DNA from: Vandiemenella viatica
Lineage: Eukaryota > Arthropoda > Insecta > Orthoptera > Morabidae
Assembly (NCBI GenBank): GCA_031002005.1
Contig: JARYHS010011408.1
Span: 221,815,473-221,879,472 of the forward strand
Direction: 5' to 3'
Length of the DNA: 64,000 nt
A model generated the notes under the pieces. It made no database searches and was not told the DNA's origin. It saw only the letters and a list, made by a program, of their open reading frames with translations. This document shows positions 1-64,000 of the stretch, piece after piece. The position numbers were made by a program, and so were the translations under genes. Each line of letters begins with the position of its first letter. The stretch's first letter is position 1.

Positions 1-1240
1 ACTGACTCTCTTCGCTCAAGTCTGTTCACCAGAGAAGGCCCTGCAAGATCATGGGGGCGGCATACCATCAGTCACTTAGCTTGCCATCCAATCATACAAC
101 AATCTATTAGTCTACGAGTTATTACCCAGTTAGATGCAATTAGCATCTTAGATAAGCACTGTTGGGAGGATCCTCCCAGTCATGTTATCGGCTGTATGTT
201 CACGGCTTTCAATGACATTAAATGGGACCTCATAACCGCTAGATGCCTGTTATCATTCATAATAGGATAGAAACTTAGCTGATCATCTAACATGTACCAG
301 CCTTCCCCTATCCTGGTTGCTGAACTTACTAATCGGCTGGTGTCGTATTATTCCTGACAAATTACATCTTATTAATTAGCCCACAAGACGCAAGAGCTCA
401 AGATCATCAAGATAGAAGAGACTTCCACAGCTGCAAGAACGCCACGAGGTTAGGTAAACTCTCCTCTAGAGTCCCACCACAGTTAAAGTCCACAACGAAC
501 CCAAATCTATCCCTCAGCTACCCTGTCAGTCAGATAGGACTCTTACAAAATGATGTAAAATTGGAATATTTATAATTCATTGATAAGGCTATTTGACAGT
601 ATTAAAAATATATTATAAATTGTAGTCATTCTCGTAGATTAATGCTTCAGGGAGCTATTTTTTTTTTTTTAATTTTGAAAATAAAAGTGGTTATTTTTAA
701 CAAAAAAGCGAAATAAAAAAATAGACTTTCCTCACCACTGGTCACGTGACAGAAAACGCTCTAGGATTGGTGGACGCTTGAGTGACATCAACATCTGTAA
801 ACCCTGCGGTTGTGTATGGAGCGTTTAATATTATCCAAGCTTTCAACTATTTTTTATTGTTTGTTGCTGGTTATTTCCTATTATTAATGAAATTTCATTT
901 GGATACAAAATCGAGAACAATTTGTAGTAGACTACAGCAGAAAAATATTTGTATATGATGGAAGACTTGGCATGGAAAGAAGATGAAGGTGCATTAAAGA
1001 AAATAAAGGGTGGCAATGCCACTGAAGATCTTCCATTGGCTCTGAGGAGCAGTAAGCGTTGTGGGAACGCAGTGGTTATATGTAGTACTGAGATTAATGA
1101 TGGTGGCGAAAAAGATTTCAGAAGATTGGTAGTAGAGTATTATTGTGCTGACCTTCAAGAAGGGGAATAAAATAAATGTTATAATGACAGAGAAATTGTG
1201 GCATTTTGTAAAATTCTTCCCCCCTAACTCCTATATTTGA
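1..1240. other. Unassigned non-coding stretch
   Basis: I recognise no gene or repeat here. A 73-residue open frame at 949-1170 (+) contains no family motif I know, and an AT-rich stretch with a T run lies near 661-671. The frame may be chance or the edge of an unknown element. Confidence 0.4.
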
Positions 1241-1242
1241 TA

Positions 1243-2609
1243 TACAGGGTGTTTGAAAAAGAACTCCCTAGTTTTAATGTGTCATAGAATCTGTAAAAAG
1301 TGATATACACTATTCTAGTTTGTGGTGTTTGATTAAGCAACACTCTAAGTTTTGCCGCCAAGCAGTTGGCAGACCTGCATGACCTTGAGACGGCGCCAGG
1401 GAACAGTTCCCTCAGTTGTGTTCGGTCGTGCAGTGCGGTGCAATGTTTACTCCACAACAAAAAGCGCAGTGTGTTATTTGGTTAGTGCAAACTGAGTCTG
1501 TTATAACAGTCCAATGTAATTTTAGACGTCAGTATGGTGGTGAACCTCCTACACCAAAAACTATCCGTCAATGGCTAAATTCTTTCAAGGAAACCGGTAA
1601 TGTTTTAAAAGCGAAATCACCCGGTAGGCCTAGAACTTCTGAAGATGTTGTTGAACAGATCCGTGTTTCGTGTGTTCGGAGCCCAAAAAAGTCATTGGCC
1701 AGACGTAGTCTACAATCAGGTGTTCCTAAAGGTACGCTCTATGATGTTGTACGTAAAAGATTACATTTGCGTGCCTACAAATTGCAACTGTTACATGAAA
1801 TAAAACCTACTGATAAAATCAAAAGGCTAGAGTTTGCTATTGACTTTTTAAGCAGAATTGATGATGATGAAAATTTTTTGAAAAATATTTGTTTTTCTGA
1901 TGAGGCTACATTTCATGTAAGTGGGACAGTTAATCGTCATAACTGCAGAGTTTGGGGGGAAGAGCATCCACATGAAGTTATTCAGCATCAGCGTGACTCT
2001 CCCAAAGTTAATGTTTGGTGCGGCTTGATGGTTGATCGTGTGATTGGTCCTTTCATTTTTGCAGAACGACCAATAAATGGAAACATTTACTACGACATGT
2101 TGACAGAGTATGTCTTTCCCCAAATGGAAGATATTGAGGCGGAAAAAGGGCTTGTGTTTTTCCAACAAGATGGCGCCCCTCCTCATTACAGTAACCATGT
2201 GCGCGCGGCTCTAGACACTCGCTTTCCGGGAAGGTGGATAGGGAGAGCTGGCCCAATTGCTTGGCCACCACGAAGCCCGGACTTAACCCCTCTGGACTTT
2301 TTCTTTTGGGGACACATAAAAAATGTTGTGTACAGTGAAAAAATCCGAGACATAAACCATTTACGGGAAAGAATCGTCACGGCGGTTGGGACAGTTACAC
2401 CTGATATGTTGGTGAATACATGGCGAGAATTTGAATATCGTCTCGACGTGAGCAGGGCAACAAATGGATCCCATGTTGAAGTGTACTGATGTTAAACAAA
2501 ACTCGAAGGTTTTCTCTTTCACTGTTTGTACTTGTTGATGTATTTTTTCATTAATTTACACATTAAATTTATACCTAAAACTAGGGAGTTCTTTTTCAAA
2601 CAACCTGTA
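1243..2609 (+). mobile_element. Complete mariner-type DNA transposon (DD41D)
   Basis: A complete cut-and-paste transposon of the IS630-Tc1-mariner superfamily. The ends are inverted repeats of about 34 bp starting TACAGGGTGTTTG on the left and TACAGGTTGTTTG on the reverse of the right, with one mismatch seen. TA dinucleotides flank both ends (1241-1242 and 2610-2611), as expected for this superfamily. Between the ends lies one uninterrupted transposase frame. Intact termini plus an intact frame suggest a recent insertion that could still be active. Confidence 0.93.
1443..2489 (+). CDS. Mariner-type transposase, DD41D
   Basis: Transposase that would bind the element's inverted repeats and catalyse excision and integration at TA. 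The N-terminal third looks like helix-turn-helix DNA-binding domains, with a GRPR hinge near residue 62. The catalytic domain shows the first Asp in FSDEATFH, the second in FQQDGAPPH and the third in SPDLTPLDFFFWG. Counting residues between the second and third Asp gives 41, so the signature is DD41D rather than mariner DD34D or Tc1 DD34E. I chose the Met at 1443 because the frame upstream (from 1416) has no domain-like sequence; the start is not certain. No stop or frameshift interrupts the 348 residues. Confidence 0.9.
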   Translation: MFTPQQKAQCVIWLVQTESVITVQCNFRRQYGGEPPTPKTIRQWLNSFKETGNVLKAKSPGRPRTSEDVVEQIRVSCVRSPKKSLARRSLQSGVPKGTLYDVVRKRLHLRAYKLQLLHEIKPTDKIKRLEFAIDFLSRIDDDENFLKNICFSDEATFHVSGTVNRHNCRVWGEEHPHEVIQHQRDSPKVNVWCGLMVDRVIGPFIFAERPINGNIYYDMLTEYVFPQMEDIEAEKGLVFFQQDGAPPHYSNHVRAALDTRFPGRWIGRAGPIAWPPRSPDLTPLDFFFWGHIKNVVYSEKIRDINHLRERIVTAVGTVTPDMLVNTWREFEYRLDVSRATNGSHVEVY

Positions 2610-2889
2610 TATGTTGCGAGTTCCATACTATCCCACCATAGTCACCAAAGGGATTAATCAGGCTTTTGTAATCCAATTTCCTTGCTAGACTTTTACATTT
2701 TCCCACTGTCCTATTCAATAGTTGCAGTAACCACTCTGTTATCTCCTTTGCCGAACTGAAATACCATGTAAATCAGCACCAGAGACCAGACTTCTTCATT
2801 GAGCGAAAAAAGATTTATTTCACACAGAAGTAGTTAAAACTTAACCCAAAGGCACTTCTGGTCTGCATTTGAATATTGACCTCAAACTC

Positions 2890-3199
2890 TTCGAATGCTT
2901 GAGACTTGGTTGCATAGTTGCAAATGGCTGATGGTACACTATCATAATGGAAAAACCAATGCATAACAACAAGGCAAATTTAGCCAGCTCTACTAACCCA
3001 TGGCACCAGATCTATGTGAATCAACAAACTGCCATATATTTGACCATTACAGAACTAGATTGGGTCGAAGAAGCTGTTATTTCATGGGGTTTGCACTTTC
3101 AACCCCCCAGCATTTGCTCCACAAATGGAAATCATCAGCGAAGTTGAGTAGACCTTCGGTAGAGTACCAGCAGACTTCACTGAAGAACTCGTATTAAAC
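2890..3199 (+). pseudogene. Old Penelope-like element, 5' part of broken ORF
   Basis: Decayed upstream part of a Penelope-like reverse transcriptase ORF. Short stretches in shifting frames (WVEEAVISWGLHFQPPS, then MEIISEVE, then VPADFTEELVLNMCH) align in order with the region just before the RT core of the intact PLE at 3335-5839. Stops and frame changes show it is dead. The frame runs into the target duplication at 3200-3210 and resumes at 8180, so the younger PLE pair landed inside this ORF. The left limit is not visible. Confidence 0.7.
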
Positions 3200-3210
3200 A
3201 TGTGTCACAT
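3200..3210. repeat. Left target-site duplication of PLE pair
   Basis: The 11-bp sequence ATGTGTCACAT occurs here and again at 8180-8190, exactly flanking the inverted PLE composite. Removing the composite and one copy joins the older PLE reading frame across the site. Confidence 0.88.
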
Positions 3211-3334
3211 TGTAGAAAACACTCTCGGGATTCTAGCCGCGTCAAATAAAAGTCGACTGGCGACGTTTCGAGAGCCGGCACTGCTCCCATTGTCAAGCCC
3301 TGCTTAACTAACTAAAACTGCCTAGCGGTAGTCT

Positions 3335-5839
3335 CTATATAGGGCTACCGGGCGGGAGAGGAGGGGAACTCGCGCGGAGGGCGGGTCTGCTTGGTGACGT
3401 CATGTTCCGGTTGTTGTTATGCCCAAATATGGTCCGCTCCCGTGTGTTTCGTAATTGTTTAATAACTGGCCTCCATGTTTGACTTATGTTAAGTCCTTGA
3501 TCCCGATTTATCACATTGTTATTAACTCTGATTTCAATTGCCTCTTTCACGACACTATCCCAAAAATTATTAGCATGGCAGAGGCGTGTCGTCTTGTCAA
3601 AGCACGGCTCATGACAGTTTTCAAGGGCGTGCTCTACTATAGCCGATTTTTCTTTCTGCCCCAACTTAAAGTATCTTATATGCTCTTTGCGCCTTTCATC
3701 GATCGTTCTCAAAGTCTGTCCTATGTAGGAAGAGCCACACTCACAAGGAATTTTATACACTCCAGGGGCCCGGAGATTTATACAATCTTTCGGGGTTCGT
3801 AATAACTGACGGATCTTAGGCGGGGGCCGAAAGATGGAGCGGATGCCTTGCTTGTTGAGCAGCCTGGCTATTTTCGATGTCACCGCTCCGCAGAAGGGCA
3901 AAAAGGCACGTGGGGTTTCTCGTTCCCTGTCATCCGTTTTGTTTTTGTTTCTTCTTCCGATAATCGCATGTCGAGTTTCTTTGGAACTATAACCATTGGC
4001 CCTAAACACGCGTTCTAAGTGTCGCAGCTCTTCTTGTAGATGCTGATTGTCGGATACCGCCTTTGCCCTGTGGACCAACGTATTCAGTACGCCGCGCTTC
4101 TGAGATGGGTGATGAAAACTAAGGGCGTTTAGATAACGATCAGTGTGTGTGGGTTTTCTATACACACTGTGCCCCAACCTTCCGTTCGGCTTTCGACGTA
4201 CCAATACATCCAGAAAAGGAAGTGCGCCTTCTTTTTCGATTTCCATCGTGAACTTGATGTTGGGGTGAACGCCGTTGAGATAGTTCACAAATTCATATAG
4301 GGCTGGTATCCCATGAGGCCACACGAGGAATGTGTCGTCAACAAATCTATAAAAACACTTGGGCTTTAAAGGGGCCGCGTCAAGAGCTACATGCTCAAAA
4401 TGTTCCATGTAAAAATCGGCAATCACTGGGGATAACGGGGACCCCATGGCCACGCCGTCCGTTTGTTCGTAATACTTTTCTTGGTACACGAAATACGTCG
4501 ATGTGAGCGTGTGTCTGAATAATTCCACGAGTTTTTGGTCAAAATGTTCACTAAGTAGTTCGATTGTTTCCCTTAACGGCACCCGCGTAAATAACGATGT
4601 GACATCCAAACTGACCATGATATCGTCACGCTCTAGTCTCATTGTTTTAACCACTTCCACAAACGCAGCAGAGTTCTTAACGTGGTGTGCACATTTACCC
4701 ACAAACGGACTTAACTGACGTGTGAGGTATTTGGCCAACCTGTACGTCGGCGAATCTATGGCACTAACTATCGGCCGCATCGGAGCATGCTCTTTGTGTA
4801 TTTTTGGTAGGCCATACAATCTTGGTGGTCTTGGGGCTCGGACTGTCAAATTCTTCACTGTTTCTTCCGCCAATCCAGCTTCTTTTATTAAGATATTGGT
4901 TTTTCTGACTGTCCGTGCCGTGGGGTCGCGCGGAAGCACACGATACGCCTCATCATCTAAAACTTCACACATCTTCTGGTGGTAGTCAGTGTTTGTCAGA
5001 ATTACGGTTGAATTTCCCTTGTCTGCTGGTAAAACCACGATTTCGGTGTCTTCCCGTAAAACACGTAAGCCGGCTCGTTCAGCTGCGGTCATATTGGGCT
5101 TAGGTGGTCTGGCCCTCGTCAGGATGCGCGTTGTCTCCCGGCGTACCTCTTCCGCTGCGTCCGTTGGAATATTACGCACAGCTTGTTCCACTCCGCTGAT
5201 GATGTTCATGATAGGCAAGGAACGTGGAGCCGGTGCGAAGTTCAATCCTTTCTTCAGGGCTGAGATAGCACCTTCGTCAATTTCTTTCCCCGATAGGTTA
5301 ATCACGGTTCGTCTGTCTTCGGGTAGCTGGGTGTCGCGCAGATCACGCGACAGGCGGTTGAATTTACAGCACTGCCTGCGCGTGGCCGTCCTTAATATAG
5401 AATTCTGTTGTCCGGTGGTGAAGTTGTCGACCCATTCCCAATCCATCGGCGAGAGGGCTGCTGCTAATAGCAAATGGCGTCCCATTAGTTCTCTAGCATT
5501 TTTGTCGAGGTCACGGCGAGTTTGACGAATCCTCTCCCTTACAATCGCCAGGCTGGTGCGGCGTAAAATCTTCTTTATGGCAGTAGTGTTAGCCGGATGG
5601 TTTACAACGGCAAACCGTGGCACTGTTTCGGTGTCTCTACACCTTAACAGGAAGGCCAGCGAACTCAGTAGTTTGGCCTTCTTGCAGCGCAGCTTCTCCA
5701 GATGTTTAACGCTGCGCGACATATCCTCCCCGTAGAGGTATGTTAAATAACTGTGAACGTTTTCGCGGCGGCAGCACTGTAGAAAACACTCTCGGGATTC
5801 TAGCCGCGTCAAATAAAAGTAAGGGAGAGGATTCGTCAA
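3335..5839 (-). CDS. Penelope-like reverse transcriptase with GIY-YIG endonuclease
   Basis: Single-ORF PLE protein: reverse transcriptase plus GIY-YIG endonuclease, used for target-primed retrotransposition. Visible blocks, with approximate residues: LPADKGNST (about 273), RLYGLPKIHK (about 341), MVSLDVTSLF (about 410), DGVAMGSPLSP (about 461), the catalytic YRFVDDTF box (about 498) and YRKPTHTDRYLN (about 560). The nuclease follows with GVYKIPCECGSSYIGQT (about 693-709), then an Arg/His-rich stretch and Glu in AIVEHALENCH. The frame is open for 834 residues. The first seven residues come from the antisense start of the other copy, so the native start is more likely the Met at 5722 (DMSRSVKHLE). 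The ORF is intact and may be functional. Confidence 0.92.
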   Translation of the reverse strand: MTNPLPYFYLTRLESRECFLQCCRRENVHSYLTYLYGEDMSRSVKHLEKLRCKKAKLLSSLAFLLRCRDTETVPRFAVVNHPANTTAIKKILRRTSLAIVRERIRQTRRDLDKNARELMGRHLLLAAALSPMDWEWVDNFTTGQQNSILRTATRRQCCKFNRLSRDLRDTQLPEDRRTVINLSGKEIDEGAISALKKGLNFAPAPRSLPIMNIISGVEQAVRNIPTDAAEEVRRETTRILTRARPPKPNMTAAERAGLRVLREDTEIVVLPADKGNSTVILTNTDYHQKMCEVLDDEAYRVLPRDPTARTVRKTNILIKEAGLAEETVKNLTVRAPRPPRLYGLPKIHKEHAPMRPIVSAIDSPTYRLAKYLTRQLSPFVGKCAHHVKNSAAFVEVVKTMRLERDDIMVSLDVTSLFTRVPLRETIELLSEHFDQKLVELFRHTLTSTYFVYQEKYYEQTDGVAMGSPLSPVIADFYMEHFEHVALDAAPLKPKCFYRFVDDTFLVWPHGIPALYEFVNYLNGVHPNIKFTMEIEKEGALPFLDVLVRRKPNGRLGHSVYRKPTHTDRYLNALSFHHPSQKRGVLNTLVHRAKAVSDNQHLQEELRHLERVFRANGYSSKETRHAIIGRRNKNKTDDRERETPRAFLPFCGAVTSKIARLLNKQGIRSIFRPPPKIRQLLRTPKDCINLRAPGVYKIPCECGSSYIGQTLRTIDERRKEHIRYFKLGQKEKSAIVEHALENCHEPCFDKTTRLCHANNFWDSVVKEAIEIRVNNNVINRDQGLNISQTWRPVIKQLRNTRERTIFGHNNNRNMTSPSRPALRASSPPLPPGSPI
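5748..5820 (-). repeat. PLE terminal repeat (pLTR-like), central copy
   Basis: A 73-bp sequence at the 5' end of the left copy that matches 8108-8180 in inverse orientation, and in its shorter form 3211-3253. Repeats shared by both ends are typical of PLEs, where they are called pLTRs. Confidence 0.8.
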
Positions 5840-5875
5840 ACTCGCCGTGACCTCGACAAAAATGCTAGAGAACTA

Positions 5876-8026
5876 ATGGGACGCCATTTGCTATTAGCAG
5901 CAGCCCTCTCGCCGATGGATTGGGAATGGGTCGACAACTTCACCACCGGACAACAGAATTCTATATTAAGGACGGCCACGCGCAGGCAGTGCTGTAAATT
6001 CAACCGCCTGTCGCGTGATCTGCGCGACACCCAGCTACCCGAAGACAGACGAACCGTGATTAACCTATCGGGGAAAGAAATTGACGAAGGTGCTATCTCA
6101 GCCCTGAAGAAAGGATTGAACTTCGCACCGGCTCCACGTTCCTTGCCTATCATGAACATCATCAGCGGAGTGGAACAAGCTGTGCGTAATATTCCAACGG
6201 ACGCAGCGGAAGAGGTACGCCGGGAGACAACGCGCATCCTGACGAGGGCCAGACCACCTAAGCCCAATATGACCGCAGCTGAACGAGCCGGCTTACGTGT
6301 TTTACGGGAAGACACCGAAATCGTGGTTTTACCAGCAGACAAGGGAAATTCAACCGTAATTCTGACAAACACTGACTACCACCAGAAGATGTGTGAAGTT
6401 TTAGATGATGAGGCGTATCGTGTGCTTCCGCGCGACCCCACGGCACGGACAGTCAGAAAAACCAATATCTTAATAAAAGAAGCTGGATTGGCGGAAGAAA
6501 CAGTGAAGAATTTGACAGTCCGAGCCCCAAGACCACCAAGATTGTATGGCCTACCAAAAATACACAAAGAGCATGCTCCGATGCGGCCGATAGTTAGTGC
6601 CATAGATTCGCCGACGTACAGGTTGGCCAAATACCTCACACGTCAGTTAAGTCCGTTTGTGGGTAAATGTGCACACCACGTTAAGAACTCTGCTGCGTTT
6701 GTGGAAGTGGTTAAAACAATGAGACTAGAGCGTGACGATATCATGGTCAGTTTGGATGTCACATCGTTATTTACGCGGGTGCCGTTAAGGGAAACAATCG
6801 AACTACTTAGTGAACATTTTGACCAAAAACTCGTGGAATTATTCAGACACACGCTCACATCGACGTATTTCGTGTACCAAGAAAAGTATTACGAACAAAC
6901 GGACGGCGTGGCCATGGGGTCCCCGTTATCCCCAGTGATTGCCGATTTTTACATGGAACATTTTGAGCATGTAGCTCTTGACGCGGCCCCTTTAAAGCCC
7001 AAGTGTTTTTATAGATTTGTTGACGACACATTCCTCGTGTGGCCTCATGGGATACCAGCCCTATATGAATTTGTGAACTATCTCAACGGCGTTCACCCCA
7101 ACATCAAGTTCACGATGGAAATCGAAAAAGAAGGCGCACTTCCTTTTCTGGATGTATTGGTACGTCGAAAGCCGAACGGAAGGTTGGGGCACAGTGTGTA
7201 TAGAAAACCCACACACACTGATCGTTATCTAAACGCCCTTAGTTTTCATCACCCATCTCAGAAGCGCGGCGTACTGAATACGTTGGTCCACAGGGCAAAG
7301 GCGGTATCCGACAATCAGCATCTACAAGAAGAGCTGCGACACTTAGAACGCGTGTTTAGGGCCAATGGTTATAGTTCCAAAGAAACTCGACATGCGATTA
7401 TCGGAAGAAGAAACAAAAACAAAACGGATGACAGGGAACGAGAAACCCCACGTGCCTTTTTGCCCTTCTGCGGAGCGGTGACATCGAAAATAGCCAGGCT
7501 GCTCAACAAGCAAGGCATCTGCTCCATCTTTCGGCCCCCGCCTAAGATCCGTCAGTTATTACGAACCCCGAAAGATTGTATAAATCTCCGGGCCCCTGGA
7601 GTGTATAAAATTCCTTGTGAGTGTGGCTCTTCCTACATAGGACAGACTTTGAGAACGATCGATGAAAGGCGCAAAGAGCATATAAGATACTTTAAGTTGG
7701 GGCAGAAAGAAAAATCGGCTATAGTAGAGCACGCCCTTGAAAACTGTCATGAGCCGTGCTTTGACAAGACGACACGCCTCTGCCATGCTAATAATTTTTG
7801 GGATAGTGTCGTGAAAGAGGCAATTGAAATCAGAGTTAATAACAATGTGATAAATCGGGATCAAGGACTTAACATAAGTCAAACATGGAGGCCAGTTATT
7901 AAACAATTACGAAACACACGGGAGCGGACCATATTTGGGCATAACAACAACCGGAACATGACGTCACCAAGCAGACCCGCCCTCCGCGCGAGTTCCCCTC
8001 CTCTCCCGCCCGGTAGCCCTATATAG
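5876..8026 (+). CDS. 5'-truncated copy of the PLE RT/GIY-YIG ORF
   Basis: Second, plus-strand copy of the protein encoded at 3335-5839. It begins at the equivalent of residue 119 and reads through all RT blocks and the GIY-YIG nuclease to the same stop. Copy sequence starts at about 5820, so the N-terminus is missing; the Met used is internal to the full protein. The C-terminal part carries the single replacement noted in the composite entry. It probably arose in the same integration event as the left copy. Confidence 0.88.
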   Translation: MGRHLLLAAALSPMDWEWVDNFTTGQQNSILRTATRRQCCKFNRLSRDLRDTQLPEDRRTVINLSGKEIDEGAISALKKGLNFAPAPRSLPIMNIISGVEQAVRNIPTDAAEEVRRETTRILTRARPPKPNMTAAERAGLRVLREDTEIVVLPADKGNSTVILTNTDYHQKMCEVLDDEAYRVLPRDPTARTVRKTNILIKEAGLAEETVKNLTVRAPRPPRLYGLPKIHKEHAPMRPIVSAIDSPTYRLAKYLTRQLSPFVGKCAHHVKNSAAFVEVVKTMRLERDDIMVSLDVTSLFTRVPLRETIELLSEHFDQKLVELFRHTLTSTYFVYQEKYYEQTDGVAMGSPLSPVIADFYMEHFEHVALDAAPLKPKCFYRFVDDTFLVWPHGIPALYEFVNYLNGVHPNIKFTMEIEKEGALPFLDVLVRRKPNGRLGHSVYRKPTHTDRYLNALSFHHPSQKRGVLNTLVHRAKAVSDNQHLQEELRHLERVFRANGYSSKETRHAIIGRRNKNKTDDRERETPRAFLPFCGAVTSKIARLLNKQGICSIFRPPPKIRQLLRTPKDCINLRAPGVYKIPCECGSSYIGQTLRTIDERRKEHIRYFKLGQKEKSAIVEHALENCHEPCFDKTTRLCHANNFWDSVVKEAIEIRVNNNVINRDQGLNISQTWRPVIKQLRNTRERTIFGHNNNRNMTSPSRPALRASSPPLPPGSPI

Positions 8027-8047
8027 AGACTACCGCTAGGCAGTTTT

Positions 8048-8180
8048 AGTTAGTTAAGCAGGGCTTGACAATGGGAGCAGTGCCGGCTCTCGAAACGTCG
8101 CCAGTCGACTTTTATTTGACGCGGCTAGAATCCCGAGAGTGTTTTCTACAGTGCTGCCGCCGCGAAAACGTTCACAGTTA
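8048..8180 (+). repeat. PLE 3' tail with hammerhead-ribozyme-like motif and pLTR
   Basis: The 3' tail holds a possible 6-bp stem (GGGAGC with GCTCTC, one G-U pair) followed by CGAAACGTCG, which resembles stem II plus the GAAA box of PLE-associated hammerhead ribozymes. The upstream box reads TTGACAA instead of CTGATGA, so the core is degenerate. The pLTR copy follows at 8108-8180. A mirror copy lies at about 3254-3315 on the minus strand. Catalytic activity is doubtful. Confidence 0.45.
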
Positions 8181-8190
8181 TGTGTCACAT

Positions 8191-9100
8191 TCTCCATAAG
8201 GCTAATTCTGAAAAGAAGAATACAACTGTGTCAGAGTGGTGAGTGCTAAATGAACTGCAGGAGAACAAGGATGTTGTCATTATTACTGCAGGTAATGACA
8301 ATGCCACTATTCTCAAGGCAATGGAAGACTACAGGCATAAAATCCACATTATTCTGGAAAATGAAACTTATGAGAGGCTGAATGAGGCAGATGATTCAAT
8401 AATGTCAGAAGTTAAAAAGAAAATTGTGCCTCTGAAAACTTCAGGTCTTCCACAAGATATTATCAAAAAAAACTTCATCCCCAGCTGCAGTGCCTTCCAG
8501 GTTAAATGGGCTGCCAGAAGTACACAAAGGAAGGATCCCATTGCAACCTACAATGAGTTTACCAATGTACTTGCTATCAAAACATCTCTCCATAGCCCTG
8601 AGCCAATTAGTGGGGGAATGTGCTCACCACATGTGGAATTCAGTGGGGTGTTTTGGCATGCTGAAAGTAACAAATGACATCATGGTCGGTTGTGAGATGA
8701 TGTTGGTTGTAACGAGGATTTGTTTTGGATAATACATTGGAGTTGCTAGACAACATTTATAGCTGCCGATGGTGGATCTTTTCCACCACATGGAGATTTC
8801 AATTTCATTTTCAAAATCAATTATTTTAAACAGCATGAAAAGGTCATCACTTTCTTCAATATGTTCATGGAACATATCCAGGACATGGAAAGCGTGACCA
8901 ACTTGTTTTTATAGATATGAGGATGATTCTTGATGCACAGAAGAGGAAAACTTGATTATTTCCTTAAACATTTTATGTAATAAATTAAAGTATCAAATTT
9001 ACAATAGATGCTGAATAGGAGGGTTTCCTGCCATTTCTGAACTTTTGGTCTGAAAGAAATCAGATGGAACATGTAAGGGAGAAAACCAATACCGGGATTG
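8191..9100 (+). pseudogene. Old Penelope-like element, RT part of broken ORF
   Basis: Continuation of the relic at 2890-3199. Recognisable in order and in several frames: LQENKDVVIITAGNDNATIL (ADKGN block), RLNGLPEVHKG (YGLPKIHK block), LVGECAHHMWNS, NDIMVG, YMEHIQDMES-like text, YRYEDDS (the FVDD box, changed) and EGFLPFLN. Many stops and small indels. It is clearly a different and much older PLE lineage from the intact pair inserted in it. Possible further remains to about 9480 are too decayed to call. Confidence 0.72.
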
Positions 9101-10690
9101 AAGTATCGGTTCAATCACCTTAACTAACCTCCAACTTGCTTTTGGTACTGTCAAAATATTCATTGATCAAACTGTTAAACTGTGTATAAGCCTGGATGAA
9201 TCAACTGTAAGAAATTACAGCTGCCACTTTCCTCACTATCCTCAGGAAAGAAAAGGTTAATATACCCTAATAAGAAATAAGCACTGTTTAAATAAAAAAA
9301 TTCAATATATTCTTCAAAGTAACATCAAAAGTCACAATTGGCTATCAAACAAATCAATTCCTAATCTGCAAGTAATGATGAGGAATAAAAACTGACTGAC
9401 CTCTGTTAATAAATTTCAAAGTATCATTTATCTAATTGACAAATCACACATTCTCAAAATTCATCATGTCTGCCAAAACAATGGTGGTGCGTGACTTCCG
9501 GGACTACCCAGAAGTCCTCGGAGTGCCAAATGCGGCTCTGTGAAACACAGAGTGTGCTTCCAAGAGTTTCAATCAAATGTGGCGTCCTCATGTCCGCTAG
9601 ACGTTATATACCATGGACCCACGACACCTGTATCTTCGCGCTACTAAATATAGTTTGGAAAAATTCTGTAATTTCAAGTGCTCAAAATTTTACAGTGTAA
9701 TGTTTGTGGTCTGTTGATTGATTTAGTTTATGATGGTTATACCTCTAAAGTTACTCAGTTTGCTGTAAATAAATCGAATGTGTTCCGCGCAGCAATACCG
9801 TTTTTTTCATTGGCCGCGGGACTTACTCGAGCTGGCCATCCGGTTTATTATTTTTCAACATTTTGTATGATTTTTCAAATTTAGATTTTAAAACTTATGT
9901 GTGTTCTATGGTCCCTCCAGTTTACAATGTTAGTTATGTTCACTGTACGTGGTGTATTTTAGAAGTTATTAGTCTTACAAAAATAGAAGTGGAGAGACCA
10001 GAAGCTGCCATTGAGTCAGTTTACTATTTTATTAAAATTACTATTAGAAAGATTGTTTATTTGGAGGTATAGTTTACCACACGGCCTCCTGCTTTATTCA
10101 TTCCACATGTTGAAAGTGGTTTTATTTACTGACAGGTGCTAAATCGTCCACAATTGTGATCTGTAATTGCCGGTATTTTTTCCTACTGCATAATTACTTT
10201 TAAAACTGATTTAGTGCTTATTTAACTGTGTGGAATGCTTCAAAACTTTTATATGTTGTGCAGTGTTCTTTATTATTACATAACATTTATTTGTTGGCTC
10301 TGAAAATTACTGAAAACATGTTGTTATGTGGTGTTGAAAATGCGAGTGTGTTTGACGAAGTTTTAAAATCGTGTTTTATTTATTTATTCTGCCTGAATCT
10401 ATTGATTTATAGTAAATTTTACTTTCTCCTGGTTTATTATTTTTATAAATTTACTTTACTGTGTCGAAAGTGTGTAAAAATGACGATGTGGTCACGTAAC
10501 AAAAATCGGTTGTTTACAAGCTGAACTATTGAGAATTGCCATGATTTAGGTGAGTTTGAAAGTTGTTTTCTATTATTAACTGTCTATTTAGAGCTGTTAT
10601 TACATATTAAGTTAGTTTTCTGATTTTAAATCGCCCTACTTTCGGATATAAGCTGCAGTATTGGCTTCTGTATCCCATATTCTGTAGTGA
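9101..10690. other. Unassigned AT-rich stretch
   Basis: No recognisable gene. Short plus-strand open frames (9491-9700, 9678-9884, 9863-10072, 10228-10524) lack motifs and look like chance or relic frames. A slightly GC-richer patch at 9480-9660 starts with a readable MSAKTMVVRDFRDYPEVLG-like frame broken by a stop; I cannot assign it. Confidence 0.35.
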
Positions 10691-10789
10691 CGAGGTGGAG
10701 AATTTACAAATTCTAAGGTGCTTGCACCATCCCCTATGCCCTGTACCCAAGAAATGTAGAATTTACCAAATTTTAAGGTGCTTACAAAC

Positions 10790-10987
10790 ACTAGCAAATG
10801 CAGTGTATAGAAAACCAACCCACACCAATCTATCCCTCAGGACACACAACTTTCATCATCCTAATCAGCACTGTTCGGTATTATCAAACACATTGCACCA
10901 TACCAGATTGTTGTAGTGCACAGTTTTCCAACATCATCTCAAATTATTTACAATGTACATTTCACACAAATGGATACAGCAATGTGC
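10790..10987 (+). pseudogene. Second decayed PLE, C-terminal RT end
   Basis: The frame VYRKPTHTNLSLRTHNFHHPNQ matches the post-RT block of the intact PLE (VYRKPTHTDRYLNALSFHHP). It is followed by a FHTNGYSN block equivalent to FRANGYSS. The remainder of the protein continues at 11242 after a SINE insertion. Confidence 0.72.
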
Positions 10988-10995
10988 GGATCAGC

Positions 10996-11233
10996 AGACC
11001 GAGCGTGGTGGTGTAACGGATAGCGTTCTGGCTTCGCATTCGGGAGGACGGCGGTTCGAATCCCCATCCGGGCATCCAGATTTGGTTTTCCATGGTTTCC
11101 CAAATCACTCCAGGCAAATGCTGGGATGCTTCCTTAAAAAGGCCATGGCCGAATTCCTTCCCATTCCTTGCCCCCATCCTTTCCTGTCTCTAAAGACCTC
11201 GCTGTTGAGAGACGTAAAGCAGTTTAAAAAAAT
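10996..11233 (+). mobile_element. tRNA-headed SINE, family 1
   Basis: A Pol III-type short retroelement. The head has a B-box-like GGTTCGAATCC and an A-box-like segment near GTGGTGTAACGG. The body holds the insect-type block TTTCCCAAATCACTCCAGGC and GGCCATGGCCGAATTCC. Near-identical flanks GGATCAGC and GGATCAAC (10988-10995 and 11234-11241) look like a short target duplication. It interrupts the PLE relic. It is not a functional tRNA gene. Confidence 0.85.
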
Positions 11234-11241
11234 GGATCAAC

Positions 11242-11570
11242 GGGGCCTTTCGCAAGGAAGGCAAGAGGCAGCAAGATGCTCAACAGCTTTCCTTTTCATC
11301 ATACGCTGGAAAAACTGTCAACCCAGCAAGGTAAGAGATTTACTAAGCAGTACAAACGAAGGGTTGGTTCTCAGACAGCTAGATATTTATTCAATCCCTT
11401 GTAATTGGGGGAAGCAGTACATCGGGCAAATAGTACAATTTCAACACTGTACGGAACACACGAGATGTGTGCACCTGGGACAAGTGATGAAGTTTGTGGT
11501 AGCTTTACACAACACAGAAATGAAACTCGGGCTTGACACGAATACTTTCCCAGCTAATCTTATGGGGTTG
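11242..11570 (+). pseudogene. Second decayed PLE, GIY-YIG region
   Basis: DIYSIPCNWGKQYIGQ matches the GIY-YIG core of the intact PLE (GVYKIPCECGSSYIGQ). HLGQVMKFVVALHNTE matches its downstream Glu region. An open frame survives through the SINE junction to about 11633, but upstream parts are missing or shifted. The remnant belongs to the same relic as 10790-10987. Confidence 0.72.
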
Positions 11571-11705
11571 ATGAATGTTTATCATAGTAGTTTGGTGGTA
11601 GATGGGGCGCTTCAAGAAGTTGGGGAGCGATGATGTGGAGGCAGTAAAGAATAGATGGAGTGGTATGCAACTTCCATTTTAAGTGCCATTAGTGAGTGAT
11701 ACGAG

Positions 11706-14700
11706 CAGGGCCCGCTCTAGGGGGGGGGGGGCAAACCGGGCATTTGCCCGGGGCGCTAAAATTTAGGGGCGCCATTTCGGCTGTAAGTGTGAGAAAAATA
11801 CTAATAATATTAATGTGTTAATACCCAATTAATAAAAAAGATTCACATACCGAATTTTTCGTTCGTTAAAAACTTACAGTTCTTATCTATTTGGGTGCGC
11901 CCCTAGAGACTTCGAAGAGACGGGGCGCGGACCTCAAAGGGGCGCGCCTTTGCCTCGCCGCCTCTGTGTGAATTCCGCCATAGGAGCAACTTCAAAATGC
12001 GCCGCGTCCGCGCCACGTCTCTTCTGTGTGAATTGGGCCTTAGCACGCGAGTAGAACGCTGTTTCGACTTTTGCTGTCCCAACTTGTTTATTATTGCTAA
12101 TTATAAAAGTGGTTACATTACACAACAGCATTAGTCTTACTATTACGTTATTAGTGTTATGTGGAAGTTCATAAAATTTACTTCAGGATTTCATTATTTC
12201 TAAAGGTAAGTACATTTATGATTAAACTGTTATTTAGTTGGATATACGACATAAGCTCACAACGATATAAGCGCACAACGACAAAAGCGCACAACAGAAG
12301 CGAAGCGCGGTAGGTGGGGGCTGTTACACCTGACCTCGGCTACCTGCACTGATTCCGACGTTATACTGCCCACAAGTTACCAGACCCGGTGAAAAGGAGT
12401 ATTTTTCGCAATTGCAGCTAGCTCTAATACATGGAATCGATAGTGCTTGGCGGGAGATGCTGAGTATTTATTTTATTGAATTGATAAACCAAATCAATAT
12501 GGATCTTAGTTATTGGAAATCGAAGTGGAATAATTTGCATAATAATTTCTTCTCGTAATCCGAGCCTCACAGATTTGTTGTACAAAATAGATACAGGCAT
12601 TGTAAGTGTTATGGTTGGGTTAAATTATATACGCTAGCTTTGATCGCTTGTGAAAATACTGTAGTTTAGTGGGTGTGGGATAGTACTTACAATCATTAAT
12701 AAATAAATAATATTAACAGCTGCTGATTACCGATTAGTTACTTCACATACCATTAGTATATTCAATTTAGAATTTTAACTGCTAATATATAATAACGCAT
12801 GATGCTTATTATATATACGAATGCGGTTTACAGATACTCTAATTGCTGCATTTGTAAATCGTCTCAACAAAAAGAAATTCATTAACTATTTTAGTGAATG
12901 TCAATAACTTTGTCAGTTGGTTTAATAAGTGCATTGCACGACAATCACTCCACAACATCATTTTTTTTTTTTTTTTTTTTTGTTTGTTTGTAAACTTGGA
13001 ACGTAGTCCGTTTAAGCCTATAGAAATTGCCATTCTGTATACATGGTTTCTGTATTTGCAGCACATGTACGGATAGTATCCTCCGCGAATATGCTTTGAC
13101 TGTAACACTAGACTTTCTTTATGTTCACAGGTATGGAAAATATTTTGTGTTGTGTATAAATATTTTTTTATATCGACTGAGAATAATTTATCTTAGTTAT
13201 GGTTTTAGCTTATTTAGAACAAGGATAAATATTTACTTTTTATATTATTTTATAGTGTACATTGTTTGAGTTACGTGCGTGCCTCTTCCAAAATGTCTGT
13301 CGGTCAAAGAAAACTATCTGGTTACCAGTACAAAAAAAAAGAAGGTTGGGAAAGGAAGAATCAATCTGGCACGTTAAAAAAATATACTGTATTCAGAGTT
13401 TACCAAAACAAACCTTAGAAACCAATATCAGGTCGGGATACAAAAGAAGTACAGAATCGTCAGAGAATAATAGCAAACAAATGAACAAAGTTTCTAAACC
13501 AACTGGAACTGCCACCAACGGGAGACTCACAGAAGGCGTTCTAAAACGAGACACCGTAAGTAGCTTTTTAGTAAGGCAAGGTCCACCTAAATTATTGCAT
13601 AATTACAAATTTCCTTCTAATGACACAGATCGACATTTTAGCGCAAAATATTATGCACAAATTTTAAGCAACGGAGAGCAAACATTGCGAGATTAGCTAC
13701 TATCTTTCACAAAACTGCTTTTACTGCTTCTGTTGCAAAATTTTCGGCTGTTTAGTTAGTTCTCTCCAAAGGAGGGTTTTAAAAATTGGAAGCACCTCGA
13801 CGAAACTTTAAAAGAGCATGAAATTTCGAAAAATCATATTCAGGCAAAAAAGATTAAATTGTTGTAAAACTGTAGATGCTGCCACTCAAAGAGTTATTAA
13901 TGCCGAAATAAATCATTGGAATGAGGTGCTTCTAAGAACTGTTGCAATTACCAAAATGCTTGGTAAAAGTTGACTGGTTTTTCAAGGTAAAAGCGACAAG
14001 TTGTTTGAGCATAATAACAGTAAAAATAGTTGAGTTACTGTCTGAATATGATCCCATTATGGAAGAGCACGTCCGCTGAGTGCTCTAAAAAGTAGAGACT
14101 AAAGCTCAATATCTTGGGAAAAATATACAAACCTGGATAGTAGATCTACTGCATCAAAGCGTAAAGGCTCATATTATTAATGAAATAAAAAATTTCAAAT
14201 ATTTTCCATAATTTTAAACTGTACTCCTGACTTTAGTAACATACAGCAAATTACTCTTGTAATCAGATATGTTTCATCCAATAAATTTAATCCTTATGTT
14301 GAAATTAAAATTAATGAAAGCTTTTAAGGCTTATTACCAGTCGAAAGATCCACACGAAAACAAATGTCTGACTTTATAGTTGGAGAACTTAATGACTTGT
14401 GTTTAAATTTGCAGGATATCAGAGGACAGGGACTGACAACGGGTCCAATATGAGGGGCAATAAAGCAGGAGTGCAATCTAGAATTAAACAATATAATTCC
14501 CGAGCATTCAATGTTCCGTGTAGTAGCCAATCTCTCAATCTTGTTATTAATGATAAAAGCATCCTTGGAAGCCGCTAATTTCTTCAACATGCTCCAAAAA
14601 AATATATTTATTATTTTTGGCATTTACTTTTCGATGGGCAATACTTTTAAAGCATATTCAGGGTTCAACTTTGAAAACATGGAGTGACACTAGATGGGAG

Positions 14701-15244
14701 AATTGGATAGAGAGGATAAAGGCATTAAACCCTTTAAAATTTCATTTGGGAGATGTATACGACGCCTTGGTAAGCATTTACGAAAACCAAGAAATTGATA
14801 ATTTAATGATTTAGCCATTTTGGCAATTGAGTATGAAATTGCTGATGAAGTAAATTTTAAGATGTAATAAAAAATTCGCAACCTGAAAGTAAGAAAAAAA
14901 GTTTTTTTTTGTGATTTTAGCGTATCTGATGTAATCTCGTTTTATTTTCAAAATAATGGCATTTAGATTGTTTGTGTGATAATGTCCATCTGTAATAGCA
15001 TTTAAAAATATAAAAAATATGGTTAATTTGTGGCTATGTACAGATATTTCATAATTAATTTATCTATTTTGTGCCTCTAAATCAAAATTCAATAAGTTTA
15101 TTTATGAATATATGATTTTATTAAAATTTAATTTTTTATTCGATTAAAAATTATTATTTTTTTAAATATATAATTCTACATAATCTTAAGGGGCGGCAAT
15201 TTGTCTATTTGTCCTGGGCGGCAAAACCGCTAGAGCGGGCCCTG
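11706..15244 (+). mobile_element. hAT DNA transposon with 8-bp target duplication
   Basis: The 15-bp terminal inverted repeats CAGGGCCCGCTCTAG and CTAGAGCGGGCCCTG are perfect. Both are flanked by GATACGAG (11698-11705 and 15245-15252), the 8-bp duplication typical of hAT. A G run of 11-12 follows the left end, and CpG-rich sequence continues to about 12070. A broken transposase lies at 13290-14880. The element is about 3.5 kb, a plausible full length for the ZMYM/DUF4371 type of hAT. Confidence 0.92.
13290..14880 (+). pseudogene. hAT transposase, DUF4371/ZMYM-like, broken
   Basis: Remnant of a hAT transposase. The start reads MSVGQRKLSGYQYKKK, like the N-terminus of ZMYM-type hAT proteins. 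Later frames give GPPKLLHNYKFPSNDT, an FYCFCCKIFG zinc-finger-like segment, INHWNEVLLRT, YDPIMEEHV and, near the end, WSDTRWENWIERIKAL, which fits the conserved TRW segment. Pieces are spread over all three frames with many stops, so no protein can be made. The domain assignment rests on family knowledge; a profile search would settle it. Confidence 0.75.
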
Positions 15245-15252
15245 GATACGAG

Positions 15253-16072
15253 TGGTCATTGTTACAGTGGGCAGTATAAATGGTCCCATCTTCGATTTGA
15301 GCTGGTAATTACGGGGGGGGGGGGGGGAGAAGGGTGTTCATTGTTAGAGGCATTGCAATGGAATTTTCATTGTTTTAAAATCTGCACTGTTAATTTAATA
15401 CATTAATATTTTTTGTATCTGCAAGTAAAATACTTTTCTGTTCGTTAACTTTTTCTGGGATGCTATATTAACTTAATTGTTTGCTCTACTTCAATACTGA
15501 GAGTTGATCAAGTTTTATTTTCTATATCGCTTATTGGTTATAGCTAGAAAATTTTTCACTATGTCATCTTTAAATAGATTTAATCAGACATTTTCAAACA
15601 ACACAAAATCTTTTCTTTTTTTAAGTAAAGGTTAATAAAGATACATTACAAACTTCAGATAGACTCTTAACCAAAGTTTCTGAAATCAACCAAAGCAAGA
15701 AAGTAGCCAGAAGAAAGGAAACGTCTACATAACATTTAGATTTTTTCTCTTTTCTAGGTTAATAATTCCAACTCAAAAATATAACAAGCCACCGTACACG
15801 GATTAGTCCACACACCTAGATCTGTGTGAGAAAGTTGCAGGCAAATAATACTTTGAAGAATAAATAGATCATGAGTGCTATATCAAAGGTAGAATATTAT
15901 ATGTGAAATTAATAACTGCTTAAATCATGTTCCATGCAGTAATTATTTATGTCCCAGACATCACCAAAACAAATATAGAGAGGGAAAACTTCTAGGAAGA
16001 ATTACAAGAAACACTAAATATCAGATGAAGACAAATTAATACTCCTGAGCGATTTTAATGCTAGAATATATT
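15253..16072. other. Unassigned AT-rich stretch
   Basis: Holds a G run at about 15316-15327 and AT-rich sequence. I see no gene or known repeat. Confidence 0.35.
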
Positions 16073-16560
16073 CTCTCATGTGCTTTGTCATAGATCATTG
16101 TAACCTGTTTACTTCTAATTCACAGGTACACAATCTCAATACAAGAAGCAGAAATAACTTGCACAAACCACAAACATCTCTGTCATTAGTACAAAGAGGA
16201 GTTAATTATTCTGGTATACATCTGTTTAATAAACTTCCCAAGGGTATAAAACAATTTGCAGAAAATAAAGATATATTTAAAGAAAAACTGAGAGATTATC
16301 TTATTGGCAACTCCTTCTACTCCATTCAAGAATTTGAACAAAACAATTAATTGTATTCAATATGACTTTTGCAAATCACAGTTGTAAAAATTTATGTTTA
16401 TTTTATTGTCTTTATTTTTTCTTTGTAACATATAATTGTTTTTTACTATGATTATGACTCATATTGTATGTATGTATATTAACCATGACATGTTTCACAT
16501 CCCAGAGGTGCTTCCTCAGCAGGGATCCATGAAACAAGATTGATAAATAAAATAAATTAA
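16073..16560 (+). mobile_element. 5'-truncated LINE (same family as 40301-43057)
   Basis: This matches the 3' end of the LINE at 40301-43057. An open frame at 16078-16350 ends in LRDYLIGNSFYSIQEF, followed by the same 3' UTR (CATGACATGTTTCACATCCC) and a GATAAATAAAATAAAT tail. Only about 490 bp are present, a typical result of incomplete reverse transcription. Confidence 0.87.
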
Positions 16561-16828
16561 AAACAATAGATAATAAGGTTGATCCAGGTATCACACAAGG
16601 ATTTTATGAACACCAAACAAACGAAAATGGTAACCTTAGTACATACAGCACAAAAATTATTTTAGCATTAACAACACATTTGTCTGATTTGTCAATGAAA
16701 AATAAATATGAGATTTTGCAAGAAAATAAAAGGTCTGAAATTGTAAAACTTAATTTTTTAACTTTAATATTTAAACCTTAATCTGCCTTTACATACACTT
16801 CCTATCCACTTTAAGATTGCATACTTAC

Positions 16829-16939
16829 TTCACTTTCTATTTTTCTGATATGAAACAACAGCTTCTCTTCCCTTTTCAACATTTCATCTAACAGGTAGAA
16901 AAGTTCGAGCTGTTTTGGCTGTGGAGCTGTTGTATCAAA
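16829..16939 (-). CDS. DRC7: Host gene exon, DRC7-like (third exon seen)
   Basis: A 111-bp exon of 37 codons in phase 0, bounded by a polypyrimidine acceptor TTTTTTCAG and a perfect donor GTAAGT. It encodes FDTTAPQPKQLELFYLLDEM followed by LKREEKLLFHIRKIESE, a charged, helix-prone segment. It continues the frame of the exon at 26113-26325. The product resembles DRC7 (CCDC135/lobo), a subunit of the nexin-dynein regulatory complex of motile cilia and sperm tails. Exon status is strong; the family name rests on recognition of the joined exons. Later exons would lie at lower coordinates but I could not find them. Confidence 0.72.
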
Positions 16940-17147
16940 CTGAAAAAAGTGAAATATTTAGCTAACATGAGCAAAACATTTACAGTAATTAGGTGATAGA
17001 GAGTAATGATGTTGACAGATTTTTTACCAAATTAATAAAGACTTAGAGAAAACTTTTTTATATCTGGATTAGAAGTTGTACAGCTTATCTAAAAGTTAAG
17101 GTAAATTATAGTATTCCAAGAAATATGATAAACTATATATTGGATAT

Positions 17148-17470
17148 AAAAGGAGAGGTAAAAACAGTGGTTTTTCACAGCTTTAAAGCCATACTGCCAT
17201 AGGATTAGTGGAGGTAGAGCCCCGCATTCCTGTTTGCTAACCATAGGCGCTAAAGTGGACGTGTCATGGTCAGCAACATTGTCGGGACCTTTTTCTTTAC
17301 CTTCCCGCAGAGTTTTCCCAACGATACTCATTTGATAGCAGGCAGAGTGGCCTGGGGGACCATTCCAGACATTCAGCTTCAAAGAAAAACCCTCGGCTTT
17401 GTTGGGGATCAAATCCCAGTCATCTGGGCCATAGTTAAATGCTCTACCACCTGAGCTACACGGCTGCCAA
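17148..17470 (-). mobile_element. tRNA-headed SINE, family 2
   Basis: On the minus strand it starts GTAGCTCAGGTGGTAGAGCA (A box) and has GGGATTTGATCCCC (B box), followed by about 250 bp of unrelated body. The 11-bp sequence ATATTGGATAT flanks both sides (17137-17147 and 17471-17481). The head looks like a tRNA but the tail and target duplication show it is a SINE. Confidence 0.87.
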
Positions 17471-17481
17471 ATATTGGATAT

Positions 17482-18344
17482 TGTAAACTATATTTTTATG
17501 AATCAAGATGTTACTTTTTATGAAGGTAGGCATCTGAAATAATTGATCTGAGTAGGGTACAAATAGTTAATCACTTATCCTCATAATAGTTTCATACTGA
17601 TCACTGTATTTTGGAAAATAATTTAGCTATGACTCATCATTTTTCTTTTCAATTTGTAAAAATATTTTGACACTTTCAGATTTTTAAATAGAGTTCTGTA
17701 ATGGATGAGCGAAAAAAAATAAAATATTATTGAGTTCAGATAATAGGATCTAGTAACAGTGAGAAACAGGAAAATGATTTATGAGTCTAGTGAACAATAT
17801 TAAATATGGGTCACTAATGTATGCAGATGAACTTCTTTTGGAGGAAAAAGTATCAGAAATAAAAATAGAAACTCAAGTGATGATTCTGTACACAGATTGT
17901 GTATTAAATTGAACTCATTAAAATAATTGTAAAAACCTTTCAAAATCAATTTATTCAATTTATTTTTTAATTGAGCTCATTATTCCTTATGTGAAATTTT
18001 CTTTCAAATGTTACAGATAAATCAAACACATATGAAAATATCAGTTGATGATTACTTGACTAGGTTACTTTTGAAAAGTTTCCAGAAAAACTACCTTAAT
18101 AACAATTTATTATCATACTTATTAAATTCTTTATCAAATGACATATATTTTTTTAAATATAATGAAGTGTCAAATTTAATAAAATTAACAAACTCCAGTA
18201 AGATTGCTCAAGTTTTCATATAATCATTACAAGACTACATAACACTGAAAAATATAGAAGACATTTTGGACCAATGTTTTCAGAAATAAAGGGAAAATTA
18301 GATTTCTTTATGGTGTTAAGGTATTTTTTAAATAAAATTTTATT
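17482..18344. other. Unassigned AT-rich stretch
   Basis: No gene recognised. A fragment reading MYADELLLEEKVSEIKIE near 17818-17871 could be a worn reverse-transcriptase YADD box, but it is too short to assign. Confidence 0.3.
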
Positions 18345-19128
18345 TATTTATGATGGAGTGCATGCTCCAGTAGCAAGTATACTACACAACCATTTTTCCA
18401 CTTTCTTGTAAACACCTACCCTTTATGAATTTTAATTTTGAATTCTGTCAATGTTTTTGTTAAATTGTTCATCACTTCCCATGATTTATTACAATTCTCT
18501 ATTTCCTTACTTACAAGAAAATTTTTGTACTCCCTTATGTCTGAAACCACATGCCAGCTTCTCGTCACAGTCATCTTTTTACCTTCCAAATATTACTCTT
18601 AATTCTTCTACCAATATCTTCAAAAGCGTCATCATCAGTATAAGCCTATTACACTCCCAGTACTTTCTTCATCCGCCTCCTTTCTTCCAGTGAATCCCAC
18701 TACAGCTCTTTTAACATATCAGTTACTGATTGCATTTGTTTTGGAGACAAATCTAACTGCCCTTCTTTGCACCTTCTCCAACTCCTGTATCTGATAAGCA
18801 AATGTGTCCACACACTACACTACCATATTCAAGCAATGATATGACAGAAGTTTTGTAAACCATTTCCCTCATTTTTCTAGTACTTCCCCCTTATGACCCT
18901 CTCCAATAAATGAAGGAATTTTAAACCTTTTCCTATCACCTGCCCAATGTGTTCTGCCCTGCTGAGTTTATTATCAAATGTTATGCCAAGATATTTACAC
19001 TTCAGGTCTTTGACAAGCAATTCCTTCTTTATCCTATAATCACAAGTAATCTTTATATATACGATTATGTACCTATAAAGCTCACTCTTCTTGGCATTTA
19101 TATTCATTCCATGTTGGTCTACCCCCTT
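18345..19128 (-). pseudogene. LINE B (CR1/L2-like) 3' portion, antisense
   Basis: A decayed non-LTR retrotransposon, read on the minus strand. It includes an open stretch KKELLVKDLKCKYLGITFDN and LSRAEHIGQVIGKGLKFLHL, the post-RT region of this family, and ends at about 18345 with the 3' signature near GGAGTGCATGCTCCAGTAGC. The same family recurs at 22195, 30690, 39432, 57370 and 58430. Confidence 0.75.
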
Positions 19129-19617
19129 GGTGTAGTTTGGGATCCACATTTTGGGTATCAAATACAGGAGTTGGGGATTGTGCAAAGAAGAGCAGCTAGA
19201 TTTGTTTGTGGAAATTATCGCAGGACACAGTCAGTAATTCATATGATAAAGGAGCTGGATTGGGAGTCATTGGAGGACAGGAGGAGGGTGAAGAGTGTGC
19301 TGAGAATTTATAAGACATATTTTGGTGATGGGGCTTGAAGGAACATTGGTCGAAGAATTAGGAATGTGCAGGGAAGGGAAAAGATGACTGCTGGCACTCG
19401 ATTTCATGCATTAAGGAGTGGGAGAATTTTCTTTTGTGGGTAAGGGTGTTAGGGATTGGAACAAATTACCCCATTATGAATAATTTACCAAAATATGCTG
19501 AAGGAATTTAGCACTCTAATTGTATAAGATAATTAAAAATAAAAAGGGTGTAATTAGATGAGCGAGGGAATTGCCACCAGAGCATGTGCTCTATTGCAAT
19601 TAAATTAAAAAATTAAA
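19129..19617 (+). mobile_element. LINE B 3' fragment nested inside an antisense LINE B
   Basis: Orientation flips abruptly at about 19129. Plus-strand text begins at VWDPHFGYQIQELGIVQRRA and runs through RRVKSVLRIYKTYFGDGA to the 3' end near GCATGTGCTCTATTGCAATT. At 19618 the antisense copy resumes with the sequence expected next (ATATCCTGTCCAGATCATC). It is a short 5'-truncated insertion of the family into one of its own older copies. Confidence 0.72.
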
Positions 19618-20345
19618 GATATCCTGTCCAGATCATCTTGCAGCTTTTCACAACCGTTTCCTATTTTGATATCAACTTAACTTCTAGCTGCAAACCACCT
19701 ACAGAATAATGAACAGCAACTATCCCAATATACTACCCTATGCCACTCTCATTTTCACTTCCACATATGTTGATACTGATTTCCTACCATAACTTTCTAC
19801 CTTTTACGAATTCCTCCACCTATCAAGTCACTTTCTTATGTATTCCAATAGTTCTTATCTTCTTTACCAACATTTCATGACTCACTCTGTCAAATGTCTT
19901 AGAGGGATTTAGTGCTACGCTGTCAACTTGGCCTGCCTGGTCCATGTCATCTCTAATGTATTTCCTAATTGAGGTTCACATGAATATCCTATCCTAAACC
20001 CATTTTGTAGTATTGCAAACAATTTCCTTCCACAGCTTATAACATTAATCAATCTTCAGTTTTTTTTTATCTATATAACTAACAATCTGGCACTTCTCTG
20101 AATTTATCTTATGTTAACCTACCCAACTAGATGTCCTATCCAGATTTCCATGGTGCTGTTCACTGTCGTCTCCCTTGCTACCCCATTATGTAATGTCTTG
20201 TGCAATTTTGATACTGCATTTCTTAACCTAACTCTATGCTTTCTGCCTTTTGAGAATTCCTCTACCACGCAAGTCACATTTTAATCCTTTCCAATGGTTT
20301 TTAATGGAGTTGCAACTAAGGTCATCTTTCTGGATACTGATGCAT
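19618..20345 (-). pseudogene. LINE B relic, RT portion, antisense
   Basis: Continues the copy at 18345-19128. It has the minus-strand sequence for the GDL-ISSW region and, at about 19860-20000, the region upstream of the FADD box. A second, partly overlapping piece of the same region appears at 20085-20345 (CCCAACTAGATGTCCTATCC), so two copies or a duplication are fused here. No long frame survives. Confidence 0.6.
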
Positions 20346-20915
20346 AATTGGAGGTTAAGTGGCTGACTTCTGTGGAGGAGGAGATGGAAAAATAAATGTA
20401 TAATCATTTATAATTTGATATTTTATTATAAAATTAACTCAAAATTAACATAAGAAAATTTATCACAAATGTTATATTTTGTGTCAGCAGCATATATTTC
20501 CAGATAATACGGCCAGGTTTCTCTTTTTACCTCCTCTTTCTATGACATGGAAACGTGCAATGATTTCAAATTTGATTCATAATTACATATGTACCAACAA
20601 AACAATCTTAGGAGAATTGAACTTTACTGAGTTTATGACTCAGTTAATTAGAGTGGCATCACAAGCTCATGCCATCATATGTCACTGTATTCACCACCTA
20701 CCAACATCCCATCACACTTACTTTTCATGCAAGTTCAAATTTCCATTTAATCACTTAGCTAACAACACTGTGCAATTAATTGTTACTCTTATTGAGAGAT
20801 CAATTTAAGAAAAAAAATCATGGTGTTGTTGGCTTAGGGACAATGTGCCACATTTTGTAAAAGTAATAAAATAATAAGGTAAAAAATAAAATATAAGGCC
20901 CTAAGTAATGAAAAT

Positions 20916-21110
20916 GAATTACGAATTAGGATAGGGAAATGGCTGTCAGGCAATCTCTCACAACACCTCCTTTCCCCATAATGTTCTGTTGATAAAGCAC
21001 TGGACCCGAAAATTGTAATGTGTGTTTGTGTTTTTTCTGTGTGTTCACACCCCATCTTCATCATCTTAATGTAAGTGGTAACTCAGTTCCCTATCCTAAT
21101 TTGTAATTCC
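20916..21110. repeat. Small foldback repeat
   Basis: Arms GAATTACGAATTAGGATAGG (20916-20935) and its near-perfect inverse TCCCTATCCTAATTTGTAAT (about 21088-21107) enclose about 150 bp that includes a GTGTGTTTGTGTTTTTTCTG stretch. A related single-arm copy lies at 34300-34424. Probably a MITE or SINE-related foldback of a family I cannot name. Confidence 0.55.
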
Positions 21111-21194
21111 AATAAAATATTTATCTGAACAAAACCTCAATTATATCTGCACTTTAAGACTTATAAAGGTGGAGGCAGAAAAGGAGGTATGATT

Positions 21195-22190
21195 TCATGT
21201 GGAAATTACTCATGCAGAGGCGGCGCTCCACTTCAACTCTAATTTAGCTATCACTAAGGTCAAATTATTGGCCTGTAATTTTTAACTCTATTGGTCACCA
21301 TTCCTTAATGGATTTTTTATATTTTTTTTTTAATTACAGCTTTACGCCTTGTCGACAACTAAGGTCATTAGAGGCGGGATGGGACTGGGGACAAGGAATG
21401 GGAAGGAATTTGGCCATGCCCTCTTTGAAGGAAGCCTCCCAGCATTCGCCTGGAGTGATTTGGGGAAACCACGGAAAACACAAATCTGAAAGCCTGGACG
21501 GGGATTCGAACCCGTGTCCTCCCGAATGCGAGGCCAGAACGTTAACCGTTCTCCCACCACGCTTGGTTTCCTTAATGGACTGATGCTACTATCACACCAG
21601 TCCTCTATTCCTCTAGTCTCTAGATTTAAATTATTTTCAACTTCTTAATGCTTTTTTATCTTTCTTAGTTCCTTCATAACACAAAAATTTTAAATTTGTA
21701 AGTCAGATTTACTTGTGTGGACAAGCTCCGCATCTGATTTAGACCATCCTGATCCTGAATCATAGTTTCTAATGGCCTCATAAAAATAGTTACCTAATAT
21801 CTCCATCTTTTTCAATTCCTAAGTTACTTCTTCTCCAACTATGCATCATTGTCATAATACCCTCCCTTCTCCTCAGTTTTCAAACAGTGCGATAGAAATT
21901 TCTAGATGTATCGTTCAGTGGTCCCTCTGCATCCATAATATTCTGCATAAACTGTTCTTTAGCTTCCCCCTTTACTCCCATCGATTCTTAGTATAGTTGT
22001 TCTACTGCCTTGCTATCTCTTAACTCTGTTGTGTTCTCTTCAAACCAGCCATTTTTGCTTCCTAAAGTCCCTATAATAGTATGTACCTTCCATACTTTTA
22101 TTTATTTTCTCTTTGGGAATAAACATTTTTCTCCCATTCATATAATCTCTTTGAACTGTTCCAACCGACTCTATTGTAATTGTTTATTCA
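21195..22190 (-). pseudogene. LINE B relic, 5' part, antisense
   Basis: Minus-strand sequence similar to 48760-49200 and 50497-50575 of the LINE B copy near 49 kb, for instance TAGAAATTTCTAGATGTATC at about 21894. Interrupted by the SINE at 21313-21567. No open frame. Confidence 0.55.
21313..21567 (-). mobile_element. tRNA-headed SINE, family 1
   Basis: On the minus strand it has GGTTCGAATCCCCGTCC (B box), the CAAATCACTCCAGGCGAATG block and an A-rich tail. It is flanked by a perfect 12-bp target duplication, TTCCTTAATGGA, at 21301-21312 and 21568-21579. Same family as 10996, 25530 and 52584. It sits inside a LINE B relic. Confidence 0.92.
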
Positions 22191-22194
22191 TTTA

Positions 22195-23480
22195 ATTGTG
22201 ATAGAGCATACGCTCTGGTTGAAATTTCCCTCCAAGCCCATTTTTCCCCTGTCCCTGCATCTGCCTATTTTTGCACAATACAGATTTCAGCATTATATCG
22301 TTTTAGCTTTTTGGCAAATTATTCATCAGTCTTCTTGTTTATTTATTCCAATCCCTGACTCCCTTACCTACAAAAGAAAATCTCACACCCTTGTGCCTAA
22401 AATCGAGTGCCAGCTTGTGTTCGTGGTTGTTTTTTTCCTTCCATGCACCTTTCCTAATTCTTCCACCAATGTCTTTTAATGACTTATCACCAATAATATA
22501 TGGCTTATAGGCTCCCACGACCCTCTTAACCCTCCTCCTGTCTTCAAATGAATCCCATTCTAGTTCCTTTGCATATTACTTATTGGCTGTATTCTGCAGT
22601 AATTTCGAGAGAGAAAGCTAGCAGCCCTTCTCTGCACCCCCTCCAATTCATGTATTTAATACTTAAAATGTGAGTCCCATACTGCAGCACCATACTCACG
22701 CAATGGTCTGACCAAACTTTAGTAACCAAACTTCCTTACTTCCCCGGTACTTCCCCTCATCACTCTCTCCAATAAGTGAAGAATTTTGAAACCTTTTCCT
22801 TCTACCTATCCAATGTGTTCTGCCTAGTTGGGTTTGTTACCAAATTTTATGCCAAGATATTTACATTTCAAATTCTTTCCCCACCTTATAATCATGATCA
22901 ACTTGTAATTTTTTATCTGTGTACCTAATAAGGTGACTTCTTTACATTTATCTTCATTCTATGTTGACCTGCCCAGCTAGATATCCTGCCCAAATCACCC
23001 TGCAGCTGTTCACAGTTGTCTACTGTTTTGATCCTATTATATAGCATTGTGTCATCTGCAAACAACCTTACACCTGATCTAAACCATCCTTCGACATACT
23101 GAACCTTCTCCTGAAATCCCTTTTCAGTTCTGAAATAGGGACTTTTTTTTATAACTGTACCTATTACCACCTTCAGTTGTTGCATGGTTTACTGAACCCT
23201 CTAATAAACCATCAGAACTGCTTCTTGATGACTCATTCCTTCAGTTACTTGAGACCCCACAAATTTATCATCAGGCTTTCTTAGGAATATATCCAACGTT
23301 TTGTATTCTGTTCTACCACTTGTGTGCAGCCTCCTTCCCTTAGTAAGGTATTTACAAATTTCTGTTTCCTTGTGTTAGTAATCTTATTTCCATTGCAGAG
23401 GACAATTCCTACTAATAACTACACTTTCCAAAGATACTAACTAGTCATAGTTACTCTTGCTTCACTAGAGAGTTTCTCCA
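22195..23480 (-). pseudogene. LINE B (CR1/L2-like) copy, antisense
   Basis: A further antisense copy. Minus-strand frame 22925-23185 reads RLFADDTMLYNRIKTVDNCE, containing the FADD catalytic box, followed by LQGDLGRISSWAGQHRMKIN. The 3' end lies at about 22195 (GATAGAGCATACGCTCTGG on the plus strand). The frame is broken in several places. Confidence 0.78.
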
Positions 23481-23927
23481 GTCATGTAATGAAATGATTC
23501 TAGTGGAGGCACTTCCAATTGTGCTAGTTAATTTTTTTACTCGTGCAACACATTACTGGAATTTTTCTACTGAATTTCTTGGCACTACAGAACTTACACG
23601 CTTGATCCATTTACAAGGACAATGTGTTTGTGTTTTTTTGTATTCTTTAGTGGTATTATTATGGAATCTACCCCACAAAACTGTAATCTCTACTTCTTCT
23701 AATATTAATATTTTGTTAATGTATTTGCAATCATTGTCTTTCACAAAATTCACTCATTGTAACTTTACTTAGCTCATTTCTTATTCTTGTTTCATCAGTA
23801 TGTCTGCTTACTGAGTATCTCACCAAAACCTCTACTCTAATTACTTAATTTCACTTTTTATGTTTAAACATTTTCACTGAAATATCGATTTCCAAACGTA
23901 TACAGATGCATGCATCTCACCATCGGC

Positions 23928-24122
23928 TATATATAAGCTTGTGAGCGAGAGTGTATCCCCACTACTACAGGAAAATGTAACAGTCAAGAATGCTCCAGAA
24001 GATTCTGGACTTGTGTTTTTGGTTTCTGGAACATTCTAGTAACGTAACATTCCACAACATTTTTTGAACTTTCTAGAAAATTCTGTTTGGTACATCTGGT
24101 TCTAGAAAATTAAGGAAAATTC
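23928..24122 (-). promoter_or_regulatory. Phased heat-shock-element-like cluster with TATA box
   Basis: GAA and TTC triplets alternate every 5 bp in four groups. 23988-24010 has three perfect units among five. 24024-24036 has three (TTCTGGAACATTC). 24066-24083 has four (GAACTTTCTAGAAAATTC). 24100-24122 has four among five. HSF trimers bind such nGAAn arrays. A TATA-like CTATATATAAGC lies at 23928-23939. On the minus strand the array would sit upstream of it, as in a heat-shock promoter. No gene is recognised downstream, and a chance or transposon origin is possible. Confidence 0.4.
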
Positions 24123-24359
24123 TAGCCAGTTTTGTCCTCTTTGGCACTCTATTCCCTGCTGCTTCACAAAATTCCCATAAGAAGTCCACCAGTGGTAAGC
24201 CCTCATTTGATACCCATAACTCCAAACCCAACTTCTGCAGTTCCAAACCAAAACCTTTTTCACAGATGGGGGATTGAGGGCTACCATACCATATAACCCC
24301 CATGGGGCTGCAAGGGTTGGTTGCAGACTTATGGTGGCACATAAAGACAAACCACGCTT

Positions 24360-25518
24360 ACTTTATTACGTATATTGATTTCAAAGTTGATACTTCGAGC
24401 AGACAGTAATTCCCAATATCCCAATAAGTACTACTGGTTTTGCAACCAAATAATTTTAATGAGTGGCTCCTAAATTTTCTCCAGTAGCGGAAAAGCAACG
24501 GAATCACTGGATTCAGAAAAGGAAGCTATCAAGTTTCTTATACCATATATAATATATTCATCACATTTTTATAGTTACTATGCTTAATAGCTCACTGGGA
24601 ATATTCTTGATTAATACAAGCAGAGCTTTACATCACTCAACAAACATGGTTTACATGACAGGTTTATCTCACAATGGTAAAATATCACTGGAAAGCAGCT
24701 GAGTAAAAAGATATGCAGGGGTTGCCATCTGTCTGTGAACTGTTTAAGTACTGTTCTGTGTGGTGAGTGTTATTTTATATATGAAGTGTGTGGTTAAAGG
24801 GGCAAAGGTACGGGAACAGTGTACTATTCACCTAGACAGCTTGAAAACTATTTAAACCATGATAGCTCTTATAATAGATCTGCAATTTTAACTTGAACCC
24901 ATTGCAGCAGAGTGTATATGCAGGTAAGAAATGAACTAAATATAAAAATTTCTAATATTATTATGCTAATGATTTCATACTAAAGGGTGGACTCTGAAGG
25001 TAACAGATGCAAGTTAAACACTGTAACAAATTTTTTGCCACATGTAAAATTAACATAGTAATTGGACCAATTATTGCTAAGTAGTTCTTGGAGCTTAAAT
25101 TCATGTGAAACCTACCATGATAAATCACCTGTAAGGAATCCTTGCAATGTTAATAATGAAGAATTATAAAGATAGTTACATTGCCTGCCTGGTAACATGA
25201 CTGAAAATTACAGAAAGTACTGTAACATAAAGGCAATACCAAGCACTTCCATTCCACAACACAAAAATAATATATCAGCAACTGCGAGAGGAATAAAAGT
25301 GCACAAAAAATACAGGTGCTTTAGACACTTGCCACACATTCCTAGTCACTAATTAATAGCAGTCAGCAGGTGCTGAATCATCAACACCATACACATAATA
25401 AAGCTTTTCTACATTTCTTCCTCCTGTAGACATGTTTTACTCACTTCATGCCAATTTTATTCAATTTCTCCCTATTTTTTGTCATAATGTACCCAAATGT
25501 ATTTTCAGAATTAATCTG
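24360..25518. other. Unassigned AT-rich intronic stretch
   Basis: No gene, inverted repeat or known transposon seen. Lies in the presumed intron of the DRC7-like gene. Confidence 0.35.
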
Positions 25519-25529
25519 ATTCCTTTCCA

Positions 25530-25747
25530 ACTGAGCACGATGGATGAGTGGAAACACTCTGGCCTCACAATTGGGAGGACATGGGTTCGAATCCCTGGCC
25601 AGGTATTTTACATGGTGAATGCCAGTATGCTTCTTTCAAAAGACCATGACCAAATTCCTTCCCGTTCCTTGTCCACAGTCCATTCCCACCTCTAATGACC
25701 TTGATTTTGATAAAGTGTAAAACCATAAGCAAAAAAATGAAGATATA
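25530..25747 (+). mobile_element. tRNA-headed SINE, family 1
   Basis: Contains GGGTTCGAATCCCTGGCC (B box) and the body blocks GACCATGACCAAATTCC and CTAATGACCTTGATTTTG. A perfect 11-bp duplication ATTCCTTTCCA flanks it (25519-25529 and 25748-25758). Part of the central body is missing relative to the copies at 10996 and 21313. Confidence 0.9.
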
Positions 25748-26112
25748 ATTCCTTTCCAGTATATTCACTTGCATGTCACTCAGCAGATGGCTGAGCATGT
25801 TTTAAAAATGCTCCATTACTGGTCTTGGGAATAAAAAAAAAAGGGAGTTCAAATTTTGGCACTGACATTCTAGTCATCTTGATTATTTCTTAAATAGTTT
25901 TCCATAGCTACTTAGGTGAATACTGGTTTGGTACGCATTCTCCGTCATACAATCTGCAAATTACACATTCATAATTTCATTAAAAAACATTAGTAAAATG
26001 TGGCAACACAAACTGCCATCCCATAGTTTATACCACCTTTGATAATATCAAAGATTAAACAACATTGAAAAAAGAAATATTCTATCACTTTTTTACTAAT
26101 TAAAGCACTTGC

Positions 26113-26325
26113 CTGGTAACATGTGCTAAGATCTGGCTTAAATGTTAGATGTTCACCTCTTTCTGAAAGAGGCGGTTTTATGAATTCCCGTGTAGCTCCT
26201 GTAATTTGGTTGAGTCCATGAAAGTACAGAATACGTACAAGATTTTCAGACACTGAAAAAACTCTCTCTGCAACATCTTCACTTGGAGCTTTTTTAGGAT
26301 TACGATAATATTTTTCTGTTATTTT
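26113..26325 (-). CDS. DRC7: Host gene exon, DRC7-like (second exon seen)
   Basis: A 213-bp exon of 71 codons in phase 0. The acceptor is a strong polypyrimidine tract ending TTTTTTTAG; the donor is CAG followed by GCAAGT, a GC-type splice site. It encodes KITEKYYRNPKKAPSEDVAE, then RVFSVSENLVRILYFHGLNQ, then a TREFIKPP segment. The pattern of a charged repeat domain with AERVF and TxxREFIKP resembles DRC7 of the ciliary nexin-dynein regulatory complex. The reading frame joins exactly to the exons at 53971 and 16829. Splice signals and coding quality set it apart from the surrounding transposon debris. Confidence 0.8.
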
Positions 26326-27400
26326 CTAAAAAAAGAAAAAATCAGTTACAATTTAAACCATGTCCTATTTGATAAAATAGAGCATAAAAAACATTAAATC
26401 TAAGTAATAATCACTTGTTTCCCAATCTACCATTCTCAGACGCTTATTGCCTGCTGAACAGTTTAATCAGATTCTCAGAAAACTAGCAGTCTTCCTGTGA
26501 TAGACATAACCTGAGAAGCCTACATCTGCAAATGATGTCATTCTACCACTTTACCTTTCACCACTAAAATTGTAACTAGAGGTAATGTAAACATTAAATA
26601 GGATGAAACAAGCTACTAACTCTCATTACCAACTAAAGTGTTGAACTATATCAGCATTATTTTATCCTGAGGGCTTTTATCGACAAAAGTTATTAAAAAA
26701 AACAAACAAAATCCATAAACCATAAACCCTTTCTACCCCAATTCCTTCATTCCCTTCCCTTAAGACATAATTAACTTAATTCCCTAATCTCTCTTTTAAG
26801 AACTATCACAGGTACTGCTTGAGAGTAAGGAACAATTTGTCTCCAGCATTGTTCTCATATCATTACTTAAGTTAGTCATTCCAATGAACTCCATTTTATC
26901 CTAAAATTAGTCACAAGCTGCACACAGAAATCACCAATTTTAAATTTTTAGGACCACCTACCTAAACTTAATACAGTAGACTGCAATGACTTAAATCCTA
27001 CCACTTGAATTATATCTTGAGTTATGTGGCTTAGTGCAGGCATGCCATTTGCCAAGTAAATAGTTTCATTCTGTCACAGTTATGGTCGTGGTTATGTCAC
27101 TATACTTACTGTGAACACCTAAAGTTTCTGCACACTCAATAGTTTCGGATTGTGCACTCAATAGTTTCGGATTCTTTCTCTGACGGCTGCCGACTCACAT
27201 TAAGTTGATAAATGAAATGAAAAATGCACTTTATTTTAAACATATTCATTTAATAGTACAAAATGGCTCCAACTCCCAACCTTTATGAAAGTTCATTATC
27301 GGTACTTCGATCCTTTACGATTACAGGTTATGTCTCTGATAAATTTAGACTGAAAGCACGCACTCTTCTCATTCATTCATCAACATGCTAATTAGTCCTT
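26326..27400. other. Unassigned intronic stretch
   Basis: AT-rich, no recognised element. A short direct duplication (CACTCAATAGTTTCGGATT twice) occurs at about 27133-27173. Confidence 0.35.
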
Positions 27401-27409
27401 AGACCTTAC

Positions 27410-27644
27410 TAGTGGCGGATCCAGGATTTTGGTTTGACGAGGGCTTGAGCAGATTTCATTTGGGGGGGGGGGGAGTGTTTGAGTCGGGTAAGGGTAAGCT
27501 TTATAGTCATGCCACCCTTAAAAGATCAGTAGACCTAAAAAAAGTCTCCAAATCTAAAAACTTACGATGTCAGGGCTGAACCTAAATACTTTTGGGAGGG
27601 AGGGGCTTGAGCCCCATAGCCCCCCCTCCCTGGATCTGCCACTG
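27410..27644. mobile_element. hAT-like MITE
   Basis: About 235 bp with terminal inverted repeats TAGTGGCGGATCCAGG and CCTGGATCTGCCACTG, G- and C-runs inside, and no coding capacity. Flanks GACCTTAC and GACCATAT match at six of eight positions, consistent with a worn 8-bp hAT duplication. Confidence 0.75.
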
Positions 27645-27652
27645 GACCATAT

Positions 27653-28711
27653 CTACGGCTCGCCATGAAAGTAATTCATAAACATTCTGCAAATACTGTT
27701 TTCATTACTTAAGTTCCTTTATTTCACAAAAGAAATCACCTTCCTCGAGATTAATTCTTCATCAGAATGCCTGAGCACAAATATGCGATCTCATTGACTT
27801 AGCGGACTGTTCACTTTCACAACAGACTCAACTACTACATGACCTGAGGCAGACTGGCCACCCGGAACCCTAGGTGCGTCTTTTTCCCAAGAGCACCATG
27901 CTCCCAAATTGGGGTTTACACCCCGGAGCCCATGGACCTGGTGGATGCTGACATCACTAGACAACCACCAGTATTTCAATATTTACAACCCATGCTTTAA
28001 AACTGGGCTCTACCTTCCTGAGCCATCTGACTTTGCAGATACTGATGTTACAAGACAACCATGCCAACTGCCACTATTTAAAATCTTTACCAAATTGAAT
28101 TAACTTCTCAAATTATCTTTCAAAGTAATGGGGAAATTCTACTAACCCATTTGAATTTGACGTAACTAGTGGGCAAGGTCAAAAGCAGGATTAGCTTGAA
28201 GGTGGGGTAAAAACAAGTAAACTTAATAAAAATGCTTGTAGAAAATGAAAAAAAATAAACACTCAACTAATTTATTTAAGCACTAGTCTGCAAGGAAACT
28301 GGCTAAATTTCATCAAAATTTCTTTTCCAAATTTATTTTGCAGTGAGTGTTAAGTCTGATGAAAATGCATGAGTTCATACAACCACCAACTCGTCAGAGT
28401 ACTCATCCCCTCTGACCATGACCAAATGTGCTATTGGTCAGTTTCAAAAATTAAATTTTAGAAGTTGGAATTTTTATTTTCATATATTTTTCGCTTGACT
28501 ACATGAGACAAGTGCCTGACTCTGGCTATGCCCCTTCTAATGGATCACTCAAAACATAGATTACTGGTGTGCGTATTGTTTTATGTATCACCACAGCCAT
28601 CTTCACACTATCTCAATAAGTTATGGATTTATTTTCACTAGATTTATATGTTTGTTTTTATAATTCTTAAAATCTGAGGTCCTCTGAAGCCACATTGACT
28701 GCTTTCACCAT

Positions 28712-28712
<1 letters not shown>
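27653..28712. other. Unassigned intronic stretch
   Basis: A moderately GC-rich patch at 27790-28080 has two loosely similar segments ending in CAAGACAACC or CTAGACAACC. I recognise no element; it may be a SINE or MITE of unknown family. Confidence 0.3.

Positions 28713-28771
<59 letters not shown>
28713..28771. repeat. Compound GT/GA microsatellite
   Basis: An uninterrupted GT run passes directly into a GA run of similar length. Confidence 0.97.
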
Positions 28772-28773
<2 letters not shown>

Positions 28774-29770
28774 TTAAGCAAAAATAAAAAAAATAAAAAA
28801 CTTTAAGGTAAGCATTTGTGTGTTCTTGAGTTATTATCCAAATGTATTTCTATATAGGAATCTATATACGAAGAGAGTTCCTGCACAGATGATGTTCTCT
28901 ACTGAGGCAAGACTGGAGGAGATGTAATATTAAACAGAATGAATCTAGAGAAATTACTGGTATTTCCTGATATTTGTCTCAGCTATATATTGATGCACTG
29001 TCTTGAGAAGTGAAGTAATAATACCGATGGTGAATGCAACAGAATTACAATGAGTAAGAGATTAAGGTCAAATCTTGGTGAACAAGGGATGTGATACCCT
29101 TGTGAGAAGAGAGAGAGTTGGGATTTAGAGAGAAGTATTTAAGATGAACTATTGACAGGCAGTTTAAGTTTGGGAGATAAGATTTGGGGCAGTAGACTAG
29201 TAAAGGTCCAATTCTTAGCATATTTCAAAGGTGTCAAATTACTCAATAAGCTATGAATTCCTTCAATTTCACTTTGAAATCAGATACATCCATCAAGAAG
29301 TATCTGTGCCACTGCAGAAACATAACAATACATCCTCTGATCTGAACCAAAATCTTATACACACATATTACTCTGATTTTCTGGCAAGACAATTCCTTCC
29401 TTTGCAGCAAACCATAAAGTGTAACCTGTATTGTGCTTTCACCCACATTGGATATAACTTTCACACTGTAAGACATGTGATCTGAGTTATTTGCTGGCAG
29501 AGGCCTTATTATCGATCAGCTGACCTTCACTGTGAACAGACAAAAAAGGCATTCACTGAAGATACTGACCATTCTGTTATTGAATGTGTCACACCACATA
29601 AAGTCAATTTCTTTGTTTCAGTTCCTCTGAGTTCATGGGATCTGGCCTACTCATACAGCAGCCTGTTCATATTTGTGTCTATAGTTCTCCTTCCCTCTCT
29701 CCTTTCCTGGGTAACCCAGAATCCTTCATTTAGCCTCCTTTTTCCATAACCCAACTTAAACATTCACTTA
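28772..29770. other. Unassigned intronic stretch
   Basis: AT-rich; the frames at 29231-29485 on both strands have no motif and are likely chance. Confidence 0.3.
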
Positions 29771-29774
29771 CTAT

Positions 29775-29930
29775 ACTACTTACTGGCCTGGTAGCCAAAT
29801 GCTTAAGACACTTGCTCCCAAAATTCTGAGTCCTGGATTCAAATCCCTGGTTCAGATTCTGTATTAAATTGTAAGCCCAGCAATGATGAAGGTGGAATAC
29901 ACAGCAAATCAAAATTCTTTCTGACCAGCT
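29775..29930 (+). mobile_element. SINE-like element with tRNA-like head
   Basis: GGCCTGGTAGCCAAATGCTT and CTGGATTCAAATCCCTGG resemble tRNA A and B boxes, followed by a short body. No target duplication was found. A third SINE family or a worn member of family 2. Confidence 0.5.
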
Positions 29931-29934
29931 TGTA

Positions 29935-30689
29935 AGATGAAACTATACTTACTATATTATATATTCTTATAATTTTTCAGATAATATTTCAATATTTGAC
30001 AAAATGACTAACGATAGGGAAAGCAAAACCATCACTCATCAAAGTTGAAGGCAGGAAGGCTGTGATGAGCACCCAAACACAATTGTGCAATGTTTTGGTT
30101 TTAATCTTTGTTCATGCAGAGAGAGATGGGCCATTTGGCAAGGGAGGTATGAACACACCAAGATCTACTACATGGATGGCTTAGCTTTGGGGGTACAGGA
30201 TGGTGGTGCTAGGGCTGGATGGTTAAAATACTGTGAAGTAAAATATCAATTACTTTTTAAAAAATAATTCACTTTTATTTTGCATATATTTTTCAGGCCA
30301 TCCTCTGTTCTTCTTTGCCCAATTTTGTTCCCAGTTTGAATCAGCCCCTTCGTTCCCTGTTGTCACTCATCTCTAATTGCCACACTGCAAATAAAGATTA
30401 GTAACAATATAAGCACAAAATATTTACATGTAAAAATTCTCAAAATTTGTTTATTTATTATTTGCATGTTCTTGCTTCATCTGTACCAAGCAATGATTTC
30501 TTTCTCACCACTTATTTAAGCATAATAATTATGAAGATGAAAAGTGTTTTTGGATAACATGAAAATGAAGAAGAATTGGGAAAGTATGGAAATGGATTGA
30601 TAATGGAATGGATTGATAATGGAATCGATTAAGGCATGAAGATAATTATCAAGAACAGCTAGCTTATTAGGTTCACAGATAAAAAACTG
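29935..30689. other. Unassigned stretch with a small repeat fragment
   Basis: At 30030-30130 the text CATCAAAGTTGAAGGCAGGA resembles an arm of the foldback element at 63590-63910. Otherwise no gene or element is seen. Confidence 0.3.
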
Positions 30690-31435
30690 TTTATAGAGTG
30701 GGGAGAGAATTGCTTGTTCAAGGCTTGAGTGTAAATAAGTTGGCTTAACCTTTAATTATAAACCCAACAGGGTGGGAGGTAGGAAAAGGTTACAGAATCC
30801 TTCATATAACAGAGAGAGCGATGAGAGGATGTACCAGAGAAGTTAAGGAATTGGGCTACAAAACTTTAGTCAGCCCATTGCTTGGATATGGTGGTTTGGA
30901 CCCACATTTTGGCTATCAAATAAAGGAGTTGGTGGATGTGCAAAGGACAGCAGCTAGATTTGTTTGTAGAAATTACTGCTGGACCCACTCAGTAGCTGAT
31001 ATGATGAAGCTGCTGGATTGGGAGTCAATTGAAGAAAGGAGGAGGGTGAAGAGAGTGCTGGGAGTGTACTAGATGTATGTTGTTGGTGATGGGGCTTTGA
31101 AGGATATTGGTCGAAGAATTGGGAGTAGTACATGGAAGGGAAAAGACGACTATGAGCACAAGCTAGCACTCGATTTTATGCGTATGGTAGTGGAAAACTT
31201 TTATTTTGTGGGTAAGGGTATCAGGGATTGGAATAAGTTACCAAGGGAAGTGATGAATAACTTACCCAAAATGCTGAACAAATTTAAAAATAAAATTTGT
31301 AACCCACAAACATAGATGGGGGAGGAATTTAACACTGAAAGTATATAGGATAATTCTTTTAAAAATGCTATGAAATATGTAATTAGATGATTAGGTTACT
31401 TGCCACCAGAGTGTGCACTCCATCACAATTTAATT
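30690..31435 (+). pseudogene. LINE B (CR1/L2-like) 3' portion
   Basis: A plus-strand copy with two long frames: GCTREVKELGYKTLVSPLL, DPHFGYQIKELVDVQRTAAR and LLDWESIEERRRVKRVLGVY up to a stop at 31071, then GDGALKDIGRRIGSSTWKGK and IRDWNKLPREVMNNLPKML. It ends at the family 3' signature GTGTGCACTCCATCACAATT. One stop separates the two frames, so it is among the least damaged copies. The 5' part is absent. Confidence 0.82.
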
Positions 31436-31729
31436 TAATTCAAGTCTGTGTCTTTGACAATAGTTGGTGCATGAATTGCAGGGTTCTTTTGTTGTTCTTA
31501 AATATACATCTGTTCTGTGTATTCTCTGGAATTCATTATCATCGATTTATCACAACATTCTTGAGAGTGTCCAACAAAGCAGTAGATGTGTTACTTAGTG
31601 AAACATGGAGAAAAGTTAATTTTGAGTTCTAATAATGCACTACATTTTGCATGGAAACATGATTAAAGTAAGGAAGAGAAGCTGAGAAAGTAATTATGTG
31701 GACTCAGATCCATCATATCATATGGTATA

Positions 31730-32575
31730 AGAGTGGTTAACAGAGTTTTATTGTTGCAATTCAATCATAGATGATGCCGAGTACTCAGGATGACTGGATG
31801 ACATCAAAACTGAAGAAATAATGGACAAAACACACAATGTTGTTCTGGAAGACCGAAGAGTGAAGAAAATATGTGGGATAGATCAGTTGACACGAAAGGG
31901 TAAATCATGTTTTACTTGAACATATGTGTTTGAGAAAGCTCTCAGCAAGATGGGGGGCTGCAAATGCTGGCAGTTGAAAACCATCTGAATTTGGTGACCA
32001 TTTCACAAAAGTGTTTGAACATGTTCAAGTGCAATTGAGATGAGTTACTGTGGTGTTACATCACAGTTGATGAAATATGGAGCCATTACTTTCAACATGA
32101 GACCAAACAGTGAATTTTGTGTTATAAAAATCCTCCAAAGTAGACAAAAATAGTTCCATCAGCAGGAAACATCATGGTGATCATTTTCTTAAATTTGTGA
32201 GGAGTGACCTTCATCAGTTTCCTAGAAAAGGTAAAATTATCACAGGTTCATATTACGCTGCATTGCTAGATTAATTTCATTAGGAATTGTTGAAGAAATT
32301 GCCCCATTTTTCAAGGGAAAAGATTTTCTTTGATCAGGACAACATGGCTGCACACAAGTCAGCTATTGCAATAGCTAAATTCTTAGAATTACACTATGTA
32401 CCACTGCTCATCTATCCTATTTTCCAGAATTGGCCCAGAGTGACTTCTTTTTCTTCAGTAACCAGAGGACCTGCACATTACAGTAGGACATTATGAGAAA
32501 AACAAAAACGTATATTTTGAAGATTTTGAAAAGTCCATCTTCCATGACACCAATAATTTTAATTCTTGTTTCACG
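31730..32575 (+). pseudogene. Mariner (DD34D-like) transposase relic
   Basis: A broken transposase readable in pieces: ETKQ, IVPSAGNIMVIIFLNL, LLKKLPHFSREKIFFDQDNM (the second catalytic Asp in FDQDN) and AAHKSAIAIAKFLELHYVPL. Block order and spacing fit mariner transposases, although the third Asp region is altered. Stops and shifts are frequent. I found no inverted repeats, so the limits are approximate. Confidence 0.7.
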
Positions 32576-32581
32576 ATTTGT

Positions 32582-33745
32582 TGTAAGGTACCCTATAGCT
32601 CACCAAAAGCATTTCCACTAGTTATCCACAGCAGTAATATACTCTATACTTCAATTTTGAAGTCACTTATGCAGAACAGAGAAATTTTGTGTAATTGTCA
32701 ACTTGAATGGATTTTCCTGCATTCATTTGCACAGTGAAAACTCGTTATAAGAATCATTTTTAAGTGTATTCATTATGTCAAGAAAAATTTAATTTAAGAA
32801 ATAAATTGGTTTGTTTATGTTTTAAACCATGCTGTTAGGAAATCAAATATTTAAGATTTGAAATAACTCTGAATTGAGTAAGGCCACAGCTGATCTTTTA
32901 TCTCCAGCTATAGTCAGCACTGTCCAGAATATTTTGATAGTAAAATTAACTAATTTATCAATGTTTAATTAGTGGTTTTAATTAAGAGAAAAAATAAAGT
33001 TTTTAACTGAAGGGAATATAATTGAGAAATTTATATCAGTAAATAGCCTAAATTGAGAGGATTACGAATATATAGTGGTTTCAGTAAAAAAGTTTAAGTA
33101 TCAGTAAGATAATTAAGATTTTGAAGATGGATTGTCATTAATTGTGCCAAGCCGGTGACTTAAGAGACTTCAAGGTTAAGCTTATAGAAATCCTTTTCAA
33201 TGTTGAACTAAATTAAAATGGATAGAATATGAGGACAGGAAGCCCTTGTAGTAATTGCAAGTTAAACCACTTAGTACATGAGAAGATATTAATTTCTTAC
33301 ATCATACGAATTTAAACGCTGATAAAAGCACCTCCAGTCATCTTGAATTTGACCAGTCCTTCACTAGAAATCAAACAGTTAACTTTGCGTCAGTTGTGGT
33401 AGTGGTTGCGGCAGATTGTAACGTGCCGTAATCGTATTCTCACTAATGTTAGCGGGACTTAATGAGTCTTTCTTCTCGTATGAACGTGCTTAGCATTTAA
33501 ATCTTCAATGGAACTGTTGTCTGACATCTTATTCTGGTACGACAATGTATGAGTGAACTTTATCAAGAATATAAGTATTTTGTGATCTTAAGACTGTGTC
33601 AAGTGAACTTATTTATTATACCCTTCGTGTTTGAGATTATAATACAAACCCATGGTGACTGCTTTATTAAATGTTAAGGTACCAGAAGGCTACACAGATC
33701 TTGAACTTTATGTTCACAGTTTAGGCAAAGTGTTGCAAACCCCCA
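32582..33745 (+). repeat. Single copy of a 1.2-kb repeat unit
   Basis: It starts TGTAAGGTACCCTATAGC and ends near CACAGTTTAGGCAAAGTGTT. It matches both arms of the large palindrome at 60085-62530, colinear with the right arm over its length, for example CCAGCTATAGTCAGCACTG and GTCAAGTGAACTTATTT. No coding frame. It abuts the mariner relic. Possibly a long MITE or solo terminal repeat of an unidentified element. Confidence 0.75.
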
Positions 33746-33889
33746 GCATTGAGCTTTTGGTCTAAAACTGTGCTATCAAAGTCCTCCCAAATAGCAGCAG
33801 CTCCTCTGAACATACAAGGTGGGAGCTTGCCTAAAACTGAGCACAAGGCCACCTGGTATCAGTTTAAGATAATTTATAGTCATTACCTT

Positions 33890-34045
33890 TCTTTTCCCTT
33901 CATTCTCGCCTTGCTTCCATCCACAATACTTAAATTGAAACACCACTAAACAGAGGTGATGTTTAACTTCATTCCCTCCATCCTCTCCTTGCTTCCATCC
34001 ATAATACCTAAATTGAAACATTACTAAACAGAGGTGATGTTTAAC
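33890..34045. repeat. Tandem duplication, 78-bp period
   Basis: The segment containing TTGCTTCCATCCACAATAC and CTAAACAGAGGTGATGTTTA occurs twice in a row with a few substitutions. Confidence 0.8.
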
Positions 34046-34299
34046 TTCATACAGTCTTGGATTTAATATTCATTTATTTTGCTTACTGGTATTTAGTTCA
34101 GATTTTTTTATTTATTCTGCTCTTTTCACCCACCAGTAATTAGTTTTAATATTTTGCAATGCTCAAGTATTAGCTTCAAATCACACCCTTGTCCCTGTCA
34201 TCTGTTTGAATTTACCTCCTCCATGATCCTAGCTTAACAGTCACTTTGTGAGGCAGTCTCCTGCAACATCCACCTTCCACCTTGGTCCTAGTTAATAAA

Positions 34300-34424
34300 G
34301 GGCTAAGATTCAAAAATTTCAATTACATTTGTGTTTTTGTCTGTTTTATGTGTTCATACCACACAACCATCATCTAAGGTAAGTGGTGGTTCATTTCCCT
34401 ATCCTATATTGTAATTCCTATATA
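34300..34424 (+). repeat. Fragment related to the foldback at 20916
   Basis: Shares TTGTGTTTTTGTCTG, GTAAGTGGT and TTTCCCTATCCTATATTG with 21030-21110. The mariner at 34425 inserted in its TATATA end. Confidence 0.55.
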
Positions 34425-35780
34425 TACAGGGTGTCCACAAATGAATATCGGGGTTTTAATGCTTTATAAGATTTATTACATTATCCTTACAGTTATAAAT
34501 GATATGTCAAATGAAAGAGCAACTCAAACAGTTTTGTTCGTTGGCACTAGTGCGCATGTGTGTGAAATGTTTCCGCTGCGATCCGCTAGAATGCGGTAGT
34601 AGCAAAGATGGCGACTAGTGAAGAGAAAGCGTTTTGTGTTTTACAGTTTGCAAAGACTGAATCTGTAGTTACTGTGCAGCGTGCGTTCCGCATTAAGTTC
34701 GGGCGTGATCCTCCAAGTGACAATAACATCCATAGATGGTATCATCAGTTTGAAGATACAGGCTGCCTTTGTAAAGGGAAGAGCACGGGACGACCAAGAG
34801 TTAGCGAAGAGACTGTTGAGCGAGTGAGAGAGTCGTTCACTCATAGCCCAAAGAAATCTGTTCGGAAGGCTAGTCGCGAATTAGAAATTTCTAAGTCGAC
34901 TGTTTGGAAAGTTTTAAGGAAACGCTTGCAACTACGTCCTTACCGTTTACAGTTGTTACAGGCTCTAAAGCCTGCAGACCATGGTTTACGTGCCAAATTC
35001 GCTAACGAAATGTTGTTACATGACGATGAAGATTTTCTACATCATGTTGTCTTCAGTGATGAATCGACCTTTCACCTCAGTGGACATGTTAACACTCATA
35101 ATGTGCGGATCTGGGGCTCAGAAAATCCTAAGAGATCGTACAAGTGCAACGAGACTCCCCTAAAATCAATGTTTTTTGTGCCGTATCCCGGCGGAAAGTT
35201 TACGGACCTTTCTTTTTTGATGAACCGACTGTAACTGGTACTTCTTACCTTGATACACTAGAGCAATGGCTCTTCCCTCAGTTGGAACAATATGAACCAG
35301 AGAACTTCATTTTCCAGCAAGATGGTGCGCCACCTCACTGGCATAATGAAGTACATGGTTGGTTGAACGTAACTGTACCCGACCGCTGGATTGGCCGCAA
35401 GGGGCCCAATGACAGAGCTTGCTATGCGTGGCCTCCACGTTCACCTGACCTAACGCCATGCGATTTCTACCTTTGGGGTTTCATCAAGGATCGTGTGTAT
35501 GTGCCTCCGTTACCAGCCGACCTCCTTGAATTACGACAGAGGATTGAAGCAGCTGTTGCAACAGTTACTGAAGACACACTGCTCAACGTTTGGGAAGAAC
35601 TCGGCTACAGACTTGATGTGTGCCATGTGACAAATGGTGCCCACATAGAACACTTGTAAGCTTGTATATAAAACTGTTTGAGTTGCTCTTTCATTTGACA
35701 TATCATTTATAACTGTAAGGATAATGTAATAAATCTTATAAAGCATTAAAACCCCGATATTCATTTGTGGACACCCTGTA
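34425..35780 (+). mobile_element. Mariner-type transposon with 111-bp inverted repeats
   Basis: Complete element of the IS630-Tc1-mariner superfamily. Inverted repeats 34425-34535 and 35670-35780 appear identical over 111 bp, starting TACAGGGTGTCCACAAATG. TA flanks both ends (34423-34424 and 35781-35782). The transposase inside has a single frameshift. The long, well-kept termini suggest recent activity, perhaps mobilised in trans. Confidence 0.93.
34608..35659 (+). pseudogene. Mariner-type transposase (DD46D) with one frameshift
   Basis: Two overlapping frames, 34608-35234 and 35144-35659, make one transposase split by a shift at about 35130-35150. Part one has the DNA-binding region (GRPRVSEE hinge) and the first Asp in FSDESTFHLSGHVN. 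Part two begins near QRDSPKINVFCA and carries FQQDGAPPHWHNE and SPDLTPCDFYLWG. The spacing between the second and third Asp is 46, because a NDRACY insertion precedes AWPPRSPD. Related to the DD41D protein at 1443-2489 but clearly a different family. Otherwise undamaged. Confidence 0.88.
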
Positions 35781-35782
35781 TA

Positions 35783-37670
35783 ATGTTAGGACAGAAAGCA
35801 CTATAAAGTCGATTAAACAAGTGGATAGGAGAATAACCACTGCTTACCAAGGTTGAAGGTTGCCAAAGTATTGAAACACAGATAGACACGTATACACATA
35901 GTGTCAAATTTTTCAGTTTATATTCCTTCTACAATAGAATGAGGAAACTGCATGATGGAGGCTGTGTAAGGTATCCCTCGTTCTATTTTCAATATTCTCA
36001 TTAAAATCCGGCCAAGTTTGAGGTTAACTTCAATACACGATACCACAGTTAAAATCGAGTTAACAACACTTCTAGTACAGTAAAGTAAATAAATAACACA
36101 TAGCCAACATAAATAAACCATAAAATGCAATAAATCAATGATATTTCAGCAGGAAATAGGTTATTCCACATAAAAGTAAATTTTCATTAACAGATCCTAA
36201 CATTGGTTAGGGAGATATTCTGAACGGGTGTAAAAGAAGTAAATGTTGGATAATAGTAAATAGAGTGTCTAAACAAACCTTTTATCATGATTACTAAGCA
36301 TTATTCCAGAGATAAATAGTTAGTTTCAATATAGGTAAATCAAACCTAAAAATTTTGGCATATACCAGATTTTGGTATTTCGGGAGAGATTTTCATACAG
36401 TAAAGATGGTAAAGAACTAATAATAGTCAGTCCTAGACCTACCATAACCATAACATCACAGTAATATGTAGTATCAATGAGATTTAAAGCAGTCTGTAAA
36501 AGTTTGTAAACAAATTGCATAGCTGTTTCCATAAACGATTTGAGACCCTTTTAAATAGTTTCAGGACTTAAAAAGTAGATAAAGACATGATAAATAATAT
36601 TAGCATTTAGTTTTAATAGATTTCAAGTAGTTCTAATCTGTAAAATAAGAAATATCAGTGAAAGCCGGGAGCCGGCAAATAGACAAAATTATCGAGCCTT
36701 TTGGAACTAATTCCAATAAAGCAAAACCATTTCAAAAGCGCTAAGAACATGTAAATGCCAGTAAACACACGTAATTAATTTTCTAGAACAAATAAAAGAC
36801 GTTTTACTAACCTGTAGTTTGTTAATCCAATTTCGTAGTAACTTGCCAGAGGCACCATAAATAAAATATGCTTTTTCACTGATTCTAACCACTGTCATCC
36901 GATATAAAGTAACTAATAAATCAAAACAGTCCTAAAGAGAATTAAATTCGTCTAAATCTTGTAGTTTCCAACCGTTTAAGTATTTTTAAATGCCATCTGA
37001 ACACATAAAATAAATCACTCGACTTTAACATTTTATCATTTAAAAGCATACTTAGTTTCCGGGTTAAAAAGTAGTTTTTCTTAAAGATCCATTCTTCTAG
37101 TTTTATACACATTAATTGCATGGTATTTAAAGCAATAGAACCAATGTTAGAGAATTTTCTAAACCACTCGACATCAGACCATGTGGAATAAACTGGACGA
37201 TTTTATTGTGCCTAAGATATATCTCCCACAGAGATGAAATAACTTTTAAAATACGCAGTTTAATACAGGCTACACATTGGTAATTTTTCCGGCTTAATAA
37301 TACATAAAAACATAAATAATAATTATGGCGGATTGTGAGAAATCACTGTTTTTGCAAGAACTTAATCAATCCCTGGCAGATCTAAATAAAGTTTATATTT
37401 CTGAGAGGCTAAAATCGGGGCCAATATTTTGAGCCTAATTTAGTGTTTGTAACTAAAGCCGATTTAAAAAAGTTCTGAAAAGCTGACTTATGGTGAAAGA
37501 CCTTAAACATGACCATATTTGGTCATGTCATCAGACATGAGAATTAAAGCTTAAATAAATTAAAACTTTTTATCAATCAATACACCCGTAAACTCCCATA
37601 ACTTATTCAGTTTCACATTTTAAATTGAACACTTAATAGATAAGTAATAAAATTAAATGTAAGGGAATGT
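35783..37670. other. Unassigned intronic stretch
   Basis: AT-rich with no element I can name. A short piece near 35795-35900 (TTACCAAGGTTGAAGGTTGC) resembles the foldback arm at 63617. Confidence 0.3.
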
Positions 37671-37674
37671 TTAA

Positions 37675-37880
37675 GAACGCGTAGGCACTCAGCCGGAGCG
37701 CGGCCTCACGTGAGGTAAAGCTATATAGGCGATGTAGCTCGCGCACGTTTACGCTCGGGGTTTCAGTCTATCGTCAAGCGTGCTCGAGTGCGCACGCATG
37801 GTGCGAGCGTGGAAACGTTGGTAGGCAGTGTAGGTGGGAGAAGAATGGCCGTCGGGAACAGGCTGGATGGGCGCCATTTT
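37675..37880. promoter_or_regulatory. CpG-rich patch with TATA-like box
   Basis: An island of CpG-rich sequence in AT-rich DNA (for example CCGGAGCGCGGCCTCACGTG and GCTCGCGCACGTTTACGCTC) with AGCTATATAGGCG between. It could be the promoter or 5' UTR of a retroelement, or a host promoter inside the intron. No gene is recognised downstream on either strand. Confidence 0.3.
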
Positions 37881-38235
37881 CAAAGTTTGCTGATCTGCAT
37901 TCAGACTTAACAGTTTTCGAATGTGACTTTCTAATTTCGTTTTCATTTTGGGGGTAGTGCGTGTTTTGCTCTGTTTCTCAATCTGTGATTTTCGGTGAAC
38001 GATTTATATCCGATTGCCTCTGCTAACTGTGAACTTTTATATTTAATGTGAAAAATTCAAGAATATATGGCAGTTATTTGACCTTTGACTTTCATTTATA
38101 CAATAGCACCTTTCTTACAGGAGGTTAAATCTGTAAGTGGCAACTGTGGTCATTTTAACAGTTAGCATACCATTGGTTTAACACGGTAACAGAACTTTTC
38201 AGGACTTAGAGTATTTTTGGAAGACTTCTAGCTCA

Positions 38236-38290
38236 GGTGATGAAGCCGATACCGAACCCCAGTATCCGGCTTCGACCCTGACAGCTGGAG
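38236..38290 (+). ncRNA. Hammerhead-like fold, PLE tail type
   Basis: GTGATGA (core CTGATGA with one change) is followed by a strong hairpin, GAAGCCGATAC with GTATCCGGCTTC and one bulge, and then CGACC where CGAAA is expected. The layout matches the PLE-associated hammerhead but two core boxes are altered, so activity is unlikely. Confidence 0.3.
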
Positions 38291-39405
38291 AGCTCATTCC
38301 AAGCAACTTCAATTTTTGAAGTTTTCATTCATATTTGCTACATAATAATCTTGCTCTGCAGACAACAATATTTACTTTTGAAAATAACACTGTGATGACA
38401 TTGAACTTTTTTTTATGTCGACTCAACACCTCTTCCTTCCCACAAAATCCAACTTTTTTTATAGTTTTTAATTGTTGTGTTCAACTGGAAGCCTCTCACC
38501 AGTGAGAAAAGAGAGAGTCAGTGTGAAATGATTCAACTTAGCTTCAAATGTTTTGTGCCAATCTACTAATTAAATGTGCAATTTTATATACAAAAATTTG
38601 TGATAGTGCCAGCAATCTCTAGGATCATTATGGAAAACTGTCGCAAAAATATAATCAACATCACCATTTCACATACAGCAGGATTTGAAGTTACACTTCC
38701 CAAATCTGGCACAGTAGCACTTTAAAATGATCAATCATAAGTGCTGGATAAAATTTTGTTACATGGCATGTGGATAATAATTACCACATAATTCAAAGTT
38801 TTTTTGCAATTTAGTTTAACTCATTAAAAGGCCACCATGTGTAATGAAATCAGCTTTTACTGAAAGCAACGATTTCTTACATTATCAAGATTTCAGATAA
38901 TTTTAATGGTGGAAAGAGGAGGGAGGAGTATGTAACTGTTGTAAAGTAGTAAAGTTTATTACATGATCTGCGTATGTTATTTCAGTAATTATAGTAAAAC
39001 ATCAAAACTAATCTTTGAAGATTTGAGTCACTTATTAACTATTCTCCTGTTTTAAAAATGATATTAATGTTTGATTAAATCATGATAAATTTTGTAAAAG
39101 CAGTATGACTTGTAAGTTTGTGTAGTACTGTGTTTTCTCCTTTCTTGCTTCTTATATTCGCCCTCCCTTTCCCCAATATGACACTACAGAAAAATTTATG
39201 TAAAACAAAACAAAAAAATGATTCATGGGTTTCACAGTATCTGTCTGTTCTGGTATGAGTTAAAGCCTCTTTTCCTATTTTAATCATTAGGTTTTTCTGT
39301 TTGTGTGTCTACTCTATCATAGATTCTCATAAATTTAATAGTGTTATATTAATAGTGAGCAGCAGGTGCAGAGATTGGAGGGTTTATATAAACCATATGA
39401 ATGTT
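38291..39405. other. Unassigned intronic stretch
   Basis: AT-rich, no gene or repeat recognised. Confidence 0.3.
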
Positions 39406-39406
39406 G

Positions 39407-39430
39407 GTAACAATAATAATAATAATAATA
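39407..39430. repeat. AAT microsatellite
   Basis: About seven AAT units at the 3' (left) border of the antisense LINE B copy; probably its tail. Confidence 0.85.
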
Positions 39431-39431
39431 T

Positions 39432-40300
39432 ATAATTAAATTGCAATGGAGCGCATGATCTGGTAGAAATTTCCCTACATACCCATCTTCTCCCATTCCT
39501 GCACCCACCTACATTTGCCCTCTACAAATTTTAATGTTAAATTCTTTCAACGTTTTTAGTAAATTTTTCATCATTTCTCTTGGTAACTTATTCCAATCCC
39601 TGACATTCTTAACTAAAAAATACCTACACCCTTGTGCCTGAAATTGAGTGCCAGCTTGTGGTCATGATCATCTTTTCCCTTCCTTGCATTACTCTTAATT
39701 CTTACACCAATATTTTTGCATGCCTCATCACCAGTATACACCTTGTACAATCCCATGACCCTCTTCACCCCCCTCCTGTGTTCCAATGAATCCCATTCCA
39801 GCTCTTTTAGCATATCTGTTACTGATTGAATTCTATGATATTTTCCAGAAACAACTCTAGCAGCCCTTTTTTGCACCCTCTCCAACTCCTGTGTTTGATA
39901 CTCAAAATGTGGGTCCTATACTACACTACCATTTTCAAGCAATGGTCTGACCAAAGTTTTGTAACCCAATTCCTTTACTTCTTTTGTACATCCCCTCATC
40001 ACTCTCTCAAACAAGTGCAGAATTTTGAAACCTTTTCCTACTACCTGTCCAATGTGTTCTGCCCAGTTAAGCTTATTATCAAATGTAATGCCAAGATATT
40101 TTACATTTCAAGTCTTCAACAAGCAATTCTTTCCCTATCTTATAATCATAATCAACCTTCAATTTTTTATTTTTTGTATCTAATAAGCTGACTTTCTCTG
40201 CATTTATCTTTATCCCATGTTTACTAACCCAACTAGATATCCTTTCCAGATCACCCTGCAACTGCTTACAGTCCTCTACTGTTTTGATCCATTTATATAG
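39432..40300 (-). pseudogene. LINE B host copy, 3' segment, antisense
   Basis: Minus-strand frames give IKTVEDCKQLQGDLERISSW, GKELLVEDLKCK, then ERVQKRAARVVSGKYHRIQS and LEWDSLEHRRGVKRVMGLYK, the RT end and C-terminal domain of the CR1/L2-like family. The frame stops at 40300, where another LINE has inserted; the preceding residues (RLFA.. and MLY) are found at 43058-43148. Confidence 0.82.
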
Positions 40301-42849
40301 TGATAGCAATTTACAGGGCCCCCTCAGGTAATTTCAGACTGTTTTTATCTCATTTCGAGTCTTTGCTACTAAGTTTTACAAATAGCAAACAAATAGTATT
40401 ATGTGGAGATTTCAATGTTGACTTTCTAAATCACAGCAATGATAGATTAGATATGGAAGCCTTGATGTTGTCTTTTAACTTAACAGCACTTGTAAATTTT
40501 CCTACGAGAATACAAAATAATAGCAGGACTGCAATTGATAATTTTTTTATGGATATTTCTCAGTGCAGTAATTACAGCATACATCCAGTAATAAATGGTA
40601 TCTCAGATCATGATGCCCAGCTATTATGTATCGAGTCCAGGAACACTGTTAAACAGATAAAGAAAAGCTGGGTTTATAGAAGAAATATTAGTGAAAATAA
40701 TATAAAACACTTCATAGATACCTTAAACAATGAAAACTGGTTAGAAGTATATAATGCGCAGGGTGTTAATGCGAAATTTGATTCCTTTCTGAATATATTT
40801 CTAACACTTTTTGAAGGTAGTTTCAAAAAAAGAAAAATTCTCAACACTCCAAACAATGAACTGGGCATGGGATGGATAACAAAGGGTATTAGAATCTCTA
40901 GTAAAACAAAGAGGGACCTTTATTTAAAAATGAGAGAATCGGATAACTATGCGCTGAAAGTTCACTATAAACTTTATTCTAAAATACTAAGAAATGTAAT
41001 AAGGAAGGCCAAGAACAGGTACATATCGGCGAAAATAGAAATTTCAGACAATAAAATGAGAACAATATGGAATATAATAAAGACTGAAACAGGAAAAACT
41101 GTAAATCACTCTAAGGACATAAAAATAGAACAAAATGGATATGTGTATAGCGAAGTAGGGGAAGTTTGTGAAATATTTAACAAACATTTTACGTCAGTAG
41201 TAGATAAATTAGGCATAGAAAAGCAATCCCCACATAGTGCTCTAAGGCTTCTTGAGACTGCTTTCCCAAATAGCTTTGTGGAGATGAAATTGCCACCAGT
41301 AACAGTCTCAGAAATAAATAAACTCATTAAACAATTAAAACCTAAAAATTCTTCCAGCTATGACAATATTTCAAGTAAATTACTGAAAAGATGTTCAGAC
41401 TGTATCAGTCATGTACTTGCTCACATTTGTAATGAATCCTTAATACAAGGTGATTTTCCCGATAGACTAAAATATGCTGTTGTAAAACCATTATTTAAAA
41501 AAGGAGAAGTAACATGTGTAGACAACTATCGTCCCATTTCATTACTTTCAACATTCTCAAAGGTTTTTGAAAAAGTCATGTATAGAAGAGTAATAAAACA
41601 TGTTACACACTATAATATCCTAACTAATTCACAATTTGGGTTCAAAAAAGGATCATCCATAGAAATGGCTATATATTCATTTTTAAATAACACATTTGAG
41701 GAACTGAATAATAAAATGAATCCTGTAGGAATATTTTGTGATCTTGCAAAAGCATTTGACTGTGTAAATCATGAATTACTTTTGAAAAAAATGGAATACT
41801 ATGGTATTTTTGGGACCGCAGGTAAATGGTTTAAATCATACATTGAAAACCGAATGCAAAAAGTTTCAATTTTTGATTCTAAAATAAGTAAAGATGCTTC
41901 ATCAGACTGGGAGAAAATAAAACATGGAATTCCACAAGGCTCTGTCTTAGGTCCCCTCCTCTTTCTGTTATACATCAATGACCTTCCTGGAAATTTATCC
42001 GACGAAGTTAAGAGTGTTTTATTTGCAGATGACACTAACCTTACTGTGCGTAAAACACCAAACAGTACTATAGAATTTAATGTAAATGAAGTACTTAGAG
42101 TAGTAGCAAATTGGTTTAAGGCAAATTCATTAAAATTAAATTTTGAAAAAACACATTATATTAGGTTTAAAACAAAAAACTATGCACAGCCAGATATATG
42201 TATAAACTATAAAAACAACACAATCTTAGAAACAGAGAGTATAAAATTTCTTGGTATTAAAATAGATCAGAAACTCTGTTGGCATGATCATATCACTACA
42301 CTACTGGCAAAGTTAAGTAGTGCCACCTTTGCAATACGAACACTTTCTCTAACAGCAGATCTAGAATTAATGAAACAGGTGTACTACTCATATTTTCATT
42401 CAGTAATGTCATATGGCATAATTTTTTGGGGAAACTCTTCACAAAGTAAAAAAGTTTTCATAGCACAGAAAAGAGCTATTAGGTTTCTGTGTAGGGTAAA
42501 ACCAAGAACTTCTTGCAGACAACTCTTTAAGAAACTGAATATTCTTACAATGTATTCTCAGTATATATATTCTCTCATGAGCTTTGTCATAGAAAATTTT
42601 AACCTGTTTACACCTAATTCACAGGTACACAGTTTCAATACAAGAAACAGAAATAACTTGCATAAAACACAAACATCTCTGTCATTAGTACAAAGAGGAG
42701 TTAATTATTCTGGGATACATCTGTTTAATAAATTACCTAATCGTATAAAACAGCTTTCAGATAATAAAGATGTATTCAAACAAAAACTTAGAGATTATCT
42801 TATTGGCAACTCCTTCTACTCCATTCAAGAATTTGAAGAAAATAATTAA
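40300..42849 (+). CDS. LINE ORF2: partial AP endonuclease plus reverse transcriptase
   Basis: Open for 849 residues. Residues 1-110 are the C-terminal half of an apurinic-like endonuclease, with IVLCGDFNVDF and GISDHDAQLL. The reverse transcriptase runs from about 395, with NYRPISLLSTFSKVFEKVMY, FCDLAKAFDCVNHELLLKK (about 481), HGIPQGSVLGPLLFLLYIND (about 544) and the catalytic LFADDTNL box (about 575). The C-terminal part ends LRDYLIGNSFYSIQEFEENN. The protein's true N-terminus is missing because of 5' truncation, so the first codon is not a real start. No stops, so insertion is fairly recent. Confidence 0.9.
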   Translation: MIAIYRAPSGNFRLFLSHFESLLLSFTNSKQIVLCGDFNVDFLNHSNDRLDMEALMLSFNLTALVNFPTRIQNNSRTAIDNFFMDISQCSNYSIHPVINGISDHDAQLLCIESRNTVKQIKKSWVYRRNISENNIKHFIDTLNNENWLEVYNAQGVNAKFDSFLNIFLTLFEGSFKKRKILNTPNNELGMGWITKGIRISSKTKRDLYLKMRESDNYALKVHYKLYSKILRNVIRKAKNRYISAKIEISDNKMRTIWNIIKTETGKTVNHSKDIKIEQNGYVYSEVGEVCEIFNKHFTSVVDKLGIEKQSPHSALRLLETAFPNSFVEMKLPPVTVSEINKLIKQLKPKNSSSYDNISSKLLKRCSDCISHVLAHICNESLIQGDFPDRLKYAVVKPLFKKGEVTCVDNYRPISLLSTFSKVFEKVMYRRVIKHVTHYNILTNSQFGFKKGSSIEMAIYSFLNNTFEELNNKMNPVGIFCDLAKAFDCVNHELLLKKMEYYGIFGTAGKWFKSYIENRMQKVSIFDSKISKDASSDWEKIKHGIPQGSVLGPLLFLLYINDLPGNLSDEVKSVLFADDTNLTVRKTPNSTIEFNVNEVLRVVANWFKANSLKLNFEKTHYIRFKTKNYAQPDICINYKNNTILETESIKFLGIKIDQKLCWHDHITTLLAKLSSATFAIRTLSLTADLELMKQVYYSYFHSVMSYGIIFWGNSSQSKKVFIAQKRAIRFLCRVKPRTSCRQLFKKLNILTMYSQYIYSLMSFVIENFNLFTPNSQVHSFNTRNRNNLHKTQTSLSLVQRGVNYSGIHLFNKLPNRIKQLSDNKDVFKQKLRDYLIGNSFYSIQEFEENN

Positions 42850-43057
42850 TTGTACTCATTATGACGTTTGCAAAACTCAGTTGCAAAAATGTATGTTTAT
42901 TATTATTTCTTTTATTTGTAAAATATGTATATATTTACTATGATATGACTCATATTATGTGTATATGTATCAACAATGACATGTTTCACATCCCAGAGGT
43001 ATTTCCTCAGCAGGGATCCATGGAACAAGATTGATAAATAAATAAATAAAATAATAG
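40301..43057 (+). mobile_element. Jockey/CR1-like LINE, 5'-truncated, intact ORF2 remainder
   Basis: A non-LTR retrotransposon inserted in the antisense LINE B. It starts inside the endonuclease domain, has an 850-codon open frame, a 3' UTR with CATGACATGTTTCACATCCC and a TAAA-repeat tail. The short sequence ATAG lies at both junctions (40297-40300 and just before 43058). The fragment at 16073-16560 belongs to the same family. Confidence 0.9.
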
Positions 43058-43148
43058 CATTATGTAATATGCAAACAATCTAATTTCTGATAGTCAACAA
43101 TCAACACAATTATTCATTAGAATAATGAATAACAATGGTCCCAATATG
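43058..43148 (-). pseudogene. LINE B host copy, RT core segment, antisense
   Basis: A 91-bp slice between two insertions. On the minus strand it reads GPLLFIILMNNCVD and RLFA.Y.IMLL, bridging the segments at 48367 and 39432. Its right end is the gypsy target duplication ATATG (43144-43148). Confidence 0.8.
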
Positions 43149-43583
43149 TGTTCAGTCTGCCCCTGCCAGGCAGACCTCACACACAACGCGCCTGCACGCC
43201 GGGATACATATACGACTCCAAACAGGCGCAGAGGCATCAAAACAAACCAGGAAAACAAATAGAATCATCTAGAAGCTAAGTGGGACTATTTCTTGCAGAG
43301 GTCGCCGTACTACCACACAACGGAATTCCAGCGCCAGGCCGCCTATATAAGCGTAGCCGGCCGCTCCACCGCCAGTTCCAGCCTGACCGCTGAACCAGCG
43401 TCAACTACAGAAGACCACCGGAAGTTCGCGAGAAGTAGAAGCCGTCACTCTACCCCGGATCAGGACCAGGCTGAAATTCTCGACGGTCTTCTGATAACTG
43501 TACCCACATTTGTTTATGGTTTACCTGTTGTATTGTGTACCGAGTAATAAACTTCAAGGAACCGTTAAGTGTAGTTCACTTCA
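43149..43583 (+). repeat. Gypsy 5' LTR
   Basis: Nearly identical to 47921-48366; it lacks about 10 bp after TGTTCAGTCTG and has a few small indels. It has a TATATAAGCG promoter-like box at about 43344, an AATAAA signal at about 43545, and GTGGCGACGAGG just after its end as the probable primer-binding region. Confidence 0.92.
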
Positions 43584-43619
43584 GTGGCGACGAGGTTGGG
43601 ATAAGAACTCTCGACCATC

Positions 43620-45878
43620 ATGGCTACGCCAGCAGCACCTACGGAATGGCAACAGTTCCTCCAAGGACTTCTACATCAGTTCTTCGAATCTCAGAGACAA
43701 CTGATTGCGGAAGTCAGGAATCTCCGCCAACCCACGGCCCCGCCTCCGTTCCCAGCATTCAACGACGACGTCGAGGAATGGGAGACCTACGAGAAGCGCA
43801 TAAGACAACACTTCGCAATTCACCACATAACCAAAGAAGAAGACCAACGTGCATATTTCCTTTCCTGGAACCAATCGAAGATGTATGTCTTGCTCACCAA
43901 ACTTCAGCCACAAGACCCCGACACCCTCACATTCACGACCATCTGTACGACACTGAATGCATACTACAGACGCCGGTACCATGTCGTCGCGGCCCGCGTC
44001 GAATTCTATCAATGCCGGAAGAAGCCCGATCAGACGTATCGCCAGTGGGCGGCCGAACTCCAAGGCCTTAGCAGAAAATGTAAGTTTCAAACTCGTTGTT
44101 CCCACGAATCCTACGCCGACGACATGGTGCGTGATCACATCATACAGGCTGCACCAGATGCCACACTCCGGCATGACGCCCTCAAGTTAGAGGACCCATC
44201 CCTGGAGCAGGTCATCGAACTTGCCTACAAATTCGAAATATCTACGGCCGCAGATCGCCGCCTGGAGTCCTGGGCGGATGTGGCCGCAATCCGAACCGAC
44301 GTAGAGGACACACAGGACGTCGCCGCCATCCAGAGCTCCCAGTCGCGCTCCTCCCGACACCACAACCGGGGACCGCTTCCTCAGAAGGACATCGAACCGG
44401 CCCGTTCCGGCAGGGGCACCAATTCTCGGCAGCAGCAGCGGATCCCGCAGCGCCGACGCCGCAGCCCGCTCCGCCTACCCTCCTGCCCCGCCTGTTATTC
44501 AGCACATGAGAGGGAAAATTGTCCGGATCGTTGGGCTGAATGCTCACGTTGCGGCAAGGAAGGACACCTGGCGTCCGTCTGCCGCACCAACACCACCAAT
44601 GCCAATCCCGGCTCTCGCCGCCCAGGGTCTTACCAAGACAGGTTGAGCGGCGCACCTATGGATATCAATCAGGTAGACACTTCCACTGCATCCAAACTTT
44701 TTATTGACGTTACGGTCAATGGCAAGCCTCTGCGCCTACAAGTCGACACAGGAGCAGCAGTCTCATTGCTTAATTATACTACTTATGTGCAAATTGGCTC
44801 GCCCCCCCTCTCGCCGGCCCCCAAGCGCCTCCTGACATACAACAAACAGGAAATAATAGCACTCCTGGGACAATTCACAGCAAACGTCATGTATAAGTCT
44901 GTACATCGTTCAGTCCCCTTTTTAGTAGTTAACAGTTCTCTCACAGCAGACTTATTTGGACTGGACGCTTTCCGCTTATTCGGATTTTCAATTGAGGATA
45001 ACATACACCTCGTATCTCAGCATGTTCCTTTTCCTGAAGTGGACGCCCTTTGCACCGAGTTTCAGGACCTGTTCTCACCAGGCGTCGGCTGTGCAAAGGA
45101 CTTCGAAGCATCACTCCAACTCCGGCCGGACGTACGGCCTCGATACTTCCGGGCACGCCAGGTACCCGTAGCGCTTCAACAACCACTTCAGAAAGAACTT
45201 CAACGTCTCCAAGACGAAGGGATCCTCCAGCCGGTGCGGTTCAGCCCCTGGGCCACGCCGTTGGTCATAGTTCAGAAGCCAGGACGCCGCTTACGTCTCT
45301 GTGGTGACTTTAAGACCACCGTCAACCCGCATCTGCTGGTAGACGATTATCCACTTCCGAGACCGGACGACCTCTTCCGTAAACTAGCAGGAGGTACCTA
45401 CTTTACAAAAATTGACCTGGCAGAAGCATACCTTCAAATCCCTTTGGATATCCAGTCCCGACAATACACAGTCATCAACACTCCCTATGGCCTCTTCCAA
45501 CTCAACCGGCTCATGTTCGGCTTGGACAGTGCTCCAGCGATTTTTCAACGGTATCTCGAACAACTTCTCCAGGATATTCCGGGATGCATCAACTATCTCG
45601 ACGACATAGTCGTCACGGGACCCTCCGCTGCCGAACACATGACCAACCTCCGCCTACTCTTCCTCCGCCTCCGTGCAGCAGGATTGAAATGCAACCTTTC
45701 CAAGTGTCAATTTTTTCAACAATCCATTTCCTACCTGGGTCACATCATCGCTCAGGAAGGCATTTCCCCAGCATTTTCCTATGTGGACGCTATTTCCAAC
45801 TTACCTCGGCCTCAGGATCTACATCAGTTGAAATCTTTTTTAGGCAAGATTTCATACTACAGAAAATTTATACCCTAA
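43620..45878 (+). CDS. Gypsy gag-protease-reverse transcriptase
   Basis: Capsid-like gag occupies about residues 1-280 (FPAFNDDVEEWETYEKRIRQ and the YRQWAAELQGL region). A CCHC knuckle, CSRCGKEGHLASVC, follows at about 306. Protease has LQVDTGAAVSLLN at about 374. Reverse transcriptase runs from about 500, with LRLCGDFKTTVNPH, YFTKIDLAEAYLQIPL, YGLFQLNRLMFGLDSAPA and the catalytic INYLDDIVV at about 658. The start Met at 43620 follows a short leader after the LTR. A single TAA at 45876-45878 ends the frame just before RNase H, which continues in the same frame. Confidence 0.92.
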   Translation: MATPAAPTEWQQFLQGLLHQFFESQRQLIAEVRNLRQPTAPPPFPAFNDDVEEWETYEKRIRQHFAIHHITKEEDQRAYFLSWNQSKMYVLLTKLQPQDPDTLTFTTICTTLNAYYRRRYHVVAARVEFYQCRKKPDQTYRQWAAELQGLSRKCKFQTRCSHESYADDMVRDHIIQAAPDATLRHDALKLEDPSLEQVIELAYKFEISTAADRRLESWADVAAIRTDVEDTQDVAAIQSSQSRSSRHHNRGPLPQKDIEPARSGRGTNSRQQQRIPQRRRRSPLRLPSCPACYSAHERENCPDRWAECSRCGKEGHLASVCRTNTTNANPGSRRPGSYQDRLSGAPMDINQVDTSTASKLFIDVTVNGKPLRLQVDTGAAVSLLNYTTYVQIGSPPLSPAPKRLLTYNKQEIIALLGQFTANVMYKSVHRSVPFLVVNSSLTADLFGLDAFRLFGFSIEDNIHLVSQHVPFPEVDALCTEFQDLFSPGVGCAKDFEASLQLRPDVRPRYFRARQVPVALQQPLQKELQRLQDEGILQPVRFSPWATPLVIVQKPGRRLRLCGDFKTTVNPHLLVDDYPLPRPDDLFRKLAGGTYFTKIDLAEAYLQIPLDIQSRQYTVINTPYGLFQLNRLMFGLDSAPAIFQRYLEQLLQDIPGCINYLDDIVVTGPSAAEHMTNLRLLFLRLRAAGLKCNLSKCQFFQQSISYLGHIIAQEGISPAFSYVDAISNLPRPQDLHQLKSFLGKISYYRKFIP

Positions 45879-45887
45879 GCAGCACAA

Positions 45888-46655
45888 GTGGCAGCACCCC
45901 TGTACCACCTCTGTCGCAAGAATGTCCCGTTCCGTTGGACCCCAGCTTGCGAGACCGCATTCCACACCCTTAAACAGCAGCTCAAGTCCGCAGCATGCCT
46001 CATGCCATACACTCCAAACCTCCCCTTGATACTTGCCACAGATGCATCCGATTACGGTGTGGGGGCAGTTCTGTCTCATAAATTACCAGATGGCACGGAA
46101 CGCCCCGTAGCTTACATCTCCAAAGCCCTATCGGCTGCTCAGCTTAAATATTCTCAAATCGAGAAAGAGGCGCTAGCTATTGTTTTTGCCTGCTCCAAAT
46201 TCTATTCCCTTTTATATGGGATTTCTTTTCATCTCATTACCGACCACAAGCCACTCCTATCACTATTTGATCCGTCCACACGTCTGCCTACCAAAACATC
46301 CCACCGCATCCAGCGTTGGGCACTATTCCTGTCCCAGTTCAGATATACCATGCATTTCCGTACCACCTCCAGGCATGCCAATGCAGACGCCTTATCCAGA
46401 CTACCGCAGGGACCAGACCTTGCCTTCGACAAGTCGGAACTTCTGGTGTTCCAGATCGACGATGACATACAAGAAGCACTGAAGACATTTCCAGTCACGG
46501 CCTCAAAAGTCGCGGCAGCCACAGGGGAGGACCCCCTCCTCCGTTACATCCGACACCACATCCAACACGGGTGGCAAACACGTTCCCCTCCACGCCATCA
46601 TCAAGACCTCAAGTTCTACTACTCCATCCGCCACCAGCTCTCAGTAGTAGAGGGA
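45888..46655 (+). pseudogene. Gypsy pol continuation: RNase H
   Basis: Same frame as the upstream gag-pol after one in-frame stop. It encodes the RNase H domain: LILATDASDYGVGAVLSHKL, AYISKALSAAQLKYSQIEKE and LITDHKPLLSLF, then the linker toward integrase (RHANADALSRLP). A frameshift at about 46650 moves the coding frame; beyond it this frame is a shadow to 46883. It cannot be translated as one protein without bypassing the stop. Confidence 0.85.
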
Positions 46656-47683
46656 GAATCCTCCAAACTCTCCACCAAGGACACTGGGGAATTGCCCGCA
46701 CCAAATCCCTTGCCAGACGCCATGTATTCTGGATCGGCCTTACCACGGATGTCACGGAGATGGTGCGGCGCTGTACCATCTGTGCCCAACAACTGCCCCG
46801 CCCCCCTCAAAAGTTCCTTTCCTGGCCGGCACCGTCCGGACCCTGGGAACGCATTCACCTCGACTTCGCTGGCCCATTCCTAGGCCACCAGTGGCTCCTA
46901 GTGACGGATGCCTTTTCCCACTTCCCATATGTCGTCCGTTGCTCCACAATCACCACAGAGGTCACCATTTCAGCCCTCACGAAGATCTTTACCATCGAAG
47001 GATTACCATACGCCATCGTCACAGATAACGGACCGCAATTTCGAAGTCGGGAATTCCTATCCTTCTGTACCGCCAACAATATCCAACACCTCCTCACCCC
47101 GCCCTTCCACCCCCAATCTAACGGGGAGGCGGAACGGCTAGTCAGAACATTCAAAACCCAAATGACCAAATACACCACAAGTCACAAACTCGAAGAGGCA
47201 TTGACACTCTTCCTCAGTTCCTATCGAACCACTCCAGTGGGGGCCAAAAGCCCGGCGGAATTGCTGCATGGCCGCCAACCTCGCACTCTCCTCCATCTCC
47301 TCTTACCCCCGCCCAAAGTACAGGTACCTTCGGGCCCATTCCGTTTCACCCCGGGCTCCCTAGTCTGGGCCCGCGGGTTTGGCTCCCGGGCCGGTTGGCT
47401 TCCGGGGGTCATCCAGCGGCCCCGGGGCCGCCAACTGTTCGACGTCAGCCTGGATGGCCGGATAGTGCGACGCCATCGAAACCAACTACGTCCCCGCTAC
47501 CCCACGGCACCGTCCTCTTCCACCACGGCACGGCCATCCACTTCTTCCTCTCCTTCCCTGCCACCTCCACCACTCCTGCCATCTAACCGTTGCTCAGGGA
47601 CAGTTACAGCGCCACCAACGACGCCACAACCTGTCGGTCGCTCCGACACCCTTCAGCCGCAGCCTCTCGACCACCTGCGGTGA
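46649..47683 (+). pseudogene. Gypsy pol continuation: integrase
   Basis: After the frameshift the new frame gives the His/Cys zinc-binding region (LHQGHWG through RRCTICAQ) and the catalytic core with HLDFAGPF, IVTDNGPQF and SNGEAERLVRTFK. The spacing between the second Asp and the Glu is 35, the DD35E triad. A TGA at 47681 ends the frame, but the same frame continues to 47938 with a proline- and arginine-rich tail (PRRRSARIARGTA), so the original protein was longer. Confidence 0.88.
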
Positions 47684-47920
47684 CCATCTTCAACGCCCCC
47701 CGTACAGTCCCCGGCCATCGACGCCGACGAACCGATGCCGTTAGCTCCACAAGTACCTCCACCACAACCTGCACCACGACGCAGGTCGGCACGCATCGCC
47801 AGGGGAACAGCTCCGTACTCCCCTGGAGGTAGCCTTCATAGTCTGCTCCAGGGCGCCGCGGCAGACGACCTCGCAGACGTCGCAGACATCGCTTCCCCCC
47901 CCCCCCCCGGGAGGGAGGTA

Positions 47921-48366
47921 TGTTCAGTCTGCCAGTAAAGGCCCCTGCCAGGCAGACCTCACACACAACGCGCCTGCACGCCGGGATACATATACGACTC
48001 CAAACAGGCGCAGAGGCATCAAAACAACCAGGAAAACAAATTGAATCATCTAGAAGCTAAGTGGGACTATTTCTTGCAGAGGTCGCCGTACTACCACACA
48101 ACGGAATTCCTGCGCCAGGCCGCCTATATAAGCGTAGCCGGCCGCTCCACCGCCAGTTCCAGCCTGACCGCTGAACCAGCGTCAACTACAGAAGACCACC
48201 GGAAGTTCGTGAGAAGTAGAAGCCGTCTCACTCTACCCCGGATCAGGACCAGGCTGAAATTCTCGACGGTCTTCTGATAACTGTACCCACATTTGTTTAT
48301 GGTTTACCTGTTGTATTGTGTACCGAGTAATAAACTTCAAGGAACCGTTAAGTGTAGTTCACTTCA
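47921..48366 (+). repeat. Gypsy 3' LTR
   Basis: Counterpart of 43149-43583. Few differences from it, consistent with a recent insertion. Confidence 0.93.
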
Positions 48367-49203
48367 ATATGCTACCCTGTGGCTTTCCCATTTTTCTTCC
48401 ACTTCTTTTGATACTGCATTTCCTACCCTATCTTTCTGTTTTCTACCTTTTAAAAATTCTTCTACCCAGCAAATCACTCTCTCATCCACTCCAATAGTTT
48501 TTACCTTTTTTACTACCATTTTATTGCTCACTCAGTCAAAACCCTTTGAAAGATCTAGTGCTACACTATCAATTTGGCCTCACTTGCCCATTTCATCTGA
48601 AATATCTTGCATACATCCAACCAACTGTGATTTGCATGAATATCCTTGCCTAAAGCCATATTGCCTACTTGAAAACCACTTACGGTTCTCACATATATTT
48701 TTGATGTGGTTGTATATCAATCTCTCCATTAATGTACCCATCACTGATATCATACTGATTGGTCTATAATTTTCAACTCTATTTCTTAGCCCTCTTTCTT
48801 GTACCGGCACTACAATCACACTTTTCAAGTCCTCTGGCAAGCAGCAATTATCCAGACTCAATTTAAATAATATTTCAAGATAAGGTACAATTTCTCATCG
48901 AGCTATCTTTAAGATATCTGTAGTAATATTATCTACACCAGCCCCTTTATGTTTTTTCAGCTTTCTTATTTCCTTCATGATATACTCAGGATGAATTTCA
49001 AATTTTTTGGTTTGCTCATTTGTAATTGGGTTGTTAAGCTCGTTCACTGATTTAGACTCTCCCACTTTCGATTCATTGTCCCTAGTACTCTCACTAAACC
49101 AGTTACTTAAAATTTACTCCTTTTTTAAATCCTCAGAAACTTCTCTCCATCCTTATCTATAAGCATCTAAACACTCTACCTTCCCCTCAGTTTCCTAACA
49201 TAG
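48367..49203 (-). pseudogene. LINE B host copy, RT segment, antisense
   Basis: Minus-strand frame 48580-48861 reads LKSVIVVPVQERGLRNRVEN, YRPISMISVMGTLMERLIY and WFSSRQYGFRQGYSCKSQLV, the N-terminal RT blocks of the CR1/L2-like family. The following DFSKGFD-like and WVEEFLKGRKQ-like blocks lie at 48400-48570. Upstream sequence runs to 49203, where a short LTR element is inserted. Confidence 0.82.
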
Positions 49204-50492
49204 TGTGACAGAACAGAATAATTTCATAAGAAAATCATAGTTTTGTGCCATGAAATTAGACTCTGTTGTTAGAAATGTGTTATGAATTAAGAAGTAAAAT
49301 ATCATATAGAGAGGGCAGCACAGTCAAGACTCAGTTCCTGTAAATAAGGCCACTATCTAGGCATTGCCTTTAAATGATACCGAAAGGTTCAGGATTTGGT
49401 AACACAGGCATAGCTGAGGTCCAGGTAGAACCTTCAAATGACTCTGTTGTTACATCTCATAGCCTAGATATGAATATTCAAGATGAAGTAAAGTGGAGAG
49501 AAGTTATTACTTATGGGGAGAATATAATGTAATGTACTGAAGAAATAAAATAAAAATGAAGCATGTCCAATAGCCAATAGTTTAATGCTATAGAAATAAT
49601 TTTTTGGTCGTCCAGGTACCCTTTTCCTTACAGAATAACTACTTCCATGTAACTAATATATTGTTACACACATATACAAATGTGGTTGAAACAGACAGTA
49701 GAAATTTTTATATTCATGGGAAAATAATTAATAATTTTTATTTTTGCCCAAAAAGATTGCCTGATCAATAGTTTAAAAGAAATGAAACTACTTAGATCAG
49801 AAAGTGTAGCTTTGACTTGGAAAGATGTAGTCAGTTACATTTTATTTTGATGTCATGGTAATGTGATGTTAGGCTAGAATGCTGTATGTATGTATGTTTA
49901 CATTAATAGATATTTCAAGACAATACCGCGACAGGACTTACATTTGTGTGATGTTAAGCTAAAATGCTGTATGTATGTATGTTTTCGTTAAGACAATACA
50001 TGTTTTTTTTTTAGTTCGTTTCATTATGTTGTTAGTATTAAGAAGAGACTGTTTTGTAAAATGTTTTGTAAAAAATTCTAATAGGAACAGAGGAAAGAGT
50101 ATCGCTGAATGCAAGGTTATTCTTATAAGTTTACCAATGTCTTTTAAGCAAAGACATGGTGAACTTGAGGAGGCATGTGACAGAACAGAATAATTTCATA
50201 AGAAAATCATAGTTTTGTGCCATGAAATTAGACAAAAAATGATATATTTACTCCTTTAGCAAGGAAATGTAAGTTGCCATGGCAATAAAAGAAATCAAGG
50301 GATAGCGAGAGGTTTAGCGACGTACAGGCCGAAAGGTTGCTTTGTTACCAGTTCACTGCTTAAGAACCTTGCATTCTTCGGATATTTAAAACCGATGTAG
50401 TTCCTAGAAGAATAAGAATTGGGAACAATAAATGTTAATCTGTTAAAAGCGTAGAACTGAGTTATTTATAATTATAACCCAGTAGCGCGACA
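49204..50492 (+). mobile_element. Short LTR retroelement with truncated 5' LTR
   Basis: A 58-bp sequence starting TGTGACAGAACAG is identical at 49204-49261 and 50176-50233. The right copy extends to 50492, ending GTAGCGCGACA, and has LTR features. ATAG flanks the whole (49200-49203 and 50493-50496). The left LTR stops after 58 bp, so most of it was deleted. The interior of about 0.9 kb has no pol gene. A frame at 49975-50193 ends KQRHGELEEACDRTE; its function is unknown. A segment with GAATGCTGTATGTATGTATG recurs near 49880 and 49960. Confidence 0.78.
50176..50492 (+). repeat. 3' LTR of the short LTR element
   Basis: A 317-bp terminal repeat beginning TG and ending CA. A purine-rich GAACTTGAGGAGGCA lies directly upstream, as expected for a polypurine tract, and AATAAA occurs near 50430. 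Confidence 0.72.
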
Positions 50493-50496
50493 ATAG

Positions 50497-50830
50497 CCAT
50501 AGAAATTTCTAGATGCATCAGTCAATAGTCCTCCTGCACTGACAATACTCTTCATAAACCCATATTTAGCCACCTCAGGGCCGGCGTTAGGGGGGGATAA
50601 GCAGGTCAAAAGTACCCTGGCCCAATGGCTGATGGAGGACCCCAATCACTAACTGTAGGGGCCCTCAGGCCATGAAGCCAAGGATCCGCCCATTGTCGCC
50701 AGGCCAATTTGTAGACCTAAAAAAAAAGGTCGCCCATTTTACCCCGGGCCCGAAATTCCTAGCGCCGGCCCTGAGCCACCTTCTTAGCTATTGATACATG
50801 AATGGTTATTAGATGAATAATTAGTGATAG
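50497..50830 (-). pseudogene. LINE B host copy, 5' segment, antisense
   Basis: CATAGAAATTTCTAGATGCA at 50497 matches about 21890 in another copy and continues the frame from 49203. It is split at 50575 by a MITE and resumes at 50782 (TCTTAGCTATTG). The upstream end is lost in unassigned sequence. Confidence 0.65.
50576..50773. mobile_element. hAT MITE with perfect 8-bp target duplication
   Basis: 198 bp with inverted repeats CAGGGCCGGCGTTAGG and CCTAGCGCCGGCCCTG. AGCCACCT flanks both sides (50568-50575 and 50774-50781). Non-coding. The ends resemble, but differ from, those of the hAT at 11706. Confidence 0.93.
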
Positions 50831-51790
50831 TTAACTTGTATTGTCCTCAATCCATAGGGTGGTTGCACTCCCTCTTAGGAAGCACACTAGGCCTGGTTGC
50901 AGAGGTGGGATGTGTAAATAATACTATATGTGTTCATATGACAGTTGTAAGTGTAGTGCATTGTCTGTGTTGTGAAGAAGAAAGAATGGATAGGGTGAAA
51001 CCTTTTGCCAGCTCATACAGGTCTACTTTACTGAAGACTCCAAATTTGCCACGAAATTTAACATACCTATCCTTTGTGTGAATTATCATCAATTGTGCTG
51101 TATCCCTTCATTCCACAATTCCTGTGGAGAAATTTGGGATTAAATCTAGGTCTTTTGGTTAACATTCACTATCTCTTGTACACTATTGTCCAAGTTCCAA
51201 AGGTGATAATCCCGCGACTGGAACTAATCCCATTGTAGAAGCCAGGTACCATCATGTTGCTGCAGTGACCTGAGTCAGTGGGCAGGTTCAGTAGTAAATA
51301 GAAGGCAAAATAGAAGTGGCATGATACCTAACTGCTGCAGTGAAGGAAGAATTATCTTTTTTTAAAAATTCTGGCTTTATGCCTCATTGAAATTAAGATA
51401 ATTACAGAGAGGAGAAGACTGTAGGCAAGTGATAGGTTTGCCAGCATGAGGAAGTATTATCTTAGATTCAATCCCAGGGGAAGTCTGGTATCCAGAATGT
51501 GAAGGTAAGCAAATTCTCCCTTCCAGAATTTGGATGGGGACATGATTTCAGGGAGTACTTTGATAACTCAGACTGTGAAATAGTTGTTGAGGTCATGTGA
51601 GTTGGTATGGGCAACAATACGATGGTCTAGATTTTGGGAATAAACTATTCATCTGTAACCATTCATTCTCATAGATAACTGTTTTTTAGTCAGGCTGCTG
51701 TAAGAACTCAGGCAATGGAAGCAGGTGAGCTGGTATCTGAGGTGGTACAGGTAGTATGGCCTGTGATGTGTGCAGTGCTAGAGTAATTAT
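50831..51790. other. Unassigned intronic stretch
   Basis: A frame at 50824-51081 has cysteine- and valine-rich text without known motifs. No repeat is recognised. Confidence 0.3.
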
Positions 51791-52440
51791 ACACTGATCA
51801 GCCAGAACGTAATAACCACCTGCCTAATCACTGGTATGTCTGCCTTTTGCACAGATAACAGCAGTGACACGTCTTGGTGTGGAAGCATTAAGGCCTTGGT
51901 AGGTCACTGGAGGGAGTTGGCACCACATCTGCACATGCAAGTCACCTAATCCCCGTAAATTCCAGGGAGAGGGGCGAAGAGCTCTGATGCCATGTTCAAT
52001 CACATCCCAGATGTGTTCGATCGGGTTCAGACCTAGCATATCAATTGCAACTCACCGCTGTGTTCCTTGAACCACTCCCTCACACACTCGGCCATGTGAC
52101 ATGGTATATTATCTTGTTGAAAAATGCCACTGCTGTTAGGAAACATGGCCATCATGGTGCCTTCCAAGAGTTCCATAGGACATATGGATGCCCACGTGAA
52201 TGTTTCCCAGAGCATAATTGAGCCACCGCCAGCTTGTCTCCATCTTACAGTACAGCTGTCAAGAAGCTGTTCCCCTGGATAACAAAGGATTTGCACCCTC
52301 CCATCTGCATGACAAAGGTATTGGGATTCATCACACCATGCTATGCTCTGCCACTGCGCCAACGTCCAGTGATGATGGTCATGTGCCCTTTTCATGGATG
52401 AACCATGAAATTAGAAACAATATTGGATGCATGAAACAAC
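51791..52440 (-). mobile_element. Tc1-like transposon remnant, one end
   Basis: The left end ACACTGATCAGCCAGAACGT is a typical Tc1-family inverted repeat. Transposase pieces run on the minus strand: WTLAQWQSIAWCDESQYLCH, GGGSIMLWETF, FQQDNIPCHMAECVREWF and LNPIEHIWDVIEHGIRAL. CDES, QQDN and NPIE fit the DD34E triad. The transposase is split near 52035 by a small deletion and shift. The N-terminal part and other terminus are absent. Confidence 0.85.
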
Positions 52441-52583
52441 TGCTTTAGCTAATATGGTCAGACGTCAGCTGAGCTGGATAGCGGAATCTTGTTCATCCTG
52501 AGGACCACAGCAAGGAAATAAGTGCCTAGTAAACTCCAGAGTGTCCTTACAGAGAATCCAGCAATGACACGACCATTGCAAGC

Positions 52584-52737
52584 TATCCAGATTTTGGTTT
52601 TCACGGTTTTCTGAAATCATTCCAGGCAGATTGGTTGCTTCAAAAGACCAATACCAAATTTCTTCACATTGCTTGTACCCAGTTCTTTCCCACCTTTATT
52701 GACCTCACCACTGATTAGGCCATAAGATAAAAAAAAC
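52584..52737 (+). mobile_element. SINE family 1, body fragment
   Basis: CAGATTTTGGTTTTCACGG, AAATCATTCCAGGCAGATTG and CCACCTTTATTGACCTCACC match the body and tail of the SINEs at 10996 and 21313. A convincing tRNA head is not present directly upstream. Confidence 0.75.
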
Positions 52738-53664
52738 ATCTGCTCTTATCAAGAATTCCTTTTCCCTCTACTCCAACATGGTACTAACCTTTTATCCAAT
52801 AACTATTACGAAGAATTAAGTCATCACAAATACCCAAAGCCAAAATCTGTCAAGCACACCAAAATACAACCAAAAACCAACACTGATATTGTCTTCTTCA
52901 GCCATTTCTCTTCTGACCTGGTATCCCTAAACTAGAGTCTTCTTCATTACTACAAATTTTTCAGGTCCTTTCCAGAAATATGTCACATTCTCCACACTAT
53001 ACTTCTCACAATGAACTAAATCATCTTCTGCAGACCTAACTTGATAAATATACTTGTACACAAACACAAAAACCTCTAACCTAAACCACCCTGCACCTCC
53101 TTTTAATAGCCCTCACTGAAAAACATGCAATCACTCATCACAACCTATTGTAATCCTACCACTGGTGAAACATACACCATTATATACCATGCCATCTGTA
53201 CCATATCTAACTACTTACACCAGCTTACTTGCCCCACCAAAATCCAATTCATGAGAATGGATGGTTAGAGAAAAACTCCCATAATTCTGGCTACCCTGTG
53301 GCTGCACATTCCAATTCCCTTAATACTCATCACCCCTACAAATGTTTCATATTCAGAGCCATCACAGTACTCCCTGAAACCATCCAAACTCCATAGGCTG
53401 CAATTGGCCTGTCAACATATTCTCAATACTCCAGAGATCTGAATATCAGATAATGCCCAACCTTCCCCATCTTGGTAAACACATCACTTGCAGGTAAAGT
53501 TTATTTATTATTTGTATTTTTATTATGTTTTGATAATTTTTTCACCATTATCTTGCTATTAATTTACTTTCCACTTATAACGTAGCCACTGATATTGCTT
53601 TTTTTATTTCCGACACATAACTTTTCCATTGATATTGTTTTTGTTATCCCCACCATAATTCAGA
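52738..53664. other. Unassigned intronic stretch
   Basis: No coding frame or named element; C-rich on the plus strand compared with its surroundings. Confidence 0.3.
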
Positions 53665-53870
53665 CGGCTTTGTCAATTGCAGGTGCATAAGCGAGCTTGG
53701 CTATATTTCCATGAAAAAAAGCACAGTCCAAAATATTTTTTATGTGTGTGTAGTATTTTCACTGCGGTCCTCATTCCTTCACCTTTGGTGAGTGATAGGT
53801 CTACTTTATGTTTCCATCTGAATTTCTTTTACCTCACAGCATTTCCTCCCACTCCATCACTGCTAAATAA
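53665..53870 (+). repeat. Fragment related to the foldback at 63590
   Basis: CCTTCACCTTTGGTGAGTG and CACAGCATTTCCTCCCACTC align with 63855-63945 (CCTCCAATTTTGGTGAGTG and CGCAGCAGTTCTTTCATTCC). One arm only. Confidence 0.5.
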
Positions 53871-53970
53871 GTGTTGTGATATAGATATAACAAATACTAA
53901 TTGGAGAGTCCTGCAAATAAAATAAAACTTCCAAACATAAACACACTGAAACAAAGAAATATTCTTTCAC

Positions 53971-54194
53971 CTTTACTGTTCTCTTTACTTCTTTAGAAGC
54001 ACCATTTTCAGATGGGTCAGGTGTCTCAAATACAACACCTCGAAAATACAATAAATCTTCACGATCCTTAAAGTATTCTTTTAAATACTCAGGATGCATC
54101 TCAATTTTTTCCAAATGATCAAAACGAGCAACATCGTAGAATTGCATTTCATGTTCATCTTCTACAGTAGTATTCATTTTGTAATAAAAATGCT
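53971..54194 (-). CDS. DRC7: Host gene exon, DRC7-like (first exon seen)
   Basis: A 224-bp exon with acceptor TTCTTTTTTGCAG and donor AAAG|GTGAAAG. After two split-codon bases it reads HFYYKMNTTVEDEHEMQFYD, then VARFDHLEKIEMHPEYLKEY, then FKDREDLLYFRGVVFETPD, and ends in phase 0 before the exon at 26113. The DREDLLYFR-VVFE pattern resembles DRC7, a nexin-dynein regulatory complex protein of motile cilia and sperm. Earlier exons must lie above 54195, but I could not identify them. The intron to the next exon is about 27.6 kb and filled with transposons. Confidence 0.78.
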
Positions 54195-54892
54195 CTGCAA
54201 AAAAGAAATCTAGCTTTATAAAATGCTGAAATCAAGGTAGTTTCAACTAAATTTCATTTGCATTTTGAATATTGTTTAAATAGAATGTTTAAATTATCTT
54301 TAATTAAATTTCCTTTTCTTATGAATTTCACGGCAGGAAAAATAATTATGATGACTAAAAATTATATCAATATTACTAATTTATGAAAATAAGCTCTTAT
54401 TAAATGTAGCATAAAGAAGAACAATGCTTTTTTGTATAACACACACATGTAAATGTGTATGGTCTTATGACCTAGTGACACGCATTCTGCTGTCATGGCT
54501 GGGCCTAAAGTTTAGCATGGATCTTGAACTATATAGCATAATAACTTACACCATTCAAACAAAGAAACGACCATGTAAATGCCTGGTTGCACTAAGATTT
54601 GAATTCAGATTTGAGAATTTGCAAAGCAAGCTTCTTATCAACATAGCAATAACATGGAATGATATAAACAGTCATCATCAACCAGTAAGGAATAGAATAA
54701 AACAATCTAAAGAGGAGTTTCTTACTAATAAAACTGCAATTAGCTGTTCCTGAAATGCACAAAAAAATTTTTTTTTTAAATGTTGGCATGCATTTTGAAA
54801 TATGCATAAAGAATAAACATATTGAAAAGAAAAATTGTTAGATTATAAGTGTTTGCTGGGGTTGTGTATAATGTTAACTGTGACCTGAGGAT

Positions 54893-54965
54893 GTACTGTA
54901 TTGCACTCACCAACCAGCTGAAAACTTCAGTGGGTGAAGGTATGTCTTAAATAAAGTTCACTATA
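54893..54965 (+). repeat. PLE tail-like fragment
   Basis: CCTGAGGATGTACTG, CTGAAAACTT and GTCTTAAATAAAGTTCACTA resemble 3' tails of Penelope-like elements that carry hammerhead-like motifs. CTGAGGA fits the CTGANGA box; a clear stem II is not seen. Confidence 0.35.
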
Positions 54966-56620
54966 GACTTTTATGAAATGTTCAATCCATATATTCTTTC
55001 AAAATTGTTACATCATATGGTAACCAAATTTATGGCATCAAACTTCTTTTTCAAAATAAAGAAATGCAGGTATAAACCCTGATACAAGCCACAAGCAATT
55101 ACTGATGATCCCCTAACAGAACAAAGTTGGCATAAATCACTTCCCCACTATCTGTTAAATCTGAGCTAAGATGGCTGCCTAGACCACATCATTTCTGCCT
55201 AACACTTCCTGCTTCTTCTCCACACATCGCACCAAATGGGCAGCGATTATCACCCGTCCAAGTGCCTTCAAACAACTGCCTCCACCACGGGTTTCGGGGC
55301 TCTATTTATAAAAGGCCTCACGTCTTGTGCAATCTTCTGGGGATTTTTACACCATGAAACTTTATTTTTACTCTGATCTACTTGTAATTTTTGTGGTAGA
55401 TAGCCCATTCCCTAAATGTTAAAATGAATCCTTATAAAAATTTCTCTAGCTTCAGTCGTTTGACTGTAAACAATTATTAAAGTGACAAACCATAAAATTT
55501 TCTTTAATTTGTTACTATGGTGGTGATTCTTATTTTAAAATGATCTATCCCTCCTTCCCGATCTTTTGATCTACAAACCGGCTTGTTTACAATTTTCTAT
55601 CTTAGTGTAATATCTCTGATATTAGCGTTTATAAAGATGAGGTAAAGTTTCTGTGTACTGACATCCTGGAGATGGGGAGAGCATTCCTAGACAGTAGCTC
55701 TAGGGTAGAAAGTGAAAGTACTGACAGAATCACCACAAGTGGCTGCAGCCTTCAACAACACCCTCAACATGGAAGAGAACAAAGAGAGAGGGGTAAAACT
55801 ACCATAAGATGACTATACAAGACAGTTTCTGCAAGCAGTACAGCATCCACTACCACCTCAATTGTGACCCCAGTATCACCTACAGAAGCACAGGCTTTAA
55901 TCCCAGCGCCACAGCTCCAGACGTCACCTAAAGACGACTTAAAGTGGCAACACCGAACTTTTACATGAATTGCAGGCCATACCTGGGGTCTATACGTCAT
56001 CTCCTGAGGTTCCAGCTAGTACCTCTCTATATTTCACAGTTAAGTAACAAAGTTGCACTAGTCACTTTATCATCTCATCAGCTTCTGGGCTTAAATACTT
56101 TAAGGAAGTAACTGCAGGACTTTGCATCCCTAGATCTTCTACCATCAAAAGATCTCTAATTAAATCCTCCCACAGTGTGGGGCTTGTCTATACACTCAGT
56201 GTTTTAACCAGCTTGTCTATCTTATATACACCCGCTTCCCAATGAACTTGTCTAGAAGTGGGCACAACTCTAACAAAAATACTAACTGCGACATGAACCC
56301 GTGTCCCCCAAATCCTAGAGGAGCTTCACAGCTTTCAGAGGGTCTCCGGAATGAGACATTAGTGCAATCCTAAAATGTGTCTAAATTTAAAGTTTCTTTA
56401 TTTTATATCGCCCAAAGTATTTATGTTACTAAGCTAAAGTATGTTTTAAACACTTCAGGGTGCAATAACTGCTAATTAACCTCCTTCATACAGTTTCAAC
56501 ATTTCAATTTAAAATCTATTTCTAACTCTATCAACCTTCGCCTGCCATTTTTCCATATTTGTTATTAATTTACTTTTTCTTGTGAGAATTAAGGCATTAT
56601 TTCTTGTAGCTTTGATATGA
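54966..56620. other. Unassigned stretch, possible retroelement terminal region
   Basis: The patch 55180-55330 shares loose similarity with 59600-59760 (CAACTGCCTCCACCACGGG and GAAACTGCCTCCACAAGG, each followed by TATTTATA). They may be copies of one element's end. No coding region is recognised, and frames at 55764-56000 lack motifs. Confidence 0.3.
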
Positions 56621-56621
56621 C

Positions 56622-56690
56622 AGCTCACCTGATGAAGGCAGTGGAGGTAGTTGTCGAACATTGTTAAATAAAGAGTAAAATAAAGAAATT
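56622..56690 (+). ncRNA. Hammerhead-like motif in a PLE-type tail
   Basis: A perfect CTGATGA box (56629-56635) is followed by a stem candidate GGCA with TGTC and then GTCGAACATTGTTAAATAAAG. This is the order CTGATGA, stem II, GAAA of hammerhead ribozymes, but one A of the GAAA box is missing. Probably the surviving 3' tail of a lost Penelope-like element. Confidence 0.4.
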
Positions 56691-57365
56691 ATCCAGCAGA
56701 AAACCCGTTAAGGATTCATTTCATTACTTTTTCTTCATTTTGGCCAAAATACTGCATGGATCTTCACAAAAACTTTCTCATTATATTCAGAAAAATTCTA
56801 CTTTGTTTTAAATATACTTTCCAGTCTGTATCTAGCTGAATTATACTAGATCAAAACTATGTTTTCCTCCAAAAATCATCATTTTCCCACAAAAATATTG
56901 CTTAACCTTTACCTACAGATTCTAAATTATTGCACATTGTAGTTTAAAATTCGATGCATCTTTTGAGCTATAAATATTTCTTGTATCTTGAAAACTCAGA
57001 GCTTTTGGATTATTTAACTATTTTTCCCGGTAGGTATAAACATGTTAATTTCAAATATCTCTTCTGTACTCTTTTCTACCCTTGAAGTGCCATATGTTGT
57101 TTTAATCACCTCTGAACATTAAAGTAGTATTTTCTATCCAAAATTAGGAAATTTTTACAAATCTTTATTATTGCATTTTACTGTTTACTCCTACTTATCA
57201 CTTGAAAACTGTAAGAAAATTATTTTAAACATCCTTTACTGTTGGATTGATATTAGCACAAAACTCTTTAAACTATTTTTGATCATTTATTAACAAAAAT
57301 TTATGTTATGTTACAAAATGAAATAATATGAATGCACATGACAAGTGAAAGAAACTGGCTATAAA
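56691..57365. other. Unassigned AT-rich stretch
   Basis: No gene, inverted repeat or known transposon seen. Confidence 0.3.
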
Positions 57366-57725
57366 ACTAGATCAGGATTTGAAACATGGCACCCACATTA
57401 CTTGTATTAAATAAAGAAGTTTGAGGGGTGCAAAGGATGGCTCCTAAATTTGTTTGCAGAAATTACCATAAAATACATTTCACAAATGACATGATTAAAC
57501 AGCTCGATTAGAGGTTATTGGAATATAGGAAGTGGGTGAAGGCAGTTTGTGGATATGTATAACAACTGATGATGCAGTGAGAACTGGACAGAAACTGGAT
57601 GAAGAACTGGAGCATTTCTGTGGAAATAAACAGAGGAACATTACTATAAATCAGAACTTAATTTCAGGTTTTAGAGAGTGGAATAGTAATGATTTGTGGG
57701 TTAGAGGGTATCTGAATATTGAGAG
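57366..57725 (+). pseudogene. LINE B relic, 3' portion
   Basis: GVQRMAPKFVCRNYHKIHF and NDMIKQLD match the C-terminal block seen at 30930-31020. Heavily mutated. Confidence 0.6.
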
Positions 57726-58429
57726 GTGAAGTACAATACACCTCAAAAGTGATAAAATTTAAAATAAAAATGTGCTTTATAGAAAAGTAGGTGTATACAA
57801 TAATATCCACTTGGGCATAAGCACTTAATAATGATGGTGATGGTAATAAAATGGTAAAAAAGATGAGATAGGACACATAAACTAGAATCAAGCACAATAC
57901 TGTCAAGCAACCTGTAAGTAGGGGAAAAAAGAAACAACAACTTTCTTTAAATACGATATAAGAAAAGCAAACTCAATACATTAAAATACAGAATATTATT
58001 TTGAGATGACACCCATGGATATCAAATAACATTAAAACACAAAAGGTAGAAATTATATATTCATCCAATAAATTCTTATTCTTAATCCTGAAAATTCTGT
58101 ATACATATTTGAGAAATTGGCATATAATGATGCAAAATGAATGCCTCTACAAAAACATGAACACTATAGTATTTTACACAGTTAGTAAATAGTAAAATAA
58201 TTTACCTACACATACTGTGTCAGTGACATCAGTTGATACATTTAAATATATTTTAAATATGTTCCAAGAAACAATAACAAATTAAAAACTAGTAATAAAT
58301 TTTGAGCACAATCACTGATCATTTATATTGTATTTGTCTTAAATATGTGTGAGGAAAATTAGTTACATGTATTTATGTGAGGTAATTCGTTTTATACTCA
58401 GTTAGTTTAAGATAGTTCCAGTGAACAGC
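57726..58429. other. Unassigned AT-rich stretch
   Basis: Overlapping minus-strand hydrophobic frames at 57664-57940 are low-complexity and not convincing. Nothing else is seen. Confidence 0.3.
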
Positions 58430-58700
58430 ACAATGAATGACAAGTTGACACTGTAGCACTGGATCTCTTCATGGAATTTGACAGAGTTAACCATAAAAAG
58501 TCAATAGATAAGGTAAAAACCATTATTGTTGATGAAAAAGTTACTTGTTGTGTACAGGATTTCTTAAAAGATAGAAATCAAAGAGTTAGTGTAGGAAATT
58601 GTCATGCTTTCTTGCTGTTAGGGGTGACTATACACAACAGATTGCATCAAGCTCTGACCATTATTGGTACAGGTTATACTACTTGAATCAGGTTTTCTTG
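58430..58700 (+). pseudogene. LINE B relic, RT portion
   Basis: MEFDRVNHKKSIDKVKTIIV followed by CVQDFLKDRNQRVSVGN matches the DFSKAFDRVNH block and the following text of the family at 48400-48570. Confidence 0.68.
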
Positions 58701-59004
58701 AAAATTGGTTCCTAAACTTTTAATTGCCGGTGGTAAGTTGCACAGTCAAATAAAAACTAAGTTCCTCAAAGAGTGTATATTCTGATTTTTTTTTTACCTT
58801 AACTAGTGTCAGTCCAGGGAAAGGCATCTGAAGACAGCAGATAGATTCAACTAACTTATGTCCACAACTTCAATGAAGCTCTCACATCTCCCCCCCCCCC
58901 CCAAAAAGTAAAGAAAACCTTAAATAACCCTATTAGTTCATGGTAATATTTGATGTAGTTCACTATTGTCTGCTAAATGAATGATGATGGTGTATATGTT
59001 TCAA

Positions 59005-59580
59005 AAATCTGCACTTGTTGGAGAGAGTGATGAGAGGATGTACGAGAGAAGTAAGAGAATTGGGTTACAAAAATTTGCTTGAATATGGTAGTATAGTATG
59101 GGACCCACATTATGAGTATCAAAAACAGGAGTTAGAGAGGGTGTAAAAAAGGGCTGCTAGATTTGTTTCTGGAAATTACTGCAAAACGCAATCAGTAACA
59201 GATATGATAAAAGAGCTGAAATGGAATTTATTGGGAGACAGGAGGGGGTGAACAGGGTCATGGGAGTGTACAAGGTGTGTATTGGTGATGAGGCATGGTG
59301 TAAGAATTAAAAGTAATGCATGTATGGGAAAAAATTACCATGACCACAAGCTGGTACTCGATTTCGGGCACAAGGGTGTAGGAAGATTCTCTATTTTAGG
59401 TAAGGGTATCAGGGACTGGAGTAAGTTACCAAGAGAAATTATGAATAATTTACCAAAAACGTGAAAGAATTTGAAGTTAAAATTTGTACAGAGCAAATGT
59501 AGGTGGGTGCAGGAAAGGGGGAAGATGGGTGTTAGGAAATGTGCTCTATTGCAATTTTAATTAAATATTATATATTATTA
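59005..59580 (+). pseudogene. LINE B relic, 3' end
   Basis: ERVMRGCTREVRELGYK-like sequence, then WDPHYEYQKQELERV-like text, and frame 59282-59464 with GVRIKSNACMGKNYHDHKLV and IRDWSKLPREIMNNLPKT. It ends near GAAATGTGCTCTATTGCAAT, the family 3' signature. Orientation and order suggest it belongs with 58430-58700, separated by about 300 bp. Confidence 0.75.
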
Positions 59581-60084
59581 TAATATGAAATTTTTTTATA
59601 AGTCCCAGACACTTCGGCCAAATTCTATCACACGCATGGTGGCTATGACAAGCATGTCCTATCCCGACCAAGTACTGCTGGAAACTGCCTCCACAAGGAA
59701 ACATGGGATCCCTATTTATAGTCTTGGCTAATCTTCAGCTGTACTGTTCCATAACACGGGGGTAACCCTGCAGGGAAATACTATTCCCCTGTGAATTACA
59801 AAAATCCTTTATTTTATGGTACACTATTTTTAATCAGATCTTTCCAAAACTTTTATATCTCTTAGTCTGATTTATTCCCAATCTTTTAAGTTATTGCACA
59901 TTTCCTTGTAATTACCCTTGTTTAATTCCTAAAAGTCACACATGCTGGTGTAATCAAGTTTCAATACTAAAATCTCATTTTTCATCCTTTAATATCAAAT
60001 TAATATTGAACTGTTATGTTATCATTATTAAATAAATTTTTCTCTCTTATTTAATTCTTGTTAGGCCTAGATGTTGATGAGGAT

Positions 60085-62530
60085 TTGCAACACTCTGCCT
60101 AAACTGTGAACATAGAAGTTCATGACCTGTGTAACCTTCTGGTACCTTAATATTTAATAATTTGGGCGCCACGGGTTTGTATTATGATCCCCAAACATGA
60201 AGGGTATAATGAAATAAGTTCTCTTGACACAGTTTTTGAATCACACAATGCTTATATTCTTGAAAGTTCACTCATATATTGTCAGTAACAGAATAGCAGA
60301 TAAAACATCAGACAACAGTTCCATTGAAGACTGACAGATTAAGCACATTCATACAAGAAGACAAATTCACTAAGTCCCCCTAACGTTAGTGAGGAACGAT
60401 TACGGCATGTTACGACGTGCCGTAACAACTTCCGCATGGGGCAGATCGCTCTGCAAACTGACACGAAGTTACCTTTTAGATAACTATCGAAAGACTGGAA
60501 AAATTCAAGATGGCTGCAGGGACCTTTATAAGCTTTTAAATTCCTATGAAGTCAGCAAATTCTTTCAGGAATTAATATCTCCCAATACACTAAATGGTTT
60601 AACCTGCAAATACTGCAAGGTCATCGTGTGATCTATCTATTTTAATTTAATTCAGCATTCAAAAGGATTTCCATAAGATTAACCGTGAAGTCTCTTCTGT
60701 CACCAGCTTGGCAGAATTTGACACACTCCAACAACAATTAGCAACAATCTATCTTCAAAATTTTAATTATCTCACAAATGCATAAACTTTTTGCCAAAAC
60801 CATTATATATTCATAATCCTCTCACTTTAGGCTATTTACTGATATAAATTTCTCAATTATATTGCTTTTAGTTAAAAACTTAATTTTTTTTTCTTAATTA
60901 AAACCGCAAATTAATTTTTTTCCAAATTAGTTAATTTTACTATCAAAATCTTCTAGGCAGTGCTGAATATAGCTGGTGATAAAATATTAGCTGTGACTTT
61001 ACTCAATTCAAAGTTATTCAAAATCTTAAATGCTTGCTTTCCTCGTGTTTCAAAACATAAACAAACCAAATTATCTCTTAAACAAAATTTTTTGGGACAT
61101 AATTAATAGACTTAGAAATAATTATTATAGCGATTTTTCACTGTGGAAATGAATGCAGGAAAATCCATTCCATTTGAAAATTACTTAATGCGAAATTTCT
61201 CTGTTCTGCATAAGCGACTTCAAAATCGAACTATAGAGTATATTACTGCTGGGGATAGATAGTGGGAATGCTTTTGGTGAACTATAGTATAAGGCACCCT
61301 TTAGTTCACGAAGGGCATTCCCACTAGCCATCCCCAGTAGTAAAATATTCTATAAATCGATTTTGAAGTCGCTTATGCTGGACTTAGAAATTTCGAGAAG
61401 AGTAATTGTCAACTTGAAGAAATTTCCCTGTATTCATTTCCACAGTTAGAACTCATCATTAGAATCATTTTAAAGTGTATTCATTACATCGGGAAAAATT
61501 TATTTTACGAGATAATTTAGTTTGTTCACGTTTTGAAACACGTGATCAGAAAAGTAAAAAGCTAAGATTCGAGATATCTTCGAATTGAGTAAAGCTACAG
61601 CTGAACTTTTATCACCAGCTATAGTCAGCATTGTTCCAGATATTTTGGTAGTAAAATTAACTAATTTGGCAAAGTTTAATTAGCAGTTTTAATTAAGAAA
61701 ATAATGAACTTTTTAACTAAAAGGAATACTTATTTGAAATTTATATCAGTAGATAGCCCAAATTGAGATGATTACGAACATATAGTGGTTTTGGTAAAAA
61801 AATTTAAGCATTTGTCAGATAATTAAGTTTTAAAGATAGATTGTCACGGATTGTTGTTGAAGCACATAAAAATTCTGCTAAGTTGGTCACATGATGACTT
61901 CAGTTTTAAGATTATAGAAACCCTTTTGAATGTCAAATTAAATTAAAACAGATAGAACATTAGGAAGCCCCTGTAAAAATTTCAAGTTAAACTATTTAGT
62001 ACTTTTGGAGATATTAATTAAAGAAAAAGTTGCTTACGTCATAGGCTCTGAGAAGACTATAAAAGATCTTACAGCGAGCTCAGATTGTCTCACTCCGCTA
62101 TATATTTTCAAAGAAGTAGCTTCGTAATATTTAGTCTCATTATTTCACCGGAAAGTGATCGCGCAACTCTGCGCTAATTAGCGGAGCGAATTGTTGTACG
62201 GTAGCGGTTTTGGCAAATTCCAGCATGCTGTAGAACTCACTAATGTTAGGGGACTTGTGAGTTTTTGTCTTCTCATATGATTGTGCTTAACCTGTAATCT
62301 TGAATGAAACTGTTGGTCGATGCTTTATCAACATATCTGGTACTGACAATGTACAAGTGAACTTTTCCAAGAATATAAATATTTTGTTACTCTGAAGCTG
62401 TGTCAAGTGAACTTATTTCAATTACCCTTCGTATTTGGGGTTTAAATACGAATGTGTGGCAGCCGATTCATTTAATATTATAGGTACTAGAAGACTACAC
62501 ATGGTCATGAACTTATTAGTCACAGTAACA
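60085..62530. repeat. Large palindrome built from two 1.2-kb repeat units
   Basis: The left arm (about 60085-61286) and right arm (about 61299-62530) are inverted copies with moderate divergence. Inner ends are GGGAATGCTTTTGGTGAACT and its inverse AGTTCACGAAGGGCATTCCC. A single unit occurs at 32582-33745. Arms contain TATAAAAG-like boxes (62070 on plus; TTTATAAGC near 60520). No coding capacity. TAAGGCACCC sits at the centre, and its inverse GGGTACCTTACA at 62545-62556 hints that the unit has short inverted ends. Confidence 0.8.
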
Positions 62531-62556
62531 TCTTGCCTGACAAAAGGGTACCTTAC

Positions 62557-63039
62557 ATCCTGCTTTTATCTTCCTAGCTCTTTTATTTAAAAATTCAAAT
62601 TCATTACTCTGCTAAAAACATATTTGTAAATTACTTATCTACTCCAATTTTATTCGTATACAGCTCCAACAAACAGTCATATTGAAATTTTCACTGTTTT
62701 CATTTATTAACAATTTTAAATTTTGTGCTTTTTCTTTTGCTAGCCGCATGCACATGGCAAAATACTACTTGAAATTGAAATATCTCTTTATAAAAAATTC
62801 TTAGCCTATACATGTTACAACTCAAATTGGTCATAATTCTAAGATTTGTTAGTGAACATGGAAGCAAAAAATTGAGTTAACATAAAATTTTCACTTTTAG
62901 CTTTTCTGTTTCTTTCCGAAAATGGTTAGAATTCGAGCTGAAAAGTGTTTAATTATTCAGAAAATGGTTATAAAAGTTATTTTGTATATGAATTATATGT
63001 AATAGGCCTCCTACTAAACGATTTAAGTAAGATAATAAA
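62557..63039. other. Unassigned AT-rich stretch
   Basis: No gene or repeat recognised. Confidence 0.3.
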
Positions 63040-63145
63040 TGTATAACAAAATGCAGTATCAAAAGAGGTGGGAGTGAAAGAGGGTATGCTACAAGATAGC
63101 ATGTTGAAACCTGTTCATTAGTCTAATGAATGATTGTATTCGTTG
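63040..63145 (+). pseudogene. LINE B scrap, GPLL region
   Basis: GTATCAAAAGAGGTGGGAGTG followed by a CAAGATAGCATGTTGAAACC stretch matches the region around the PQGSILGPLL block at the gypsy insertion site of the 43-48 kb copy. About 100 bp. Confidence 0.55.
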
Positions 63146-63589
63146 TTTTAATAAATGAATGTGATTGCTCAGGGTTGCAATTGCCATTTTTTTTATTCTT
63201 TTAGAACTTGTTGTCTTCCATTAGGGAGAATTCCAATTAATTTCATGTGCTATTAACTTATTTTACCTCTGGTGTTGGAGGGCTCGGACGAAGTTAAAGT
63301 AAAACAAAACTAAGTATGAACATTAACAATCTTGTATAAAATCTTCTAAGGCTTTCCACTGAGGTAGCGAGTCAATGTAGGGTGATGTTTCCAAGCCTGT
63401 CTCCGGCTCCATCTTCCGGTGAAGTGTCGGATTTCTGGAAGCGTCCACGCTTAAAAGGCCTTTGTTTGCCAGGTGACGTAAGTCACGTGCATCGGGGCCA
63501 ATCAGTGCACAGGTGGTGGGGCAGGGAAGGATCTGGTGGGATGGCTGGGTAATGGGGTAGGAGGCATGGTAGGGGTACAATCTTGTTAT

Positions 63590-63910
63590 TTGTGTAGAAA
63601 GGATACATAAATGACACCCAACACTTGCCAAAGTTGAAGGGAGGAGGGCAGCAGCTACATGAAATAATACACAAACACAATATTTAAGAGTTAACCATTT
63701 ATCAAGTTGAAAGAAACAATTGGTCTGACTGTGTTAAATGCAAGGCTTGCACAAGCTCATCCACTTGTTTCTATCAACTTGATAAAGGGTTAACACCAAA
63801 ATATTGTGATTTTTTTTTTTTTGCATTTTCGTAGTGATTTGTGTTGCTGGTGCCCTCCTTCCTCCAATTTTGGTGAGTGTTGGGTGTAATTTATCCATCC
63901 TTTCCACATT
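63590..63910. mobile_element. Foldback (MITE-like) element
   Basis: Two arms of about 120-130 bp face each other (63590-63720 and 63764-63910). Arm 1 has ACACCCAACACTTGCCAAAG and GTTAACCATTTATCAAGTTG. Arm 2, reversed, has ACACCCAACACTCACCAAAA and GTTAACCCTTTATCAAGTTG. About 44 bp separate them. Single-arm relatives occur near 30030, 35800 and 53665. Non-coding; the family is unknown to me. Confidence 0.75.
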
Positions 63911-64000
63911 AATATCACCTCGCAGCAGTTCTTTCATTCCACTGTTACTGATAATTTATTATTTTACTATCTAAATCATCATCCATCTAATAGTGACAAT

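Follow-up and report, generated by a model that had tools for sequence, protein, structure and literature searches.

Head-to-head inverted pairs of Penelope-like elements (PLEs) with a target-site duplication and a tail of ~31 bp on one arm have already been published, and the relevant sections of PMC3846280 present the arrangement as commonly reported for PLEs. The reading favoured there for such pairs is self-priming, argued from palindromes at the junctions. The second point of reference is the 2024 in vitro work on PAc, a Poseidon-type PLE of Anolis carolinensis (PMC11167929), whose purified protein cuts and extends both strands; the main start of reverse transcription was mapped in vitro at 111-118, and the stretch between the two start sites of the element is what is called the "tail". 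In the parts of that paper that concern insertion, the account goes no further than both strands being cut and extended, with the subsequent steps called not yet validated; the excerpts of PMC12910113, PMC6431247, and PMC5718144 add nothing on mechanism. The composite described here bears on those later steps, by which a PLE completes its insertion once the first cut has been made.

The window, by which we mean the whole 64-kb stretch of DNA that was analysed, holds a 4,969-bp insert (3211-8179) made up of two PLE copies arranged head to head (Table 1). The same 11 bp, ATGTGTCACAT, lie on both sides of it, as the initial annotation had reported; this sequence occurs exactly twice in the window, where 0.09 copies are expected, and at least two copies were seen in only 1 of 100 shuffles. 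The duplication adjoins the entire insert, whereas no more than 2 bp are duplicated around either PLE copy by itself. It is also near-palindromic, with 5 of 5 arm pairs matching, a property found in 111 of the 63,990 11-mers of the window. A rule of symmetric cutting was not adopted from this, because the 8-bp duplication GAATTAAT given in PMC3846280 is not palindromic as a whole.

Table 1. Features of the composite and of the older element around it (positions within the window).
Feature	Position	Strand	Basis or remark
Target-site duplication ATGTGTCACAT, left copy	3200..3210	.	element boundary at 3211
Target-site duplication ATGTGTCACAT, right copy	8180..8190	.	exact match
Left PLE copy, 2,610 bp	3211..5820 (5820 to 3211)	-	arm alignment
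Right PLE copy, arm homologous to left	5819..8150 (whole copy 5819 to 8179/8181)	+	arm alignment
Centre junction, GT common to both copies (2-nt microhomology)	5819..5820	.	
Tail, 29-31 bp, start of next tandem unit	8151..8181	+	last 2 bp also in target duplication
Open frame, 827 aa + stop; reverse transcriptase and GIY-YIG endonuclease region	3335..5818	-	translation, profile search
Hammerhead-like motif, right copy	8062..8102	+	motif order
Hammerhead-like motif, left copy, same form	3259..3299	-	motif order
Left-flank part of the older PLE, decayed frame (approximate start)	3098..3199	+	protein alignment, profile
Right-flank part of the older PLE, decayed (stops, frame changes)	8191..9153	+	protein alignment, profile
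Two more PLE pieces: VYRKPTHT region (10791-10913), GIY-YIG region (11322-11519)	10791..11519	+	protein alignment

The left copy encodes a PLE reverse transcriptase in a single ORF, with RVT_1 at residues 341-499 (3.6e-10), and 400 homologous proteins were found at E<=0.001, the first 12 of these listed being 46-54% identical. Domain family searches covered the PLE protein alone; the Pfam GIY-YIG model gave no match to it at E<=0.001, and the motifs GVY (686-688) and YIG (698-700) are present, with Y688, Y698, G700, R709, and E712 invariant in a 24-row alignment. At the 5' end of the left copy, 46 bp repeat its 3' end at a spacing of 2,567, as in the pseudo-LTRs of tandem units, and the tail runs into the next unit. 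No complete tandem copy lies within the 64-kb window, and outside the composite no match to its PLE family longer than 23 bp was found there. The 29-31 bp on the right arm correspond to the optional PLE tail of 30-40 bp, and the 11-bp duplication to the short target-site duplication of these elements. With all five features used for PLE membership present, the composite is classed, on its sequence, as a GIY-YIG Penelope-like element.

The insert lies within an older, decayed PLE. Joining the flanks with one 11-bp copy retained produces ...EELVLNMCHILHKANSEKK..., over which the PLE protein can be aligned without a gap at the joining point. Five joins were scored against a profile of 24 PLE proteins, and the one that keeps a single copy was the best, with one domain of 76.0 bits spanning the joined flanks. 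Over the corresponding profile region the scores were 59.3 with both copies kept, 49.1 with none, 52.8 with one extra base kept, and 61.3 with one extra base removed, while the flanks left unjoined gave 4.1 and 52.9. The claim that removal of one 11-bp copy yields one PLE reading frame is thus borne out, with the qualification that the frame is a decayed one. The pieces at 10791-10913 and 11322-11519 are probably the remainder of this older element; the range originally given for the locus, 2890..9100, does contain the composite, but the older PLE extends beyond it, to 9153 and to these two pieces.

The two arms were said to differ at very few positions, and aligning 3211-5542 with 5819-8150 gave 1 mismatch in 2,332 bp (7520, T in the right copy and C in the left). 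Such near-identity fits the suggestion of a recent event, but as inverted arms can be gene-converted, arm identity alone gives no date. The right copy is 5'-truncated, as the initial annotation stated, by 278 bp relative to the left, and retains 735 of 827 codons; at the centre the arms are offset by 276 nt. The other copy, which was described as full, is only nearly so: its sequence begins at ORF +38 (+40 should the shared GT be counted with the right copy), and 37 nt at the start of the ORF, among them the predicted ATG, are missing. The arms also differ in their outer ends. The left arm ends at ORF +80, in the next unit, and the right arm at ORF +109..111, 29-31 bp beyond it, so that the tail is on the right arm only. 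This tail matches the 5' part of the left copy at 31 of 31 positions (74 of 74 for 8108-8181), against 8 of 31 for the sequence predicted by fold-back copying of the left arm, and as the outer end of the left arm does not have it, neither arm arose simply by fold-back copying of the other. The enclosing duplication, the arm identity, and the restored frame together support the proposal that one event placed a head-to-head pair with a single target duplication.

We consider it probable that the composite is a single insertion of a GIY-YIG PLE through priming on both target strands, and its clean junctions suggest how head-to-head PLE pairs may form. The observations behind this reading are the head-to-head copies, the one 11-bp duplication, the ends at +80 and +109..111, the 2-nt overlap at the centre, and the open left frame. 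The endonuclease of the element would cut the two target strands at positions 11 bp from each other, so that a 3' end of the form 5'-...CACAT-OH is exposed on either side. From each of these, a sense PLE RNA of several units could be reverse transcribed, starting at the tail-less site on one strand and at the tail start site on the other. Synthesis of the left cDNA would extend to 8-10 nt from the hammerhead-processed 5' end of the RNA and the right cDNA would halt early, and the two cDNA 3' ends may then join via the GT/AC 2-nt overlap, with second strands being filled in. In a codon alignment with PAc, the right end falls at PAc-equivalent +115..117; the +80 start was derived from the alignment and the tail length, in a region where the gap-free match to PAc is weak, at 9 of 29 identical residues. 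The cut motif favoured by PAc, 5'-ATT-3', is present at the putative top-strand cut (CACAT/T) and absent from the one on the bottom strand (CACAT/G).

The hammerhead-like motif pairs U3 with A8 instead of C3 with G8, and has a 6-bp stem II and a 3-bp stem I; its core reads UUGACAA...GAAACGUC and through this pair departs from the canonical form (C3-G8 with GAAA and an NUH cut). In the right copy the ORF ATG is at 8071 and the cut is predicted after 8099 (+29), while the left copy starts 8-10 nt past the predicted cut. A hammerhead pattern with C3-G8 is absent throughout the 64-kb window, and Rfam gave no hammerhead match at gathering or relaxed thresholds; its only relaxed match, a tracrRNA at E=5, was taken as chance. 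As the fold of 8050-8181 was of ordinary stability (z -0.17) and did not give a hammerhead, the assignment is based on the order of the motifs. The pattern had no match in 60 simulated windows (first-order Markov), which is not a clean test because it was written after the sequence had been viewed. We treat the motif as a candidate for the minimal type I hammerhead of PLEs, with a non-canonical core and putative self-cleavage.

In the self-priming or snap-back reading, backed by the Discussion of PMC3846280 (2013), antisense RNA or the first cDNA would fold at the 5' end of the element and copy itself, and the hairpin would integrate. This explains the head-to-head orientation and the near-identical arms, but a self-copied arm must end with its template, whereas here the centre-truncated arm reaches further outward, and the left end would need later trimming exactly to the tail boundary. 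The 2013 argument relies on junction palindromes, while here no exact hairpin with its centre at 5800-5840 (loops of 0-6) has arms longer than 2 bp, and we regard self-priming as unlikely at this locus. Two separate insertions, in which the second copy later lands at the 5' end of the first, have some appeal in that PLEs can enter PLEs, as in the host found here and for Pen2a_Av in Pen3 (PMC3846280). The single duplication enclosing both copies and the one difference between the arms make this very improbable. Near-perfect inverted repeats are also a known assembly artefact of fold-back (chimeric) reads, but such a read would mirror the flank as well and have identical outer ends, and with arms that stop at the target duplication, outer ends that differ, and an offset centre, this is just as improbable.

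The initial annotation had presented the locus as a clean example of how PLE inverted composites form. The junctions are indeed clean, but the locus is less novel than was implied, because the arrangement is commonly reported for PLEs and head-to-head inverts with duplication and tail are in print (PMC3846280); the composite adds to these. A second composite of its PLE family was not found in the window or in the viral and genome contigs searched, and priming on both target strands is read from one locus. The viral contigs gave 2 stretches with the PLE protein and 13 with the 24-row alignment, none of them a relative, and the genome contigs gave 16 with the alignment, among them one relative (30% identity, at a contig start) that was not used. 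That head-to-head PLE pairs are generally a regular product of double-strand target priming and not of self-priming, with tail-less and tail starts and with hammerhead processing setting the far end, is a tentative extension that we would not yet favour. If it is true, the tail reported on one of two inverted ends would follow from the strands priming at tail-less and tail start sites. A genomic product with ends fitting two start sites ties in vitro biochemistry to inverted genomic structures, and a simple count is on offer in any PLE-rich genome, namely of tails on one arm, both, or neither.

In L1 twin priming, reverse transcription is primed from each of the two target strands and yields an inverted product, the two pieces coming from one RNA and having no 3' region in common. 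The composite is alike in its two-strand priming, as we read it, and in its inverted product, but the 2.3-kb overlap of the arms, each with its own 3' region, led us to reject an L1-type event. Across 96% of the left copy's frame, identity to the Anolis protein P0016, whose start resembles PAc, is 44%, and in PAc the ORF likewise begins at hammerhead stem II, with C3-G8 there and U3-A8 here (PMC11167929). The right arm end aligns with the mapped internal start of PAc reverse transcription. Against the hammerhead step of our reading, the same source found no PAc RNA-seq reads that start or stop at the hammerhead site, and hammerhead mutants were without effect on insertion in vitro; its description of PAc is of tandem repeats, and the sections concerned do not discuss inverted composites. 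The closest counterpart is Pen2a_Av of Adineta vaga (PMC3846280), which has an inverted copy head to head, a tail at one end (31 bp), and another PLE as its target. Its target duplication is 9 bp, against 11 bp here, and its inverted piece is a 181-bp pLTR, against 2.33 kb with 735 open codons; that paper also mentions longer inverted parts in two Pen3 copies that lie on detached contigs, so length alone is not new.

The left-copy frame of the composite, a head-to-head pair of Penelope-like elements (PLEs), matches the reverse transcriptase domain RVT_1 (3.6e-10), and 400 proteins match it at E<=0.001 (7,997 candidates scored). Proteins from Periplaneta, Ischnura, Cryptotermes and Anolis are among the 120 matches listed, the best 12 of which share 46-54% identity with the frame. 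We aligned 23 of these 120 with the window sequence, and the invariant residues of the GIY-YIG region in this 24-sequence alignment are present in the left copy. By sequence, the element is a PLE that has a GIY-YIG endonuclease.

The insert between the two 11-bp copies (3211-8179; 4,969 bp) contains exact inverted-repeat arms at 3211-5542 and 5819-8150; the repeat search first called them at 3208-5542 and 5819-8153, the left end taking in 3 bp of the target duplication and a second mismatch. The initial annotation had claimed that an 11-bp repeat flanks the composite and that its arms differ at very few positions, and both claims are borne out, with 1 mismatch in 2,332 bp when the arms are aligned. 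The duplication adjoins the insert as a whole, while each copy taken singly has a duplication of <=2 bp. The sole difference is C (left) versus T (right) at a CG dinucleotide, an R to C change; the left copy's base is probably the older state, because K, R or E occupies this residue in 17/23 aligned relatives and C in 0/23. One difference over two 2,332-bp arms corresponds to a divergence of 0.0002 per site (Poisson 95% range 0.000005-0.0012), which would make this a young insertion, and the open frame agrees; gene conversion between the arms could mask older differences.

Features of the composite and of the surrounding window
Feature	Position	Strand	Remarks
Target-site duplication, ATGTGTCACAT	3200-3210 and 8180-8190		11 bp; sole two occurrences in the window
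Left PLE copy	5820 to 3211	minus	2,610 bp; 827-codon open frame
Right PLE copy		plus	735 of the left copy's 827 codons kept
Hammerhead-like motif	8062-8102; 3259-3299	plus; minus	Pattern search; nowhere else in the window; contains the ORF ATG
Further PLE pieces	10791-10913 and 11322-11519		Alignment
Other sequence between two parts of the older PLE	9154-10790		~1.6 kb; probably a further insertion
Mariner-like element (by eye)	about 1243-2610		Inverted ends ~30 bp; stop-to-stop open frame, 366 codons
Element with complementary inverted ends	34423-35782		Ends 113 bp; two open stretches (214 and 175 codons), transposase-like by eye
Probable LTR retrotransposon	43159-48366		427-bp terminal repeats, 98.6% identity; open stretches of 757, 405 and 334 codons
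Inverted pair, perhaps a SINE family	10993-11089 and 21476-21572		81%; tRNA-like stretch by eye
Imperfect hairpin	61044-61542		Arms 244 nt, 79% complementary; 11 nt spacer

Deleting the insert and one 11-bp copy lets a decayed PLE frame be aligned straight through the join, gap-free there, in keeping with the single restored Penelope frame proposed initially. Scored with a profile built from the 24-row PLE alignment, the join with one 11-bp copy retained gives a 76.0-bit domain; over the same profile region, four alternative joins give 59.3, 49.1, 52.8 and 61.3 bits and the separate flanks 4.1 and 52.9 bits. This join scores best and the alignment there has no gap, so the target of the composite was an older PLE. 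The further PLE pieces are probably its remainder, split by other sequence.

Positions in the element are counted from the ATG at 8071, which is in frame and within the hammerhead-like motif. On its outer side the left copy stops sharply at 3211 (+80), and the right copy extends 29-31 bp further, to +109..111, its final two bases also being part of the target duplication. With this tail the next tandem unit begins: it matches the left copy's 5' part at 31/31, as 8108-8181 does at 74/74. The geometry of the duplication would imply 3' ends ...CACAT on both target strands, each continued by antisense PLE sequence, as predicted if both strands primed synthesis on sense RNA.

Head-to-head is the most frequently observed PLE orientation according to PMC3846280, which prefers self-priming on an antisense template for such pairs and leaves an unspliced sense template possible as well; the composite locus speaks against self-priming. 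Fold-back copying, in which one arm is copied from the other, could not extend past its template, as the right arm does at its outer end, and the outer 31 bases of that arm agree with the fold-back prediction at 8/31. The centre junction is a 2-nt overlap, GT, with no palindrome there (longest exact hairpin arms, 2 bp). A fold-back sequencing artefact is disfavoured because the right arm is shorter at the centre yet longer outside, leaving unequal outer ends, and because there is a target duplication.

The core of the hammerhead-like motif has U3-A8 in place of the canonical C3-G8; the motif may be a variant PLE ribozyme with a compensating change. Our pattern, drawn up after the sequence was seen, gave 0 matches in 60 simulated windows; the motif was not recognised in an Rfam search, nor singled out by folding. 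Its predicted cut falls after +29, the same place as in the matching motif of PAc, a Poseidon-type PLE of Anolis carolinensis studied in vitro. The left copy's 5' end lies at +38 (+40 with the shared GT assigned to the right copy). A 5' end so near the predicted cut (an estimated chance of roughly 10/2,567 positions for a random end that near downstream) suggests earlier cleavage of the template RNA at that site. Counting against this, PAc insertion in vitro was unaffected by hammerhead mutants, with no reads ending at the PAc hammerhead site (PMC11167929). PLEs carry minimal type I hammerheads, their role being given as unknown (PMC7761336).

Earlier descriptions exist of inverted PLE pairs that have both a target duplication and a one-arm tail (PMC3846280), and of inverted pLTRs (pseudo-LTRs from tandem units) and 3' extensions (PMC8969392); the interest of this locus is its mechanism, the inverted arrangement itself being known. 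The literature examined, outside which most subscription papers fall, holds no statement deriving inverted pairs from both-strand priming at two start sites. For PAc, PMC11167929 reports cutting and extension of both DNA strands, reverse transcription that most often starts at ORF nt 111-118, in a stretch showing no homology to the cleaved DNA, and two adjacent start sites with the tail as the stretch between, PLE tails being put at 30-40 bp. In a codon alignment with PAc that has a 2-codon gap and is weak over the first 29 residues (9 identical), the right end corresponds to PAc +115..117 and falls in PAc's main start range, while the left end sits 31-38 nt before that range, where the alignment is weak, a distance within the tail length stated for PLEs.
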